Assembly: GCA_024195265.1 (NCBI GenBank)
Contig: JAJLRJ010000013.1
Coordinates: 9,523,832 to 9,587,831, forward strand
Direction of reading: 5' to 3'
Origin: Dendrophyllia cribrosa
Taxonomy: Eukaryota; Cnidaria; Anthozoa; Scleractinia; Dendrophylliidae
Length of the DNA stretch: 64,000 bases
A program made the translations under genes and the position numbers. This document shows, in pieces, positions 1-64,000 of the stretch. A model generated the notes under the pieces. That model saw nothing but the letters and a program-made list of their open reading frames with translations. It did not search any database and was not told where the DNA came from. Position 1 is the stretch's first letter. Each line of letters begins with the position of its first letter.

Positions 1-451
1 CTGAATAATCGACATCATGTTGCATTGCTATTTCATCAGTTCTTCCTGTAGGTTGGTCATATATTTCTAATATTTGGCCAGTTGTTGGGTCATATTTCAC
101 TTGACTCTTTAAATCATTATATGGGCCAGTATATTTATGGCCGGGTAATGTCCAACCGCCTTTTGGTTTCGGAAGCTTCCCAATGGCCTTATGAATATCA
201 ATCCCACTACCTTTATGCAATGGATCTAGTTTCTTACTAATATCTGAAGTTAAACTATCTAAGGCTTGATCCAAATATTTATCAGCCATTCCTTTTATTT
301 TTTGTTTAGCATAACCAGATTTAATTGCCTTTGATGCTCCGATTCTACCTAAATTATACAAACCTTTTAAAGCGCTTTTAGCTGCTATTTCACCAAGACT
401 GTGACTACCTTCTATATTTAAAAAGCCCCCATCTTGTGAGGGCTCAATTAG
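1..451 (-). CDS. Phospholipase A2-like (parvovirus VP1u-type) virion protein, partial
   Basis: The reading frame stays open from about 496 to the window edge at 1, so the C-terminus is missing. It contains the GPYNDL calcium-loop-like motif and, at the edge, the catalytic-type QHDVDY (HDxxY), the signature pair of viral PLA2 domains used in membrane breaching during entry. It matches the copy B protein (61220-61795) residue by residue over most of its length. Copy B has a Met at the N-terminus of this domain; here that position is Lys. The only upstream in-frame AUG (494-496) lies inside the zinc-ribbon gene. I therefore mark the start at the -1 frameshift site (451) where the zinc-ribbon frame would slip into this frame. 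An internal start near 288 is an alternative. The role in entry is inferred from the family. Confidence 0.75.
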
Positions 452-457
452 TTTCCC
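424..457 (-). promoter_or_regulatory. Candidate -1 ribosomal frameshift signal (copy A)
   Basis: Read on the minus strand: G GGA AAC (457-451) in phase with the zinc-ribbon ORF, then the stop codon (450-448), then an 8-bp stem AGCCCTCA / TGGGGGCT (444-437 and 431-424, one G-U pair) with a 5-nt loop. The spacer is 6 nt. A -1 slip enters the PLA2-like frame exactly. GGGAAAC is a known eukaryotic slippery heptamer. Copy B has the same heptamer and stop but a different stem sequence. Confidence 0.7.
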
Positions 458-609
458 TGTTTTTGTTTTATAAATTTGGTTTTTGTTATACCACATTCAG
501 CGCAAGTGCATTTCAACATAGTTCGACCATTTTTAGTTTTCACATATCGTTCGCTTCCTGGAACACATTCAGTGACTTTCTTCTGTCTAACACAATATGA
601 TTTTACCAT
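448..609 (-). CDS. Small zinc-ribbon protein (DUF5679-like)
   Basis: A 53-residue ORF starting MVKSYCV and ending just after a C-x-C-x2-C cluster (KCTCAECG). It resembles short DUF5679-type ORFs (YCV near the start, a GR-x-M/A-x-K-x-x-C-x2-CG core), although the first Cys pair is incomplete. The same gene, with the same length and neighbours, is present in copy B (61861-62019). Its last sense codons are GGA AAC, directly followed by the stop. With the preceding G this forms the G GGA AAC slippery heptamer, so a fraction of ribosomes could pass into the PLA2-like frame. The upstream TATATATAA stretch at 610-620 probably acts as promoter. Function is unknown; nucleic-acid or metal binding is a guess from the Cys pattern. 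Confidence 0.7.
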   Translation of the reverse strand: MVKSYCVRQKKVTECVPGSERYVKTKNGRTMLKCTCAECGITKTKFIKQKQGN

Positions 610-621
610 TATATATATAAG

Positions 622-1110
622 TTAGATATTTCTAAAATAATGTTCGAGGAATCTCTCATTCTTCATTGTATCATATATGTCAAATACTTGCAATAAATTA
701 TAATACGAATTCCCCTTATTCATTTCGTTCAGAAAGTATAAACAGAAGTAGCCACATGTAGACGTTTTTATGTTTTGGATTTGGTTGTTTTGGTGAAGCA
801 GTGTCATATTCCTTCTTTTCGCATGATTTACGATCTCTTGAAATGGAGGCATACCAAAACTGTCAAAATAATTTATCACGTTGTCTTTGACATATGTGGC
901 CACCCAATGGCTTCCACTCATATATGAGGGTTCAAGATTGTAGATAAATAACGCCTGTCTATGTTATGTGAAACTCTTTCATCCCTTGACAGAACATCTT
1001 TGATTGGGATGTTCAAATATCTACACCATTTTATTAGATCATGATTACTTAACGGGATGTCTTTGTGGAATTTCGGTTTTACAGTATTGCTCCGAGAAGA
1101 GGAATACCAT
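622..1110 (-). pseudogene. Adenain-type maturation protease, frameshifted
   Basis: The C-terminal 99 residues are open (622-921) and hold the C48/adenain-type catalytic features: GSHW (His), NYFDSFG (Asp), a Gln seven residues before the Cys, and TSTCGYF (Cys). This enzyme cleaves virion precursor proteins at (M/I/L/N/Q)xGG-x type sites during maturation. Against copy B (162 residues, 62033-62521) the N-terminal part here is in another frame because one base is missing around 960-966, and no in-frame AUG is seen near 1085-1110. The gene is therefore broken. Part of it (712-888) is almost identical to copy B while both flanks have diverged (see findings). Confidence 0.85.
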
Positions 1111-1128
1111 TGAAAGGGCTGCTTTTCC

Positions 1129-1899
1129 CTAATAGCAAGCCTTCGCCCCTTTTGGTTGTCTTTTTTTTGGTTGTTTTTTTTTAATCCCCATACCTATCGT
1201 ATTATCGGGCCAACTCCCATAAAATGGAGGTGGTCTATATACACCAATTCTTGGAGCTCCCATACCCTTTTTCTTACTAGTTCCCATTCGTGGAGCCCCA
1301 CTACCAGTTTTACCAGTCAAAGCATTTAGAAGGAGTGGAACACCAATGCTTGCCAACAGAGTGCCTAAAAATCCACCTGATTGTGTTTTTGTTGGTTTCA
1401 CATGAACACCTGAACCTGATTGAAGGGCATTCAATATATCCTGTTTTTGTTTCGCAGATAAAAGATGCTTATATTCTATCAGCTTATTAATTTTGTCTTG
1501 TGGTACGAGAAAACCACCCGACTGTACGCCTTTGCCAGATATTGATTTCACAATCTGAGAAGCACCTTCTGAAGCCAATCCAGCAAGAGCTGATAGCCCA
1601 AGGGTTTTGCCTATAGTTGGTGCTAGTGTCTTTCCAATACTTAAGATAGAAGTTAGTAGACTACCTCCAACCTGTTTTCTGATATTACTTTTAACAAGTT
1701 TGATATCCATACCCTTATTCATCATACGATTCTTCTCCAATCTCTTCTTCACCATCGATGATACATATAAAACGTCATTGCCATGAAGAGATTTATTTGA
1801 TAGTCTGAGAACAATAGTTTCCCTTTTTTTGAAAGCATTGCTAAGATTCTTCTTTTGATTGTCAGACAAATTTACTTTGATTTCAAAAAGCTGAGTCAT
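1129..1899 (-). CDS. pVI-like / pX-like virion protein
   Basis: A 256-residue protein intact in both copies. It has a lysine-rich N-terminal third (about 1-75), then glycine/alanine-rich amphipathic or hydrophobic helices (SLLTSILSIGKTLAP..., GFLGTLLASIGVPLLL), then a basic C-terminal tail with GSGAPRMG, a repeat-like GAPRIG, and WPDNTIGMGIKKK. It contains three sites that fit the adenain consensus: QVGG-S, and QSGG-F twice. This matches the design of adenovirus pVI and core protein X and of Polinton proteins so annotated: an internal capsid protein processed by the viral protease and able to disturb membranes. It lies directly upstream of the protease gene. The AT-rich TATATATATATAAG just before the start is the likely promoter. 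The exact homology to pVI or pX is inferred. Confidence 0.65.
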   Translation of the reverse strand: MTQLFEIKVNLSDNQKKNLSNAFKKRETIVLRLSNKSLHGNDVLYVSSMVKKRLEKNRMMNKGMDIKLVKSNIRKQVGGSLLTSILSIGKTLAPTIGKTLGLSALAGLASEGASQIVKSISGKGVQSGGFLVPQDKINKLIEYKHLLSAKQKQDILNALQSGSGVHVKPTKTQSGGFLGTLLASIGVPLLLNALTGKTGSGAPRMGTSKKKGMGAPRIGVYRPPPFYGSWPDNTIGMGIKKKQPKKRQPKGAKACY

Positions 1900-1962
1900 T
1901 TCTTATATATATATATATTATATAAAATTTCACATAATATATATGAAATAAGGATATTTATT

Positions 1963-3247
1963 TTACACTATAACCAATTCATTACCCACCTTGTCAATGA
2001 CAACAGATTCTTCATATAGGACTACAGCATGAACATTGAAGTTTGCAGCTGCATTCTGGCTTAGTCTATACCTGAAGATTAGCTGTTTCGGATCTCTTGT
2101 TATTTTTTCAGTTTGATACGTAAGATTAAAGTAAATCAACCCATACAGAGAACTATAGTTTGCTAAGTTCAGCTGAGTTCCGCTGTTATAGTCATTTTTC
2201 CGCATAGTATATGACATCAAATCGTTAAAGATTCTCACTTTTGATTCTGTATCATACTCTGTTTCTGGATAAAAGACTCCATTTCCATATTCTAGTCTAC
2301 AGTTTAAAAGGGAAGAGTTATTATAGCAGCATTAAGTTTAAAAGTGTTCATTAGATAAGGACTGTCTTCTTCAACTGCATCATTAGGCGGGTTTGTTCTT
2401 TTCAAGTAAACAAAAATGTGTTTGACATTGTCAATACTGCTTGAAATCTGGAAAAATCCTGATGATTGTGTAGGAGCTGATGCTTCGTACATTTCCCTTA
2501 AATATTTCCACTGAGTTTCTTTAAGAAATGAACTAACGAAATTGTCATACAATGAATCCTTTGGGGTTAGTTTTGGCACCCATAGCAAAAACCTATTAAC
2601 AACAATTCTTCCAGCATCAGTTCCATTAGCCATGTGAATGAGTTCACCATCGTTTTGTAGCTCAATGTTAAATTGTATTTGCATTGGTACAAGCATCTTA
2701 TCTTCAAGTTCTTCAAAAAATGAGAACCTGTTCAATGGTATAATCACATTAATGTTTTTAGCACCACCAGTCCCATTGTCTCGAAGTGCTTGAGTTTGCA
2801 ACCGGCGAGCTTCAAATCCTGTATTCGTGTTGGCTGTTGTAGCATTCGTGTCCAAATACCAGAAACTGTTTTTAGCGACTGATCTGCTATAATCATCAGA
2901 ATACTCTAGCAAATTCTTCACAAAAGTGACCTTGTGTAGATTATCAGTGTCGTACACAATTTTCCCAGCGCTTTTAATCATTATGTGGTCAATTAAGGAA
3001 TGCGCTCCATTAATGACTGTGATTCTGTCAGCAGCAGCATATCCCGATCCGTCTGCTAATTTCTGTACTTGGAATTGGACTTCAATATAGGCATTATACC
3101 AATCGTAGAATGATGACCGATCGTTGATTGTGAACTTGTAACCATTTTTGACCTGATGTTGACCGTTAGCTGGGACCTGATTACATCATCGAGTTGGAAT
3201 CGCACCAACTCATTTCTTTGAAGAAAATTATCTGTTCTAAATGACAT
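1963..3247 (-). pseudogene. Major capsid protein (Polinton double jelly-roll type), frameshifted
   Basis: Three consecutive open stretches (3056-3247, 2304-2981, 1963-2238) and the sequence between them together encode one protein of roughly 430 residues, matching the partial intact copy B gene (63401-64000) through its C-terminus (IDKVGNELVIV). I take it for the Polinton major capsid protein, the family often listed in cnidarians as F54H12.2-like, which forms hexon-like trimers. Frame breaks lie near 3175-3185 and near 2315-2320, each a single-base indel. Features include FYDWYNAYIEV early and SSGFFQISSSIDNV in the second half. The position between pVI-like and minor capsid genes fits. Assignment to MCP rather than another jelly-roll protein rests on family resemblance alone. 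Confidence 0.7.
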
Positions 3248-3313
3248 TATAATATTATGTTAGATAAATTTTAACAATTAAAAAATATTCATATTAAAAT
3301 CATTTTATTGATT

Positions 3314-3711
3314 CTATACTAATCTAACTCTACGTCTTCTCCTCAAACCATCTCCAGAAATGAGTCTATTCAGTATCATATCAGTACTTTCATCTTGCTG
3401 TTGCTGTTTAATGGGTGAGGATGGAACAATTGCTGTTTGTCTTGTAGCTCCTTTTCTCAAATTTGCCAATCTTTTCATTATAGGTCTCCTGACTTCTCTG
3501 ATACCGCCTTACCCAGTCGCTCACCTGCATGGGATATCCCCGATTCTAACGCCTTCTTTGCTATTGGCTTAGCAAATTTCTTGAAAACAGATGATGCCAC
3601 ACTCTTTAATGGTTTGAAAATATTATCAACGATAAGCCCAGACCCTTTGTGTTGATATACAAATTTACCAAGTTTTGGATGGTAAAATCTTTTGAATTCA
3701 TACGGTTTCAT
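3314..3711 (-). pseudogene. Small basic virion-associated protein, frameshifted
   Basis: The open part (3478-3711) encodes 77 residues: MKPYEFKRFYHPKLG, then GSGLIVDNIF and a lysine/alanine-rich amphipathic helix (SSVFKKFAKPIAKKALESG). A second in-phase block continues to a stop at 3314-3316 after one lost base near 3480-3484. It ends in an arginine-rich tail (RRRRVRLV) after a run of glutamines. Size, charge and place between the two capsid genes are typical of an internal core or cement protein. I cannot name a family. The break may be a real mutation or a sequencing slip. Confidence 0.55.
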
Positions 3712-3728
3712 TATACTATTATGTTATA

Positions 3729-4474
3729 TTATTCTATACTTTTCAGAATTAGTGAGAAAGATGTATCTGCTCCATTCAGGTTAACTAATCTTCTTTTTCC
3801 ATCAGTAATGTATACCCTGATACTACTAATATTATTCTTATTGACTGGATTGAATGTGACTCTTCGTGGTTCGAGGGTAAAGGAGTAACTAGGTTGGAGT
3901 ACACTGGTCGAGAAGGAATAAATGATGTCTGTATCTTGACCGTCTACAAGTGAATCATTAATTAGGTCACAATGGATATTCAGGATATCTGTGTCTTGAC
4001 TGAGATTGGGCACTTTCGGCCCTATATTTGTTTCATTAGATAATACTGTCTTATCAAACCCGATTAGATCATTAAAATTGGAATGCGTCAAATCAAGCTG
4101 ATAATTCTGAGCCAATGTAATCGTAACCCTAAATGTTGTATTATCGAATTCAAGATTGATAGGATACGTATCACCAGTCTTCGTTATATCCTTAATATAT
4201 GTATTGAAGTCTGTATAATTCCATACTCCGGCTGGAAAGGTGATGTTGTTAAATGTTGAACCACTATCGGAGCTATATTGATTAATTGATTGTTGTATCC
4301 AGCATTAACATTAAACCATGTAAAACTCATATTGATAATTCTGTTAAGACCAATAACATATTGAATATTACTATCCAAAATTATAGGTCTAGTAAATTTA
4401 GTTGTAAAATCCTCAGGTTTATTATTCAATTGATTTTTTACACTATAAGATGATAAAACTATCTCTCGTTCCAT
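3729..4474 (-). pseudogene. Penton-like minor capsid protein, frameshifted
   Basis: The N-terminal part (4184-4474) begins MEREIVLSSYSVKNQLNNKPEDF with TRPIILDSNIQYVIGLN. The C-terminal part (3729-4115) has PNLSQDTDILNIHCDLINDS, EPRRVTFNPVN, a TDGKR turn and NGADTSFSLILK. This is the pattern of Polinton single-jelly-roll minor capsid (penton) proteins of about 250 residues. The two parts join after correcting one base near 4275-4290 (within an ATTAATTGATTG run on the plus strand), so this copy is disrupted. The start is preceded by TATATAAATG on the minus strand. The protein would occupy capsid vertices and bind the fibre-like protein encoded at 6303-8483; that partnership is inferred. Confidence 0.7.
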
Positions 4475-4496
4475 TTATATAATAAAGTTACATAAA

Positions 4497-4904
4497 TTAT
4501 ATTTTGAAATATTGACTATACAATTTACTATATTGTGACCTATTGATTTTCGACATTTTCAATAATGTGTCCAATATAGTAACTCCCATATTTCGCATCT
4601 CAATGCTGGTATTCCCTGCCAATCTTTCACCAATAATCAATTCCAATTTTTTCGAAAGCTGCTTTACATCATTAAAAAACATAATATTTCCACCTCTCTG
4701 TTTTCTTCCTCGGCCGTTGATTCCGGAACCTTTCATTGTTTGCAGTTTAGTCTCATAATGTTTTATGTATTCATTTAAAGTAACTCTTGCGTTGTCTATT
4801 CTTTTGTTTCGCATTTGCCTTTCACCTGATGATATCTCCCCCTTATTGTATTGTTTTGTAACATTTGATTTATAGCCACTTAATTGCCCTTTTTGTTTTG
4901 GCAT
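4497..4904 (-). CDS. Conserved Polinton protein with putative protease site (135 aa)
   Basis: An intact 135-residue ORF. The N-terminal half is strongly basic (MPKQKGQLSGYKSN... to GSGINGRGRKQRGG). The C-terminal half is a helical domain (FFNDVKQLSKKLELIIGERLAGNTSIEMRN...). QRGG-N at the junction fits an adenain cleavage site, which would release a basic peptide and a helical domain, as in adenovirus core proteins. Its start overlaps the 3' end of the PPxY gene. I do not recognise a named family; a virion core or scaffold role is inferred from the context and the cleavage site. Confidence 0.6.
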   Translation of the reverse strand: MPKQKGQLSGYKSNVTKQYNKGEISSGERQMRNKRIDNARVTLNEYIKHYETKLQTMKGSGINGRGRKQRGGNIMFFNDVKQLSKKLELIIGERLAGNTSIEMRNMGVTILDTLLKMSKINRSQYSKLYSQYFKI

Positions 4905-5492
4905 TTTTTATAATCTTATTAAGATATGTCTTAGTCTTTTGGGGTGTTATTGTTGATTGATTCAATATCTTATCCACATTTTCATAATTGGTAATACCAA
5001 GATCATCCAAATCGAATTACTTGTATCTTCATCATCTAATCCATAGTCCATCTCTTCTTCTTCATATTCTGGTGGTAATTCATCTGGTTCATCACCAAAG
5101 TACTGAGGATCAACATAAATATCCTTATTTCCTTCCAGAAGATCTTGTAAAGATTCTTCATATGTTGGTGGTTTTGGCACCAGTTGTTTTTCTTGATTTG
5201 GTGGGACATAATCACCAAATAAATCATCAACTTGCATGTCTTCGAAAGGGTCAACTTCAGGCATGTAGTCAATACCTTGGTCACCTTTTTTAGGTGCTCG
5301 TTTCTTTCTTATAGGTACCCTTAAATCTAAATTACTGTCGATAACATCATCTAATTTACTAGTTACTGGTTTGAATACCTTCGTCAACGATTCCTGACTT
5401 ATCTGCTGACCAAGATTATGTTTTGTGATTGCATCATGAACATAATTAATTTTATTTCCTAATTCAGATTTTCTTTTGCAAGTTCTTTCCAT
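4870..5492 (-). pseudogene. Acidic PPxY-motif protein, frameshifted near the C-terminus
   Basis: The open frame 4962-5492 gives 176 residues. A basic segment (RKKRAPKKGDQG, about residue 62) is followed by an acidic, proline-rich region with PPTYEESL (about 108) and PPEYEEEEMDYG (about 140). PPxY is the late-domain/WW-binding motif used by viruses, including adenovirus pVI, to recruit NEDD4-family ubiquitin ligases and ESCRT. After one base change near 5008-5016 the frame would continue to a stop at 4870-4872, overlapping the next gene, so the last residues of the uncorrected ORF are probably out of frame. It is the first gene left of the divergent promoter. Its role in trafficking or release is inferred. 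Confidence 0.55.
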
Positions 5493-5641
5493 TTAAGTAA
5501 ACTCATTTTTATTATATTATTAGGTTACATAAAATTTGGAAATCATATATAAAAAAGAGCATTTTACACCGTGTTGTACACTGTGTTGTACACCGTGTTA
5601 TACACCATGTTATATTGAAATAATATACCCATATAATATAA
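5493..5641. promoter_or_regulatory. Divergent promoter with four 12-bp tandem repeats
   Basis: A 149-bp spacer between the minus-strand PPxY gene and the plus-strand ATPase gene. At 5566-5613 lie four near-identical 12-mers (ACACCGTGTTGT, ACACTGTGTTGT, ACACCGTGTTAT, ACACCATGTTAT). Each contains ACAC...GTGT, so neighbouring units can pair or bind a dimeric protein. A TATAATATAAATG motif abuts the ATPase start and TTAAATG the opposite start. Likely the switch point of the two transcription units. Confidence 0.5.
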
Positions 5642-6283
5642 ATGATAATACCAAATTACGATGCCGATGATGATGTAACCTCAAATTATAAACAGTTATA
5701 TCCTTTCATGCCTGACCGATACTTCCGTTTTCTAATTTGCGGTCCATCTGGGTCAGGCAAAACAAACGTTCTGCTAGACATGATCTATAGGCTACTCTAT
5801 TTCGATAAAATTTATCTATATGCTAAAAACTTGGAACAATCAAAATATCAACATTTACTGGAAACATTGAAACCAATCAGTGAAGAGGTGGGTTACCCAA
5901 TTATTGAAGCAAGTAATGATCAAATATTGCCTTTGTCCGAATTAAATTGTGATAACCAAAAGTTGGTTATTTTTGATGACTATCTTAATACTGGTAGTAA
6001 AAATGATGCAGAAATAAGAAACTACTACACTAACTCAAGAAACAAAAATTGCAGTTGCATATATCTTAGTCAATCGTTTTATGACACTGACAAATGTATC
6101 CGTCTTAACTCTACACATTACTGCATTTTTGAATTTCCTTCTCCAAACGAACAAAACAGGATTAGTAGAGAGCTTGGTATAAAAAAATCTGACTATGAAA
6201 AAGCCACTAATGATTCATATTGCTTCATATATATTGATAAGCCACGGAAATTCACAACTAAGAACTTCAATGAAAAAATATAA
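5642..6283 (+). CDS. A32/FtsK-HerA type DNA-packaging ATPase
   Basis: A 213-residue P-loop ATPase. Walker A GPSGSGKT is at residues 34-41, Walker B KLVIFDD at 107-113, and a polar sensor-like segment CIYLSQSF lies near 140. Length and motif spacing fit the Polinton/adintovirus packaging ATPases related to poxvirus A32, which push the genome into the capsid using ATP. The start is preceded by TATAATATAA. It is intact in this otherwise damaged copy and opens the plus-strand gene group, ahead of the fibre-like gene, with a 19-base gap. Confidence 0.88.
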   Translation: MIIPNYDADDDVTSNYKQLYPFMPDRYFRFLICGPSGSGKTNVLLDMIYRLLYFDKIYLYAKNLEQSKYQHLLETLKPISEEVGYPIIEASNDQILPLSELNCDNQKLVIFDDYLNTGSKNDAEIRNYYTNSRNKNCSCIYLSQSFYDTDKCIRLNSTHYCIFEFPSPNEQNRISRELGIKKSDYEKATNDSYCFIYIDKPRKFTTKNFNEKI

Positions 6284-6302
6284 TATACTCATATTATATA
6301 TA

Positions 6303-8483
6303 ATGAGTTATTCAAACGGATTACTACCATCAACAACAAACAACAACATCACAAGGGCCACCAGGCCTGCCAGGCGTTGGCTTCAAATTGACAGATGATG
6401 GTAATTATGATATGCAAGATAAAAAAATAGTAAATATAGGAACAGCTACTGGTTTGAATGATGTAGTTGATTTCAATTTTGTTAGAAATACATTCGTTAG
6501 TATACATTTACCATATGTTACAGCAAATCTCGATATGAAAAACAATAAGATAAGAAATTTAAAAACACCAATTTCAGAAAAAGATGCTGTTAATAAAGAG
6601 TATGGAGACACGCATTATTTAAAATTAGATGGAACAACTCATATGACTGGAGATTTGGATCTGCGGGGACATAAATTAATTCTACCTGGAGAAATCGATA
6701 TGGACCGAAAATTAATCACAAACATGGACACTGATGAAAATAATGATCTTTGTGCAACTAATATGATAACTCTTAAAAATTATAATAATAAAAAAGCTAA
6801 TATTACAGATGCATATATGAAAAATGAAAGAATAGTATTAACTGATCATTTAGATGCTAATTATCATGCTTTATTAAATGTTCAAGCATCAGGTGATAAT
6901 GATGCTTTTCCTTTTTATCATGGAAAAACACATTTTTTAAATTTAGAAGGTGAAAATTATGATGCAAAAAATAAAAAAATATTAAACGTCGTCACTGATG
7001 AAAATAATGATTTATCAACTGTGAATATGAGAACATTAAAAAATTATCATCCTTCAACCCCCTCACATACACACGAAGTCACTAAGGATATTGATTTGAA
7101 AGAACTTTATAATGTTGTAAAATCGAAACCACAGACATACTTGGATTTAGCTGCAAGTTACAACAATCTTGTTTCATATAACGATGTAAAAAATATATTC
7201 TTATCTCGAAAAGAGATGTTGTCGATGGAGACTGGTTTGGATATGAATAATAATACAATTTTCAATATAAAAGATCCAACAGCAGTTGATCATGCTGTGA
7301 ATAAAGGATATGTAGATGATGAAGCAGACAAAAGGCTTTCTTTATCAGGTGGAACAATGACTGGTACTCTTGATATGAGATCGGAGAAAATCATCGGTCT
7401 TCCCGATCCAAAAACATCCAATGAAGCAACATCAAAACAATATGTTGATACACAGCTAAATGAGAAGACAGTAGCTCTGGCAGAGGAACTGATCAAAACA
7501 GAAGCTGAACTCAAAAAATATGTCAATGAATCGCATATATCGTCAACCTCCCACTTGAAGGATGAATTCCGGTATTTGATGGAGGATGTGGATGAATCCA
7601 GCTCTGAACATAATATAACAGTGACTGGAATAACTGATTTTTCAGTTCTCATATTTCAATAAGAAGGCGTATGATTTGAAAATAACAAAAGATGTTTTCA
7701 ATGAATACTCTGGGAGACTTGGTTTCAACATGTTAAAACTTCCAGAAGGAGAATATACGATTTGTATTGAATTCTTTCCCGCTTCCATGACGAGTGTGAG
7801 CGTTGACGTTGTGAGCACAAGCCTGAATATCAATCAACAATCAACAAAAAAATTTATGAAGTATTCAAGGTCAATTATTCACATGCATAAATGGCAGATT
7901 TCTCCACCTGAATTCATTTATCTGGATCTGAAATGGAAAGGGACAGCTGACGATGTTGTTCAAGGCCCAGCAAAGCTGATTATTTATGGCGTTAAAGGTT
8001 CTCAATCAGATGTTGAAAGTTCTGTTTATGATTCTCCCTTTGTTTATGAAAATCAGACGATGACTATGCAGACAGATATTGATTTAAATGAATATAAAAT
8101 ATTAAATAGCAAAAGAAAAATTTTTTTTTTATGGAAAATTAGACAAGTCATTGGCTAAGTGGCATATATATTTTGAAGGACAGCGAAACATCATATGTCC
8201 TGCAAATCTCACACTGAAAAAATGTTTGATCTATATATTAGATCAAAATGATCCAAATTTACAACAAGGTATTTTCAAAATAGTTAGAATTCGAGTTATA
8301 AATAACAATACCGTCCATCCATCAAATATGGGGACGGGAGGAAAGAATCAAATTATAAATAATATTAATATAAATGCAAATATCGATGAAGGCAACATTT
8401 TAAACATTAATGCATTTTTAAGCACAGGTGTTGATGCTGCATATCAATTCATAACAACTATAATATGTGAAGAAAGAGATTGA
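6303..8483 (+). pseudogene. Fibre-like (receptor-binding) protein with tail-fibre-type repeats, frameshifted
   Basis: One long gene (about 720 residues) split over four frames. It starts MSYSNGLLPSTT (6303), then reaches a collagen-like GPPGLPGVGF segment (about 6355) in another frame. A long repeat region follows (to 7662) with units like MTGDLDLRGHK, MTGTLDMRSEKIIGLPDP and DAVNKGYVDDE, the same style as phage tail-fibre and collar repeats. Globular C-terminal parts follow at 7676-8158 and 8151-8483. Breaks lie near 6330-6352 (CAA-rich), at the T run 7636-7642 and at the T run near 8119-8130; two are in homopolymers. As the spike or fibre of the virion it would attach to host cells. That function is inferred from architecture and position. 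Confidence 0.65.
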
Positions 8484-8506
8484 AATAATATAATCAATAA
8501 ATATAC

Positions 8507-8908
8507 ATGCCGAATTTGGAGCAAGCAATTAATTTTTGTAATAAATTTTTCACAACCCAAAAAAACCTACATCCTAATACTAAAGATGAAATATTAAAAT
8601 CGGCTTTAATATATCAATTTTTGTACGTTAACTATTTGAATAAGCCAATATCATTTAACCAAATATTAGAAAAACACTCTGACATTGGATTAATAGGACC
8701 AGGTTCTTGTACTCTAAATACCAAATACCAATTTTTAATTAAACATGCTATTTTTCATGATGCATTTGGAAGATTTTACAATGACTATGAAAAGGGGCCT
8801 GGATACACATATTGCTGCCTTTCAATACCGAAGAAATTAAAAAGATCTCCAATAATGGGTCAAATCTCTGGATTATTATATTGCCTCATTTCAAATCCTA
8901 AAATTTAA
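8507..8908 (+). CDS. Conserved hypothetical Polinton protein (133 aa)
   Basis: An intact ORF 23 bases after the fibre-like gene and 27 bases before the membrane protein gene, with AATAAATATACATG at its start. It is mostly alpha-helical and basic, with an aromatic-rich middle (YQFLYVNYLNKP) and a GPG motif twice (IGPGSCTLN, KGPGYTYCC). No signal peptide, membrane segment or known catalytic motif is seen. I do not recognise the family. Compact placement and an open frame in a decayed element make it a real gene. Confidence 0.55.
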   Translation: MPNLEQAINFCNKFFTTQKNLHPNTKDEILKSALIYQFLYVNYLNKPISFNQILEKHSDIGLIGPGSCTLNTKYQFLIKHAIFHDAFGRFYNDYEKGPGYTYCCLSIPKKLKRSPIMGQISGLLYCLISNPKI

Positions 8909-8935
8909 TTATTATTATCCAAATATATAATATAA

Positions 8936-9424
8936 ATGACTGAAACAGACATCTTCAATTTTAATCATATTGATAAAAGCATCAGCAAAGAAAAACTATC
9001 TGAAATCAAAGCATTATATCGATTTTATCACAAGCGTTTTTGGTGCTATAAGAAGGCTTTCAAATATTTCAAGAGATTGAATTTAGCTATTAATTTATCA
9101 TCAGTTTCTTTAATATCCATTGGTACAATAGCTGGTTCAATAACATTGAACCCTATTATTTTAGGAGTAATTAGTGGTAGTGGTTTATTGATTAAGACAT
9201 ACAGCGAAATTAAAAACTATAAAAGAAAAATAGAAATGTCTAAATTTGCATACACAACATATGAGAAGGTACTCGTTGATTTACGGTCTTTTTTAAGAGG
9301 AATGCAATTTAACCATATCAATTTTATCAATAATATGAGGTTGCTAGACGAAACGATAATTGATCTTTGTACTCTTGATGAAAAATTTGAGAAACAATAT
9401 GATAAAAAATTCACTTCCGAGTAA
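8936..9424 (+). CDS. Two-pass membrane protein (162 aa)
   Basis: A charged N-terminal helix (about 1-47, rich in Tyr/Phe/Lys) is followed by a hairpin of two hydrophobic segments: about 50-70 (INLSSVSLISIGTIAGSI) and about 73-87 (PIILGVISGSGLLI). A long helical C-terminal part follows, with no Cys cluster. A TATAATATAAATG motif touches the start. It resembles uncharacterised small membrane proteins that recur next to the fibre gene in virus-like elements. Possible roles are membrane permeabilisation or anchoring of an internal membrane; neither can be shown from sequence. Last plus-strand gene before a convergent neighbour. Confidence 0.6.
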   Translation: MTETDIFNFNHIDKSISKEKLSEIKALYRFYHKRFWCYKKAFKYFKRLNLAINLSSVSLISIGTIAGSITLNPIILGVISGSGLLIKTYSEIKNYKRKIEMSKFAYTTYEKVLVDLRSFLRGMQFNHINFINNMRLLDETIIDLCTLDEKFEKQYDKKFTSE

Positions 9425-9475
9425 ACTTTTAGAGTAAATTTTACTAACAAACTTTTCATTCAATAACTCATTCAT

Positions 9476-9489
9476 AGGGGAAACCCCCT
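9476..9489. terminator. GC hairpin between convergent genes
   Basis: AGGGG AAAC CCCCT in an AT-rich context lies between the 3' ends of the membrane protein gene (+) and the VLTF3-like gene (-). Copy B has a similar G/C hairpin at its own convergent junction (60221-60253). A transcription end or RNA 3'-end signal for both strands is plausible. Confidence 0.35.
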
Positions 9490-9507
9490 TTGCATGACGA
9501 TATTGGA

Positions 9508-10173
9508 TCATTTATTAATAATTGTTTGTATTTGATCACCTATTAACAATAGGATATTATCCCAATATTGTTTATAGCAAGTTAATGTTCTTTTCGATTT
9601 AGATAAAGGTATAACATTTTCAATTGGTAATTTTAACATCTTAAATAATTGTTTTAAAATGTAATCAATATTTATCATACGTTTTCGGTTTCCATTTATC
9701 TGTGGCAAAATTTTATCTATCTCCTCAAAAATTTTCATGATTTTAGTTATATTATTGTAATTGTTTGATATCTGTAATTTGTGTTGGCTACAGATGTTAT
9801 TTAATGTGTTTTGGATATGATATTTCCGATGATATACCGATTTTCGCCGTATTTTATACTTACTCTCATAAAAATTAACATACTCTTTAACATAATTATA
9901 TCCATGTACGGAACCACAACTTAGACAAACATTCATTCCATTGTCATTAAACATATCTTTTTTATCACAACATGATTCAACAACTTCCGTATTTCTACCA
10001 ACATCTGCTAATCGTTGGTCACAAAAGGGACAGGTCAACTCTCCCATATTCTCACAACACAGTTCACTTGCTTTTATAGTTTTATCAACTTCTGCTAATT
10101 GCTGATAACAAAATGGACATATTAATTCATGCATGTCTATTAGTGCATTATGCATTTCTGAATCACAACTCAT
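9508..10173 (-). CDS. VLTF3-like / TFIIB-like zinc protein
   Basis: A 221-residue protein. The N-terminus has a duplicated Cys module of about 29 residues, CPFC...CC (19-40) and again CPFC...CC (48-69), followed by CLSCGSVHGY (83-92). The C-terminal helical half (YHRKYHIQNTLNNI..., RKRMINIDYILKQLFK..., CYKQYWDNILLL) matches the shape of the poxvirus late transcription factor VLTF-3-like family. Such proteins are thought to act with viral late promoters. Several Polinton genes here have TAAATG at the start codon, which is also the poxvirus late promoter core, so a cognate regulator-promoter pair is possible but unproven. The gene is intact and convergent with the membrane protein gene. Confidence 0.6.
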   Translation of the reverse strand: MSCDSEMHNALIDMHELICPFCYQQLAEVDKTIKASELCCENMGELTCPFCDQRLADVGRNTEVVESCCDKKDMFNDNGMNVCLSCGSVHGYNYVKEYVNFYESKYKIRRKSVYHRKYHIQNTLNNICSQHKLQISNNYNNITKIMKIFEEIDKILPQINGNRKRMINIDYILKQLFKMLKLPIENVIPLSKSKRTLTCYKQYWDNILLLIGDQIQTIINK

Positions 10174-10698
10174 TCTATACTATTATATGAGATTATATTT
10201 TTAAAACAATAGCTATAAGCGGTGCGTGTCTAAATTCCCAGAAAACAAAAATAGCGAACATGTTTTAATAACAGGAAACGAGTCATCATTAATAGCTATT
10301 GTTTCAGATCGTGAGTCAGTCGTATGATTTTTTCAACCAATCAGAAGGTGGATGATGCATCATTCAGTTATGTATGTTTGGTGAAAGATGAAATACTCTT
10401 CTTCACACGACTAGCAAATTCGAAAATCCTGAGAATATTTGCATTAACATCGAACAAATCAGATAAACCAGTTTCACTCTCAGCCATTTTAAGATTAAAC
10501 TAAATCATAAACTTCTAGATCTCTTTACCTACAAGACAGCCATATGACGATCATGCGGAAAAGCTTGGCTAAAAATCGGCTAACGCGTTAGCGATATTTC
10601 CCATTGTTTTATCTAAAATCACTTGATATGTAAATCAGTAGTAGTAGATGGTCAGAATTAATGTTTTTGTTTCCAATACATTTGTCTGTAATTTTTTA

Positions 10699-10803
10699 GG
10701 CAGTTATGAGATTAATAAAGTTTCACTCAGTTGTTTCGATGACAAGCGGTATATTCATGAGAATGGTAGTACAACTTTTGCTTATGGCCACTACAAAATT
10801 TAA
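10699..10803 (+). pseudogene. 3' fragment of a Polinton polB
   Basis: The last 34 codons of a protein-primed DNA polymerase B. SYEINKVSLSCFDDKRYI and the ending FAYGHYKI closely match the C-terminus of the copy B polymerase (55202-59173). The similarity begins immediately after a pyrimidine-rich tract ending in TTTTTTAG, which looks like a splice acceptor, so the piece may be an exonised fragment. The rest of the gene is not here. It lies on the plus strand at the right side of copy A, opposite to its expected place. Confidence 0.75.
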
Positions 10804-10861
10804 ACAATATAAAACTAAAAAGTTCAGTTCACAGTTCCATGGTAGTGCTGCATTTTCCATT

Positions 10862-11296
10862 TTAATGTTCAATTGACCCCTCCGACTTCATGGCATAAGG
10901 TGTAGCAGAATCCAAAACTGACTTTCTCCTCTTTAGCTTAAATACATGTTTCCGCATCATTTTCTTAGTATCTTGCTCAGTCAACCTCGTAATATCATTC
11001 TGCAGTAAGCGTCGAGACTTTTCATTTCGTATAGCCACTCGGCATTGATGAATGCTCTCTTCAATTGCATCAAACTCCCCTTCGCATTCCTCCAAGTTTT
11101 GAGTATCAAGATTATTGAAAAAATCTTTCAAATCAATTCCAATAGTTGTCTTCAGGTGTTCTAAGGTGTAATCCTTGGCATTCTTTATATTGTGGCAAAC
11201 ATTCTCATATCGCTGATCGAGCTGTTTTAGAGAGTAAGGCATCTTAACTTCACAAGCAACTTCACAATTGTGAACTTTTTCACTGAAAAAGTTCAC
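10862..11296 (-). CDS. Unknown charged helical protein (144 aa)
   Basis: An open frame of 144 codons between the inverted repeats, convergent with the polB fragment. The product is highly charged and probably coiled or helical (LKQLDQRYENVCHNIKN..., RLTEQDTKKMMRKHVFKLKRRKS), with scattered Cys residues but no ordered zinc motif. No signal peptide or membrane segment is seen. Its first codons lie inside a 44-base palindrome (11261-11305), so the true start may be the next Met (about residue 19). I do not recognise a family. It could be a cargo gene of the inverted-repeat element or a chance ORF. Confidence 0.35.
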   Translation of the reverse strand: MNFFSEKVHNCEVACEVKMPYSLKQLDQRYENVCHNIKNAKDYTLEHLKTTIGIDLKDFFNNLDTQNLEECEGEFDAIEESIHQCRVAIRNEKSRRLLQNDITRLTEQDTKKMMRKHVFKLKRRKSVLDSATPYAMKSEGSIEH

Positions 11297-11305
11297 AATT
11301 GTGAA
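11261..11305. repeat. Perfect 22-bp-arm palindrome
   Basis: TTCACAATTGTGAACTTTTT plus CA, then one central C, then the exact reverse complement. Each arm itself contains the smaller palindrome CACAATTGTG. It covers the 5' end of the 144-codon ORF. It could form a cruciform or serve as a binding site for a dimeric protein. Confidence 0.8.
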
Positions 11306-11565
11306 TCAAAGTGTGAAGCCTCTGATTGGTTAAAAATATCACACGACCGTCTCGTGATCTGAAACAATAACTATTAGTGATGACTCATTTCCTTTTTATC
11401 AAAACATGTTCAGACTTGTAAGCGGGGGATTCCCCGTTCTCTGTTTCTGGGTATTACATCCTGTGTTTCCGAGAATTGTATCACGCAATGAAATAAACGC
11501 ACTTTGTTTTAATTAACATATAGTTTCATTTGATTTTTCTATATTTTTTAATCCAACAGATGGGA

Positions 11566-11638
11566 AGTAGTTAAGACTTGGCTTGGTATCAGATCAGTTT
11601 TGCAAAACTGATCTGGTACCGCCAAGTCCTTAACTACT
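11566..11638. repeat. Hairpin next to LINE remnant
   Basis: AGTAGTTAAGACTTGGC ... GCCAAGTCCTTAACTACT with an inner stem around GATCAGTTTTGCAAAACTGATC: a near-perfect 73-base foldback. It ends where the LINE-like reading frame begins and may be the 3' end structure of that element. Confidence 0.7.
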
Positions 11639-11920
11639 GGTGGCTTGTGTGCACTCAGTGAAAAGATGAATGATGGTGTGATCTGCTGGACAAAAAGGGC
11701 AGCGTAGGGAGTCTTCTTTTTTCATTTTAAATAATAAGCTCTTAGTGCACAGAATATTGTGAATAATGTTGTACTGGAACATTGATAGCTTTACTTCTTT
11801 TGTTACTTCAAAAGGCAATAGATATAATTTTCTCAAATCATCCTTCTGGTAGCCGAAATTTAAGAGTCTTTTCTCACAAGTCGGCGGAGGCATTGATCGA
11901 AAAACGAGCCGGTTTTGCAC
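11630..11920 (-). pseudogene. LINE reverse transcriptase C-terminal fragment
   Basis: 96 codons with the zinc-ribbon-like tail seen after the RT domain of non-LTR retrotransposons: SMFQYNIIHNILCTKS, then CPFCPADHTIIHLFTEC (C-x2-C ... H ... C). The rest of the RT is missing, so this is a short 5'-truncated copy, as LINE insertions usually are. The family (L2/CR1/RTE-like) cannot be fixed from this fragment. Confidence 0.65.
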
Positions 11921-11974
11921 ATTGTAGTATTTTGTACAAACAAAATCACTTATTAACGGAGATAAGATATTAAG

Positions 11975-14092
11975 ATATTAAGATATTGCATTCTCTGGAG
12001 AGTTTTATTTGTCATAATGTATTTAAGAGTTTATTAGTACCATACGTATCAAAATTTTTACGCTAAAACAAATCGTAAAGGCGTCTCGACTGCAAGCAAT
12101 TCTTTTTTATCATTCAGTGTTTAGTGTGTTCTTGCTGGGCGCCAAATTTGCATGTCACAACTCGACAACATTTGTCTTTAATTGACATAAATGTACATGT
12201 ACTTTACTTAAATCTGCATTAATTAGCATCTCGTTTTAGCCTTGATGCCTCGTTCGCCGTATTCGTTGCAAAACAAAAGTTCGCGAATATAGCGGGCAGG
12301 CTCGGGCTCTCCACAGCTCTGCACGAACCGCACTCGTGCAAGGAGGAGTGCCTGAAACCTTGTCCACAGTAGAGAGACCCTGGGGACGAGATTGGGGTGC
12401 TTGAACATTAAATTTTAAATGCTTTCGAGGTTACAAATAAAACCCTTCTCATATACAATGGAACTATGTTTACTTCATTTGTCAAAAAAGCTTGCTTTAC
12501 TCATACATCGGTAGAGTCTAGATTCCATAGCTCGAAAGGAGGTCGGAAACCTTATTGAGAATTATATAGAGTAAAGTCGACACTATCGTTTAAAAATCTA
12601 TCATAAAATTTTTATGTGTTTAAAAAGCGGATTAGCTGGATCAGCAGGTCATAGCTTGGTGGTCCTCTGGTAGAGTTGGCTGACACTAAAGTCCCACGCA
12701 GAATCGAACCTGTCACTCATAATACAGTCTATTGCTTTGGTTGTGAAGGAAAACGGGGGCTTATTTGAGGAGGGGGGGGGGGGCTTGATAGAGGATTCAC
12801 GGTAATTAACAGAGAAATAATCCCCATTTTAGTCAAATAAAAGAAGTGGAAAAAAAGTCCACAGAGAACATAATAAATCAAGCTGTTGCACAGGCCAACC
12901 AAGATTGCTGTTGCTGTCTAACCTATTTACCGACATTAAGGTCCCGACAGAACCAAGTATCCGTATTATAGAAGTCAATAGGGGCGTCAATGTATTTTGC
13001 CAAATTCGACTCTTCTTTTAGTTGTTTGAAGAAACGAATGCAGCCAACTGGAGAATGATGGAAAATGGCTGTATTCGTAGATTTAAAAATGCTTGCTGAC
13101 AAGCCTGCGCTTTATAATTAAAAAATTTTTCTCGACTCTTTTCTTTCTAGCTGCCGCGTTGCTGCGCGTAGGTGGATACGTGTGTGATTTTCAGTTTCGT
13201 TAAGGCTGGTTTTGACTAACAACGGAGTCGGAGTCTTAATCAGAAGCGCAGAGCGTTACGATCTAGTGAAAATCCAATCGACGGAATCGGAAGAAGATTA
13301 TGGAGTTACAATCAGAAGAAAATGAAACCGGACGTTCTCATTCTTCCGACTCCGAATCCGTCGAGCTTATGACTCCGCTTACGACTCAGATTTGCGATTT
13401 TTAAGAAATAAAGAACAATATTTTTAGTAAATTGCAAATGGATCTCACAGACAAAGGAGTCTGGTTGTATTCGAGTGACCGGCTGAGTGTAAAAAGGGGT
13501 CTAAAATTGGGCCAATTTTCAAGTTTCAACTTTTTGGAAGAAAAATCCAAGAAATCATTTTAAATTGAGACCCAGGCGTACGTTTCTCGAAAGTCCCGTA
13601 AACTTTTCGGGCCCGAAAAGCTGTGTTATGTGCAGTAAGTTTACAAACAAGGATTCAATATTCTTTGATTAAGCTTAGAAAAAAATCCAAGTTTACTAAA
13701 AACGCTGCGCTGATTTGCAGGATAAAAACTCCATCGCCATTCGAAAGAAATTTAATTTTAAAAACAGCTTTCGGGAGTTTTAAGAAACGTACGCCAGGGG
13801 CCCGTTTCTCAAATATCCCAGTAATTTTTCCCGGAAAGCTATTTTCTGTCTACAATGTTCACATTAACCCTATTCAGACTGGGGGAGCGCTTTTCGAACC
13901 CCCCCTCCAGTAAAATTGTGATAACTCTTACACCGAAATAGCTATGAGGCTGAAATTTTCTGAATTTTCCTAGAATTTATCTAGGGATATTTTGGTATCC
14001 ATAACATGTCAGTGTGATTAACCATGTTGCCATGGCAACCGATTTTTGACATATACGTTTTCAAAATATTAAAATATGGTGAATTTTTTATT
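11975..14092. other. No gene seen; repeat-rich intergenic DNA
   Basis: Contains short unconvincing ORFs, a G run at about 12771-12783, a GGAGTCGGAGTC/GACTCCGAATCCG foldback-like stretch near 13220-13390 resembling a MITE, and a tRNA T-arm-like GAATCGAACCTG near 12710. No coding region can be supported. Confidence 0.5.
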
Positions 14093-14324
14093 TTAAAGGG
14101 GCAGTATCACGAGGTTCCACGCGCGGCACTATTCACTATTCTTGCACCGGAATTTTGGACATATCACTGTTAAAAGTGATTTTTTCTTTCTTCCGGCTAT
14201 CAAAACGGATTTTTTGATTCAACAAATACCTCCACTTCTCGACGGCCTTTTTGAATTTGCGGAATCAAACTTGAAAACTGGGCCGACGTTTTCAAGTTTC
14301 GACCTCGTGATACTGCCCCTTTAA
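14093..14324. mobile_element. TTAA-flanked MITE (232 bp)
   Basis: Inverted ends AGGGGCAGTATCACGAGGT / ACCTCGTGATACTGCCCCT, flanked on both sides by TTAA (14093-14096, 14321-14324), the target used by piggyBac-type transposases. The interior has no ORF of note. The ends resemble those of the larger element at 45774-50976. Confidence 0.8.
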
Positions 14325-14612
14325 GATCTTGTTCTTTGACTTATAGTGCATTTTCTTGTTACAATAGTTTTTTCTTGGGACAAGTTCTTTAAAGGCATCA
14401 AAAATTTTTAACATCAAATATTTGGGGGGGAGGGGTAGGTAAATATTTGCTCTCTTTTACTTATAGACAAACATTTTGTACTATTTATTAAATAACGCTT
14501 CTAAGTTCATTGTTTGGATAATAGACATTAGTTTGATACGTGTTTTATACATTCTGATCCTTTTCTCTTTTAGATTTTTTTTAAATTTTAATTTAAACAA
14601 AAAAAAAAGAAA

Positions 14613-14654
14613 ATCCAAGATGGTGGATCCAAGATGGCGGATCCAAGATGGCGG
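14613..14654 (+). repeat. 14-bp tandem triplicate
   Basis: Three copies of ATCCAAGATGGCGG (the first with one change) in a row. Confidence 0.85.
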
Positions 14655-14974
14655 ACAATTATTTCAAAATTATAGTTTTATCGCTTTTTTTATTGCTTTT
14701 TCTCGCTTTACAAGTGTGTCCTGTTTGTATTTATCATGTTTCAATATTAAAGAGATGATTTTACAGTTATATTTGATATTTTAAGTATCTGGATGGAAAA
14801 ATATCAAAGAAACGTCGGAAAAAAAACAAAAAATGACGTCATTGTGACGTCATAATTGGGTGTGGCAGGTCAAAACTGGGTGTGAGGTTTCCTTGTATGG
14901 AGGCGAACATTGTGTGAAAATTTCATGGTCCTAGCCTTACTGGTTCCAGAGATATAGATGGGGGGTCCGAGGAG

Positions 14975-15169
<195 letters not shown>

Positions 15170-15575
15170 AGTCACAGATTGCCTAAAAAAGCCCAGTTTG
15201 AATAGGGTTAAAGATGCATATTTGTTGGTTTTAAAGGCTAAGCAATAAAATTCTAAGGTGCCGAAATAATTCCGGCTAGTTTGGGGGGTTAATACACCCT
15301 ATAGATTCCGATTTTAAAATTTAGCTCCGTGCCCGGAAGTTATCGAGACTTTGAAAAACGGGCCTCTGGACATGAATCTGCGGTTTACATTTCGCAAAAA
15401 AGCACTTGAAAAACAAAAGCTACGTTAGAATCAAGTTCCTTCCTATAACTGTAGAATTAAACAATAAAAATTTAATCAGGCATTCCCAGACCATCAACAA
15501 AACGAACTTAAAAAGGGAATATTTTTTATTCCCATCTCTTTGAATTTTTAATACCATCACCCTTGGTGGAAGCCA

Positions 15576-15720
15576 TAGAGCGTTTTCACTTGACGTCATA
15601 GCCGCCATATTGGTGTTCCCGTACAAAAGAATTTTAAGTAACTTCTTTTGTTAGGAACACCAACATGGCTGCCATGGCCTTTGTCATTTGAGTCCCACGG
15701 GAATGAGTGAAAACGCTCTA
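15576..15720. mobile_element. TA-flanked MITE (145 bp)
   Basis: Ends TAGAGCGTTTTCACTTGACG and its imperfect reverse complement (AATGAGTGAAAACGCTCTA); the inner part also pairs (GGTGTTCCCGTAC / TTAGGAACACCAACATGG). A TA duplication suggests a Tc1/mariner-type mobiliser. Confidence 0.7.
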
Positions 15721-16568
15721 TAGTATCCACGAGCCAATCAGAGAAGAGTATTGAGCACGTGCAATGAGGTGATCTGGCGCGCACTTTTCAGCTGAATATT
15801 TGACCGACAACTCGCCAAGTCAACAACACAATTTTCTAACTCTTTCGCCAGAGTGTAAACGAAAGTAGGCAGAACACACCAGAAAAGGACAATGAATTCA
15901 GCAGCAAATTTGAGGACTGCAGTAGAGTAAAAACAGAGAGAAAACGTATGGTGAGATACTGCATGAGTTTCCAAAAGGCACTTTTAAACATTTGTTAGCT
16001 GCCGCGTCTTCGTCACTTCTTTGATTTGATAATATAATAATGACCATATTAGGTTTGCTTAGTTTGTTTGAACAGAACGTTGTGAGAGTGTTTTTTCTTT
16101 CGTTAAATTTAAGACAAATGTTTGCTTGCAGAAAGTGGAAACAAGTTGGATGCGCTTTGCTTTTCAATTCAAAGCCACGGACATTCTAAAAGGTAAGTTT
16201 AATTGTTGTTTTTCTACACTTCAAATGAACGATTATATACAACTTAAAAACTTCCGCAAGCAGGCCTTTTTTTCATTTTCCCGCTATAAATTAATCGCGC
16301 GCGCGAAAATTTCCCACCATTTTACGGCATTTCACAGCCGCGAGCTGCTCTGAATTAATTGTCATTGTTTTGCTGAGCGGCTTATAAAATGAATCCTCTG
16401 AAAGCCAAAAAAATTCGATTTTTCCGCGTTTTTGAATAAATTAGCGGAAAAATATGCCCTTGTCGTTATGTAGTATCAAGGGATTTGGTAGTGTATCAAA
16501 GGAGTTGTCGTATGTTAATTCTTTCTCTTGGTGCTCTTCGCTGGAGGCAGTTGACTTTTGTTTATGGA
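15721..16568. other. No gene seen
   Basis: AT-rich unique-looking DNA with short ORFs on both strands and no conserved motif. It leads into the gag-like fragment at 16569. Confidence 0.4.
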
Positions 16569-16920
16569 ATGGCTCAAGATGGAGCCAGTGCTGCTGCAGT
16601 TACTGCAATTTCGCCAGAGCTAAGCGCGTTTTTGGAAGCTCAGAAGAACGCCATCTTCACTGCTGTTAATTCCCAGATTAAGGGTCTCGAGAGCAGTTTA
16701 TTAATACAAGCGCATTCCGATCTTGCGTCGCAGATTTCGTTTGAGGTTCAGCCAGATAACTACGTTTTTCAAGAAAAGAGGAAACGAACAGCAGTTCAAC
16801 TTTAACCGTAAGATTCTCAAGACGTCCAACGCAGCCGTGAAAGCATTGGGGGATCGTAACATCGCTAAAGCGAAGGAGGAACTTTCTCAAGGTATTTCTC
16901 TATACTTGTTTGCAGGATAA
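16569..16920 (+). pseudogene. Retroelement ORF1-like first exon, frameshifted
   Basis: Starts MAQDGASAAAV, followed by ISPELSAFLEAQKNAI and a helical region ending NEQQFNFNRKILK, KAKEELSQG. I recognise this as the N-terminal type of protein repeated in many cnidarian loci and often linked to tyrosine-recombinase retroelements. That link is from memory of the family style and is uncertain. A frame change is needed near 16770-16780. The similarity stops at GAACTTTCTCAAG followed by GTATTT, a possible splice donor. No downstream RT or recombinase is in the window. Confidence 0.4.
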
Positions 16921-17790
16921 GAAGCGCGTAAAACGAGCTCCAATGTATCCACTTATTATCTTAAAGACAAATCTAAAGGACCCAAATCTTAAAGTGCCTC
17001 TATGATCAAATTTTTGATTTTCATTGTTTTGCATTTCGTGTACTATTAGACTTTCTTACTCGTCTTGCTAAATTTCAATCCATTATGAACATCAGAAGTC
17101 ATTTTATTTTAACATTTATTTCCGAGAATTTACGGCCGCCATTAATCAACCTTGTTCCAAGGCTTGGTTGCGAATGGGAGAAAGTGACGTCAAAAGACTC
17201 GAACATACCTCACGGGTTTAAATTATAAAAACAATAAGTATTGAAAATCACGCGAAGAGCAACAAAAACTTTGGACTTTTTCTTCGTTATTTCAGGGAAT
17301 AACAATGGCTGCGGCCGCACTTGGTGAGTTAACTGGGTTATTTTTTTAGTAACCCGGTTAAAATAACCCGGTTAAAAAAACTCGGTGAAAAGTAAAATAA
17401 CCGAGTTTATTTTTCTGAGCGGCCGCACTTCGGAAGGTTAAACTTTGAACGAGAGAGATCATGTTACCATTTGCTAGCGAGAGCTGCACAAAACAATACG
17501 ATTAATGAGCGAAAACAATAGGCCGGTTCTCACTAGGGCTCATCTGATTTATTTACACGTTTAAATCTCATTGTAAAATGTACCAGAGGTAAAAATTAAT
17601 ATCAGCCGAATGTAATTAGGAAGTTAAATAATTTCCAGTAGTTCGTTTTCGAAAAGCTCCATATTTCCCTTCTTTTTTATCAAAACGTATTTTGGAATGG
17701 CACGTGCTCTTGGTTTGTGCGGAATCACCCAAGTGTAGCTCGCGTACTTGGAGTGTGAACGTTTTAATGACCGCACTTATTGGATTCTTT

Positions 17791-17973
17791 GGGTGCGTTC
17801 CTTTGGGATGATCCGGATCCGGATCACTGATCCAAGATCACTCGGATCATGCTGCATCAAAGGAACCGATGAATCCTTGTCCAGAGTGGATTCGTCGGTT
17901 CCTTTGATGCTTCATGATCCGAGTGATCTTGGATCAGTGATCCGGATCCGGATCATCCCAAAGGAACGCACCC
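17791..17973. mobile_element. Near-perfect foldback MITE, GGGTGCGTTC ends
   Basis: GGGTGCGTTCCTTTGGGATG ... CATCCCAAAGGAACGCACCC with arms of about 60 bases including GGATCCGGATC; TTT lies on both flanks. The ends resemble those of some PIF/Harbinger-type MITEs; superfamily uncertain. Confidence 0.75.
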
Positions 17974-18703
17974 TTTGTTGCCCTGGCGATACGCGTAAAA
18001 CAAAAGAATCCAAGTGCACTTCAAAGTAAGGTCTACCCCTTACTTGGGAGCGCACTTGACCAATGACAGTAAAGCCGTGCAGCCGTGCAGCTAAAAGGAC
18101 GTGTGCGTGCAACTTTGAATTCCACAGGGAACGAGCTCTTTGCGTTTTGGTTTACGATTCGCAGTCACGGACGACTTCTAAACTGAAAGACTCTCAAGCA
18201 GGGTCTCAAGTTTTACTTTAGCTGTTGTATTGGAAGGCGTATTTCAAGCCGACTAGGGTAAAAAAATTTACGTTGAGAAAAAAAGGTTGTAGTCTAATTC
18301 TCAGGTTTAGCCAATGAAAAACGCTACAGCCATGCGCCCATTACAAAAAGTGAGCATAGCGTTACACCAGGCTCTGAGACGATGTTTTGCTGAATCAGGT
18401 TCAAATAAAACTTGACGTGATAAGAAAAAATATTTTACTATCGACTTAACGTTTTATGCATATCGTACTTTTGTGCTTCAACTTTGTTTATCACGGCTAA
18501 TCAATTGCATACCAACTTGCGATCGCAAGTAATTTGCATCTAAATACGCACGCTGTGCGTAGTCATGCCGGAAAATCTATTGTCTCGTCTTTCCTAAGTA
18601 GACCTTAAGTCTACTTTATTATCAAGTGCACTTCAAGTGCACTTTATTTGGCCCTAGTGTGAACCGGCCTAATGCCTCTGCACGTGCATTTTACATATTG
18701 TTA

Positions 18704-18887
18704 TAGACCCTATTCATAAATGGCGGCCGGTTTATTATTCTTTTATATTCATGCTAATCAGCCCAACTAGCCTCGTTAGCATGTGCAAAATTCAAAAGAA
18801 TTTGTGCTCTAAAATGAGGCTAGTTGGGCTGATTAGCATGAATATAAAAGAATAAATAAATCGGCCGCCATTTATGAATAGGGTCTA
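18704..18887. mobile_element. TA-flanked foldback MITE
   Basis: TA-GACCCTATTCATAAATGG ... CCATTTATGAATAGGGTC-TA with long arms (GGCTAGTTGGGCTGATTAGC on the inner part). Target duplication TA fits mobilisation by a Tc1/mariner transposase. Confidence 0.8.
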
Positions 18888-19689
18888 TTCGATCCCTGCA
18901 AAATAACATCGTCAAATGATCAAATTATAGGTTTTGTGGAGAACATAAACACACGACTGTTTTCCTTTCTCTATTTGAAATTGCAAGTCGTCCCTACGAA
19001 GGTCTACGAATTCAACAGGAGGCCAAAAATTACCGCTTAAGCGAAGATGATTGACAGATCGGGAAAGTTAACCTGCACTAAACCACCTAGCGAGGTGGTT
19101 TAAATAAACCTAATAAACCCGACGCAAAAAATACGCGGCCGCATCAGGAATTTTGTTAAACAAATTAATTTTAATTAATTAATTGCAAATAACCCGGTTA
19201 ACTACTCTAGTGCGGCCGCAGCCAATATGTAAAATGCACGTGCAGAGGCATTGTTTTCGCTCATTAATCGTATTGTTTTGTGCAGCTCTCGCCAGCAAAT
19301 GATAACATAATCTCTCGCGTTCAAAGTTAAACCTTCTGAAGTGCGGCCGCTCACGAAAATAAACTCGGTCATTTCATTACAAACACCTTTTCACCGAGTT
19401 ATTTTAACCTGGTTATTTTAACCGGGTTACTAAAAAAATAACCCAATTAACTCACGAAGTGCGGCCGCAGCCAATGTCATTCAACAAAAGAAACTCTTTT
19501 ATTTCACCGAAATGCGCACCACGTTTTTCAAATTTTCAACTATGCAGAGAGGACCTGAAGTCAAATACACGGAAAATATTCCTTCAGAAAGCAATGGAAA
19601 GGTCCACTTGAAGGGATAGATGAGAGGGCCCTACAGGTGCCCACACACCTTATTGAGACTTGTATAACGTTAATTTTTAAGTGTAAAAA

Positions 19690-19800
19690 AGAAAGTGAAA
19701 AATCTCCTTCAGGATTGAACCTGTGACCTCAGCTAGGCTTAGTCTTACAGAGCCTACACTACCGGACTCCTACACTACCAGAGTACCACCTAGCTTCTTG
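19690..19800 (-). repeat. tRNA-like SINE remnant
   Basis: Minus strand reads CTCTGGTAGTGTAGGAGTC (A-box/D-arm-like) and, further on, GGTTCAATCCTG (B-box/T-arm-like) at tRNA-like spacing. There is no clean acceptor stem, so it is a tRNA-derived SINE piece or a degraded tRNA rather than a functional tRNA. Confidence 0.4.
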
Positions 19801-19818
19801 GGTTATTTAGGCCTAAAT

Positions 19819-20368
19819 TTAAAGTGCACATGAAGTGAAAGTTCACTACCATTTTCTTACGGTAATCTGAAAATAGCTGTGTTAAGAATTATTTTAATAG
19901 GAAAATAAGTCATTTGAAGTGGCAGGAACATACTTTAACAAGCGACGCAAGTTGGGCATATTAGACAAAGACCTGGGTTCTAGTGACGTAATTAATTAGT
20001 GTGTTTACAACTGAGCGCGTCACTCGTTTTAAAGTGGCGTTTTGGCAACTTGTGGAAGGATTGTTTCGATTAAACATGGCTGAAAGAGACGCGTATTTTT
20101 AGCCCCGAGTTCCTTACCTTCTCCGTCATGTTTTGTTGTTATCAAACACACAAATGACGTAAGAAATACCCTTTCGGCCGCGCTCAAAGTGTCGCAAATT
20201 TCAGGCCACGGCGGGAGATTTAAAACCGGCGGGAGACTTAAAACCGCTAAAAACAGTGGATCATCTTCGCGCAAAAGAGGAAAAAGACTGAAAACGAATA
20301 AAGGGATATAAACAACATCAAATCCTAAAACAAAACGGTAGTGAAATTTCACTTCATGTGCACTTTAA
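19819..20368. mobile_element. TTAA-flanked MITE (550 bp)
   Basis: TTAA then AGTGCACATGAAGTGAAA at the left, TTTCACTTCATGTGCACT then TTAA at the right. No transposase is encoded. Confidence 0.8.
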
Positions 20369-22035
20369 CGATATGAACTGCTAACCCTAACCTTAACTGA
20401 AAGCTAATAAACTGTTCCATTATTTACGTTATGTAATTCTCAGTAAGGTGCCCGATTTCCTGTTGGTCCCTCAGTCTAATCTATCCCTTCAAGTGTCCTC
20501 CTTTGAGGAAGGGGACGGTAGGGATGTTTGATGCATGTGGTAAGGGGTTGATGGAGCTAAACGCCTGGGAGAGGGGAGGGTCTGAATTTACGATTTTGTT
20601 CACGGAGACTATGGGCGACCCCGTAGCTGTCCAAACGATGTCTATGATTGGCGAACAATACAATTGATATAGAACAATGCCTCTATCCCTAATCCCTAAT
20701 CCCTATCCCAGCGGGACAAAATTAATCTATTGCTTTCTTAGCGAATCACAGACATCGTTTGGACAAGTGCTGGACTACCCGACACTATCGATTTTTATCT
20801 TTAAAATGGAATAGATACCAACGGGAGTACACTGTAATTCGTGAAGTAATTATTTTTTTCTTGATTTTTAGTTTACTTCTACTTCCTGAGCGTCATTTGT
20901 ACTTGGCTCACACTGTTTCAACCACCAAATACAGATCAACCAATGACTGTCATCCTCGGCATCACAGCACGCCCAATGGTCATCCCAGTATCACAGCATG
21001 CCTAATGGTCATCCCAGTATCACAGCACGCCCAATGGGCATCCCAGTATCACAGCATGCCTAATGGTCATTCCAGTATCACAGCATGCCCAATGGTCATC
21101 CCAGTATCACAGCATGCCTAATGGTCATCCCAGTATCACAGCATGCCCAAAGTTCATCGCCGGTACCACAGAACAGCCAATGGTCATCTCAGTAATTTGG
21201 TCAGTCAATTCCTTGTGGGTTGGGAATGGTGGGTAAATAGAGCTCTGGATGAACCTTACAACGCATACCTCACTGACGCACACACGTTCGGTCAGAAGTC
21301 AACGGACTTCTTATTCGGCTTAACTTAGTTGTACTTTAATTAACTAGTGGGACCCCTGGGATGGTATCCTTTTTTCCCCTTTTTCCTTTCATTTGGGCCT
21401 TGGGTTTCTTTCCACGTTATTCGAGTACTGTGTTCGATCGGCTCATTTTTTCTCCGAATCTGATTCGGCTTCACATCGGCTTTTTTCTGAAATACTTTTT
21501 TGTCGTCGTTGTCATTTCGTTCTCCCGCTTAGTTGCGCGAAATTAAGTTGATCAAATACGTTTCACTTGACAGTCCAAGCGCTGTATTAAGTGAAGCTTT
21601 CTTTCTCTTTTCTTTCTCTCTCTTTCTCTTCCGTAAGGTTCATCCAGATATGTTAATTATGACAAGGCTTAGAAAACTGGAGGCTGCAGGCCATTCAGCT
21701 GTTGGAAGGAGACCTTATTTGGCCACTCCTTACAGGTTTAGTGGCCTCTCTAGTGACAGGCAGATAGTTAGGCAGGCTGCCATTTTTGGTTAGCTATTAC
21801 CTCTTTGTAATTGGCTATACAACAAAATTGGCTTACAAAACGATAGATTTTGACATTTGCACGGAATTTGGTTAAAAAAACAAACAGCAATGAAGGCTCT
21901 ATACGACGTTATAAACAGAGGGAGTAGCACTTTGCTAAATTTGCCAGCGTAGATTGGATTACAGGTTAATCGTGACTTTTTAGCTCGCGGGGTATCATGG
22001 GACAATGCACACGCCATAGTGTAGATCGTTTACAG
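20369..22035. other. No gene seen; includes a 29-bp tandem repeat
   Basis: Short ORFs here have no recognisable domains; one (20759-21121) owes its length to the tandem repeat at 20965-21196. A TTTCTCTTTTCTTTC pyrimidine run is near 21600. Confidence 0.4.
20965..21196 (+). repeat. 29-bp tandem repeat, about eight units
   Basis: Units of the form CAGCATGCCTAATGGTCATC plus CCAGTATCA, alternating between GCATGCCTAAT and GCACGCCCAAT or GCATGCCCAAT versions; the last two are more diverged. Confidence 0.85.
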
Positions 22036-22251
22036 ATTCGCCACTCCAGAAACTGCGTGGAGACTGAGCATCAGCTTTCGGCACTAGGCTTTCTGGGATC
22101 GTTTGGGTAACCAGCGTTAGTTACGATAGGTTAATGGTTTCCAAAGGCAACGTTAACCAATCATAACTCGTATTAGTCACCCAAACTATCACAGAAATCT
22201 TAGTTCCAGAAGCTGATGCTCAGTCTCCCCACGGTTTCTGGAGTGGCGAAT
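22036..22251. mobile_element. Foldback MITE (216 bp)
   Basis: ATTCGCCACTCCAGAAAC ... GTTTCTGGAGTGGCGAAT with arms of about 42 bases (also GACTGAGCATCAGCTT / AGCTGATGCTCAGTC). No clear target duplication was found. Confidence 0.75.
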
Positions 22252-24556
22252 TGTAGGCGTACGTAGCCTTCAACGCCATTCTACGACGCAGTAATCATTG
22301 GATCAAGTCGGAGCCGGGGGTCGGTCGGTCAGTCAGCAAAGCTGATAGATAGCTAAGGAAGATAGTTTATAGCAATATTATAAATTTACAGCTGTTTTAA
22401 CGGTAATGTTGTTGGACAAGCTTCAAGAGGCGAATGCGAAAAGGCAAAAGCTGGATTCTGTTCAGGCTTGTTATCGAGACAAATAGCCCGCTCCCAACTT
22501 TATTGAAGCTTGAAGCTAACGTCCAGCTGGATGATAACAGAAACCCATAGAAGGGTTTTCTCATAAAACCTTATCACTTTCTCGTGGTAATTGATAGCGC
22601 ATTTTCACTATGGCGTTAATTGTCTTGACTAGTAAACTAGTAAATTTATTTAATCTGAATTGGAAACATTTTTGACTGAACTGCGATATTTTAAAAGTGA
22701 CTACGTTTATGTATTTTAATAACGCCATCGAGAAAACGTGCTACTGGCCGGCCGACACACATTTCCAAGTCAGACCTTGTTGCCTCATCAAGATGACCAC
22801 AGCGTCCGATTTACCAGCCACGTACGCCCACGACGAACATGGATGAGCAGTCAGTGACAACCGCTGGCTTAAGGTACGTAGGGCTAATTAACTACCTGGT
22901 AAATAAAGTTGGAAATAAAAGTCTGGCAGTGTGTTCATTTATTGTTTTACGTGATACAGCTACGAAGTTGTATCACTGCAGGAGATAACACCAGTTCACA
23001 ATCATTGCTTAAATCGTGTTCCGTGATTGTAAGTCGTGTCGGTGAATCTGACGGTAACCTTTGACAAGTAGTATCTTAAAAGATACCAATGGTTGTGATC
23101 GGTGTTGTCTTCTACATAAACTCGGTCCGGCTTTCGATCCGAAATTTCGGTATTTTCGCTTTCGATCCCTTTATTTTGTCGGCTGTAATTCTATTTTGTT
23201 TACAAATTCGGCCCGAATTCGAAAACAAAATAGTTCACAATTCAACTGAGTACATTTTAAGGCTTGGTATCGAGAAAGTCTCGATAGCAAACTGAGAGAT
23301 GACCCCTGCATACCGTCTAGGGGACCCTGGGGTATTCCTTTACAAAATATTCTTCGGTTTCCTGGACGCTAAATGTTTCACGTAGGAGCGCACCCCCTCA
23401 TGGATAGTTAATAGGCCTGTGTCATATTTAAAGACAAGTGTAAAAGCTCTGAATTAAAAATAAAAATAAAATATTCAAAGTTAAAAGCCTGGTGTGTCTT
23501 GTGTCTTTATTCTAAAACATTATCTACTTTGCTAAGTGAGCAACAATACTAACGGATGGTTTTATTTCAGAGACAATACTAACTCAATGATTACATTTCA
23601 GGAAAAAAACGTCATTTTTTTCTTCAAATGAATCAACATTTTTTCGGCAAAACCCTCAGCTACATACGAAACCATTCATTTTTTTTCTTCGGCACAGCTT
23701 CTACGCATTCGACAAAATTGAACACATACTTCAACTTGCGATCGCTAGCGCATGGCGGTGTAACAAACTGACATGAGTGTAAGCCATCTTACGTGGCGCT
23801 TTTTTGTTGGGAATAAAATTTGAAATAACAGTTGGTCAGTGTGTTTTATTTGCGTCTTTTGAGGCTTGCTTCACAATTAACTTTTTAATCTTTCAGCAAC
23901 AATCGACGAATCCGGCTCAACTTGTACTTATTAGGCATTCTCAAAAGAGGACATTAATTAGAGTGTGCAAATTATGTGATAACAAATGTGACTGTGAAAA
24001 AGGATAGACAATAAAAGTATGTTTACTGTGCTTCATTCTTGTCCTTTGTGATTAGCAATTTATGTTTTTATTTTAGGAACATTATATAAGTTATAATGAT
24101 GATTATAATGATGATTATAATAAAACGCAATTGAAAATAAAAGTTCGCCAACTGGTGTATTTTTTTTTTGTGTCGTGTGTGTTTCTTCTAACCAAAGTTT
24201 TAATTTCAGGAAAATCTCGCAGTATCCAAACAGATTTTTTTGGTCAGTCAGACATCGCTACTGAACTACCATTTTTATCCTTTTTTGGTTTGCGAAATCA
24301 AGACGCATAAAGCCTTCCGACGGTAAATACAAGGCATTAAACGAATCATCATTGAACGATAGAAGAGATCGAGAGAGAAGTGCTCCTTTTTTAAATGGCT
24401 TTATCCCTTTTTTGGTGTGCGAAATCGAGACGCAGATGGTAGCCCACATGCTTTAGGTTAAATATTAATGTAAGCTTCTTTTAGTTATTAAGTGAGCAGG
24501 ACCAATACCCGCCAGCTACGGCCGATGAGAGGCAAAATCCAAACTAACAACGCAAA
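22252..24556. other. No gene seen; recurrent AATAAA-type motif
   Basis: Four places (about 22905, 23455, 23810 and 24130) share a loose pattern of AATAAAA, then a C/TGG(C/T)(C/A)AGTGTGT-like box. This could mark diverged copies of one repeat. No protein domain is seen on either strand. Confidence 0.35.
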
Positions 24557-26087
24557 TATGACATTGGAACACAGACTGGAATGTAAGTTGTATCCTTTTA
24601 TTGACAAAATCGCCAAACTCGCCTTAACCGTAGGTTAACAACTTCTGGCTTCAATGGGATTCAAACCGAATCTACTAAGGTGCTGATTCAATTTTCTCAG
24701 CAGCCACTGACAGAAGATGAAAAAAGGCCCGACAAATATGTGGCTTTAAGGAGATTCAAACCCAACGACCTCTTTGTTACTGCTGCAATATGTTATCTAT
24801 GCTATCTGAAGTGGTGTGAACTGTTATATAAGGTGCCACTGGAAGAGAGAAGTAAACGCCCGGACTATAATCTGTGGCTTTAACGGGATTCAAACCCAAA
24901 GACCGCTTTGTTACTGTGCAATGTTTTCCATACTACTGTAACTCATGTGATATAAGGCGCTGCAATGCTCTCCTTATTAACTCAGATGACATGTTATATA
25001 AGGGGTTGCAATGTTCTCTATACTAACAATTATTTCATCAGGTCCAGATGCACATGGCATTACAATGCTTATCTGTTGGTGTCCGACCTTTGTTTGCTGT
25101 CAGTTCTGCCAGAAGTCAGTGTTGCGATGTGTTTTAAAACCAGGTACCATATTCTCTACCTATTTTTGACCCTACATATGCTCTCTTTACATCTATGCAG
25201 GTAAATAAAGGACGCCAGTTGGAGAAAACTGGCGTCTGAATTTGGAATATGACCAACGATAAATGAACTAGCCAGGGATATCCTCACTTTACGTTACAGA
25301 AATTAAGATATATTCCACCCAGATGCCCCAATAGGCTACGAATGGAACCAGTCACGGTGGATCCAGACCCTATCGTAAGGGGTGGGGGTGGGCAGAGTGA
25401 ATTACGTGGGGGTGGGGGGTGAATAAGGCCGGGCCGGTCGGAATGAAAATGTTAGAGACTGTGGGACCTTATATTTTTGCAAGATAAGGGGAACAGGCAG
25501 TGGCGGATCTGGGGAAGGGGGCCAAGAGAGGGGACAGTGTTAGGGGACAGTGTTAGGGTATAGCTGACATCCTTTTCTTTCTTTTCTTTGGGACGGACCA
25601 TTATTTTTTTGAAGGGGGGGGGGGGGGGGGGGGGGGAAATCTTCACATGCAAACATTTTTTTATATGCGGCACCTGCTGCAAACAATTTTTTTGTGTCCG
25701 TCCAACTGCCATACTTTCAGCAAACACAAATCTAAAGATGTTCTGGACATACTTCACATCATAGTGCTAATCCTGTTGACGACCAACTGTCACTTTTGAG
25801 TGCTGCTTCAGTTGAGATTTTGTATGTGAAGATCAGTGATTCTGATTCTGTGTCCCTTTTGTTAAAGGGTCTTAAAATGACCATTAATTAACCAATGCTT
25901 CTCTCTTTAGGGTATAAAAAAGGGATAATAGTGCATTTATAGGAAAGGGTGACAAAATGCTGGTGGGCAATCTGATGGACTCGATGCACCACTTCCAGGG
26001 GGAGGGGGACAGTAGTTATACTTTTAGTCTTGTCATGCTGATTTAACTCACTTTTCCTCTCTTGCAGGAGAAGCTATTATCACCTGA
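24557..26087. repeat. Tandem segmental duplication, copy 1
   Basis: Begins ATGACATTGGAACACAG and ends near GCAGGAGAAGCTATT. It matches 26100-27793 in the same order (CAGCCACTGACAGA, AACGGGATTCAAACCCA, GTCCGACCTTTGTT, AAAGATGTTCTGGACATA, GATGGACTCGATGCACCAC). GGGATTC(A/G)AACCC boxes are reverse-complement tRNA B-box-like, suggesting tRNA-derived repeats inside. A G run lies at about 25614-25636. No gene is supported. Confidence 0.7.
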
Positions 26088-26099
26088 TCTCAACGAAAG

Positions 26100-27793
26100 A
26101 TGACATTGGAACACAGGCTGGACTGTAACTAGTATCCTTTGGGGGACAAAATCACCACACTCGTCTCAACTGTAGGTTAACAACTTGCAGCTCCCTGTTG
26201 GCTTCAAAGGGATTCAAACCCAATGAACCATGGTGCTGACTCAATATAATAATAATAATAATAACAATAACAATAATAATAATAATAACAATAATAATAA
26301 TAATAAATTCAAATTTGTACCTCGCAGTTTCTATAAAAATATTCAACTGCGCCTTACAATAAGATATTAATATTAAAATATAAAATCGGGCTTAAAAATT
26401 ACAATTCTAAAATTCCGTAGAATAAATATTATTATAAATAATGCTGATCAAAATAATAATTGACATCAGCTTATTGTAAACACTGACATAACTAATTAAA
26501 TGCATTATTAAATATTATGAAATTATTATTAAACATTATAAATGCAGCCACTGACAGAGGATGAAAAAAAAAGCCCGACAAAATTATGTGGCTTCAATGA
26601 CATTCAAACCCAATTAGCTCTTTTTTGTTGATGCAATGGTATCAGTACTAGCTATGATAAGAGGCCACTGGAAGACAGGTGAAAAGCCTGGTCTAAAATC
26701 TGTGGCTTAAACGGGATTCGAACCCAAAGACCTCTTTGTTACTTCCGCAAAGTTCTCCACACTAAGGTGACATGTTATATAAAGGGGTTGCAATGTTCTC
26801 CATGCTAACTATTATTTAATCAGATCCAGATTCACATGATATGACAATACCTATCCTGTTAGTGTCCGACCTTTGTTAGCTGTCCGTTCTGCCAGAAGTC
26901 AGTGTTTCGATGGGTTTCCAAACTAGGTAGGTACGATAATCTCTGCCTCGTTTTTTGCCCTACATTTGCTCTCTCTCCATCTATGCAGGTAAATAAAGGT
27001 CGCCAGTTCGAGAAAATTAACCCGCGATAAATCAAGTAGCCAGAGAGCTCCTGAACACTCTACGTTACTAAAATCATAGATACATTCCACCCTGATGATG
27101 CCCCAATAGGCAACAATGAGAACCACCAGTCACGGTCGATCCAGACCCCATCGTAAAGGGTTGGGGGGGGGGGGGGGGGGGGGGGGTGAATAAGGCCGGA
27201 CTGGTAAGACTGGTAGGACTGGTAAGACTGAGGGCCTTATATTTTCGTAAGATAAGGCAGTCGGGCAGTGGCAGATCTAGATAAGAGCCCGGGGAAGGCG
27301 GGGGGACAGTCTTCGGGTGCTAACTGACATCCTTTCGTTTCTTTTTTATCTTTTCTGCAGTATCCAGGTTCCGAATCCAAAGATGTTCTGGACATATTTC
27401 ACATCATAGTTCTAATCCTGTGGCAACCGACTGTCACTTGCTTGCAGTGCTACTTCGGTTGAGATTTTGTATGTGAAGATTGGTGATTCTTATTGTGTTC
27501 TTTTTGTTCAAGGGTCTTAAAAGACTATTAATTAACCAATACCTCTCTCTACAAGGGTGTAAAAAAGGGACAGTAATGCATTTATAGGAAATGCTGACAA
27601 TATACTGGAAGGCATCTGATGGACTCGATGCACCACTTCCAGGAGGAGGTGGAGGACAGTAGTTATACAGTCTTGCCATGGATCAGTTATAGCAGCTGTT
27701 TATCAGTATAGGTCAGTATTGTGGATCTTTCAGCGCGTGAGCTGATTTACTTCACTTTTCCTCTCTTGCAGAAGAAGCTATTGCCACCTGACT
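26100..27793. repeat. Tandem segmental duplication, copy 2
   Basis: Diverged second copy of 24557-26087, enlarged by an AAT microsatellite region (about 26247-26308) and AT-rich DNA to about 26540. It carries its own G run (about 27165-27187). TTTTCCTCTCTTGCAG at the end, present in both copies, resembles a splice acceptor, so the unit could hold a repeated non-coding exon. Confidence 0.7.
26247..26308. repeat. (AAT)n microsatellite with AAC variants
   Basis: About 20 AAT triplets with a few AAC units. Confidence 0.9.
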
Positions 27794-27993
27794 CTGTATT
27801 TCAAGATCTACCTCCATAACAGCATCCAACAAGTCCCCAAGTACAGAAACTTTATGCTACAGGTGTCTAGTTCAAGAGGTAAGCAATCATTTCTCTCTTA
27901 ATTCCACAAAAGCTCACCAACATCCAATTCATTTTCCTTACTAACGATTGGTCAAGTGTTGACAACAGCAGCTGTGAGCATTAAAAACAATCA

Positions 27994-28655
27994 TTAAGGA
28001 CGTTCGCGCTAATTGTTTATGCGCATCCTTACTGCGCACGCAATTCATGTCGCAACGCCATGCTACGTCATGCACGAGCGCGCGCGCAAGAGAAGAAATC
28101 TAAGCACATGAAGGGCTGGTAGCCGTTTTCTTAACTTTGCTTAGATTTAACTCGCTTGGATGGTCGGTGACCCCCAATTTTTTTGATAGATAATTTTCTT
28201 TGCCAATTCTCGACAGATTGTAAAAAAATGAACAAAAAATCAATGTAGGAAGTTTAAATTTTTTCCATTTTTCTACCCGCGCGACATCGAATCCTCGCAA
28301 CTTGCGGCTGTCAGAGTTTGCAAATGCTGTTGTTTACAGATTAGATATCCTCTAAAGAACGTTACCAGTTGAACGAATTTGCTTAATAGACCCACTCATA
28401 CAAAATTTGGCACAGAAAATTGCATTTTAGAGATTCATTAACAATATTTTTGGACTAACAGACATTGGGGCCATATCGAGTTGGGAAGGCCGATTTTTCG
28501 AAATTAGGGTCACCTTTCAGATATCTTATCACCGAAACGAAGTCGGTGACCCCCCCATTTTTTTGCATTTCTGATACGAGTAACACATTGCCTAACTGCA
28601 GCAAAAGTTTTATAAAAAAATCAATGTTAGAAGATTTTCGCGCGAACGTCCTTAA
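27994..28655. mobile_element. TTAA-flanked element (662 bp), GGACGTTCGCGC ends
   Basis: TTAA-GGACGTTCGCGC at the left and GCGCGAACGTCC-TTAA at the right. The interior has GTGACCCCC and runs of T but no ORF with a domain. Same length as the element at 29031-29692. Confidence 0.8.
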
Positions 28656-29030
28656 ATAGATCACATGGCGCCAAATTTAATTCTGAAGAAACTACTAGAA
28701 AGGAAAGTATGCAATCGTAAGAAAAAAATCCTGGCTTGCAATAGCTCAGTATTTTCCATCACCTGTTCTTTGATGGATCAATATTACAATTTTGTTAGCA
28801 GGTGATGCTACAAAAATGGTATCAACTAAATTGCAGCCATTGTTGAACAGGTTATGGTCTCTTTGATGATGTACTGGTTACCACAGGACCAGTATTATCT
28901 GTTAAAGATATCCTTACTTTAAGCTTGAAGTGCTTATAACTAAAGAAAAAAACTTGGTGACCTACATTTTTTTTTTCGAAATGCAGTTAGCATGTTAAGT
29001 ACTGGAAATTACTAGAACCTGTTAGCGATC

Positions 29031-29692
29031 TTAAGGTGATTCCATTGAAAAAGAAGGAATTTTTACGATTTTCTAAAACTTGGTCCAGATGGTAATTATG
29101 TTATGAGCATCACAAAAATGAAATAAAAAATAGGGGTCACCGTGCTCGTTTTTGCACAACATGGATGGCCATTATAGCAACTATACGACCCGCGAGGTTT
29201 CATTACTGAACCCTAGTAATCAGAAAGGGGACTATAATTTCTAAAAAAAAATCATTGCTTGGATTAAAATAATAGAGCAGTTCAACAAAATTGACTTTGA
29301 TCTTACATTATAAACTATTTTAGTTGACCAGTAATTAAGATTATGAAAGACATTAAAGAATTCGCGGCGTACGCGCATACCCAACACTACCTGAAGACGT
29401 GTTCTTTACAGCATTCAAATACAAATATTTCAAAGCAGAATTTTTAACTTTTCTTTAAATTGCGATATATTGTAGTCAACCGTGTGTCATTTAAATTTCT
29501 GCATTAAAAATTGGGGGTCACTGTGCTCGTTGTCAAGCTATTGTTCCCGACCAGCGCAAAATCCTCTTTGTAATTGAATCCTTAAAGGAAACCCTCTTGC
29601 TTTGGAGTGCGCGCGCGCTCGTGCACGCGCAAATGACGCAATTTATTATGCGCAGTAGTGATGCGCAATGCAAAACTAGGGAATCACCTTAA
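29031..29692. mobile_element. TTAA-flanked element (662 bp), GGTGATTCC ends
   Basis: TTAA-GGTGATTCC ... GGAATCACC-TTAA. It shares interior features with 27994-28655 (GGGGTCACCGTGCTCGT against CGAAGTCGGTGACCCCC; GCGCGCGC near one end) and has the same length, so the two probably belong to related families. Confidence 0.75.
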
Positions 29693-32600
29693 GAGTAGCC
29701 AGAAAATAAATACTTCATAAAAACAACTGAAGACCACAGAGATGAAAGACCCACTCTCTGTATGCCTGACACAAAAAGCAGCACTAGATATTTAAAAAAA
29801 AAACTGACTTTTCTGTGTTACTTCAAATTACATGAAGTAAAACATTTTTCACGCTTTACAGCAAAAGAAAGGAAAATATTAGAAATAGGTTTGCCTCAAA
29901 CCCCAGAGTCATATCCATATCCACTACAACAACCAAGGCTAGTTGCCAAGAGCTGTATTTATTTTACAAATCAAATCACTCATTGATGGTAATTCCAATG
30001 ATCGCATGCTAATTTTACGTTAATTGTACTTGATTGTTTTCCTTTAGAATCACTCCGCGCCAAAAATGCCTGTCAGATTGTAAAGGAAAAACCCTGTCGT
30101 TGTTTCCTCGGAATCATTTTCAACTTCGCCATCGCAATTTAACTTGCTGTGCATCAACAGTGGTGTCAGAGAACCAAGCCTTTGGACTTCAAAATGAAGA
30201 CGTCCACTTAAGCTTCAAGGTGACTTACACTGCAGAGACAAGAAACACATTTTAGCCGTTAAAGAAACTGTCATAGGGATTTTGACGTTTCTGGGTCAAA
30301 ACTGCCCCAAATTGAAACTAAGTACCTTTCTTACATACACAAAACTATTATAGAACACTAAAAGGAAGATATCAAATGAATTCTTGAAGGGAAAATAAAC
30401 CATATACATGTAATCATTGGTCTAGCAAGTTTTCAAAGGCAAAATGCGATAAACTTGAACTTTTTTTCAAGTTGCGAATCATTTCCATCCTGGCCATCTG
30501 CCGCTCTAGACACTGAAAGACCACTAGTAGAAAAATTGTGAACAAAACTGCATGGACCATTATTATTGCATTTCCATTGATATAAGTATAACTTTTGGCT
30601 GTTTAAAGCAACATTTAAAATGGTGACATAGCCCCTCTAAGGACGTTCCTGGACTAATGATGGGATGATTGACTATGATAGTAGTTATTCTGTCTACTTC
30701 AAATTAACATTTTAAATTCAACACTAAGATTTGTATTACCATAATTTCGTGTGTTTTTGTGTAGAATTTTAGCTTTGACTGTTTTGCTAGCTTTCTCCGA
30801 CGGCATTGTATATAGCACATACTGTAAGAAAAAATGTTTTGTTGAGAACAACCTTTGTAAGTGGCCATGTCTGTCTGGAACTATCACAGACCACCTATTT
30901 TTTTCTGTGTCTTGTACACATCCTCGGAGTCGTGTATCATGAGTTCCATTAAACTGTTTGTTTATTATACACAAACCTTATGCATGTACAATTCAGCCTG
31001 AATAAAAATTACCGAGGTAATTATTGCCAAAACAAAATGCAAGATTAGAACAAGATTGTATTGACTTCTCTCTCATAGAAGTGTCAAGGTGTTTTCCAGC
31101 CTCCATCCCGCTTAAAGTACCACCACCCACAACCCAACCCACCCTTATCTGCTCCTCCCACAACCCAACAACCCAACCCAACCCAAGTACCACTACCCAC
31201 AACCCAACCCGACCCTTATCTGCTCCTCCCCTCAACTACCCCTCCGATTTTCCCACCCAGTCCCATCCACCACCACTATTACCATGACAAAGAACAGTAC
31301 ATAAACATGACACCATTGTTTAATTGCTTTTCTTTGTTGCTCATGAGATCATAATAAGGTAAAGGCCAAGGGATGATATAGCTCAAGGCAGATCTACACT
31401 ATGTGCAAGCTGTTCCTAGCTGTACTTTGTTCATGTATATATAACCTTAATTAGGTACGGTAGGAACATTTTGCACTGGTGGCCTTTCAATGACCTAATT
31501 GACATATAATTTTGTCATAAACTCCTGTGGAGTATCCAGGATATTAACATATCAAAATATAATTGTAATTTGAGCTAGTATCCCTTTCAATAAATCTTGC
31601 ATGATTTCTAATTTCCTCACCTCATAAACATTCTAAAATAATCCCCATAATTCCCACATGCACCTCCTGACAACTTCTTGAGGTACTACTCAGCGATATG
31701 CGTACATTAATTTAGCAGATGTCAATCGCGGTGATCGTATATCAACAGATATCAACTTTTCTGATTTAAATTTATTATTTGCATTGGCTGAACTTGCATG
31801 CATAAACTATAAGTTTTGCATAAATTAATTGTGCACAAAATAAATTATAAGTAACACAGTTGTGATCCAATTGGATAGTTTCCGTGGTCTGTCAGTAATG
31901 TAAGGCAGTGGTCACTCACACAGGGTTTTAAAATTATTAGTTTTGTATTAAGTCATTTAAGTTTTTTAAAGTGTCAAATTCAGCAGGTTTTTGTAGCAGA
32001 CAGCTATTTTTATACAACCATTTAACTTTCGAGATGGGTATTGTGTAGCTTGTATGGCATCATAAACAAATCATCCAAACTAGCTTAGATTTTCACAGTA
32101 CTGTTATGATGCTAGAGTTGTAAATCATTGCATAAAAAAAGGGGCACTGGACAACCATCAATTTTTCCACAGATGACTGACAGGAACAATCTAAGCATGC
32201 CTCTGTGTGAATCCACAACTCTGGCTCATTTTAATAAGACTTTTTAAGAATAAATGAATAAAGTTACATGTAAGTTTACTTAATTTTAGATTTTAATTAG
32301 TTTGTTGATTTTGTGTTGGTTTCCTTAGAAAAAGTTTATTACTTTTTATAGTTTTCAAGCGCCACAATAGTGTTTCTGGGCCATTTTTGATGTTGGGAAT
32401 AACTTTAGAAAAATATTTTACCTTCTATGAACTGGTTTTTCAATGCGATACTATAAAAGGAAACACTGTATTTAGCTGGAGAAACTGAAAATTATGGTGA
32501 TGCCTTAGAAACCTTAAAAAGAATTGACACAACTTCACCCCAGGCTTGCAAATTTTCGCTGACTTGACTCGCATTTCTAAATTTCACTTGTGTTGGTTAT

Positions 32601-34348
32601 TCATCCCCGAGATTCCGATGCAGCTGACAATTCAATGAGGTAAAGAAAGTCTCTATTTAAGGTATCAAGGCATCATTAAGGCATCCTGTCAAGGTGCACA
32701 GACTGACGGAGAATGAAAGGTTTCTGGAAGATTGTCATGTGAAAATGCGAGTTTGCCAACTTAAGTTTGCCGTGTGAAGGTGGCATTATGAATCACTTGT
32801 AAAAATTGCTTTATGTATTTGGCATTATTGTTAAGATAATAAAATAAAAATAATGATAATGATAAGATAACAACTTTACAAAAAATTTTGAATGGCAGAA
32901 TGTCAGTTTATTTTGTATACATGGCCAATATCTTTTGAATGTTGTCTCTCTGACTGGCTGGCTGAAGATATACAGAGAAATGAACAAAATAATAGGAAAA
33001 TGTACAGTTGCTTCACCTTAAATTTTATCCGAGCTGCAAATTGTTTTGATTTGAACGTTTTGAAAGAAAAATTGATAAAATTTTCAAAATTCGTTTTTTT
33101 TTATTTTTTATAAATGCACTGATTTTGTGCTAGTATAGAGACTTGGAGCATTGGTTATCTTCCTCATTAAGTCGCTTGTAATCTACACTGCTTTAACATA
33201 ATGCAATCTAACAAAAAATAACCTACTCATACAGGAAGATTTCTAGCTGTTCCAAGTCAACTCAAAATGCTATGAAATTAAGATTTCTTTATTTGGCAAT
33301 TGATCAAATTCATGTGGGACTTGGTGCAAGACAAATGCAGACTGCCGACCTAGAAGAGTTAGGTTGCAGCTTGGTTCAGGGAAGAGGTACAGGATTTATA
33401 GTGAGTGCTAGTGTGAAAAAGAAAGAATATTAAAGGTTAGGTTTACAGTAAAGGTTATAATTAGGAATTAGGGTTAGGAGATTAGGATTCACCAGTTAGG
33501 TTTTAGATTAAGGAGAAGTCTGTAGTCTGCATAATTGTCTTGCACTGAGTCTTGCACCTGATTGAAATACTAAAAAAAAATTAAGCCTTTGGCACTGTTG
33601 AGTAAACAACCGGAAGAGTGACCAAGAACAGAAAATGTCAAAGCTGAATTGAAATCGAAATTTTGAACAAATTTTTACCAAAAATGTCCAAAGTTCGTTT
33701 TCTCTGCTGACTGAGTTAAAAATCAGTTTCCTACATTTTTGCCACACACATACTGCCTTCAAGTCTTCATTTTACAACTTCTACAACAGGTTGCATCTTT
33801 ATAATTTTATAGTGCAAGGTTAGTGTAATATTAAGTCTCGTGTAATAAAATAAAAGATGTTGGCAGAGTTGTTTGTGGTGCTTCGTTTTGTTTTATTTTT
33901 TGCTACCCCAGCCAGGGAAAAAGGGTAACCTTGTCCTTTTGGCCTTCTTCGCTTTCAAAATGGTGGGCTGGGCGCCGAAACCCATTTAACAAAATGCTCT
34001 AAAAAATCCTGGGTCACTTTGTTGCGTGAAATACGATGAAATGTCTTTGTATAGTTTGAACAAAGGTTTGAAATTGCCAGAAAACAAACGTGGCTACCAG
34101 TCCCTGAAAATAATGCACCGAAACTTGAAACATATTTTAACACCAGATACTACCGCTTCAAATTCCCACCTCTGGTATGACTGGTATGGCCTTTCACGTA
34201 GAAAATTCCCGACTCCCTGGGCACAGAATGTTCAAATGTCCGGGGCGGAAGGGGGGCGGAAGGGGAGATGTTGATGTTTTCGAATTGATTGGCACATTAT
34301 CTCCTAAAATGCCCTTTAATTGTGCGTCACGTGACAATTAATAGAGGT
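29693..34348. other. No gene seen over about 4.6 kb
   Basis: AT-rich DNA with a CCACAACCCAACCC-type low-complexity repeat at about 31118-31270 and a partial TAAGGACGTTCC end near 30638, perhaps a truncated relative of the element at 27994. ORFs of up to 91 codons show no domain. Confidence 0.45.
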
Positions 34349-34655
34349 TTTCCTCAGACCGTGAAACAGTTTCTAATAGAAACGTTTGAATGCAGAGATC
34401 CACACAACGCGTAAGTAAAAATCACTGGTTCGGTTCTGCCGGATCTCGTTAATGAAGAGATGCTTGAGCCAGACGTCACTGAACGCCCAAGCCCTGGCTC
34501 TAAGGCAATGGGCAGCTTACTTTTTGCCGTTAAGCCTGCCTTTGCATTCAGTTTGACTAAGTTTCTAGTAGTAAGTGTATAATAGTCAAATAGACAATGG
34601 AAATCGGATCTTCTATTAAACCTCTATTAGTGTCTATTTCACGGTCTGAGGAAAA
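34349..34655. mobile_element. Small foldback element
   Basis: TTTTCCTCAGACCGTGAAA at 34349 and TTTCACGGTCTGAGGAAAA ending at 34655, with further pairing (CTAATAG / CTATTAG). No coding capacity. Confidence 0.65.
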
Positions 34656-34809
34656 TCACTCTACTCCACGATTCTTAGAGTGTTTTGGCAGGCTTGTTGT
34701 GGGGTTTCCGCGCCCGGGTAGTAAGTTCGTGTTCCAGTACACTAATTATAAAAGTAAAAATCAGCAACAATATCATCTCTTAAACCATCACCAATCACAA
34801 CTACACGTC

Positions 34810-37800
34810 ATCCAACGTTGCTAGACATCATCCAACATCACCAGGCAACATACAGCATCACTAGGCATCCAACGTAAATAGGCATCATCCAACGTTACTA
34901 GGCATCATCCAACGTTACTTGGCATCATCTAACATCGCTAGGCATCATACAGCATCACTAGACATCATCCAACGTTACTAGGCGTCATCCAACGTCACTA
35001 GGCATCATCCAACGTAAATAGACATCATACAATTAAGTTGGGCATCATCCAACATCACTCGGCATCATACACCATCACAAGGCTTCATCCAACGTAAATA
35101 GGCATCATCCACCATCACTAGGCATCATCAAACGTAACTAGGCATCATCAAACGTAACTAGGCATCATCCAACATCACTAGACATCATCCAACATCCCCA
35201 GGCATCATCTAACATCACTAGGCATCATCCCATGTAACTAGACATTATCCAACATCACTAGACATCATCCAACATCCCCAGGCATCATCCAACGTAACTA
35301 CACATCATCCAACATCACTAGGCATCATCCAACGTAACTCGACATTATCCAACATCACTAGACATCATCCAACATAACTAGGCATCATCCAACATAACCA
35401 GGCATCATCTACCGTAACTAGACGTCATCCAACATCACTAGGCATAATCCAACGTACCTAGGCATCATCCAACGTAACAAGGCATCATCCAACATCACTG
35501 TGCATCATCCAACGTAACTAGGTATCATCCACGTTAACTATACATCATCTAACATCACTAGGCATCATCGAACGTAACTAGACATCATTCAACATCACTA
35601 AGCATCATCCAGCATTACTAAACATCATCCAGCGTAACTAGACATCACTAGGCATTATCTAGCATAGCTGGGCATCATCCAACGTAACTAGGTATCATCC
35701 ACGTTAACTATACATCATCTAACATCACTAGGCATCATCGAATGTAACTAGACATCATTCAACATCACTAAGCATCATCCAGCATTACTAAACATCATCC
35801 AGCGTAACTAGACATCACTAGGCATTATCTAGCATAGCTGGGCATCATCCAACGTACCTACACATCATCCAACATCACCAGGCATCATCCAGCATCACTT
35901 GGCATCATCCAACGTAAATAGACATCATACAACGTAACTGGGCATCATTCAACATCACTCGGCATCATACAGCATCACTGGGCATCATCCAATGTAGCTA
36001 GGCATCATCCAACATCACTAGGCATTATCCAACGTAACTACACATACTCCAACACCACTAGGCACCATCCAACGTAACTAGACATCATACAGCATCACTA
36101 GGCATCATCCAACGTCACTAGGCATTATCCAACGTAACTAAACATCATCCAACATCACCAGTTATCATCCAACGTAACTATACATCGTGCAACATCATCA
36201 GGCATCATCCACCGTAACTAGGCATCATCCAACATCACTAGGCATCATCCAATGTAACTAACTATACATCATCCAACATCACCAGGCATCATACAGCATC
36301 ACTAGGCATCATCCAATTAACTAGGCATCATCCAACATCACTAGGCATCATCCAACGTAACTAAACATCATCCAACATCACTAGACATCATCCAACATCA
36401 CCAGTTATCATCCAACGTAACTAGACATCATCCAACATCATCAGGCTTCATCTACCGTAACTAGGCATCATCTAACATCACCTGGCATTATCCAACGTAA
36501 CTAAACATCGTCCAACATCACTAGACATCATCCAACATCACCCGTTATCATCCAACGTAACCAGACATCATCCAACATCATCAGGCATCATCCACCGTAA
36601 CTAGGCATCATCCAACATCAGCTGGCATCATCCAACGTAACTAAACATCATCCAACGTAACTAAACATCATCCAACATCACTAGGCATCATCCAACGTAA
36701 CTCGACATTATCCAACATTACTAGGCATCATCCAGAGTAACTAGGCATTATCCAACATCACTAGACATCATTCAACATCACCAGACATCATCCAACATCA
36801 CTAGACATCATTCAACATCACCAGACATCATCCAACATCACTAGGCATCATCCAACGAAACTAGACATCATCCAATATCAATAGGCATGATCCAACGTAA
36901 CTCGACATTATCTAACATCACTAGGCATCATCCAACGTAACTAAGTATTATCCAACATCACTAGGCATCATCCAACATCACTAGGCATTATCCAACGTAA
37001 CTCGACATTATCCAACATCACTAGACATCATCTAACATCACCAGGCATCATCCAACGTAACTAGACATCATCCAACATCAGTAGGTATCATCCAATGAAA
37101 CTATGCGTTATCCAACATCACTAGGCATCATCCAACGTAACTAGACCTCATCCAGCATCACCACGCATCAACCAACGTAACTAGACATCATCCAAAATCA
37201 CCAAGCATCTTCCACCGTAACTAGACGTCATCCAACATCACCAGGCATAATCCAACGTACCTAGGCATCATCCAACGTAACTAGACATCATCCAACATCT
37301 CTTGGCTCCAACGTAACTAGGCACCATCCAATTTAAATAGACATCATCTAGCATCACTATGCATCATCCAACGTAACTACATATTATCCAACATCACCAG
37401 GCATCATCTAACGTAACTAGATATCCAGCATCACCAGGCATCATCTAACGTATCTATACATCATCCAACTTCACTTGGCATTATCTAGCATCACTAGGCA
37501 TCATTCAACATCACTAGCCATCATCCAGCATCACTAGACATCATCCAACTTAACTAGACATCATCCAACATCACTAGACATCATCTAACATCACTTTACA
37601 TCACCTGCCATCACTTGGCATCATCGAGCGTAACTATACATCATCTAACATCACTAGACATCAACTCCCATCACTAGACATCACCTACCATCGCTAGGCA
37701 TCATCTACCATCACTAGGCATCATCTAACGTCACTGGGCATCATCTACCATTGCTAGGCACCATACAACGTACCTTACATCATCCAACGTAACTAGACAA

Positions 37801-37860
37801 CATCTAACATCACTAGACATCATCCAGCATCACTAGAGATCATCCAGCATCACTTTGCAT
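34810..37860. repeat. 20-bp minisatellite array 1 (about 150 units)
   Basis: Unit CATCATCCAACATCACTAGG and variant CATCATCCAACGTAACTAGG. The two variants often alternate, giving a 40-bp higher-order period. A block around 35500-35640 recurs at about 35685-35830, showing local duplication. It directly abuts the BEL/Pao remnant. The reverse complement of the same unit forms array 2 at 52284-54503. Confidence 0.95.
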
Positions 37861-37861
37861 T

Positions 37862-39303
37862 AGAGGAGACCTGGTGAGAACCGATGATGATTGGCAGGAA
37901 TGGGAATTTCGTCAACTGGTCTTGGCCCTCAGAAAGTGGACAGAAAGAAACCTGCAGAAGCAGGACGACAGAGCCGTGGAAAAGCCTTCTTTAGGAGTCC
38001 AACCATTTATCCAGGCCAAGCAGCAAGAAACGAAGTCTAAACCATGCGTTTATTCTGAAGAGAGCGGACACAGACCTAACGATTGCGGCAAAGTTGCTTC
38101 TGTGGCGGAGTGAAAGAAAGTACTCATTGAGAAACAGCTGTGCTTCAACTGTGCTGGTACCAAGCACAAAGCTTTCGAATGTGGCAGTCAAGTGGGTTGC
38201 CTATTATGCAAACGAAGACATCATTCATCAATTTGTGACAGGGGATCAACAGAACACATGCCAGTAGCGACTGGAGATACAACAGTTACTTACCCGGTGG
38301 TAGTGGTGAATGTCGAAGCAATGAAGTGCCGGGCGCTGCTGCAAGATTTCCCCATCTGCAAGGTGTCATCATGGACGATACAGACGAGAAGGCAGAACTC
38401 CCGATACATCTAATACTTGGAGCCAGCGAATATGCGCGAGTGAAAGTAAACAGCATGCCACGAATCGGTAAACCGGGGGAGCCAATAGCGGAGCTAACTC
38501 GTTTTTGATGGACAATGATGTTCCCTGGGAAAGAAGTAGACTTGATCAACATGTTCTTGATACAGGCTTTCTTTTGTGATTACGAAAACCTCTGCAGACT
38601 TGATGTGTTAGGCCTAGAAGATACGAAAGTGGGAGACCAAGTAATCGTTTATGAAGAATTCAAAGAGCAGTTGAAGAGAATTCCACAAGGGTGGTACGAA
38701 GTTGATTTACCTTGGAAGGGCAATCATCCTCCTTTACTCAACAACGAAGCAGGAAGTTTGAAGAGACTTAATGCACTCACTAAGAGATTGGAAAAACAAC
38801 CGGGGATGCTTGAACGGTATGATTCCATGATTTAGGATCAGCTAGCCCAAGGTATCGTGGAGCGTGTGGAAAGTGAAGCAAAAGAGAGAGAATTTTACAT
38901 ACCGCATAAACCAGTCATCCGGGAAACAGCTGAAAGTACCAAGTTACGCATTGTCAATGATGCATCTGCAAAAGCAAGTGAAAAGGCCCCATCCTTGAAT
39001 GAATGCCTCGAGATCGGACAACCGACTCAAATCCAGCTATGGAGCGTCCTGGTGAGAAATCGTTTCCATCCCGTAGCTATCTCAGGTGATCTAAAGCAAG
39101 CATTTCTCCAAGTTCGAATCTGGGAACCAGACAGAGATGTGATGCGGTTTTGTAACACCCAGGAATTGCTCCTGTTATATGCTTTTTATTCACTCAACAA
39201 ACGATGCACTCGATGCGATCGCTACACGTGTCTCAGAACTATCCCACTGCGCATGTCCGCACTTAGACTAAAGTCTTACTGTGGGGGGAGACCACAGTTC
39301 TAA
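37862..39303 (+). pseudogene. BEL/Pao retrotransposon gag-pol remnant
   Basis: Broken frames in order. A gag end (WEFRQLVLALRKWTER) leads to zinc knuckles (CFNCAGTKHKAFECGS, CLLCKRRHHSSIC), then the Pao-type peptidase region (YPVVVVNVEAMKCRALL, LILGASEYARVK), then the RT N-terminal half (REFYIPHKPVIRE, KLRIVNDASAKAS, AISGDLKQAFLQV). In-frame stops (for example after SVAE near 38113 and at 38507) and frame changes show it is dead. The 3' half of pol and the LTRs are missing; it ends near the neighbouring Gypsy element. Confidence 0.8.
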
Positions 39304-39793
39304 ACATCTTACATATACTCCCCCTCTAGAAAAAAAATGTTTTCCACGACATTGAAGGGACAAAAAGTGTCCAAGTGACAAAGTTTGAAACGGCAGGGAA
39401 AAAATGACTAGAATATCAATAAATATATATGTCCAACGAGGGTCATGTCAAGCACTATTGCAGAAACAAAGTCTATCACTAGTTCATCATGTGTTCTGTC
39501 CAGGGCATCCAGCTTGGCAGCATGAATGGGGCAGGGCACCAAGGTGTCACCCAGTGTGCTGAATAAGGCCACTGACGGTGTGGTAGAACAACTGGAAGTG
39601 GCCAAGTACTTGAAACAACACTATATGGCCACTCAACCATAGGGTTTTGCTGGTTGGGATCAGTTGTGCAAGCATACACCGATGGCTGACCAATGGTATC
39701 ATACGTGATGCGTCTAGGCGACTGTCTCGCTCGCTGGGATCGTTGTCGTCCTTGTTGTGCTCCATCTGTTGCACTGGAAGCAGCCTGTCCTCT

Positions 39794-42700
39794 CTACACA
39801 TCAAACTGATTTGGGTCTAGTTCGGACTCATCATCACTGTCGCTTGAATCACTGGCATCATCCAGTCGGTCATGTCTCTGTGGAAGGCTACATGTAGGCC
39901 CTGAATTAGGCAGGTGGACGACAGCAGGGGCCGAGTGTTCCACTGGTAGGAAATTGCAGGGTAGGAGGAGGTTCCTGTGAACCGTTCGTGTACGACCTCG
40001 CTGGTTCTCTGGCTGAACTTCATACACTGGCAGGTCACCAACTTTCCTTCTCTCCACATGAACATGGTCTTCCCAGTGTGCCCTGAGTTTTCCAGACCCT
40101 CCCCTTTCTCTGAGGTTGCGTACTAGGACCTTGTCGCCTGGCTCAAGAACAGCGGTGTTGGTTCTTTGATCATACAACTCCTTATTCTTGGACGCCAGTT
40201 GTTGTGAACGTTGTTGTGCCAGCTGATATGCCTCAGTCATAACTGTTTTCCATCTCTTTGCATATTCTGGGTGGCTTGTAGGCGTGGGACATTCATTAAG
40301 GCCAAACATCAGATCCACTGGGATTCGTGGGTGGCGGCCAAATAGCAAGAAGAAGGGTGAGTACCCTGTTGCGTCATTCCTTGTACTATTATAAGCATGC
40401 ACCATCTTGTTGACATGGTCCTTCCACCTGGATTTCTGTGATTCTGGAAGAGTGCGTAGCATGGCAAGGAGGGTTTTGTTGAACCTTTCCGCCTGGCCAT
40501 TCCTTTGTGGGTGGTATGGTGTTGTGCGGGTCCTGATGGCTCCACGGTATTTTTCTAAACAATGGAATAGTTTGTTCTCAAACTCACGGCCCTGGTCATG
40601 GTGAATCCGATGGGAGATTCCAAAGCGGGGGATAAATCATTGAACAGTTTCTCTGTAGCTGTTCGAGTTGACTTGGTCAGCTGGGTACAGTATTCTTGGG
40701 CATATCGTGGAAAATGATCAACAATCACAAGAATATATTCATATCCTCCACTACTTGGCTCCAGATGCAGGAAATCGATAGAAATCAGTTCAAATGGAGC
40801 AGAGGAAGTAAGGTGATGCAAGGGAGCTTTGTTGGCACAGTTGGGTTTCTTCTGTTTCAGGCAACTACAGCTTCTTGTACAATAAAGTTCTATATCTTGT
40901 TGCATTCGTGGCCAGAAAAATCTGTCTCGAGCAAGTTGAAACACCCGACTGGAACCAAGGTGGCCCATTTCATTATGGAGTTGTTCCAGGACTGTGTGCC
41001 GATACTTCTGTGGTAATACATGCTGAAGTTTATCTCCCTTGCTTCTTCGTAAGATCTGGTCTTCACCCAGTGTGAGTCGTTCCCATTCCCGCATGAGCAC
41101 TCTCGTGCCTGGTGTTTCTCCTCTGTGTTCCAGTCTTGTAGGTCGTCTTCCTTTAATCTTGTAGGCTACTACTCTTCCGATGTCTCGATCAGCTCGTTGG
41201 TCATAGCGTAGTTGTCCATCATCTACTCTCTGTATGCCGGTAGAACTGAGGGCTTCCGTGTCATGAATATCCTGATTAACGAGCTCAATGTTCATTGTTA
41301 CTGAGGATATCCATGTTACATCCCCTTTCAGCCTTGATTTCACCATGTTAATGCAAGTTCTTATGGTTTCTTGAGAGGAGGACGCCGTGCACTGGTTCAT
41401 AAAGCTGTCAATGTCTCGTGGCATTCTGGACAAAGCATCGGCATCACCATTGGCTTTCCCAGGCCTGTATTTGATGTCAAACTGGAAATCGGCCAGTTCA
41501 GCCACCCAGCGATGACCGGTCGCATTAAGGCGAGCTGATGTCAATATATATGTCAAGGGATTATTATCTGTATAAACTGTGAATCCTGGAGAATAGTAAA
41601 GATAATCACGAAATTGTTCACAGACTGCCCACTTAAGAGCAAGAAACTCGAGTTTGCCAGCGTGTAAGTGATAGCCCTTTTCTGCTGAGGTCAAGGTCCT
41701 TGATCCATAGCCAATAACACGCATGATTCCCTTTTGTCGTTGATAAAGAACAGCGCCCAGTCCCTTAGCAGAGGCATCAGTATGGAGAATAAATGGTTCT
41801 TTGTAATCCGTGTATGCTAAGATGGGTGACTGTACCAAACAGGTGATGAGGTGTTCTAATGTTTGTTGGTGTACATTAGTCCATACAACTGGTATCTTAG
41901 ATGACTGCTGGCCCTTTCGTATGCCCTTCAGTCGAGGATGGGTAGTGGGTGCATTTGTCTTGTTACCATTTTCATTACTATCCTTTAACAGGTCAAACAG
42001 TGGTTTGGCAACGCGAGCAAAGTCCGGTATGTAACGACGGTAGTAACCCATTAAGCCTAACAGTCTGCGGACATCACCAAGACATTCTGGTGACGAGTCC
42101 TTAAGTTTAGTCACTGCCTCCACGTTTGCTGGGTCTGGGCGGTATCCTTGTTCCGATACAATGCTACCCAAGTAGTGCACATTTCTACGAAACAACTTAC
42201 ATTTCCGAGGCTTCAACTTGACACCCTTTGATTTGAGGCGTTGTAGTACCTTTCTGATATGCTCAACGTGTTCTTCAAATGAACGACTAAACACAATGAT
42301 GTCATCTAAGTAGGGAATACAGATTTCATCGCGTAGTCCATCTAAACAGCTCTCCATAAAGCGGTGGAAGAAGGCTGGGGCATTCATTAATCCAAACGGT
42401 GTTCGGATCCACTCATACAGTCCCCATGGTGTGATAAAAGCTGTAAGATGGCGACTGTCAGGACTAATGGTACCTTGGTGGTAAGCTTTCCCTTGATCGA
42501 GAGTAGAAAACCAGCTGTTACCTCCTAACTTATCCAATGTCTTCTGGACACGGGCAAGGGGTGTCGATCTGGTGTTGTTCTTTGATTCAGTTCCCGAAAG
42601 TCTACGCACAGTCTGAGTTCACCGTCTTTCTTGCGTACACACACTACAGGGGACGAATATGACGACTTAGACTTCCGTATCCAATTTCGATTCAGAAGAT

Positions 42701-43770
42701 CTTCGATGTACCTCTTCACTTCAGGAAATAAGGGGCATGGGATGGCTGTGTATGTCTTCTGAACTGGCCTGTCATCTGATAGCCTGATGGGCATTTCAAG
42801 GTCATCAATATAGCCAATATCCTCTTCACTTGAAGAAAATGCTTCAGCCTCTTCTTGTAGTAATTTAGTTGCAATGTCACGCTGTCGAGGAGACAGTCCG
42901 CACAGGTCAACTTCAGAGATCCATCCACTTTCTGCAGGTGGAACAATATCTCTTGGTTCATCAGGTTCACTGTGGAGAGGGGCAACATGGTTGGCGATCT
43001 CACTACATCGGCTAATATTGGTTGATTGATGATCCTGACAAGACTCTGGAGACTCTCGAAGTCTGACTTCTAAAGGAGTCCAATCTGGAGTCTTCCAAGG
43101 ACGGTATGCTGCCTCAATATTATTTGATGGTTGGAAGAATTGAACACAGGAATGCGGACTTTGAAAGAGGAACCTTGTGAAATCGAGAGCAGGGTTTCTT
43201 GGAGCTCTAACCCTGATGGCCATTGGGACTCTTCATCAGGCTCGAACGTCACTGGAGTTTGTCGTGCAATGTAGCCTGTATTTGCACGGCAGGGTACATA
43301 CACAGTACAACCCTTTGGGATCACAATATCACGTTTGCACGATCTAATGCTGCACAGTTCACTAGCACTCGAGGAAGATAGAAACTTTACCAGTGTTTCA
43401 GCCTTGGTCTCATCAACATTATCAAAGCTGGAGACAACACACTGTATGTCTGCATGCTTGCCTGCTTCAGTAGGTGATTTCAAAGTTGCACCTGTCACTA
43501 CCTCTTCTATGACATTGTATCCTATAAGCGGTGACTCCAGCTTCTCTTTTTTGACTAGGAAAGGAACAGTCAGATAATGGTCTGCCTCTGCGTTTAGCAG
43601 GTGGAATTTCAGTTCAACCCAGCCCTCATATGGTATTATCGTACCATTTGCTGCACGAAGTTCAATTCTTTCATCCAGCAAGTTCTCAATTGGTTGTACA
43701 TTTTCATCCGGTAAATTTTGAGCTAATCGAAGGGTAGAAATGATGGAAACTTGGGCTCCCGTATCCTACA
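39794..43770 (-). pseudogene. pol: Gypsy pol: protease, RT, RNase H, integrase
   Basis: The aspartic protease starts DTGAQVSIIS (about 43750), preceded by a stop. A protease/linker ORF spans 43070-43681. RT begins at 42525-43223 ([22 protein letters not shown]) and continues, after a frame change near 42540-42600, at 40555-42609 with YLDDIIVFS (catalytic YLDD). RNase H of the Ty3 type follows ([26 protein letters not shown]), then the zinc-binding and core domains of integrase ([23 protein letters not shown]). The integrase core is broken near 40630, and its C-terminal part is the open frame 39794-40462 (GYSPFFLLFGRHPRIPVDL). Order RT, RNase H, integrase fixes Gypsy rather than Copia. Confidence 0.85.
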
Positions 43771-43906
43771 ATGCATCAGTTTTGACATCATTAATATGAC
43801 AGTGTACCATGCATCTCTTGCCCATAAGTTTTGTAACAGTGGCATGTTGCTTTGGAGTTAGGTGACTGCCATAAACATGTTGATCTGTACTGTCTCCACC
43901 TCCATA

Positions 43907-44206
43907 TTAGAGACCTTGATCATGTGACATTAAATGATTGATTGCCTTGCATAGAGGTTTATGTTCCAGCCACTGCGACCGCTGACAAGTTCTTGAACAG
44001 TACTTAACGGCATGACATCCTTCACATTCTTTAAATTCACTCTCTGATTCGACAGCTTGGCAGGTGTTGCAATGACGCAGGGACGAATGTTGATTTGAAG
44101 GCCCGGCTACTCCCTGTCCCGTGGTCGTAGCCCCCACCGGTTTCCCGACATTGGCCCTTGGACATTCTTGCGGCATCCCCTGGCATATTGTTCTGTACTG
44201 CCACAA
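43907..44206 (-). pseudogene. MYND zinc finger within the Gypsy element
   Basis: CNTCQAVESESEFKECEGC, then AVKYCSRTCQRSQWLEHKPLC: the complete MYND pattern (C-x2-C ... C-x2-C ... YC-x3-CQ ... W-x2-H-x3-C). It lies between gag and protease in the same orientation and is likely part of the element's polyprotein. MYND fingers bind proline-rich peptides, so a host-factor or targeting role is possible. A stop follows at 43907. Confidence 0.75.
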
Positions 44207-45051
44207 CGAAAACAGTGATCACACCGTGTGAGGTTTCCAGTCCTCTTGCACTCCTGACATGCAGGCAATCGCCCTCTGTCCTGCCTTGGCTGAGAATATG
44301 GCTTCTGATTGGCAGCAATAGTACTCATAGCCTCTCGTAGTGATGCAACTTCGGCGACCTGATCAACAAGCCCTTTTCCCCGTTCCTTTGGGGTGTCCTT
44401 TATCTGTTGGTCACCAGTATCTGGGGTAAGGACTTGATTGCAGGTTACTTTGGACCCACGCTGCTTTTCGCCCGACAGAAATTTCATTTTGCGTTCTTGT
44501 TCCGCTGAGGCAGCAATGTTCAGTTCTTTGATCAACTCTTCGTCGGATACAGATGGTTTTTGAGGTAAGGGACACATTTTGATCCTCACAACATCATCCT
44601 GTAGGCCAGTTTCAAGGCAATGAAGGAATAAACTCTGCACTAATTGACGATCATACTTGATTGTCACATCAGCCTCTTTTGAAGCGAACAAGATCTTCTG
44701 ACGCAACTCCAGTGCTTTCATTAGAAATGTCTGTGGCTCCTCCTTTGGGGACTGGGTGAGAGAAGCAAGTTGCTGGTATAACTCTGTGGCATTGCTCTCC
44801 CTAAAGTGGGAGCGTAAGATTTGTCTAAGTCTGGCCAATGTAAGCTCTGGAGTTGACTCTAAATAAGACCGCAGTGGCATACAAGGGCTGATAGCTCGAA
44901 TTACAGCATCAATGATTTCGTTCTCTTGATAGCCCTTTGCGAGTGCGGACTCGATCTGCCTTACAAGGCTGATAAACGACAATTTGTCTTCAGCTCCCGG
45001 TGCACCAATTTGGCCCCTGATTTTGAATTCCCGGCGAAACAGTTTATTCAT
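44107..45051 (-). CDS. gag: Gypsy gag-like polyprotein N-terminal ORF
   Basis: A 314-residue open frame. A capsid-like helical region (FRREFKIRGQIG..., LARLRQILRSHFRE, SPKEEPQTFLMKALELR) is followed by a CCHC-type knuckle CFRCGSTEQYARGC in which the expected His is Gln, so zinc binding is doubtful. The downstream MYND-finger ORF is in the -1 frame relative to this one and overlaps it (43907-44206). In an active relative this could be a frameshift junction, but the element is degraded, so it may simply be mutation. Confidence 0.7.
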   Translation of the reverse strand: MNKLFRREFKIRGQIGAPGAEDKLSFISLVRQIESALAKGYQENEIIDAVIRAISPCMPLRSYLESTPELTLARLRQILRSHFRESNATELYQQLASLTQSPKEEPQTFLMKALELRQKILFASKEADVTIKYDRQLVQSLFLHCLETGLQDDVVRIKMCPLPQKPSVSDEELIKELNIAASAEQERKMKFLSGEKQRGSKVTCNQVLTPDTGDQQIKDTPKERGKGLVDQVAEVASLREAMSTIAANQKPYSQPRQDRGRLPACQECKRTGNLTRCDHCFRCGSTEQYARGCRKNVQGPMSGNRWGLRPRDRE

Positions 45052-45773
45052 GTCAACTGGGACCCACTAGCTGTCTTACCTCCACTGTTTCCCTCTGGGT
45101 TGACCAAACTAGAGTTGGATTCATGCACTTGATGTGAAGCCAATATTTCTGTATGTTCGGTTTGATCTTTCGAGTTGGGGGGATAGAGTACCGAAGTGTG
45201 ACGTCACACTTGTGAAATTATGGGATTTGATTAGATATTCGGAAAGGGCATGACGAAAAATGCCCGCTTGCCAAAAATCAGCATCTTATTGCAATATGGG
45301 GGTGAGATATTGGCACCGTTATGCTCTGATGACTCCATACAAACCTTTCTAATTTTTGCCTTGGTTCATTACGTAATGCAGTGACTGCTCGAGAGCAGAT
45401 GAAAGCTATAGCTAGCGCTAAAGACGACGACGATTGATTTGACTAAATGAACGTTCAATGAGACATCGTGTTTTGTTCGCTGATCTCTAGAAACATTCAG
45501 TTTTAAATATGTATTTGCCCATACGCTTAGTCAAATAGGGGGAGTATATGGAGAACTTAGGTGATTGTGTGACGCTTGCGTGACTGAATGAACTTTGATT
45601 GGATCTGTCAAGATCTGTCAACTGATAGCTGTCTAGTTTACTCTGTAATCATGTGTAATTTTAGACTTAGGAACCCTAGCGTGGGAAGAAAAGGTTGTTG
45701 TGTAATCACTTGTGATCGGAGAGCATTAAACAGGATTGTGACAGTTCTCATGCGTCTGTTTTTGTCGAGATCT
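45052..45773. other. No gene seen; probable LTR or leader of the Gypsy element
   Basis: Region upstream (minus-strand sense) of gag. GGGGGAGTATATGGAG at about 45536 resembles GGGGGAGTATATGTAAG near the element's other end (reverse complement at about 39315-39330), hinting at LTR edges, but I could not align full LTRs. Confidence 0.35.
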
Positions 45774-45871
45774 TTAAAGGGACACTGTCACGAGAGCGCA
45801 TGCGCGAGTTTTTCGAATCGAAACTTGAAAAGTTCAGCCTGAATTTTTCAAGTTGAACCGCCAATTTCAAA

Positions 45872-46101
45872 ATGGCGTCGACTAATGACGGCGGTGGAGG
45901 GAAAATAACCAATTCGGGACGGAAGAGGAAGTTCGAGGATCAAGCAGAATATAAGATAGCGTGGTCTAGAAACCACAAACGAATATATTTGGAAAATCGG
46001 ATATTTAGGTCGTGGCTTCAAGCTAAATTCGATGCCGGGTATGAAGCTTCCAGTGACAGCGACTTCGTCGCCCATTTGTTGTCGTTGGAATATCGTCGAA
46101 G
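45872..46101 (+). CDS. Possible first exon within the outer element
   Basis: MASTNDGGGGKI followed by a basic GRKRKFEDQ segment (nuclear-signal-like) and a helical block ending DSDFVAHLLSLEYRRR. The N-terminal layout (short acidic/Gly lead, basic patch, then W...DSDF(V/A)xxLL) recalls small DNA-binding N-terminal exons repeated in cnidarian genes. The frame ends at AAGGTATGC, a good splice-donor context. No following exon was found before the nested insertion. Function unknown. Confidence 0.35.
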
Positions 46102-46215
46102 GTATGCTATGTTTTCATGACTTTGGCTTCCGTTTGCCCTCCTCAGGACGAGTGGCTCCTTGAAGGAACCAAAAAAATGAAAAATGAAAGGGAGTAAAGG
46201 AAAGAAAAATGATGA

Positions 46216-46282
46216 GCCTACGACAAGAGGTACTCCCAGGCGGTCACCCATCCAAGTACTAACCTCGCCCGACAGGGCTTAA
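46216..46282 (-). pseudogene. 5S rRNA-like sequence, 3' part
   Basis: Minus strand reads TTAAGCCC...GGTTAGTACTTGGATGGG then TGACCGCCTGGGAGTACC and ends GTCGTAGGC: the 3' half of eukaryotic 5S rRNA including the intermediate element and C box of its internal promoter. It is cut at TTAA by the element 46279-50121; the 5' part resumes at 50918. Confidence 0.85.
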
Positions 46283-49200
46283 GAGCGCCTGTCTGTAAAA
46301 ATCAAACATATCGCGGCAAGTGATAAAATTGGATTCTTTTGATATTTTAACGTTAGATAGACTAAGGTATAACAAAAATCATTGGATACCTTTTTCGGCC
46401 AAATATCTTTTTATTTTAAAGAAAAATGCAGAAAGCGAAAGTCCATTAAAATCGCCATTTAAGGCGGAAAATTATTGCACAACTTTGACAGTCTCGCTTA
46501 CAAAAACAAGTAGCGCTACGGCATTTAAAACAGGAAAATCGTATTTTGCAATCTTTAGCTATCTAGAAGAAAGATTTATGGAATTATTATGTTGTTCTTT
46601 GCGTGCGAAATAATTTTATTTCGAAGACATACATTTTACTTCTTTAAAAGTACCTCGTAAACAAAATAATTTTTCACCATGTGCTAAACCTTCAAACGGA
46701 TTAAGTTTCTGCTGGTTAAATTTTTATAAAGATGATCTCAAGATTGCCGTAAAAATTTCCTTGGGCAAATGATTCAGAGCGACGCGAGAGCATTTCAAAG
46801 TTCGTTAAAATTAAGAGTTATTTGACCTTACGAGGTCAACAATCAATTTGCGGGTCACACAAATATTCTAACTTCTGCTTCTGTGTTAACCCATTATGAA
46901 ATTAAAATAGCCACATTGAAAAACATTGAAATTTCCTTACCTCATTTGCGGTAGAAGACAGATTCAGAGACCATTTTTGTGTATAAATCCCTTCTTTGTT
47001 CAACGTATTTTTAATTTATAACGTCCGATGCACGCCGACCGCGGACTGCCATGCAAGGTCGCACGCAAACCTCTGTTAAACTTTCGACACATTTCAGCAT
47101 TATGGCGTCTTATTTAAAGGCTATAGCATTTGTCGAATGTTCTTCGGTTTGAAGTTAACGGATAGATAAATCTAATCACTGCTTGAGAAGTACTGAATGA
47201 ACAAACATGTCGGGCCGTTTACATGTAAGCCGTGATCGTGACGGCAATTATTTGTGTCGTCACGCAATGCAGCTGTTCTTCGGCATTTTAGCGGGGTAGG
47301 GGTAGGGCTAAAGAGCTGGAAAACACCGAATGTATGTCTGAAACTCTTGCAGCGGAGATAAAAAAAATACAGTCTTTTCAGTTACGTTTAGCACATTTAA
47401 GCGCCTTCATTCTCTATTGCTCTACTCCGGAAAGAGTGATTATTCAGCCATCCTTTTTTCGTATTGTTTTTTCCTTTTTTTTCTTTTTATCAGAAGGATA
47501 CTGTCTTCATGGAATGCAAATGGCATCACTAGCTTTTTACCTGATTAAGATCACTGTGGTATTTAGCTAGTTCTGTCCTTTTTTCGTATTGTTTTTTTTT
47601 TTCTTTTTATCACAAGGATACTGTCTTCATGAAACATTATGTAAAAAAGGGAAAATCAGTCTAATATTTGCCACATGCACGGCCCCCAAAATATATCAAT
47701 TTGTACAGTGCAACTAGTGATGTAAACTTTTGTCAAACGTTACACACCACAACTGATGTTTTCTTTGTCTCTTTATTGACCGAGAGGGAGCCTCAAAAGA
47801 GGACTTATTTGGATGTTTTCTACTTGTCAATAATCTTACTGTGAGTTTGGGTTACCTGTGGTTCGTGGGACCATTTACCTCGCTCGTGAATTCCGTCGAT
47901 GATATGTACCATAGATGTGGGGGGTGGGGGGGGGGGGGGGGGCGAGAGGGAGGGGGGGGGGGGGTCTCCCTGTCCTACTTCAAATTCATGTCATGCCTTA
48001 ATTCAGAACCATTTGTTGCATTTTCTTTAATTTAAAATTTGACTCAATGGGACTAATGTTTGGCTAATCCATTGTCGGTGTTACAAACTAAGTAAACCTA
48101 AGTATTTTTTGGCAGTAGCAAAATAATTAGAAACCCGCTCAGATTTTAAAGTTGATAACGAGAGAATATCTAAAAATTGAAGAACTTACTAAATTTAATA
48201 CAGTATCGCCAATTGTCGAGAAGAAAAATAAATACTGTTTAAATAATGAAGTTGACAAAAAAGTAAACACTACCTGGTTTTGCTAATTACCTAGTGCCCT
48301 CACTTGAAGGCGGCGCTATAAAAGTGCATGTTTTTGTACATCAAAGATTCGAGTTCAGTTCTAGGTATTACACAAAAATGAAAGGCATTTGTTCGTTTAA
48401 GTCCTTTGTTGGTGGAGTTTGTGGTTATGACATTCGCGATCAAAAGCGTGGAACGGAAATTGTCCCTTTACTTTCGCGCTCAAAGGACATCTCTAATCAC
48501 AAGTCTGTCTTGAAATTTACCGGACCTGACTGAGATGAGATCGAACTTATTTTATGTCGAGAAGCGTTGTTTACTAGAAATGTAAAGGAAGTAGTTGTAA
48601 ACTAAAGCTGTCGAATTTAGTTCAGTGGCGCGGATCTAGGGAAGCGGCCCCTTTCCATTCCTTTTTTGGCGAAGAAAAAGACTCGAGGGACCGAACTTTT
48701 TTTCAGGACCATTTTCACTCCCCCTCCCACCCCCTCTCCTTATGAGCAAGCTGGATCCGCAACTGGAAATTTATAGTGAAAAAGAGATCACATGCATGAT
48801 GCTATCCACAGGAAGTCCTGGTATACCCATCTTTCAGGGGCAGCTCCATCAAGTAGAGCACCTCGACTCGTATGGTAATAAGGTAAATTTAGGAAACGAG
48901 AAAGAAGCATCCAATATGGAAAGCAAGACTGGGGAGAGGAGTTAAAAATCGTTGCTCGCAAAAGACTATTGCTACCAATTACTATATTTTAGAACATATT
49001 GACTAACGAAGAAAATTAAATGGTGCTGAAATATATTTTTAAACAGTTATTGTTTTTTTACTTGCCAAAGTGTTTCAATTTAATTGCCTTATCCGCACCC
49101 CTACCCCCTAAAATGCAAACAAAACTGCATTGCGTGACATAACCGAAAAAAGACTGAAAGCAAACGTCCGACATGTTTTGTTTGTACTTCAAAGTAACAT

Positions 49201-50121
49201 TTCAAATCTTTTAGCGCACTACAAAACCGAGGAACGCTCCAAAAGGTACTTAGCCCTTTGAATGGATGCCGTGATACTGAAAAGTGTCGAAAGTTTAACA
49301 AAAATTGGCTGACCCGAGCGTTTAATATTACGTTGTTGTCGTCCGACGTTTATTATCGGACGGTGTAAACAAGACTAAAGGACATACGATGAACGGTGAA
49401 AAAAATGCAAGAAAATGATCTCTGGATAAGTCTTCTACAACAAATAAGGTAAGAAAATTTCAAAACATTTTTTCTATGCGGCTACTTTAACCTTATTTGT
49501 GTTGAGACGTGTGGTGGAAAGTGAAATGTTTGTGTGACCCGCAAATTGATTGTTGACCTCGTAAGGTCAAATAACTCTTAATTTAACTAACTTTGAAATG
49601 CTCTCGCGTCGCTCTGAATCATTTGCCCAAAGAAATTTTTACGGCAATCTTAAGATCATCTTTATACAAATTAACCAACAGAAACTTAATCCGTTTAAAG
49701 GTTTAGCACATGGTGAAAAGTTGTTTTGTTTACGAGGTACTTTTAAAGAAGTAAAATATATGTCTTCGAAATAAAATTATTTTGCAAGCAAAGAACAACA
49801 AAATAATTCCCTAAATCACTCTACTAGATAACTAAAGATTGCACAATATGATTTTCATGTTTTAAATGCTGTAGCGTTACTTGTTTTTGCAAGCGAAGCT
49901 GTCAAAGTTGTGCAATAATTTTCCACCTCAAATGGCGATTTTAACGGACTTTCGTTTTTTGAATTTTTCTTTTAAATAAAAATATATTTGGCCGAAAAAA
50001 GTATCAAGTGATTTTTGTTATACCTTAATCTATCTAACTTTAAAATATGAAAGAAATCGAATTTTTATTCCTTGCCAGAAAATTTCAAATTTGTCTGATT
50101 TTTACGGACAGGCGCTCTTAA
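46279..50121. mobile_element. Inner TTAA-flanked element with about 830-bp inverted repeats
   Basis: TTAA-GAGCGCCTGTC at the left (46279) and GACAGGCGCTC-TTAA at the right (50121). Arms 46279 to about 47106 and about 49263-50121 are inverted copies with scattered differences (shared blocks include GAGGTCAACAATCAATTTGC, CATGTGCTAAACCTT and GACACTTT-type ends). The middle (47107-49262) shows no transposase, so this is probably a non-autonomous foldback element. Confidence 0.75.
47107..49262. other. Interior of the foldback element, no gene seen
   Basis: Contains G-rich runs at about 47918-47965, a local duplication of TTTTTTCGTATTGTTTTTTCC (about 47453 and 47580, trimmed here) followed in both by AAGGATACTGTCTTCATG, and short ORFs without domains. 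Confidence 0.45.
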
Positions 50122-50921
50122 GGTGGCTGAACACAGTTTTACTGTGCCTATGCATCATTCATTGTCATTTTAAAACCACTTACGACTGGGCGCCCAAAAT
50201 TGGCGAGGCATAAGATTAAGCAACAAGCTTTATATTTTGATATTTTTGTTGAGCTTTTAGGGTGTTGCCATGGCAACACGGTGGATTGGAAATCAGCCTG
50301 CAATATTTGGTTTCGTTTATTTTCAGAAAATCTAGTCATTAGATTTTGTCCATCATTTGTCTCTAGCAAACTCGTAAAAATATTCACATGTTAACACTAG
50401 TCTCATGTAATTTTGACAGAGGGATCTTCCGTAATTTGTTGTTTAATATGTTTGCGTTTTGTAAAAATCTCCTCTGTTAGATTTCAAATTTTTGGTGGCA
50501 GTTGAGTTCGGCATATTCGGAACTATTATTGTGCCAAATTTGGTGAAATTCTAATGAGTGGTTCCCGTAGAAATCAGCACGTTTCCGAGAAAAGTCGCTA
50601 AAACATCCAGTCACAATTTTTTGGTCAACTGCGCATGCGTTGCATTTGACTGGGTTCTCGATCCAAAGACAAAAACGACCAAAAAAGCAGTGTATTTCTT
50701 CAGTGGTTCTATATATTATCTATTGATTCAACAAACATTTTTACAAACAACAAATTGTTTCATTTTAAGACGAAAAACAACACTTTCGCGATCCACGCTG
50801 AGCAAAATAAAATGATCGCTGAATAGGCGCCACGTCTGTTTTTCTCAAAACTTTGCGCGCGCTGACTCACGTAAGCAGCTGAAATTGAAGAGCGCGCACA
50901 TACTGTGTTCAGCCACCTTAA
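50118..50921. mobile_element. Second TTAA-flanked element in the 5S-like target (804 bp)
   Basis: TTAA-GGTGGCTGAACACAGT (50118) and ACTGTGTTCAGCCACC-TTAA (50921). Its left TTAA is shared with the right edge of the 46279-50121 element, so the two inserted one after the other at the same site. Confidence 0.8.
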
Positions 50922-50955
50922 CTTCGGTGATCGGACGAGAACCGGCGCATGTCAA
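50918..50955 (-). pseudogene. 5S rRNA-like sequence, 5' part
   Basis: Minus strand CCGGTTCTCGTCCGATCACC then GAAGTTAA, the 5' middle of 5S rRNA, directly continuous in sense with the part at 46216-46282 across the inserts. The first roughly 15-20 nucleotides of 5S are replaced by the outer element's end, so this is a 5S-derived SINE-like piece, not a working gene. Confidence 0.8.
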
Positions 50956-50976
50956 CCCGTGACAGTGTCCCTTTAA

Positions 50977-51907
50977 GCTATTCACGCCACTGTATTTAAA
51001 ACTATTAAAAATATTATTTACCCAAACTAACACATTTCAAAAATATAATGAATTCTTTGCAAAACCATAAAATAGAAATGGTGCATTCTGATAAAAACTT
51101 AAACTTAAACATAACCGTTTTATATAGGCCACAGACATATGGTAGCAATGTTAAATCACATTCAGTGTATATAAAGATTTCCCATGCCGTGAGTACATGT
51201 ACATGTACAATAAAAGGGGATTGTTCGACTATCATTTCCTAGATGTGTACACACTTCTCAGTCGAAGCCAGCAGGACACAACAAACATTTCACAGATACT
51301 ATTTTAAAGGCTATAGCCTTTAAAATAGTATCTGTGAAATGTTTGTTATATGTTCTATTTGTATCAACTCTTTTTGGTTGGTTGGAATTTTTTGCTTTCT
51401 TTGGGTAAAAAATCGTTTGATCTGCTTGTGTAACTGTTTCAACTGCCACTGAAATCGGTTGGGGCGTTTGAACATATAGATTGCTTCATGGGCAGTGCAG
51501 GCGTACGCCCGTGTCGGTACGGTATTTACGCACCAGTTGGTTCGTATCAGAAATCGAACGAGCTAGGCTTTGCGAGCGAGATCCACGAGCGAGCAAGAGA
51601 GATTACAACATACAATGTAGCAAAATCCATGTCTACACTACACGTGTTATGGTCCTATTACATTACGTGACATTTGTGATTGGACGCGACGAAACGCTTT
51701 TCTCACGTGTGGTAAAGTCGTTTCGGCATTCTGATTGGCTGCGAACCCCGAACGGGGTTTTCACATGCCAAATTTCAATAGAAAATCTCAAGAACTATGA
51801 AACAAATATAGAAAAATAAAAAATATATATATAAACGTGTTCTGTTGGGACACTACAACAAGAAACATTTGAGCAGTTGAAACGGTCGCAATAGAACAAA
51901 ACCAAAA
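50977..51907. other. No gene seen; contains a perfect palindrome
   Basis: Short ORFs only. A 66-base perfect palindrome lies at 51281-51346. ACATGTACATGTACA is near 51195. Confidence 0.45.
51281..51346. repeat. Perfect 66-bp palindrome without spacer
   Basis: ACAAACATTTCACAGATACT continuing to ...AAAGGCTA at the centre (51313/51314), then the exact reverse complement. Arms are 33 bases with no mismatch. Confidence 0.95.
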
Positions 51908-52012
51908 AACGGCAAAAAAAATCGCGCAAGGGTTTGAAGGTTGAAAAAAACATCTTGCACTTCTGTTGGTTGTGAAAAAAATAACATGCCTTTCCAGAAA
52001 GTCCCCCACCCT
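51908..52012 (+). repeat. 105-bp direct repeat, copy 1 (before array 2)
   Basis: AACGGCAAAAAAAATCGCGC to CCAGAAAGTCCCCCACCCT. The same sequence recurs at 54504-54610 after the minisatellite, with only homopolymer-length differences seen. Confidence 0.95.
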
Positions 52013-52283
52013 ACCCCTTCACATTTCTAATGGTGCATCCCTGAACGGTATAGACATTCTGACGCGACATTAATTATCTTGTTTACTTGTGAACTTCCCG
52101 CGACATCCCTTGCTTGGAGATTTTTTTTAGAATACAACAACGAGTTTCTGACCGTTTTTTGTTGATATCAGTCCAGAATACATCAGAATAATATTAAAGA
52201 TATTAAAGTATCACGAATTTTCGAATAATATTTAACAATTGCGCATCGAAAGTTTCCCGAGAAACAAACTTGAAAGTCAAAGT

Positions 52284-54503
52284 CATGCCTTGTGATGTTG
52301 GATAATGTCTATGAGTTACGTTGGATAATGTCTAGTTACGTTGAATGATGCCTAGCAACGGCAGATGATGCCTAGTGATGTTGAATGATGCCAAGTGATG
52401 CTAGATAATGCCTAGTGATGTTGGGTGATGTCTAGTTACGTTGGATGATGTCTAGTTACGTTGGATGATGCCTAGCGTGATAGCAGATGATGCGTAGTGA
52501 TGTTGGATAATGTCTACTTACATTCGATGATGCCTAGTGATGTTGGATGATGTGTAGTTGCGTTGGATGATGCCTAGTGATGGTAGATGATGCCTGATGG
52601 ATGATGACTAGTAATCCTGGATGATGCCAAGTGATGTTGGATGATGCCTAGTTACGTTGGATGATGAGTAGTGATGCTGTATGATGCCTAGTGATGTTGG
52701 ATGATGTCTAGTTACGTTGGATGATGTCTATTTGCGTTGGATGATGTCCAGTAATGCTAGATGATGCCTAGTAATGTTGGATGATGCCTAGTATTGTTGA
52801 AAGATGCCTAGTGATGTTGGATGATGCCTGGTTACGTTGGATGATGCCTAGTGATGCTGGATGATGTCTGTTTACGTTGGATGATGCCTGGTGACGCTAG
52901 ATAATGCCTAGTGATGTTGGATGATGTCTAGTTATGTTGGATGATGCGTAGTAATGCTGGATGATGCCTAGTGATGTTGGATGATGCCTAGTTACGTTGG
53001 ATGATGAGTAGTGATGCTGTATGACGCCTAGTGATGTTAGATGATGTCTAGTTACGTTGGATGATGTCTAGTAATGCTGGATGATGCCTAGTAATGTTGG
53101 ATGATGCCTAGTGATGATGGATGATGTCTGGTTACGTTGGATGATGCCTAGTGATGCTAGATAATGCCTAGTGATGTTGGATGATGTCTAGTTACGTTGG
53201 ATGATGCCTAGTGATGCTAGATGATGCCTAGTGATGTTGGATGGTGTCTAGTTACGTTGGATGATGTCTATTTACGTTGGATGATGCCTAGTGATGTTGG
53301 ATGATGCCTAGCTACGTTGGATGATGAGTGGTGATGCTGTATGATGCCTAGTGATGTTGGATGATGTCTAGTTACGTTGGATGATGTCTATTTACGTTTG
53401 ATGTCTAGTAATGCTGGATGATCTCTAGTAATGTTGGGTGGTGTCTAGTTACGTTGGATGATGTCTATTTACGTTGGAGGATGCCTAGTGATGCTAGATA
53501 ATGCCTAGTGATGTTGGATGGTGCCTAGTGACGTTGGATGATGAATAGTGATGCTGTATGATGCCTAGTGATGTTGGATGTTGTCTAATTACGTTGGATG
53601 ATGTCTATTTACGTTGGATGATGTCTAGTAATGCTGGATGATGCCTAGTAATGTTGGATGATGCCTAGTTATGTTGGATGATGCCTAGTGATGGTGTATG
53701 ATGCCTATTGATGTTGGATGATGTCTAGTTACGTTGGATAATGCCTAGTGATGTTGGATGATGTCTAGTTACGTTGGATGATGTCTATTAATGCTGGATG
53801 ATGCCTAGTGATGTTGGATGATGCCTGGTTATGTTGGATGCCTAGTGATGGTGTATGATGCCTCGTGATGTTGGACGATGTCTAGTTACGTTGGATGATG
53901 GCTAGTGATGTTGGATGATGCCTAGTTACCTTGGATGCTGCCTAGTGATGCTAGATAATGCCTAGTGATGTTGGATGATGTCTATTTCCGTTGGATGATG
54001 CCTAGTGATGCTGTATGATGCCTAGTGATGTTGGATGATGTCTAGTAACGTTGGATGATGTCTAGTAACGTTGGATGATGTCTATTTATGTTGGATGATG
54101 CCTAGTGATGCTAGATAATGCCTAGTGATGTTGGATGATGCTCAGTTACGTTGGATGATGAGTAGTGATGCTGTATGATGCCTAGTGATGATGGATGATG
54201 TCTGGTTACGTTGGATGATGCCTAGTGGTGCTGGATAATGCCTAGTGATGTTGGATGATGTGTAGTTACGTTGGATGATGCGTAGTAATGCTGGATGATG
54301 CCTAGTGATGTTGGGTGGTGTCTAGTTACGTTGGATGATGTCTATTTACGTTGGATGATGTCTAGTGATGCTAGATAATGCCTAGTGATGTTGGATGGTG
54401 CCTAGTGACGTTGGATGATCAGTAGTGATGCTGTATGATGCCTCGTGATGTTGGACGATGTCTAGTTACGTTGGATGATGGCTAGTTATGTTGGATGATG
54501 TCC
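52284..54503. repeat. 20-bp minisatellite array 2 (about 110 units), inverted relative to array 1
   Basis: Unit CCTAGTGATGTTGGATGATG with variant CCTAGTTACGTTGGATGATG, the reverse complement of the array 1 units, again with partial alternation. It sits between the two 105-bp direct repeats. Confidence 0.95.
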
Positions 54504-54610
54504 AACGGCAAAAAAAATCGCGCAAGGGTTTGAAGGTTGAAAAAAACATCTTGCACTTCTGTTGGTTGTGAAAAAAAATAACATGCCTTTCCAGAAAGTC
54601 CCCCCACCCT
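54504..54610 (+). repeat. 105-bp direct repeat, copy 2 (interrupted by Polinton B)
   Basis: Same as 51908-52012. The match stops at CCACCCT, exactly where AGTAGTATAG of Polinton B begins; copy 1 continues ACCCCTTCAC instead. Confidence 0.9.
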
Positions 54611-55201
54611 AGTAGTATAGTAGTTGGGGGCACGAGAGCATTTTAGAATTTGGGTTTTCAGCTGGGTATGTTTTGATTGAATTTTATATCATCTCGGGAT
54701 TTTCTACTCAGTTTTACAAAATGGATTTCCGAAATGGATTTCCAACAATGAATCAAACTCTGGGATCAAAATGCTGAAAATCAAAAAAACGGGGATGGAG
54801 GAGAAACCTTGGGTCAGCCTTGGACTTACTCTCGGGATTCTCTACTTGAATCAAAACTCTGAAATCAAACTCTGAAATCAAATGTTGGACTCAAATATTG
54901 GACTCAAATATTGAACTCAAATGCTGCAATCAAACTCTGGGGCTGAACAGATACAATATGATAATATGTTGACGGTTAGTCAACATATGACAATCATCCA
55001 CAAATGAAAATCCAACCCTAGGACAACCGAGGATCCAAACCTAGGATCCAAACCTAGGATCACAACCTAGGATCCAAACCTAGGATGAAAAATGGGAATC
55101 TTGAAAACAAAGACCTAGGTCTGGCCACAACCTAGAATCAAAAATATTGGAATAAGAAAATAGGAATCAAAAATGAAATTTAAAATTGGAATGAATTGTA
55201 A
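54611..55201. repeat. Terminal region of Polinton B with short subterminal repeats
   Basis: About 590 bases before polB, expected to be or include the terminal inverted repeat. Contains repeated ATCAAACTCTG / ACTCAAATATTGG motifs (54845-54945), CCTAGGATCCAAA repeated four to five times (about 55015-55085) and a perfect 10-bp hairpin ATATGTTGAC-GGTTA-GTCAACATAT (54964-54988). The other terminus is outside the window, so inversion cannot be checked. Confidence 0.55.
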
Positions 55202-58200
55202 TTATATTTTGTAATGCCCGTATGCATAGCTTGTTATTCCATCTTCTAGTATATATCTTTTGTCATCAAAACAGCTTAGTGAGACCTTATTTATCTTATA
55301 ACTAGCTATTTGATGGTTTTGGCTTATTATAGTTTTCATTTTATGATACATCTGTTTATTATTGAATAGAGTATCTTTATAGTTTCCATGTTGTATGTCC
55401 TTTCTGATAACACTCTTTTTGTTGCCTTTAGCAGTCTTCCCCCCCAATTGGTTGTCTTTTATATATGAGTACATTTTTGATCTCAATCCAACGAATTCAG
55501 TAATTGATATACCTGCCGCCTCATCTTTGAATTTACAAATTACTTTTTTATTTGTCTTGTCAAAATATTGTGAATCTTGAGCATAATCACTGTTATCGAA
55601 TCTGTTTCTATCCTTCCAGAAGTCTGAGTAGACATCTTCAGCTTCGATTTCATATGTAAGACTATCGGTGTCGGTAAATAGCAGCTTAGCTTTTTCTCCA
55701 TACTTCTTTTTTATGTAGTTATAATGAAAATCATACATTAATGTCTTACTAAGATCTAGGATACACATACCCACATAAGCCGGCCTGTTTAGGGTTAGTG
55801 TCTCTTTAATCTTATGAATCGCTACAAGGTTTTCATTGAAGATCTTACTGCTAACATACGTTGGTTTAGCTGCCATTATTAATAGTTTCTTTTCATCAGT
55901 CACTAATCTAACATCCACCCGTTTTCTGATGTTTTCCATAGTTTTTCCGAAGACTGAATTGTTCATTAATTTAAAAAAGTCTTTTTCAAAAGCATTTTTG
56001 GCGTTCTTCCTTTTTTCTGTATTAAAGTCGATATACTGTTTTAACCAAGGGGATTGATTAAATTCAAGCACTCGATGGACTTTGGTTACTTTCAAACCTA
56101 GATCAGTGTATAATTGTAGGTTCCTGTAATGCAGTACATACTTTTCTTTGTTGTTCAAAGTTGGGATCAATTTATGGACCAAACCTGTTGATATATTATA
56201 TTTCACCGCAATGGTTTTAGCATAATCTGATAGCATGTCTTTTGTTACACTAACCTTTTCCGGCCCTAATGGATAGTCGTTATGCGAAACATGCAATTCT
56301 CTGGGATATTCTAGATCGACTTCTAGTATTAAACCTTTCTTACTATCTTCTTTATACTTGGCTAAGTCTATTTTATCAATCTGACTGTTTGTCATCCATC
56401 TAAAACCGCCAGTAGGTAGGTATTGTGACATGGCCCAGCCATACAGATTATTAGCGTCAAGATACATGATATACTTTGAGGGCGCCTTCTCATCGTATGA
56501 TTTCATATACTTATTGTTTGCCTTGCCGTATCGATGGGCTATGTATGATATACCACCCCTCATACCTTTTTCAATAAATTGGAACATATCGATGTCTGTC
56601 ATTAGTTCCAATTTGATATCAGTCATTTTAAGCATAGCATCCCAAGACAAACCTGGAGATGTGAAATAATGGCATGGATCTAATATGTAGTATTCTAGAC
56701 ATGTTTTCCTAAAGTTTTCAAATACATCAGCTAATAGGAGGATGTCAGATTTAAGGTATAAGTCATGGTACTCACCCATATCTTGAAGATTGAATGTATT
56801 CCACACATTTTGGGCATGCTTGTAATCTTCATCTGATATATGCTCATTATTCAATATGCTGTAAAATTCTTCTTTCGGTGGTAGCTTTTCATTGAATTTA
56901 TCGAAACTGTCTATATAGTCATAAGGATAGACTCCTTTTTGTGACATTAAATCAAGCTTTTTACCTTTGAATTTTTGAGAGGTATATTTTAACGATTCTT
57001 TTGGCAGATTACTAACTAGTTTTTCTAAACTGGAACTCATAAACTGGAAACTATCAAGAAAGGTCAAGTGATTACCCAACATGAAAGCCATATACTTCTC
57101 CATGTTGTTAGGTATAGCATTAATAATCATCTGTTTCTCTTCTCCTTTATTATTTTTGTATGTGTGTTTCTTAACAATAGCCCCAATCTCTTGCATTATA
57201 AAATGACTATCATAACCTCTTAGATTATGGAATATAACAGGAATTTTTATCTTTGATGGGTCTATTTTGAGTTGTAAATTGCATTCCTGATGGGCAGAGC
57301 CTCTATACCGGCCAGTAATATGACAATGGTCTCGAACTTGAATGTCCTTATCAGTATATTTTTTATTACAAATATGACATTCTTTGGCTTTTTGAAATTC
57401 CTCTTCATCATCTTTTGTCATTTTTAATGGTTTGTTAAATTCCTTTTTTATAATATTTTTACAATATTTGACCTCTTCTATCATTTTTTCCATGAATTTG
57501 TACACAGCCTTTTCACCCCTATATATCTGCACTGGTTTTGTATATTTATCATCATAACAACAAACTACCTTAAATCCAAAACTACAAGTTATATGCTTCT
57601 GGTATGCTTCAGTATATGATTTATCATTATTAGGTTGACAACCGGATATCTTTTCTGTTAAAGCCTCAAAATCTGCATATATGACAAATGGTACAGGCTG
57701 TTGTTTTTGGAAATTATTGAATTTTAATATGTTGTTATCTTTGTCAGGCATTTTTATAGCTTGTTTACCGTTGAGTTGCATACAGTTTTCTTTGTGATCA
57801 GTCAACACTCTTTCAGAATTAAAACATTGAAGACAATGCATACAGAAGTGCTTCCTTTCCTTGTGTTTTGTCTGATTGTACATTAATTTGTCAAAGTCTT
57901 TTATTAATACATAATGCTTATTTTCATTTTCTGTTATCAGAAGCAGATTAATACAGTCTTCATATTTTTCTTTTGAGACATAAATTGGGTATGGTTGTTT
58001 TTCTTCGTATCCAAATACATTGATATTGATATTATTCTGTTTCTCAATTTTATTATACTGTTTAGTGGTCACTGGGAATTCAATCCCCGAATAATCTAAA
58101 TTTTCAATGAATTGCTTGTCAACTTTTTTAATTCTCTGTGGGTATTTGTCTTGAGGATTCAAATGTCTGATGTGACACCATCTGAAGCATTCATTATCCT

Positions 58201-59173
58201 CATTTTTCATATTAATCAATCCCTTTGCACTATTTCTTAGTTCTTGAGGTAAGTTAATGTATGAAGAGCCTCTCATTGGTTGAAATTTCACTATGTTAAG
58301 ATAATGATTATCAACAGATTGAATAGTCCAACCAGATCCTTCTGAAATCCAAACTGCGATCTTGTTTAATATGTTTTGCTTTGACACTTGTAGTGATTCA
58401 GTGATCTCTAGATTGTTTATGATTGTTTGGGGTATACTGTTGAAATAAGCAGTTTTATATATTGTATTTCCATTTGACTCTTTTTCAAATGTAACCACAA
58501 GCGTTTCAATAAATTTTAGACCCTTCATATCAGTTAGTATACTTATAATGTGATATGCGACTGCCTTTCTTGTGTTTTGGAGTTGTACTAGCGGGTCTTT
58601 GTTATTTTTTATACTAATTTTAAAAGACTTTGTATAGCCTTTCAGAGCTTTATCAACTTGCTCTATTTTAGTCCTTGGTGTTGGGACTGGTATCTTAGTC
58701 CTTGGTGTTGGGACTGGTTTTTTGGTTCTTGGTGCTGGCACTGGTTTGTAATCATCCCTGAATTCTAATGGCGGTGGAATGATATTTTCTTCATATGCTT
58801 GCACCATCTGCTTTACATTCCTCCGAGGAGTGGGGATTGGTTTCCTTGGTTTGTAACCCTCCTTGAAGGCTGGTAGTGGTGGAATGATATTGTCTTCATA
58901 TGCTTGCACCATCTGCTGTACATTCCTCCGAGGAGTGGGGATTGGTTTCCTTGGTTTGTTATCATCAATTTTAGACTGCTGTTGTATATATTGATGCCAC
59001 AACAGTTTTATTTGTGCATTCTGCTGTAACAACATGTTGATTAGCTTAGATTTGCTTTGTTTCTTGAGAGTATTCTTATCCATACTACTAGTTGAGATAA
59101 TTTTTTTGCTTGCGTGGCGCGATGCTGGCATCAGACTGCGGCCTGATGTGTTATTTTTCTTATTTGTTGTCAT
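55202..59173 (-). CDS. polB: Protein-primed DNA polymerase B
   Basis: 1323 residues, intact. The N-terminal tail (about 75-175) has five to six proline-rich PxPTPR-type repeats. A conserved cnidarian-Polinton region follows, with a C2H2-like finger near 445 (FCMHCLQCFNSERV). Exonuclease motifs: FVIYADFEAL (about 498), FHNLRGYDSHF (about 650) and YLKSDILLLADVF (about 805). An endonuclease VII-like zinc module lies between ExoI and ExoII (CHICNKKYTDKD, DHCHITGRYRG, HQECN; about 594-634). Polymerase motifs: YLDANNLYGWAM (A, about 906), KLMNNSVFGKT (B, about 1072) and FTDTDSLTYEI (C, about 1166). It replicates the element from a protein primer. Divergent from the HNH gene with an 89-base shared promoter region. 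Confidence 0.93.
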   Translation of the reverse strand: MTTNKKNNTSGRSLMPASRHASKKIISTSSMDKNTLKKQSKSKLINMLLQQNAQIKLLWHQYIQQQSKIDDNKPRKPIPTPRRNVQQMVQAYEDNIIPPLPAFKEGYKPRKPIPTPRRNVKQMVQAYEENIIPPPLEFRDDYKPVPAPRTKKPVPTPRTKIPVPTPRTKIEQVDKALKGYTKSFKISIKNNKDPLVQLQNTRKAVAYHIISILTDMKGLKFIETLVVTFEKESNGNTIYKTAYFNSIPQTIINNLEITESLQVSKQNILNKIAVWISEGSGWTIQSVDNHYLNIVKFQPMRGSSYINLPQELRNSAKGLINMKNEDNECFRWCHIRHLNPQDKYPQRIKKVDKQFIENLDYSGIEFPVTTKQYNKIEKQNNININVFGYEEKQPYPIYVSKEKYEDCINLLLITENENKHYVLIKDFDKLMYNQTKHKERKHFCMHCLQCFNSERVLTDHKENCMQLNGKQAIKMPDKDNNILKFNNFQKQQPVPFVIYADFEALTEKISGCQPNNDKSYTEAYQKHITCSFGFKVVCCYDDKYTKPVQIYRGEKAVYKFMEKMIEEVKYCKNIIKKEFNKPLKMTKDDEEEFQKAKECHICNKKYTDKDIQVRDHCHITGRYRGSAHQECNLQLKIDPSKIKIPVIFHNLRGYDSHFIMQEIGAIVKKHTYKNNKGEEKQMIINAIPNNMEKYMAFMLGNHLTFLDSFQFMSSSLEKLVSNLPKESLKYTSQKFKGKKLDLMSQKGVYPYDYIDSFDKFNEKLPPKEEFYSILNNEHISDEDYKHAQNVWNTFNLQDMGEYHDLYLKSDILLLADVFENFRKTCLEYYILDPCHYFTSPGLSWDAMLKMTDIKLELMTDIDMFQFIEKGMRGGISYIAHRYGKANNKYMKSYDEKAPSKYIMYLDANNLYGWAMSQYLPTGGFRWMTNSQIDKIDLAKYKEDSKKGLILEVDLEYPRELHVSHNDYPLGPEKVSVTKDMLSDYAKTIAVKYNISTGLVHKLIPTLNNKEKYVLHYRNLQLYTDLGLKVTKVHRVLEFNQSPWLKQYIDFNTEKRKNAKNAFEKDFFKLMNNSVFGKTMENIRKRVDVRLVTDEKKLLIMAAKPTYVSSKIFNENLVAIHKIKETLTLNRPAYVGMCILDLSKTLMYDFHYNYIKKKYGEKAKLLFTDTDSLTYEIEAEDVYSDFWKDRNRFDNSDYAQDSQYFDKTNKKVICKFKDEAAGISITEFVGLRSKMYSYIKDNQLGGKTAKGNKKSVIRKDIQHGNYKDTLFNNKQMYHKMKTIISQNHQIASYKINKVSLSCFDDKRYILEDGITSYAYGHYKI

Positions 59174-59262
59174 TAATAATTATTACTCACCATCTCCTTA
59201 AGTCAAAATGGGTTTTTATTTTTTCCAATCTGATATAAAGAAATGGTTCTTTTTTATATGTA

Positions 59263-60015
59263 ATGACAACAATAATGACAATCAATGAGTGCGTTTATCG
59301 TGTTCACCAATATTATGACCTATATGGGGCTGATAAGGATGGATATATCATCAATATTATCAAAAAAGTACCGATGAAAGGGGTCAAGAGACGTGACGGC
59401 TATCTTTCATGTAATGTTAGAAAATACTGTGGTAACCAAAAAACAATGAGCATCCATCGATTCATCTGGGAATGTTTCAATGGTCCTATACCAGAAGGTA
59501 AAGTGATTGACCATATCAATAATAAGAAGGATGACAACCGCCTTTGTAATCTACAGCTTGTTACACAGCAACAGAATTGTAAGAAGGCTGCTAAGCATCG
59601 TGATTATTCATTTGTTGCTCAAAATCATAAAAACAGGAAATGCGTGAAAGCTACTAATTTGACCACTAAAGAAGTTACATTTTATAATAGCATGCATGCC
59701 ATTCAACAACATATTGGTATAAATGCCGGTATTGTTAAGATGGTGTGTGAGGGGCTCAATAACTGTAAATCAGGCCGATCAAAGACGGATGGCCATTATT
59801 ACACATTTCAGTATATCAAAAAAGAAGAATTACCAGATCACTACAAGAGATCAGCTAATAAAAAACCAAAAAGAGTATCAGATGAAGATAAGAGAGAAAC
59901 TATTAAGAAATGGTTAGATAAGGAATATATATGCCCAAAATGTGACAAGGTTATCAAAAATAAAAGCAAATATATTCATATGAAAATATGTGTAATAGAT
60001 ACCCAGAAACAATGA
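59263..60015 (+). CDS. Free-standing HNH endonuclease with NUMOD-like and zinc-finger parts
   Basis: A 250-residue HNH protein. The core is SIHRFIWECFNGPIPEG (His 65), VIDHINNKKDDNRLCNL (Asp83-His84, Asn 96), the HNH_3 pattern of phage homing endonucleases. A NUMOD1-like DNA-binding segment follows (CVKATNLTTKEVTFYNSMHAI, split by a loop). The C-terminus has a CCHC finger (Cys224, Cys227, His239, Cys243). It is the only plus-strand gene in this part and sits between polB and integrase, the classic place for a selfish endonuclease that cuts element copies lacking it. ATG at 59263 was chosen; a second in-frame ATG is four codons on. Convergent with integrase. Confidence 0.85.
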   Translation: MTTIMTINECVYRVHQYYDLYGADKDGYIINIIKKVPMKGVKRRDGYLSCNVRKYCGNQKTMSIHRFIWECFNGPIPEGKVIDHINNKKDDNRLCNLQLVTQQQNCKKAAKHRDYSFVAQNHKNRKCVKATNLTTKEVTFYNSMHAIQQHIGINAGIVKMVCEGLNNCKSGRSKTDGHYYTFQYIKKEELPDHYKRSANKKPKRVSDEDKRETIKKWLDKEYICPKCDKVIKNKSKYIHMKICVIDTQKQ

Positions 60016-60220
60016 ATATCTCTGGCTACCGTATATATACAGAGCAATAACAGAATATATACTGTGATACAATATATGTCCTGTGTTACTATCCAATATA
60101 TACCACGAGCCATCTCTTTATGTTATATCCCTTTTACTCTATAATTGAATCTCGAGTCATAAACCTCGAAGTTCCTCTCTATTAGACGCTTATGCTTCCG
60201 ACGGCTAATTTGGATAGGTC

Positions 60221-60253
60221 GATAGTATCCCCTCGTGGGGGGAATACTCTATC
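60221..60253. terminator. G/C hairpin between convergent HNH and integrase genes
   Basis: GATAGTATCCCC TCGT GGGGGGAATACTCTATC forms an imperfect stem in the 287-base space between convergent genes, comparable to the smaller hairpin at 9476-9489. Confidence 0.4.
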
Positions 60254-60302
60254 ATGCCATGGTTTTTTCATTATACTATATACATAATATATTCTTATAT
60301 AT

Positions 60303-61262
60303 TTATAGTGCGTTTAAATCCTTCATTGGTATCCAGCTGTTAAAATCATCACTATATCCCTTCCACTTCACCAAAGCTTGCTTCTTTTTATAATCTCTCC
60401 GAATGACTTTATCAATACGGAAAACATCCTGCTTTGCTTTTAATAGTTCAGGTTCATAAAAACTCCCTTGTATGTCTTCACCTCTGAGATCTTTTACTTT
60501 GTATGTTATTGGATTAGTGTATTGGATCTTATCAACTGTAAACACTTCTTCTGTCCAATTTGGTGTGTAACTCTTGTCAAACACATTCCGTTTATACTTA
60601 GATATTCGGACCTTATCACCTATTTTAAATTTTGGTTTCTGTTTTAATGTTTCTATATCACCATACAAATTGAAGTAAACAGTTCCTTCATTCCTCTTAT
60701 CAGATGCTTCAACGGGTGTCATCTTTATGCTTGAATGTTTTGTGTTGTTGTACTGTTTTACTAGTTTGGGGAGCATATCTAAATACTGTGTATTGCCTTG
60801 AACAGTGAACTGCTTCCACATTTTAGACTTGATTGTCCTATTCCATCTTTCAACTATTGATGACTTCTCTTCATTCTCAGTTGAGTACATATGTATCCCA
60901 TTTTTCTCTAATAGGTCTTTCACATGTTTGTTATAGAATTCTGTTCCCTTGTCAACCCATAGATATTGAGGTTTTCTGCCTTCCTTGAATATTGTTTTGA
61001 ATGCTTCAGTGATAGATTCGCCTTTCTTATCCTTCAATGGGACAATCCAACCATATTTGCTGAAGACATCAATAACCATAGGAAGATATCGATAACCTTT
61101 ATTCCATTTACTAAACTGTTGCATTTCAACTAGATCACTTGCCCATATTTCATCAATATAATTTGTGATTACACGCCGTCGAATGAAGTTGCGTTTTATG
61201 GGTGCATGTAACTCATCAGCTAATTTTTCTTGCCAGTTTTCTTCACTCGACGGCTTTTTCCG
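60303..61262 (-). CDS. int: Retroviral-type integrase with chromodomain (entered by -1 frameshift)
   Basis: Polinton integrase of the DDE type. First Asp in IWASDLVEM, second in LWVDKGTEF, Glu in ENEEKSSIVERWNR. A C-terminal SH3-like part (KFKIGDKVRISKYK) and a chromodomain (VIRRDYKKKQALVKWKGY, DFNSWIPMKDL) end the protein. The frame is open from an upstream stop near 61299, but the first AUG (61124) lies after the first catalytic Asp, so translation must begin earlier. No AUG exists between the stop and that Asp. I start the feature at the codon read after a -1 slip at 61262 from the PLA2-like frame, giving about 319 residues. Non-AUG initiation or splicing are alternatives. It inserts the element into host DNA; the chromodomain may direct it to marked chromatin. 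Confidence 0.85.
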   Translation of the reverse strand, partial: RKKPSSEENWQEKLADELHAPIKRNFIRRRVITNYIDEIWASDLVEMQQFSKWNKGYRYLPMVIDVFSKYGWIVPLKDKKGESITEAFKTIFKEGRKPQYLWVDKGTEFYNKHVKDLLEKNGIHMYSTENEEKSSIVERWNRTIKSKMWKQFTVQGNTQYLDMLPKLVKQYNNTKHSSIKMTPVEASDKRNEGTVYFNLYGDIETLKQKPKFKIGDKVRISKYKRNVFDKSYTPNWTEEVFTVDKIQYTNPITYKVKDLRGEDIQGSFYEPELLKAKQDVFRIDKVIRRDYKKKQALVKWKGYSDDFNSWIPMKDLNAL

Positions 61263-61268
61263 TTTTTT
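61175..61268 (-). promoter_or_regulatory. Candidate -1 ribosomal frameshift signal, PLA2-like to integrase
   Basis: On the minus strand: A AAA AAC (61268-61262), in phase with the PLA2-like ORF (codons AAA at 61267 and AAC at 61264); a 7-nt spacer GGAAAAA; then a 14-bp stem GCCGTCGAGTGAAG (61254-61241) pairing with CTTCATTCGACGGC (61188-61175), with one G-U pair and a 52-nt loop. Slipping by -1 leads straight into the integrase frame. AAAAAAC with a 5-9 nt spacer and a stable stem is the standard retroviral design. Confidence 0.8.
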
Positions 61269-61864
61269 GAAACTCCGAGACCTAGTTTCTGTTTCATATC
61301 AATCGTGTTCCTAGCCAACCAATGCCCCCATTGTCTCTGATCATATGGTATTTCATCTAAAGCTTTGACCATTTTTCGGTCTGCCTTATTTTTACATTTC
61401 CTGTCATCCTTACAAACAGAATAATCAACATCATGCTGCATAGCAATAGTATCTGTTTTACCTGTTGGTTGATCATATATTTCCAATATTTCACCAGTAT
61501 TAGGATCATATTTCACTTGACTATTCAAATCATTATAAGGCCCAGTATATTTATGACCTGGTAATGTCCAACCACCTTTTGGCTTAGGTAGCATCCCAAT
61601 GGCCTTATGTATATCAACAGCACCACCATGAAGAGGGTCCAGTTTTCGGCTTATATCACCAGTAAAACTGTCAAGCGCTTGATCCAGATATTTGTTAGCC
61701 ATACCTTTTATTTTTTGTTTAGCAAAATCTGATTTAATAGCCTTTGAAGCACCAATTCTCCCAAGATTAAACAACCCATTAATACCAGCCTTCATAGCTA
61801 TTTCACCAAGACTGTGGGAATTTGCTATATCAAATAAGCCCGCCCCTTCAGACGGGCCTTTTAG
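61220..61864 (-). CDS. Phospholipase A2-like (VP1u-type) protein
   Basis: The viral PLA2 signature is complete here: GHKYTGPYNDLNSQV (calcium loop), then AMQHDVDYSVCKDDRKC (HDxxY catalytic pair with flanking Cys), in the middle of the protein. A basic tail (SKNGKSRRVKKTGKKN) ends it. The frame can start at Met 61795 (191 residues) or be entered from the zinc-ribbon ORF by a -1 slip at 61864, as drawn. LHGG-A fits an adenain cleavage site, which could free the enzyme part. Its 3' end overlaps the integrase frame and carries the second slippery site. In parvoviruses this domain opens endosomal membranes; the same entry role is inferred. Confidence 0.82.
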   Translation of the reverse strand, partial: LKGPSEGAGLFDIANSHSLGEIAMKAGINGLFNLGRIGASKAIKSDFAKQKIKGMANKYLDQALDSFTGDISRKLDPLHGGAVDIHKAIGMLPKPKGGWTLPGHKYTGPYNDLNSQVKYDPNTGEILEIYDQPTGKTDTIAMQHDVDYSVCKDDRKCKNKADRKMVKALDEIPYDQRQWGHWLARNTIDMKQKLGLGVSKNGKSRRVKKTGKKN

Positions 61865-61870
61865 TTTCCC
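61836..61870 (-). promoter_or_regulatory. Candidate -1 ribosomal frameshift signal, zinc ribbon to PLA2-like (copy B)
   Basis: G GGA AAC (61870-61864) in phase with the zinc-ribbon ORF, stop codon at 61863-61861, then a hairpin AAG-G-CCCGTC / GGCGGG-CTT (61860-61851 with 61844-61836; one bulge, one G-U). The spacer is 3 nt to the outer pairs or 7 nt to the CCCGTC core. Same layout as copy A (424-457) with a different stem sequence. Confidence 0.75.
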
Positions 61871-62019
61871 TTATTGGAGACAAATCGGCTTTTTATTATT
61901 CCACAAGAAGAACATTGTGATTTCAACATCAATCGATTGTTTCTAGTTCTTACATATCGTTCAGAACCAGGTACTGATTCCGTCTGTCGTTTTTCCTTCA
62001 CGCAATATGTTTTGACCAT
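61861..62019 (-). CDS. Small zinc-ribbon protein (DUF5679-like)
   Basis: 52 residues beginning MVKTYCVKEKRQTESVPGSE and containing SQCSSCGIIKSRF. Only one Cys pair (C-x2-C) remains certain, fewer Cys than the copy A version (C-x-C-x2-C). The ending (GN then stop) and the slippery heptamer are conserved. ATG at 62019 follows TATATAA immediately. As the first frame of a possible three-part polyprotein it may serve as the N-terminal domain of the PLA2-like and integrase products. Confidence 0.7.
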   Translation of the reverse strand: MVKTYCVKEKRQTESVPGSERYVRTRNNRLMLKSQCSSCGIIKSRFVSNKGN

Positions 62020-62032
62020 TTATATATATAAG
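62020..62032 (-). promoter_or_regulatory. TATA-type start-proximal promoter
   Basis: ACTTATATATATAAATGG on the minus strand joins the TATA-like run to the start codon of the zinc-ribbon gene, with TAAATG at the ATG. Copy A has the same element at 610-621 (TATATATAATGG). Similar motifs precede the ATPase, membrane protein and penton genes. Confidence 0.45.
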
Positions 62033-62521
62033 TTAGATATTTCTAAAATAATTTTCGATGAATCTCACGTTCTTCATTGTGTCATATATATCGAACACTT
62101 CCAATAAATCATTATAAGATACCCCCTTATTCATTTCGTTCAGAAAGTATAAACAGAAGTAGCCACATGTAGACGTTTTTATGTTTTGGATTTGGTTGTT
62201 TTGGTGAAGCAGTGTCATCTTCCTTCTTTTCGCATGATTTACGATCTCTTGAAATGGAGGCATACCAAAACTGTCAAAATAATTTATCACGTTGTCTTTT
62301 ACATAAGTTGTAACCCAATGAGATCCTGCCATATAACTAGGTTCTAGATTGTAAATAAATAATGCTTGGCTATGATTATGTGGAACTCTTTCATCCCTTG
62401 ACAGAACATTATTGATTGGGATGTTTAAATATTTGCACCAATGTATTAGATTGTGATTACTTAACGGGATGTCTTTGTGGAATTTTATACTATTTGGCCG
62501 AGTAATGGTATCGAATTCCAT
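62033..62521 (-). CDS. Adenain-type maturation protease
   Basis: 162 residues, intact. Catalytic set: His68 (AGSHW), Asp83 (NYFDSFG), Gln112, Cys119 (TSTCGYF); the Gln-Cys distance of seven matches adenovirus protease. The length is somewhat shorter than adenain (about 200). It should cleave pVI-like, PLA2-like and core precursors at xGG-x sites in the immature particle. The start ATG lies inside the end of the pVI-like gene (37-base overlap, -1 frame). The segment 62123-62299 is nearly identical to copy A. Confidence 0.9.
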   Translation of the reverse strand: MEFDTITRPNSIKFHKDIPLSNHNLIHWCKYLNIPINNVLSRDERVPHNHSQALFIYNLEPSYMAGSHWVTTYVKDNVINYFDSFGMPPFQEIVNHAKRRKMTLLHQNNQIQNIKTSTCGYFCLYFLNEMNKGVSYNDLLEVFDIYDTMKNVRFIENYFRNI

Positions 62522-63321
62522 GTTTTGTTTTGTGGGGTACCTAGGAGACCTGTTAGTAGACCTTTTCCCTTTTTTTTTCTTTGGAGCTTTTTTTTTTTAA
62601 TCCCCATACCTATCGTATTATCAGGCCAATTCCCATAAAATGGAGGTGGTCGTCTATATGCACCAATTCTCGGAGCTCCATGACCTCCCTTTTTCTTAAT
62701 AGCACCCATTCGAGGGGCACCACTTCCGCGTTTTTTAAGCATAGCATCCATTATTAATGGTATACCGATTGAAGCTAGCAAGGTGCCCAGGAAGCCACCT
62801 GTTTGGGTTTTTGTAGGCTTCACATTGACACCTGAACCTGATTGGAGGGCATTTAAGATATCCTTCTTCTGTTTCATCGTTAAAAGATGCTTATATTCTA
62901 TAAGCTTATCAATTTTGTCTTGTGGTATGAGAAATCCACCTGTCTGAACACCACTCCCGGATATTGCTCGAACCACTTGAGAAGCCCCTTCTGAAGCCAA
63001 CCCTCCTAAAGCTGCTAAACCAAGGGTTTTACCAATAGTAGGTAAAGCAGCACGTCCAAGGCTTAGAATGGTAGTCAATAAACTTCCGCCGACTTGTCTT
63101 TTGATATTAGTCTTAGCCAGCTTAATGTCCATCCCTTTCTTCAATAACCGATTCTTCTCCAATCTATTCACAACCGTCTGTGGGACATATAGAGTATCCT
63201 TCCCGCGGAGAGAGTCCTTTGTCAGCCTTAGAACAATCGTTTCCCTCTTATGGTAGGCATTGCTAAGATTCTTCTTTTGATTTTCTGATAGTTTCACATT
63301 AATCTCATAAAGTTGAGTCAT
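62485..63321 (-). CDS. pVI-like / pX-like virion protein
   Basis: 278 residues from the Met at 63321, chosen because it aligns with the copy A start (MTQL); the frame is open 15 codons further upstream. Same plan as copy A: basic N-terminus, RQVGGSLLTTIL and GFLGTLLASIGIPL hydrophobic stretches each just after a GG, then GSGAPRMG, HGAPRIG and PDNTIGMGIKKKK. Three adenain-type sites (QVGG-S, QTGG-F twice) are at the same places as in copy A. The C-terminus is longer (KGLLTGLLGTPQNK...) and overlaps the protease start. Likely an internal, membrane-active capsid protein. Confidence 0.7.
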   Translation of the reverse strand: MTQLYEINVKLSENQKKNLSNAYHKRETIVLRLTKDSLRGKDTLYVPQTVVNRLEKNRLLKKGMDIKLAKTNIKRQVGGSLLTTILSLGRAALPTIGKTLGLAALGGLASEGASQVVRAISGSGVQTGGFLIPQDKIDKLIEYKHLLTMKQKKDILNALQSGSGVNVKPTKTQTGGFLGTLLASIGIPLIMDAMLKKRGSGAPRMGAIKKKGGHGAPRIGAYRRPPPFYGNWPDNTIGMGIKKKKLQRKKKGKGLLTGLLGTPQNKTWNSIPLLGQIV

Positions 63322-63400
63322 TTTGTTGTATATATTATATGTTATATAATTCTGGTTACAAAACATATATTATATAAGGAATATCTTATTACTTTTGGTA

Positions 63401-64000
63401 CTATACAATAACCAATTCATTACCTACCTTGTCAATGACAACTGTTTCATCATATAGGACGATAGCATGTATGTTGAAAGGACTGTCTCCAGCACTATTA
63501 GCATTGAGTTTATACCTAAAAATCAACTGTTTGGGGTCTCTTGTTACTTTCTCTGCTTGATATGATAGATCGAAATAGATTAGTGGATAGAGACTATTAT
63601 AATTAGCTAGATTCAACTGGGTTCCGGTGTTGTAATCAGTCCTTCTCATTGCATAAGACATTAAATCGTTGAAGATTCTTACTTTACTCTCACTGTCATA
63701 CTCTGTTTCTGGGTAGAAAACTCCATTTCCATATTCTAGACGACATGTTGTCAAATAACTACCATTTCCACGATCGGCATTTAGGTTGAAAGTATCAAAT
63801 TCGTATGGATTGGTCTCTGAATTGTTTGATTTAGCTCGTTGCAGGTACACAAAAATCGCTTTAACATTGTCAATACTAGAAGAAATCTGGAAGAATCCAC
63901 TACTATGTGTTGGTGCAGACACTTCATACATTTCTCTGAGATACGTCCACTCACTTGGTTTCAAATAAGAGCTGATGAATTCATTATACAAACTGTCCTT
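63401..64000 (-). CDS. Major capsid protein, C-terminal part (cut by window end)
   Basis: About 200 C-terminal residues of the capsid protein, with no frame break. Matches copy A throughout: LREMYEVSAPTHSSGFFQIS, FYPETEYDSESKVRIFNDL, TQLNLANYNSLYPLIYFDL and the ending IDKVGNELVIV. The frame is open through 64000, so the N-terminal half lies outside. The intact state confirms that the breaks in copy A are specific to that copy. Confidence 0.78.
   Translation of the reverse strand, partial: KDSLYNEFISSYLKPSEWTYLREMYEVSAPTHSSGFFQISSSIDNVKAIFVYLQRAKSNNSETNPYEFDTFNLNADRGNGSYLTTCRLEYGNGVFYPETEYDSESKVRIFNDLMSYAMRRTDYNTGTQLNLANYNSLYPLIYFDLSYQAEKVTRDPKQLIFRYKLNANSAGDSPFNIHAIVLYDETVVIDKVGNELVIV

Follow-up and report, generated by a model that had tools for sequence, protein, structure and literature searches.

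MMTV- and HTLV-type retroviruses express gag-pro-pol by two-step −1 frameshifting. The PLA2 of parvovirus VP1u is a minority product that arises via alternative starts or splicing, not by frameshifting. For adintoviruses, −1 frameshifting has been suggested near the 3′ end of Penton, with a similar relation between Hexon and Adenain, using KnotInFrame (frameshifting passages of PMC11071296). The initial annotation of the locus described here knew of no such arrangement in Polintons. No report of a ZR-PLA2-integrase frameshift was found in the accessible text of the open-access literature, a scope that does not take in the founding adintovirus paper (veaa055); the predictions for Penton and Hexon-Adenain are in print.

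The locus lies at the right end of the window, by which we mean the whole stretch of 64,000 nucleotides of Dendrophyllia cribrosa DNA analysed here. Three frames on its minus strand, encoding a zinc ribbon (ZR), a PLA2-like protein and an integrase (INT), are chained by two successive −1 steps. In our opinion, the cassette is probably translated from one message via two successive programmed −1 ribosomal frameshifts, a reading to which we assign a probability of roughly 0.87.

The cassette and the element that carries it

The features of the cassette in the window (copy A), followed by the corresponding part of a second copy (copy B), are these:

61861..62019, minus strand: ZR, a zinc-ribbon ORF in the zero frame, 52 aa plus stop; PF18930 DUF5679, 34.8 bits (cut-off 27)
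61863-61861, minus strand: ZR stop codon, from the frame parse
61864..61870, minus strand: G GGA AAC, slippery heptamer of junction 1, in phase and adjoining the ZR stop; its class is conserved in copies
61836..61859, minus strand: predicted junction 1 hairpin; z −3.9, rank 1 of 143
61220..61870, minus strand: PLA2-like frame, 216 codons open plus stop, −1 relative to ZR; PF08398, 38.5 bits (cut-off 23.9)
61262..61268, minus strand: A AAA AAC, slippery heptamer of junction 2, in register with the PLA2 frame; conserved in copies
60303..61298, minus strand: INT frame, 331 codons open plus stop, −1 relative to PLA2
61122..61124, minus strand: first AUG of the INT frame, after WASDLVE
448..621, minus strand: copy B, open ZR frame including its stop, with G GGA AAC at 457-451

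The minus-strand coordinates confirm the annotated succession of frames (0, −1 and −1 again), with in-phase heptamers at 61870-61864 and 61268-61262. The end of A AAA AAC is 39 nt from the PLA2 stop. At junction 1, the predicted hairpin begins 4 nt past the heptamer and its G+C core 6 nt past it. The PLA2 frame of copy A has a stop codon directly upstream of G GGA AAC, so that the first shift in this copy is possible only at that heptamer. Copy B is incomplete and does not reach junction 2; its PLA2 frame contains an additional upstream AUG, which the stop excludes from copy A by cutting off the same stretch, and the copy A frame indeed lacks the Met available to copy B, as had been annotated. 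The INT frame matches PF00665 rve (36.4 bits, cut-off 32.6) and PF00385 Chromo (32.4 bits, cut-off 25.1). Its first AUG follows the Asp of WASDLVEM, presumably the first catalytic Asp of INT, which agrees with the earlier claim that no AUG precedes that residue.

Under the frameshifting reading, the majority of ribosomes would terminate after the 52-residue zinc-ribbon protein. A minority would slip at the heptamer before the ZR stop, aided by a hairpin 4–7 nt downstream, and produce a ZR-PLA2 protein (266 residues in copy A); part of these shifted ribosomes would slip again at A AAA AAC to yield an integrase fusion of 572 residues. Arithmetic on the coordinates gives predicted lengths of 52, 266 (52+214) and 572 residues. 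Two of the lengths first proposed, 52 and 572, are thus retained, whereas the third, 253, corresponds to the residue where translation meets junction 2, the unshifted product ending at 266. That ribosomes shift at both sites, and at what frequency, we infer from the sequence.

Two further ORFs bear on the identity of the element:

55202-59179, minus strand: family B DNA polymerase ORF; PF03175 DNA_pol_B_2, 59.9 bits
5642-6283: packaging ATPase of copy B; PF04665 Pox_A32, 41.2 bits

Judged by its integrase (rve plus chromodomain), polymerase and ATPase, the element is of Polinton type. Above cut-off, the three frames of the cassette match only DUF5679, PLA2 and rve/chromo, with no reverse transcriptase or gag match. 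The putative adenain-type protease gives PF00770 E values of 0.018 and 0.0035, both below the cut-off of that family, and has no PDB sequence match; PHROGs and PDB sequence searches were uninformative. Capsid candidates at 2304-3185, 3729-4304, 62485-63369 and 63401-64000 have no Pfam match, and their capsid names are assumed or assigned by position. Several other features of the window may be recorded here. Residues 585-636 of the polymerase ORF also match Endonuclease_7 (PF02945), just over cut-off. An HNH endonuclease ORF (59239-60015, plus strand; PF13392, 61.1 bits, with a weak NUMOD1 match) sits between polymerase and integrase. The ORF at 9508-10179 (minus strand) has a Pox_VLTF3 match just under cut-off (23.4 vs 25 bits), and the ORFs at 38509-45066 resemble, by eye, a decaying gypsy-type LTR retrotransposon.

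Heptamers and predicted hairpins in copies, and fused relatives

All copies compared come from the host genome (627 Mb, 22 contigs). We examined 101 cassette copies: A and B of the window, 39 others from a DNA search and 60 chosen for diversity. The DNA search scored 40 of 784 first-look candidates, and the 39 copies are all the others it returned. The diversity set was hand-picked from 80 matches and from among the matches listed of 222; single-frame fusions are over-represented in it, because the search that gave the 80 matches used such a fusion as query. The copies are mosaic and related to one another: single linkage at 85% groups them into 10 clusters at junction 1 (82 copies) and 5 at junction 2 (78 copies). 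A PLA2 protein search of the genome scored 150 of 1055 candidates; 27 of these 150 matches share a score of 403.5 bits, which suggests recent bursts of amplification. Three equal-score PLA2 matches (C1:37489577, 37499385, 37509191) lie about 9.8 kb apart, resembling a tandem array.

The initial annotation expected conserved heptamers, conserved stems and a lack of AUG codons in related overlaps. The first of these is borne out. ZR and PLA2 stand in a −1 relation in 82 of the 101 copies; of the rest, 8 unite the two in a single frame, 8 are decayed or related in another way, and in 3 a ZR was not found. A canonical heptamer lies directly 5′ of the ZR stop in 66 of the 82 (37 G GGA AAC, 16 T TTA AAC, 13 T TTA AAA); the count is 66, not the 67 reported by the script, because in L037 the match, GGGTTTT at a later stop, arose by chance. 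This copy and L018 carry T TTA AAC at the true site and have lost the stop. Imperfect heptamers account for 14 of the 82 (12 A TTA AAC, 1 A TCA AAC, 1 T TCA AAC). Among distinct 75-mers at junction 1, 45 of 51 contain one of the three canonical forms, which interchange between copies. By comparison, ten other ORFs of the window contain canonical in-phase heptamers at 21 of 3527 codons, and the PLA2 and INT ORFs of 41 copies, with junction 2 sites counted, at 128 of 21859, a background of 0.6% of codons. The PLA2 frame is open for just 0–2 codons 5′ of the heptamer in 60 of the 82, a count that, like those of AUGs and GG sites below, keeps L018 and L037 although they are mis-anchored; the shift therefore cannot happen much earlier.

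At junction 2, PLA2 and INT are in a −1 relation in 79 of the 101 copies, in one frame in 13 and decayed or otherwise related in 8, with copy B not reaching the site. A AAA AAC is in phase within the overlap in 78 of the 79. In L106, a copy that is decayed beyond this point, the position is occupied by an in-phase G GGA AAC.

The expectation of conserved stems holds for junction 1 and in part for junction 2. After exclusion of L018 and L037 from the ranking, a hairpin is predicted in all 32 distinct junction 1 sequences (30 nt after the stop codon), starting 4–7 nt past the heptamer, and its local stability ranks first in 31 and second in 1 among windows of the same copy. This spacing agrees with that of the stimulatory stem or pseudoknot, about 5–9 nt downstream, of canonical eukaryotic −1 frameshift signals. 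The stems are of several types, namely GCCAGUCA/UGGCUGGC with variants, GCCCGUC/GGCGGGC, GAGCCCUCA/UGGGGGCUU and GCCCUCA/UGGGGGC, with a weaker one in L102. L096 and L097 have identical flanks and different stems, each self-complementary. Rfam gave no match at E up to 1 over 60300-63400.

Covariation was assessed on hand-chosen rows, 9 and 10 sequences for junction 1 and, for junction 2, 5 of 26 that align without gaps; the GCCCGUC family enters solely through L097, because its register is off by one base. In the first stem family, 100% of cells are paired vs at most 56.9% when slid, a comparison that favours the true register, as do those below, because the structures were derived from the same sequences; a single pair is changed on both sides, which 210 of 500 shuffles equal. 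The second group has 95.7% of cells paired (at most 65.7% when slid) and two pairs changed on both sides, a number reached by 23 of 500 shuffles, with a covariation score reached by 1 of 500. Taken together, the comparative evidence makes a very strong case for programmed −1 frameshifting at junction 1.

At junction 2, a hairpin within the lowest 5% of local windows is predicted for 14 of the 26 distinct sequences, which represent 48 of 78 copies; its onset is 5–6 nt downstream, and AGAUUUUGAGU/ACUCAAAAUCU is an example. In the five gap-free sequences, 92.7% of cells are paired vs at most 49.1% when slid; three pairs are changed on both sides (reached by 24 of 500 shuffles), and the covariation score is reached by 3 of 500. 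None of the other 12 sequences, the window's included, has a hairpin that passes this threshold, and in the window copy no stem was found at this junction (75 nt, z 0.5; 45 nt, rank 44 of 113). The missing stem in these 12 sequences is the weakest point of the junction 2 case.

Relatives of the three proteins are numerous. Protein searches returned 6711, 675 and 2114 matches, the best 120 of each being listed; named sources among the matches listed are Oculina patagonica, Stylophora pistillata and Corynactis coral adintovirus. The PLA2 motif is present in 233 of 330 proteins compared. By pattern, 23 of the 233 unite ZR, PLA2 and INT in one frame, 44 PLA2 and INT and 53 ZR and PLA2, with 113 showing neither fusion; the pattern misses some members, e.g., P0003 and P0067. 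Fused relatives and −1 copies together indicate that there may be two routes to the same chain, genomic fusion and, for most copies here, two −1 steps. Eight copies of this genome have ZR and PLA2 in a single frame: L031 and L092 are without heptamer and without hairpin, while L014, L015, L036, L078, L079 and L083 retain the hairpin, so that loss of the signal after fusion is seen in 2 of 8 only. In L092, the stretch from ZR to the PLA2 core is much shorter. Overlapping PLA2 N-termini of relatives read GK[LR] in 21 of the 24 listed and KKL in 1, a possible trace of junction 1 that is a lead only, because the search pattern itself required [GFKP]K. No DNA relative in other species was found when viral contigs were searched with the integrase, the PLA2 and alignment A1, or genome contigs with A1; cross-species evidence is therefore at the protein level only.

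Start codons, selection and rival explanations

The foremost alternative, which we consider improbable, is that internal initiation, whether by leaky scanning or by termination-reinitiation at the ZR stop, starts PLA2 and INT independently, the heptamers being incidental. For PLA2, a possible start AUG is present in 53 of 82 copies (at codon 8 past the heptamer in 43, at codon 3 as UAAUG in 4 and upstream in 6), and the deposited PLA2X of Corynactis coral adintovirus (P0145) starts at such an AUG; however, 29 of the 82 have none. For INT, the expected lack of AUGs held in most copies but not in all: 58 of 78 are without an AUG in the open frame 5′ of the heptamer, and the other 20 have one 20–31 codons upstream. 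The requirement for frameshifting thus appears less strict for PLA2 than for INT. The first INT AUG after the heptamer is 47–53 codons on in 77 of the 78, and the stop-free stretch between the heptamer and the first Met yields 33 distinct peptides, 32 of which extend beyond the presumed catalytic Asp (in L097, a Met comes before it). The first INT AUG also lies within a selected stretch. Over the last 36 codons before the INT Met, compared in ten chosen copies, dN/dS is 0.07–0.28 in pairs without synonymous saturation, and saturated pairs have pN 0.21–0.32 vs pS 0.78–1.04 over the same codons. These values indicate that the AUG-less part of INT is under purifying selection as protein, which speaks against internal initiation at the downstream AUG; the heptamers and hairpins are likewise left unexplained by it.

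Splicing, somewhat less probable again, could also connect the frames. Among distinct stretches, 49 of 58 at junction 1 and all 54 at junction 2 contain frame-compatible GT..AG pairs separated by at least 25 nt, and one junction 2 pair, 32 nt apart, is common to 36 of the 54. Such pairs, however, occur by chance, and a check of the sequences finds the most shared junction 1 pair in 21 of 58 only. The common junction 2 pair would make a very short intron and would remove conserved residues around an invariant Trp in alignment A1, and splicing offers no reason for in-phase heptamers followed by hairpins. Least probable of all is restoration of the junction 2 frame by transcriptional slippage instead of by the ribosome: the site has six A, and a seventh genomic A occurs exactly there in 7 of the 11 junction 2 single-frame copies of this genome that were inspected, but six A are short for such slippage, L106 has G GGA AAC, a hairpin at frameshift spacing is predicted in 14 of the 26 distinct sequences, and the explanation is inapplicable to junction 1 with its G GGA AAC.

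Programmed −1 frameshifting at both junctions is thus the preferred reading. For junction 2, the case is strong on the heptamer, the missing AUG and selection, and mixed on structure. The original proposal of two −1 frameshifts in a gag-pro-pol-like series finds support in the heptamers, the ubiquitous junction 1 hairpin and the AUG-less INT frame.

Candidate proteolytic sites, a possible third junction and known systems

Three further features in or near the cassette are relevant to the processing of the predicted fusions and to a possible additional junction:

61838..61852, minus strand: SEGAG, at the position of the GG-type site in other copies, without the M/I/L of the adenovirus motif
62485..62596, minus strand: possible third junction, an overlap in −1 between the minor-capsid frame (63369-62485) and the adenain-like frame (62596-62033)
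62596-62590, 62578-62572 (A AAA AAA) and 62569-62563 (G GGA AAA), minus strand: in-phase heptamers of the third junction

According to the relevant passage of PMC3386624, adenovirus protease recognises (M/I/L)XGX-G and (M/I/L)XGG-X. A site of the form xxGGx or xxGxG falls in the first 13 codons past the junction 1 heptamer in 80 of 82 copies; 74 of 78 parsed single-frame ZR-PLA2 relatives also have one, both counts being made with no null control. With M/I/L required, 44 of the 82 copies fit (43 MAGGF, 1 MTGGF); the commonest site among relatives is MQGSG (18). The element's own protease may cleave ZR from PLA2 at these conserved GG sites.

Copy A of the window and 4 of 7 other loci show a −1 overlap between the minor-capsid and adenain-like frames, L004 having them in one frame (L001-L008). 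Of 40 further pieces (L108-L147), 18 are in −1, 7 open throughout, 6 in shift 1 and 1 in shift 0, with 8 unresolved. An in-phase canonical heptamer, mostly A-rich, is present in 15 of the 18 −1 pieces; given the composition of this lysine-rich linker, A-rich heptamers are to be expected. In 14 of the 18, the opening 75 codons of the protease frame contain no Met, and the protease frame of copy A has a Met ahead of the conserved part. A third −1 junction joining minor capsid to protease is likely on these data, with less certainty than the other two.

That the fusion proteins enter particles, and INT is thereby packaged, is a sound hypothesis. A broader reading can be put forward tentatively, with somewhat less than an even chance of being correct: three −1 frameshifts (minor capsid to protease, ZR to PLA2, PLA2 to INT) would make all three enzymes mainly as rare products attached to structural proteins or to proteins that bind nucleic acid, packaged thereby and freed by the protease, so that the integrase would accompany the DNA genome into the next cell. 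If the two-frameshift reading of the cassette is correct, a virus-like DNA element of an animal has reached the retroviral way of dosing its integrase and of tying it to particle proteins, and gene models started at AUG codons would miscall PLA2 and integrase in such elements. According to PMC8097293, Maverick particles had not been observed; the junction peptides would offer a direct test for such particles. Natural copies that exchange heptamers and stems also constitute a rich comparative panel for frameshift signals.

Each of the known systems resembles the cassette in some respects only. The prediction for adintovirus Penton and Hexon-Adenain (PMC11071296) concerns the same broad element group and likewise places −1 slippery sites near ORF 3′ ends, but the genes are other ones, the cases are called hypothetical there, and ZR, PLA2 and integrase are absent from its frameshifting passages. 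The Corynactis coral adintovirus PLA2X (P0145), compared by protein only, is homologous to the PLA2 described here, and its C-terminal KNGKSRRVKKSGKKN reads through an A AAA AAC-like site; unlike the cassette, it is deposited as a separate protein, with its AUG inside the ZR overlap. If the frameshifting model is right, the cassette shares with parvovirus VP1u a PLA2-like domain (PF08398) on a minority product that has the same start as an abundant one, whereas the route here would be frameshifting. The parallel with gag-pro-pol of MMTV and HTLV would comprise two nested −1 shifts from one start, the heptamers A AAA AAC and G GGA AAC, a downstream structure, and integrase in the longest and presumably rarest product. 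Unlike these viruses, the carrier is a DNA element with a family B DNA polymerase, in which a zinc ribbon and PLA2 replace gag and pro. The element works like gag-pro-pol, but it is not a retrovirus.
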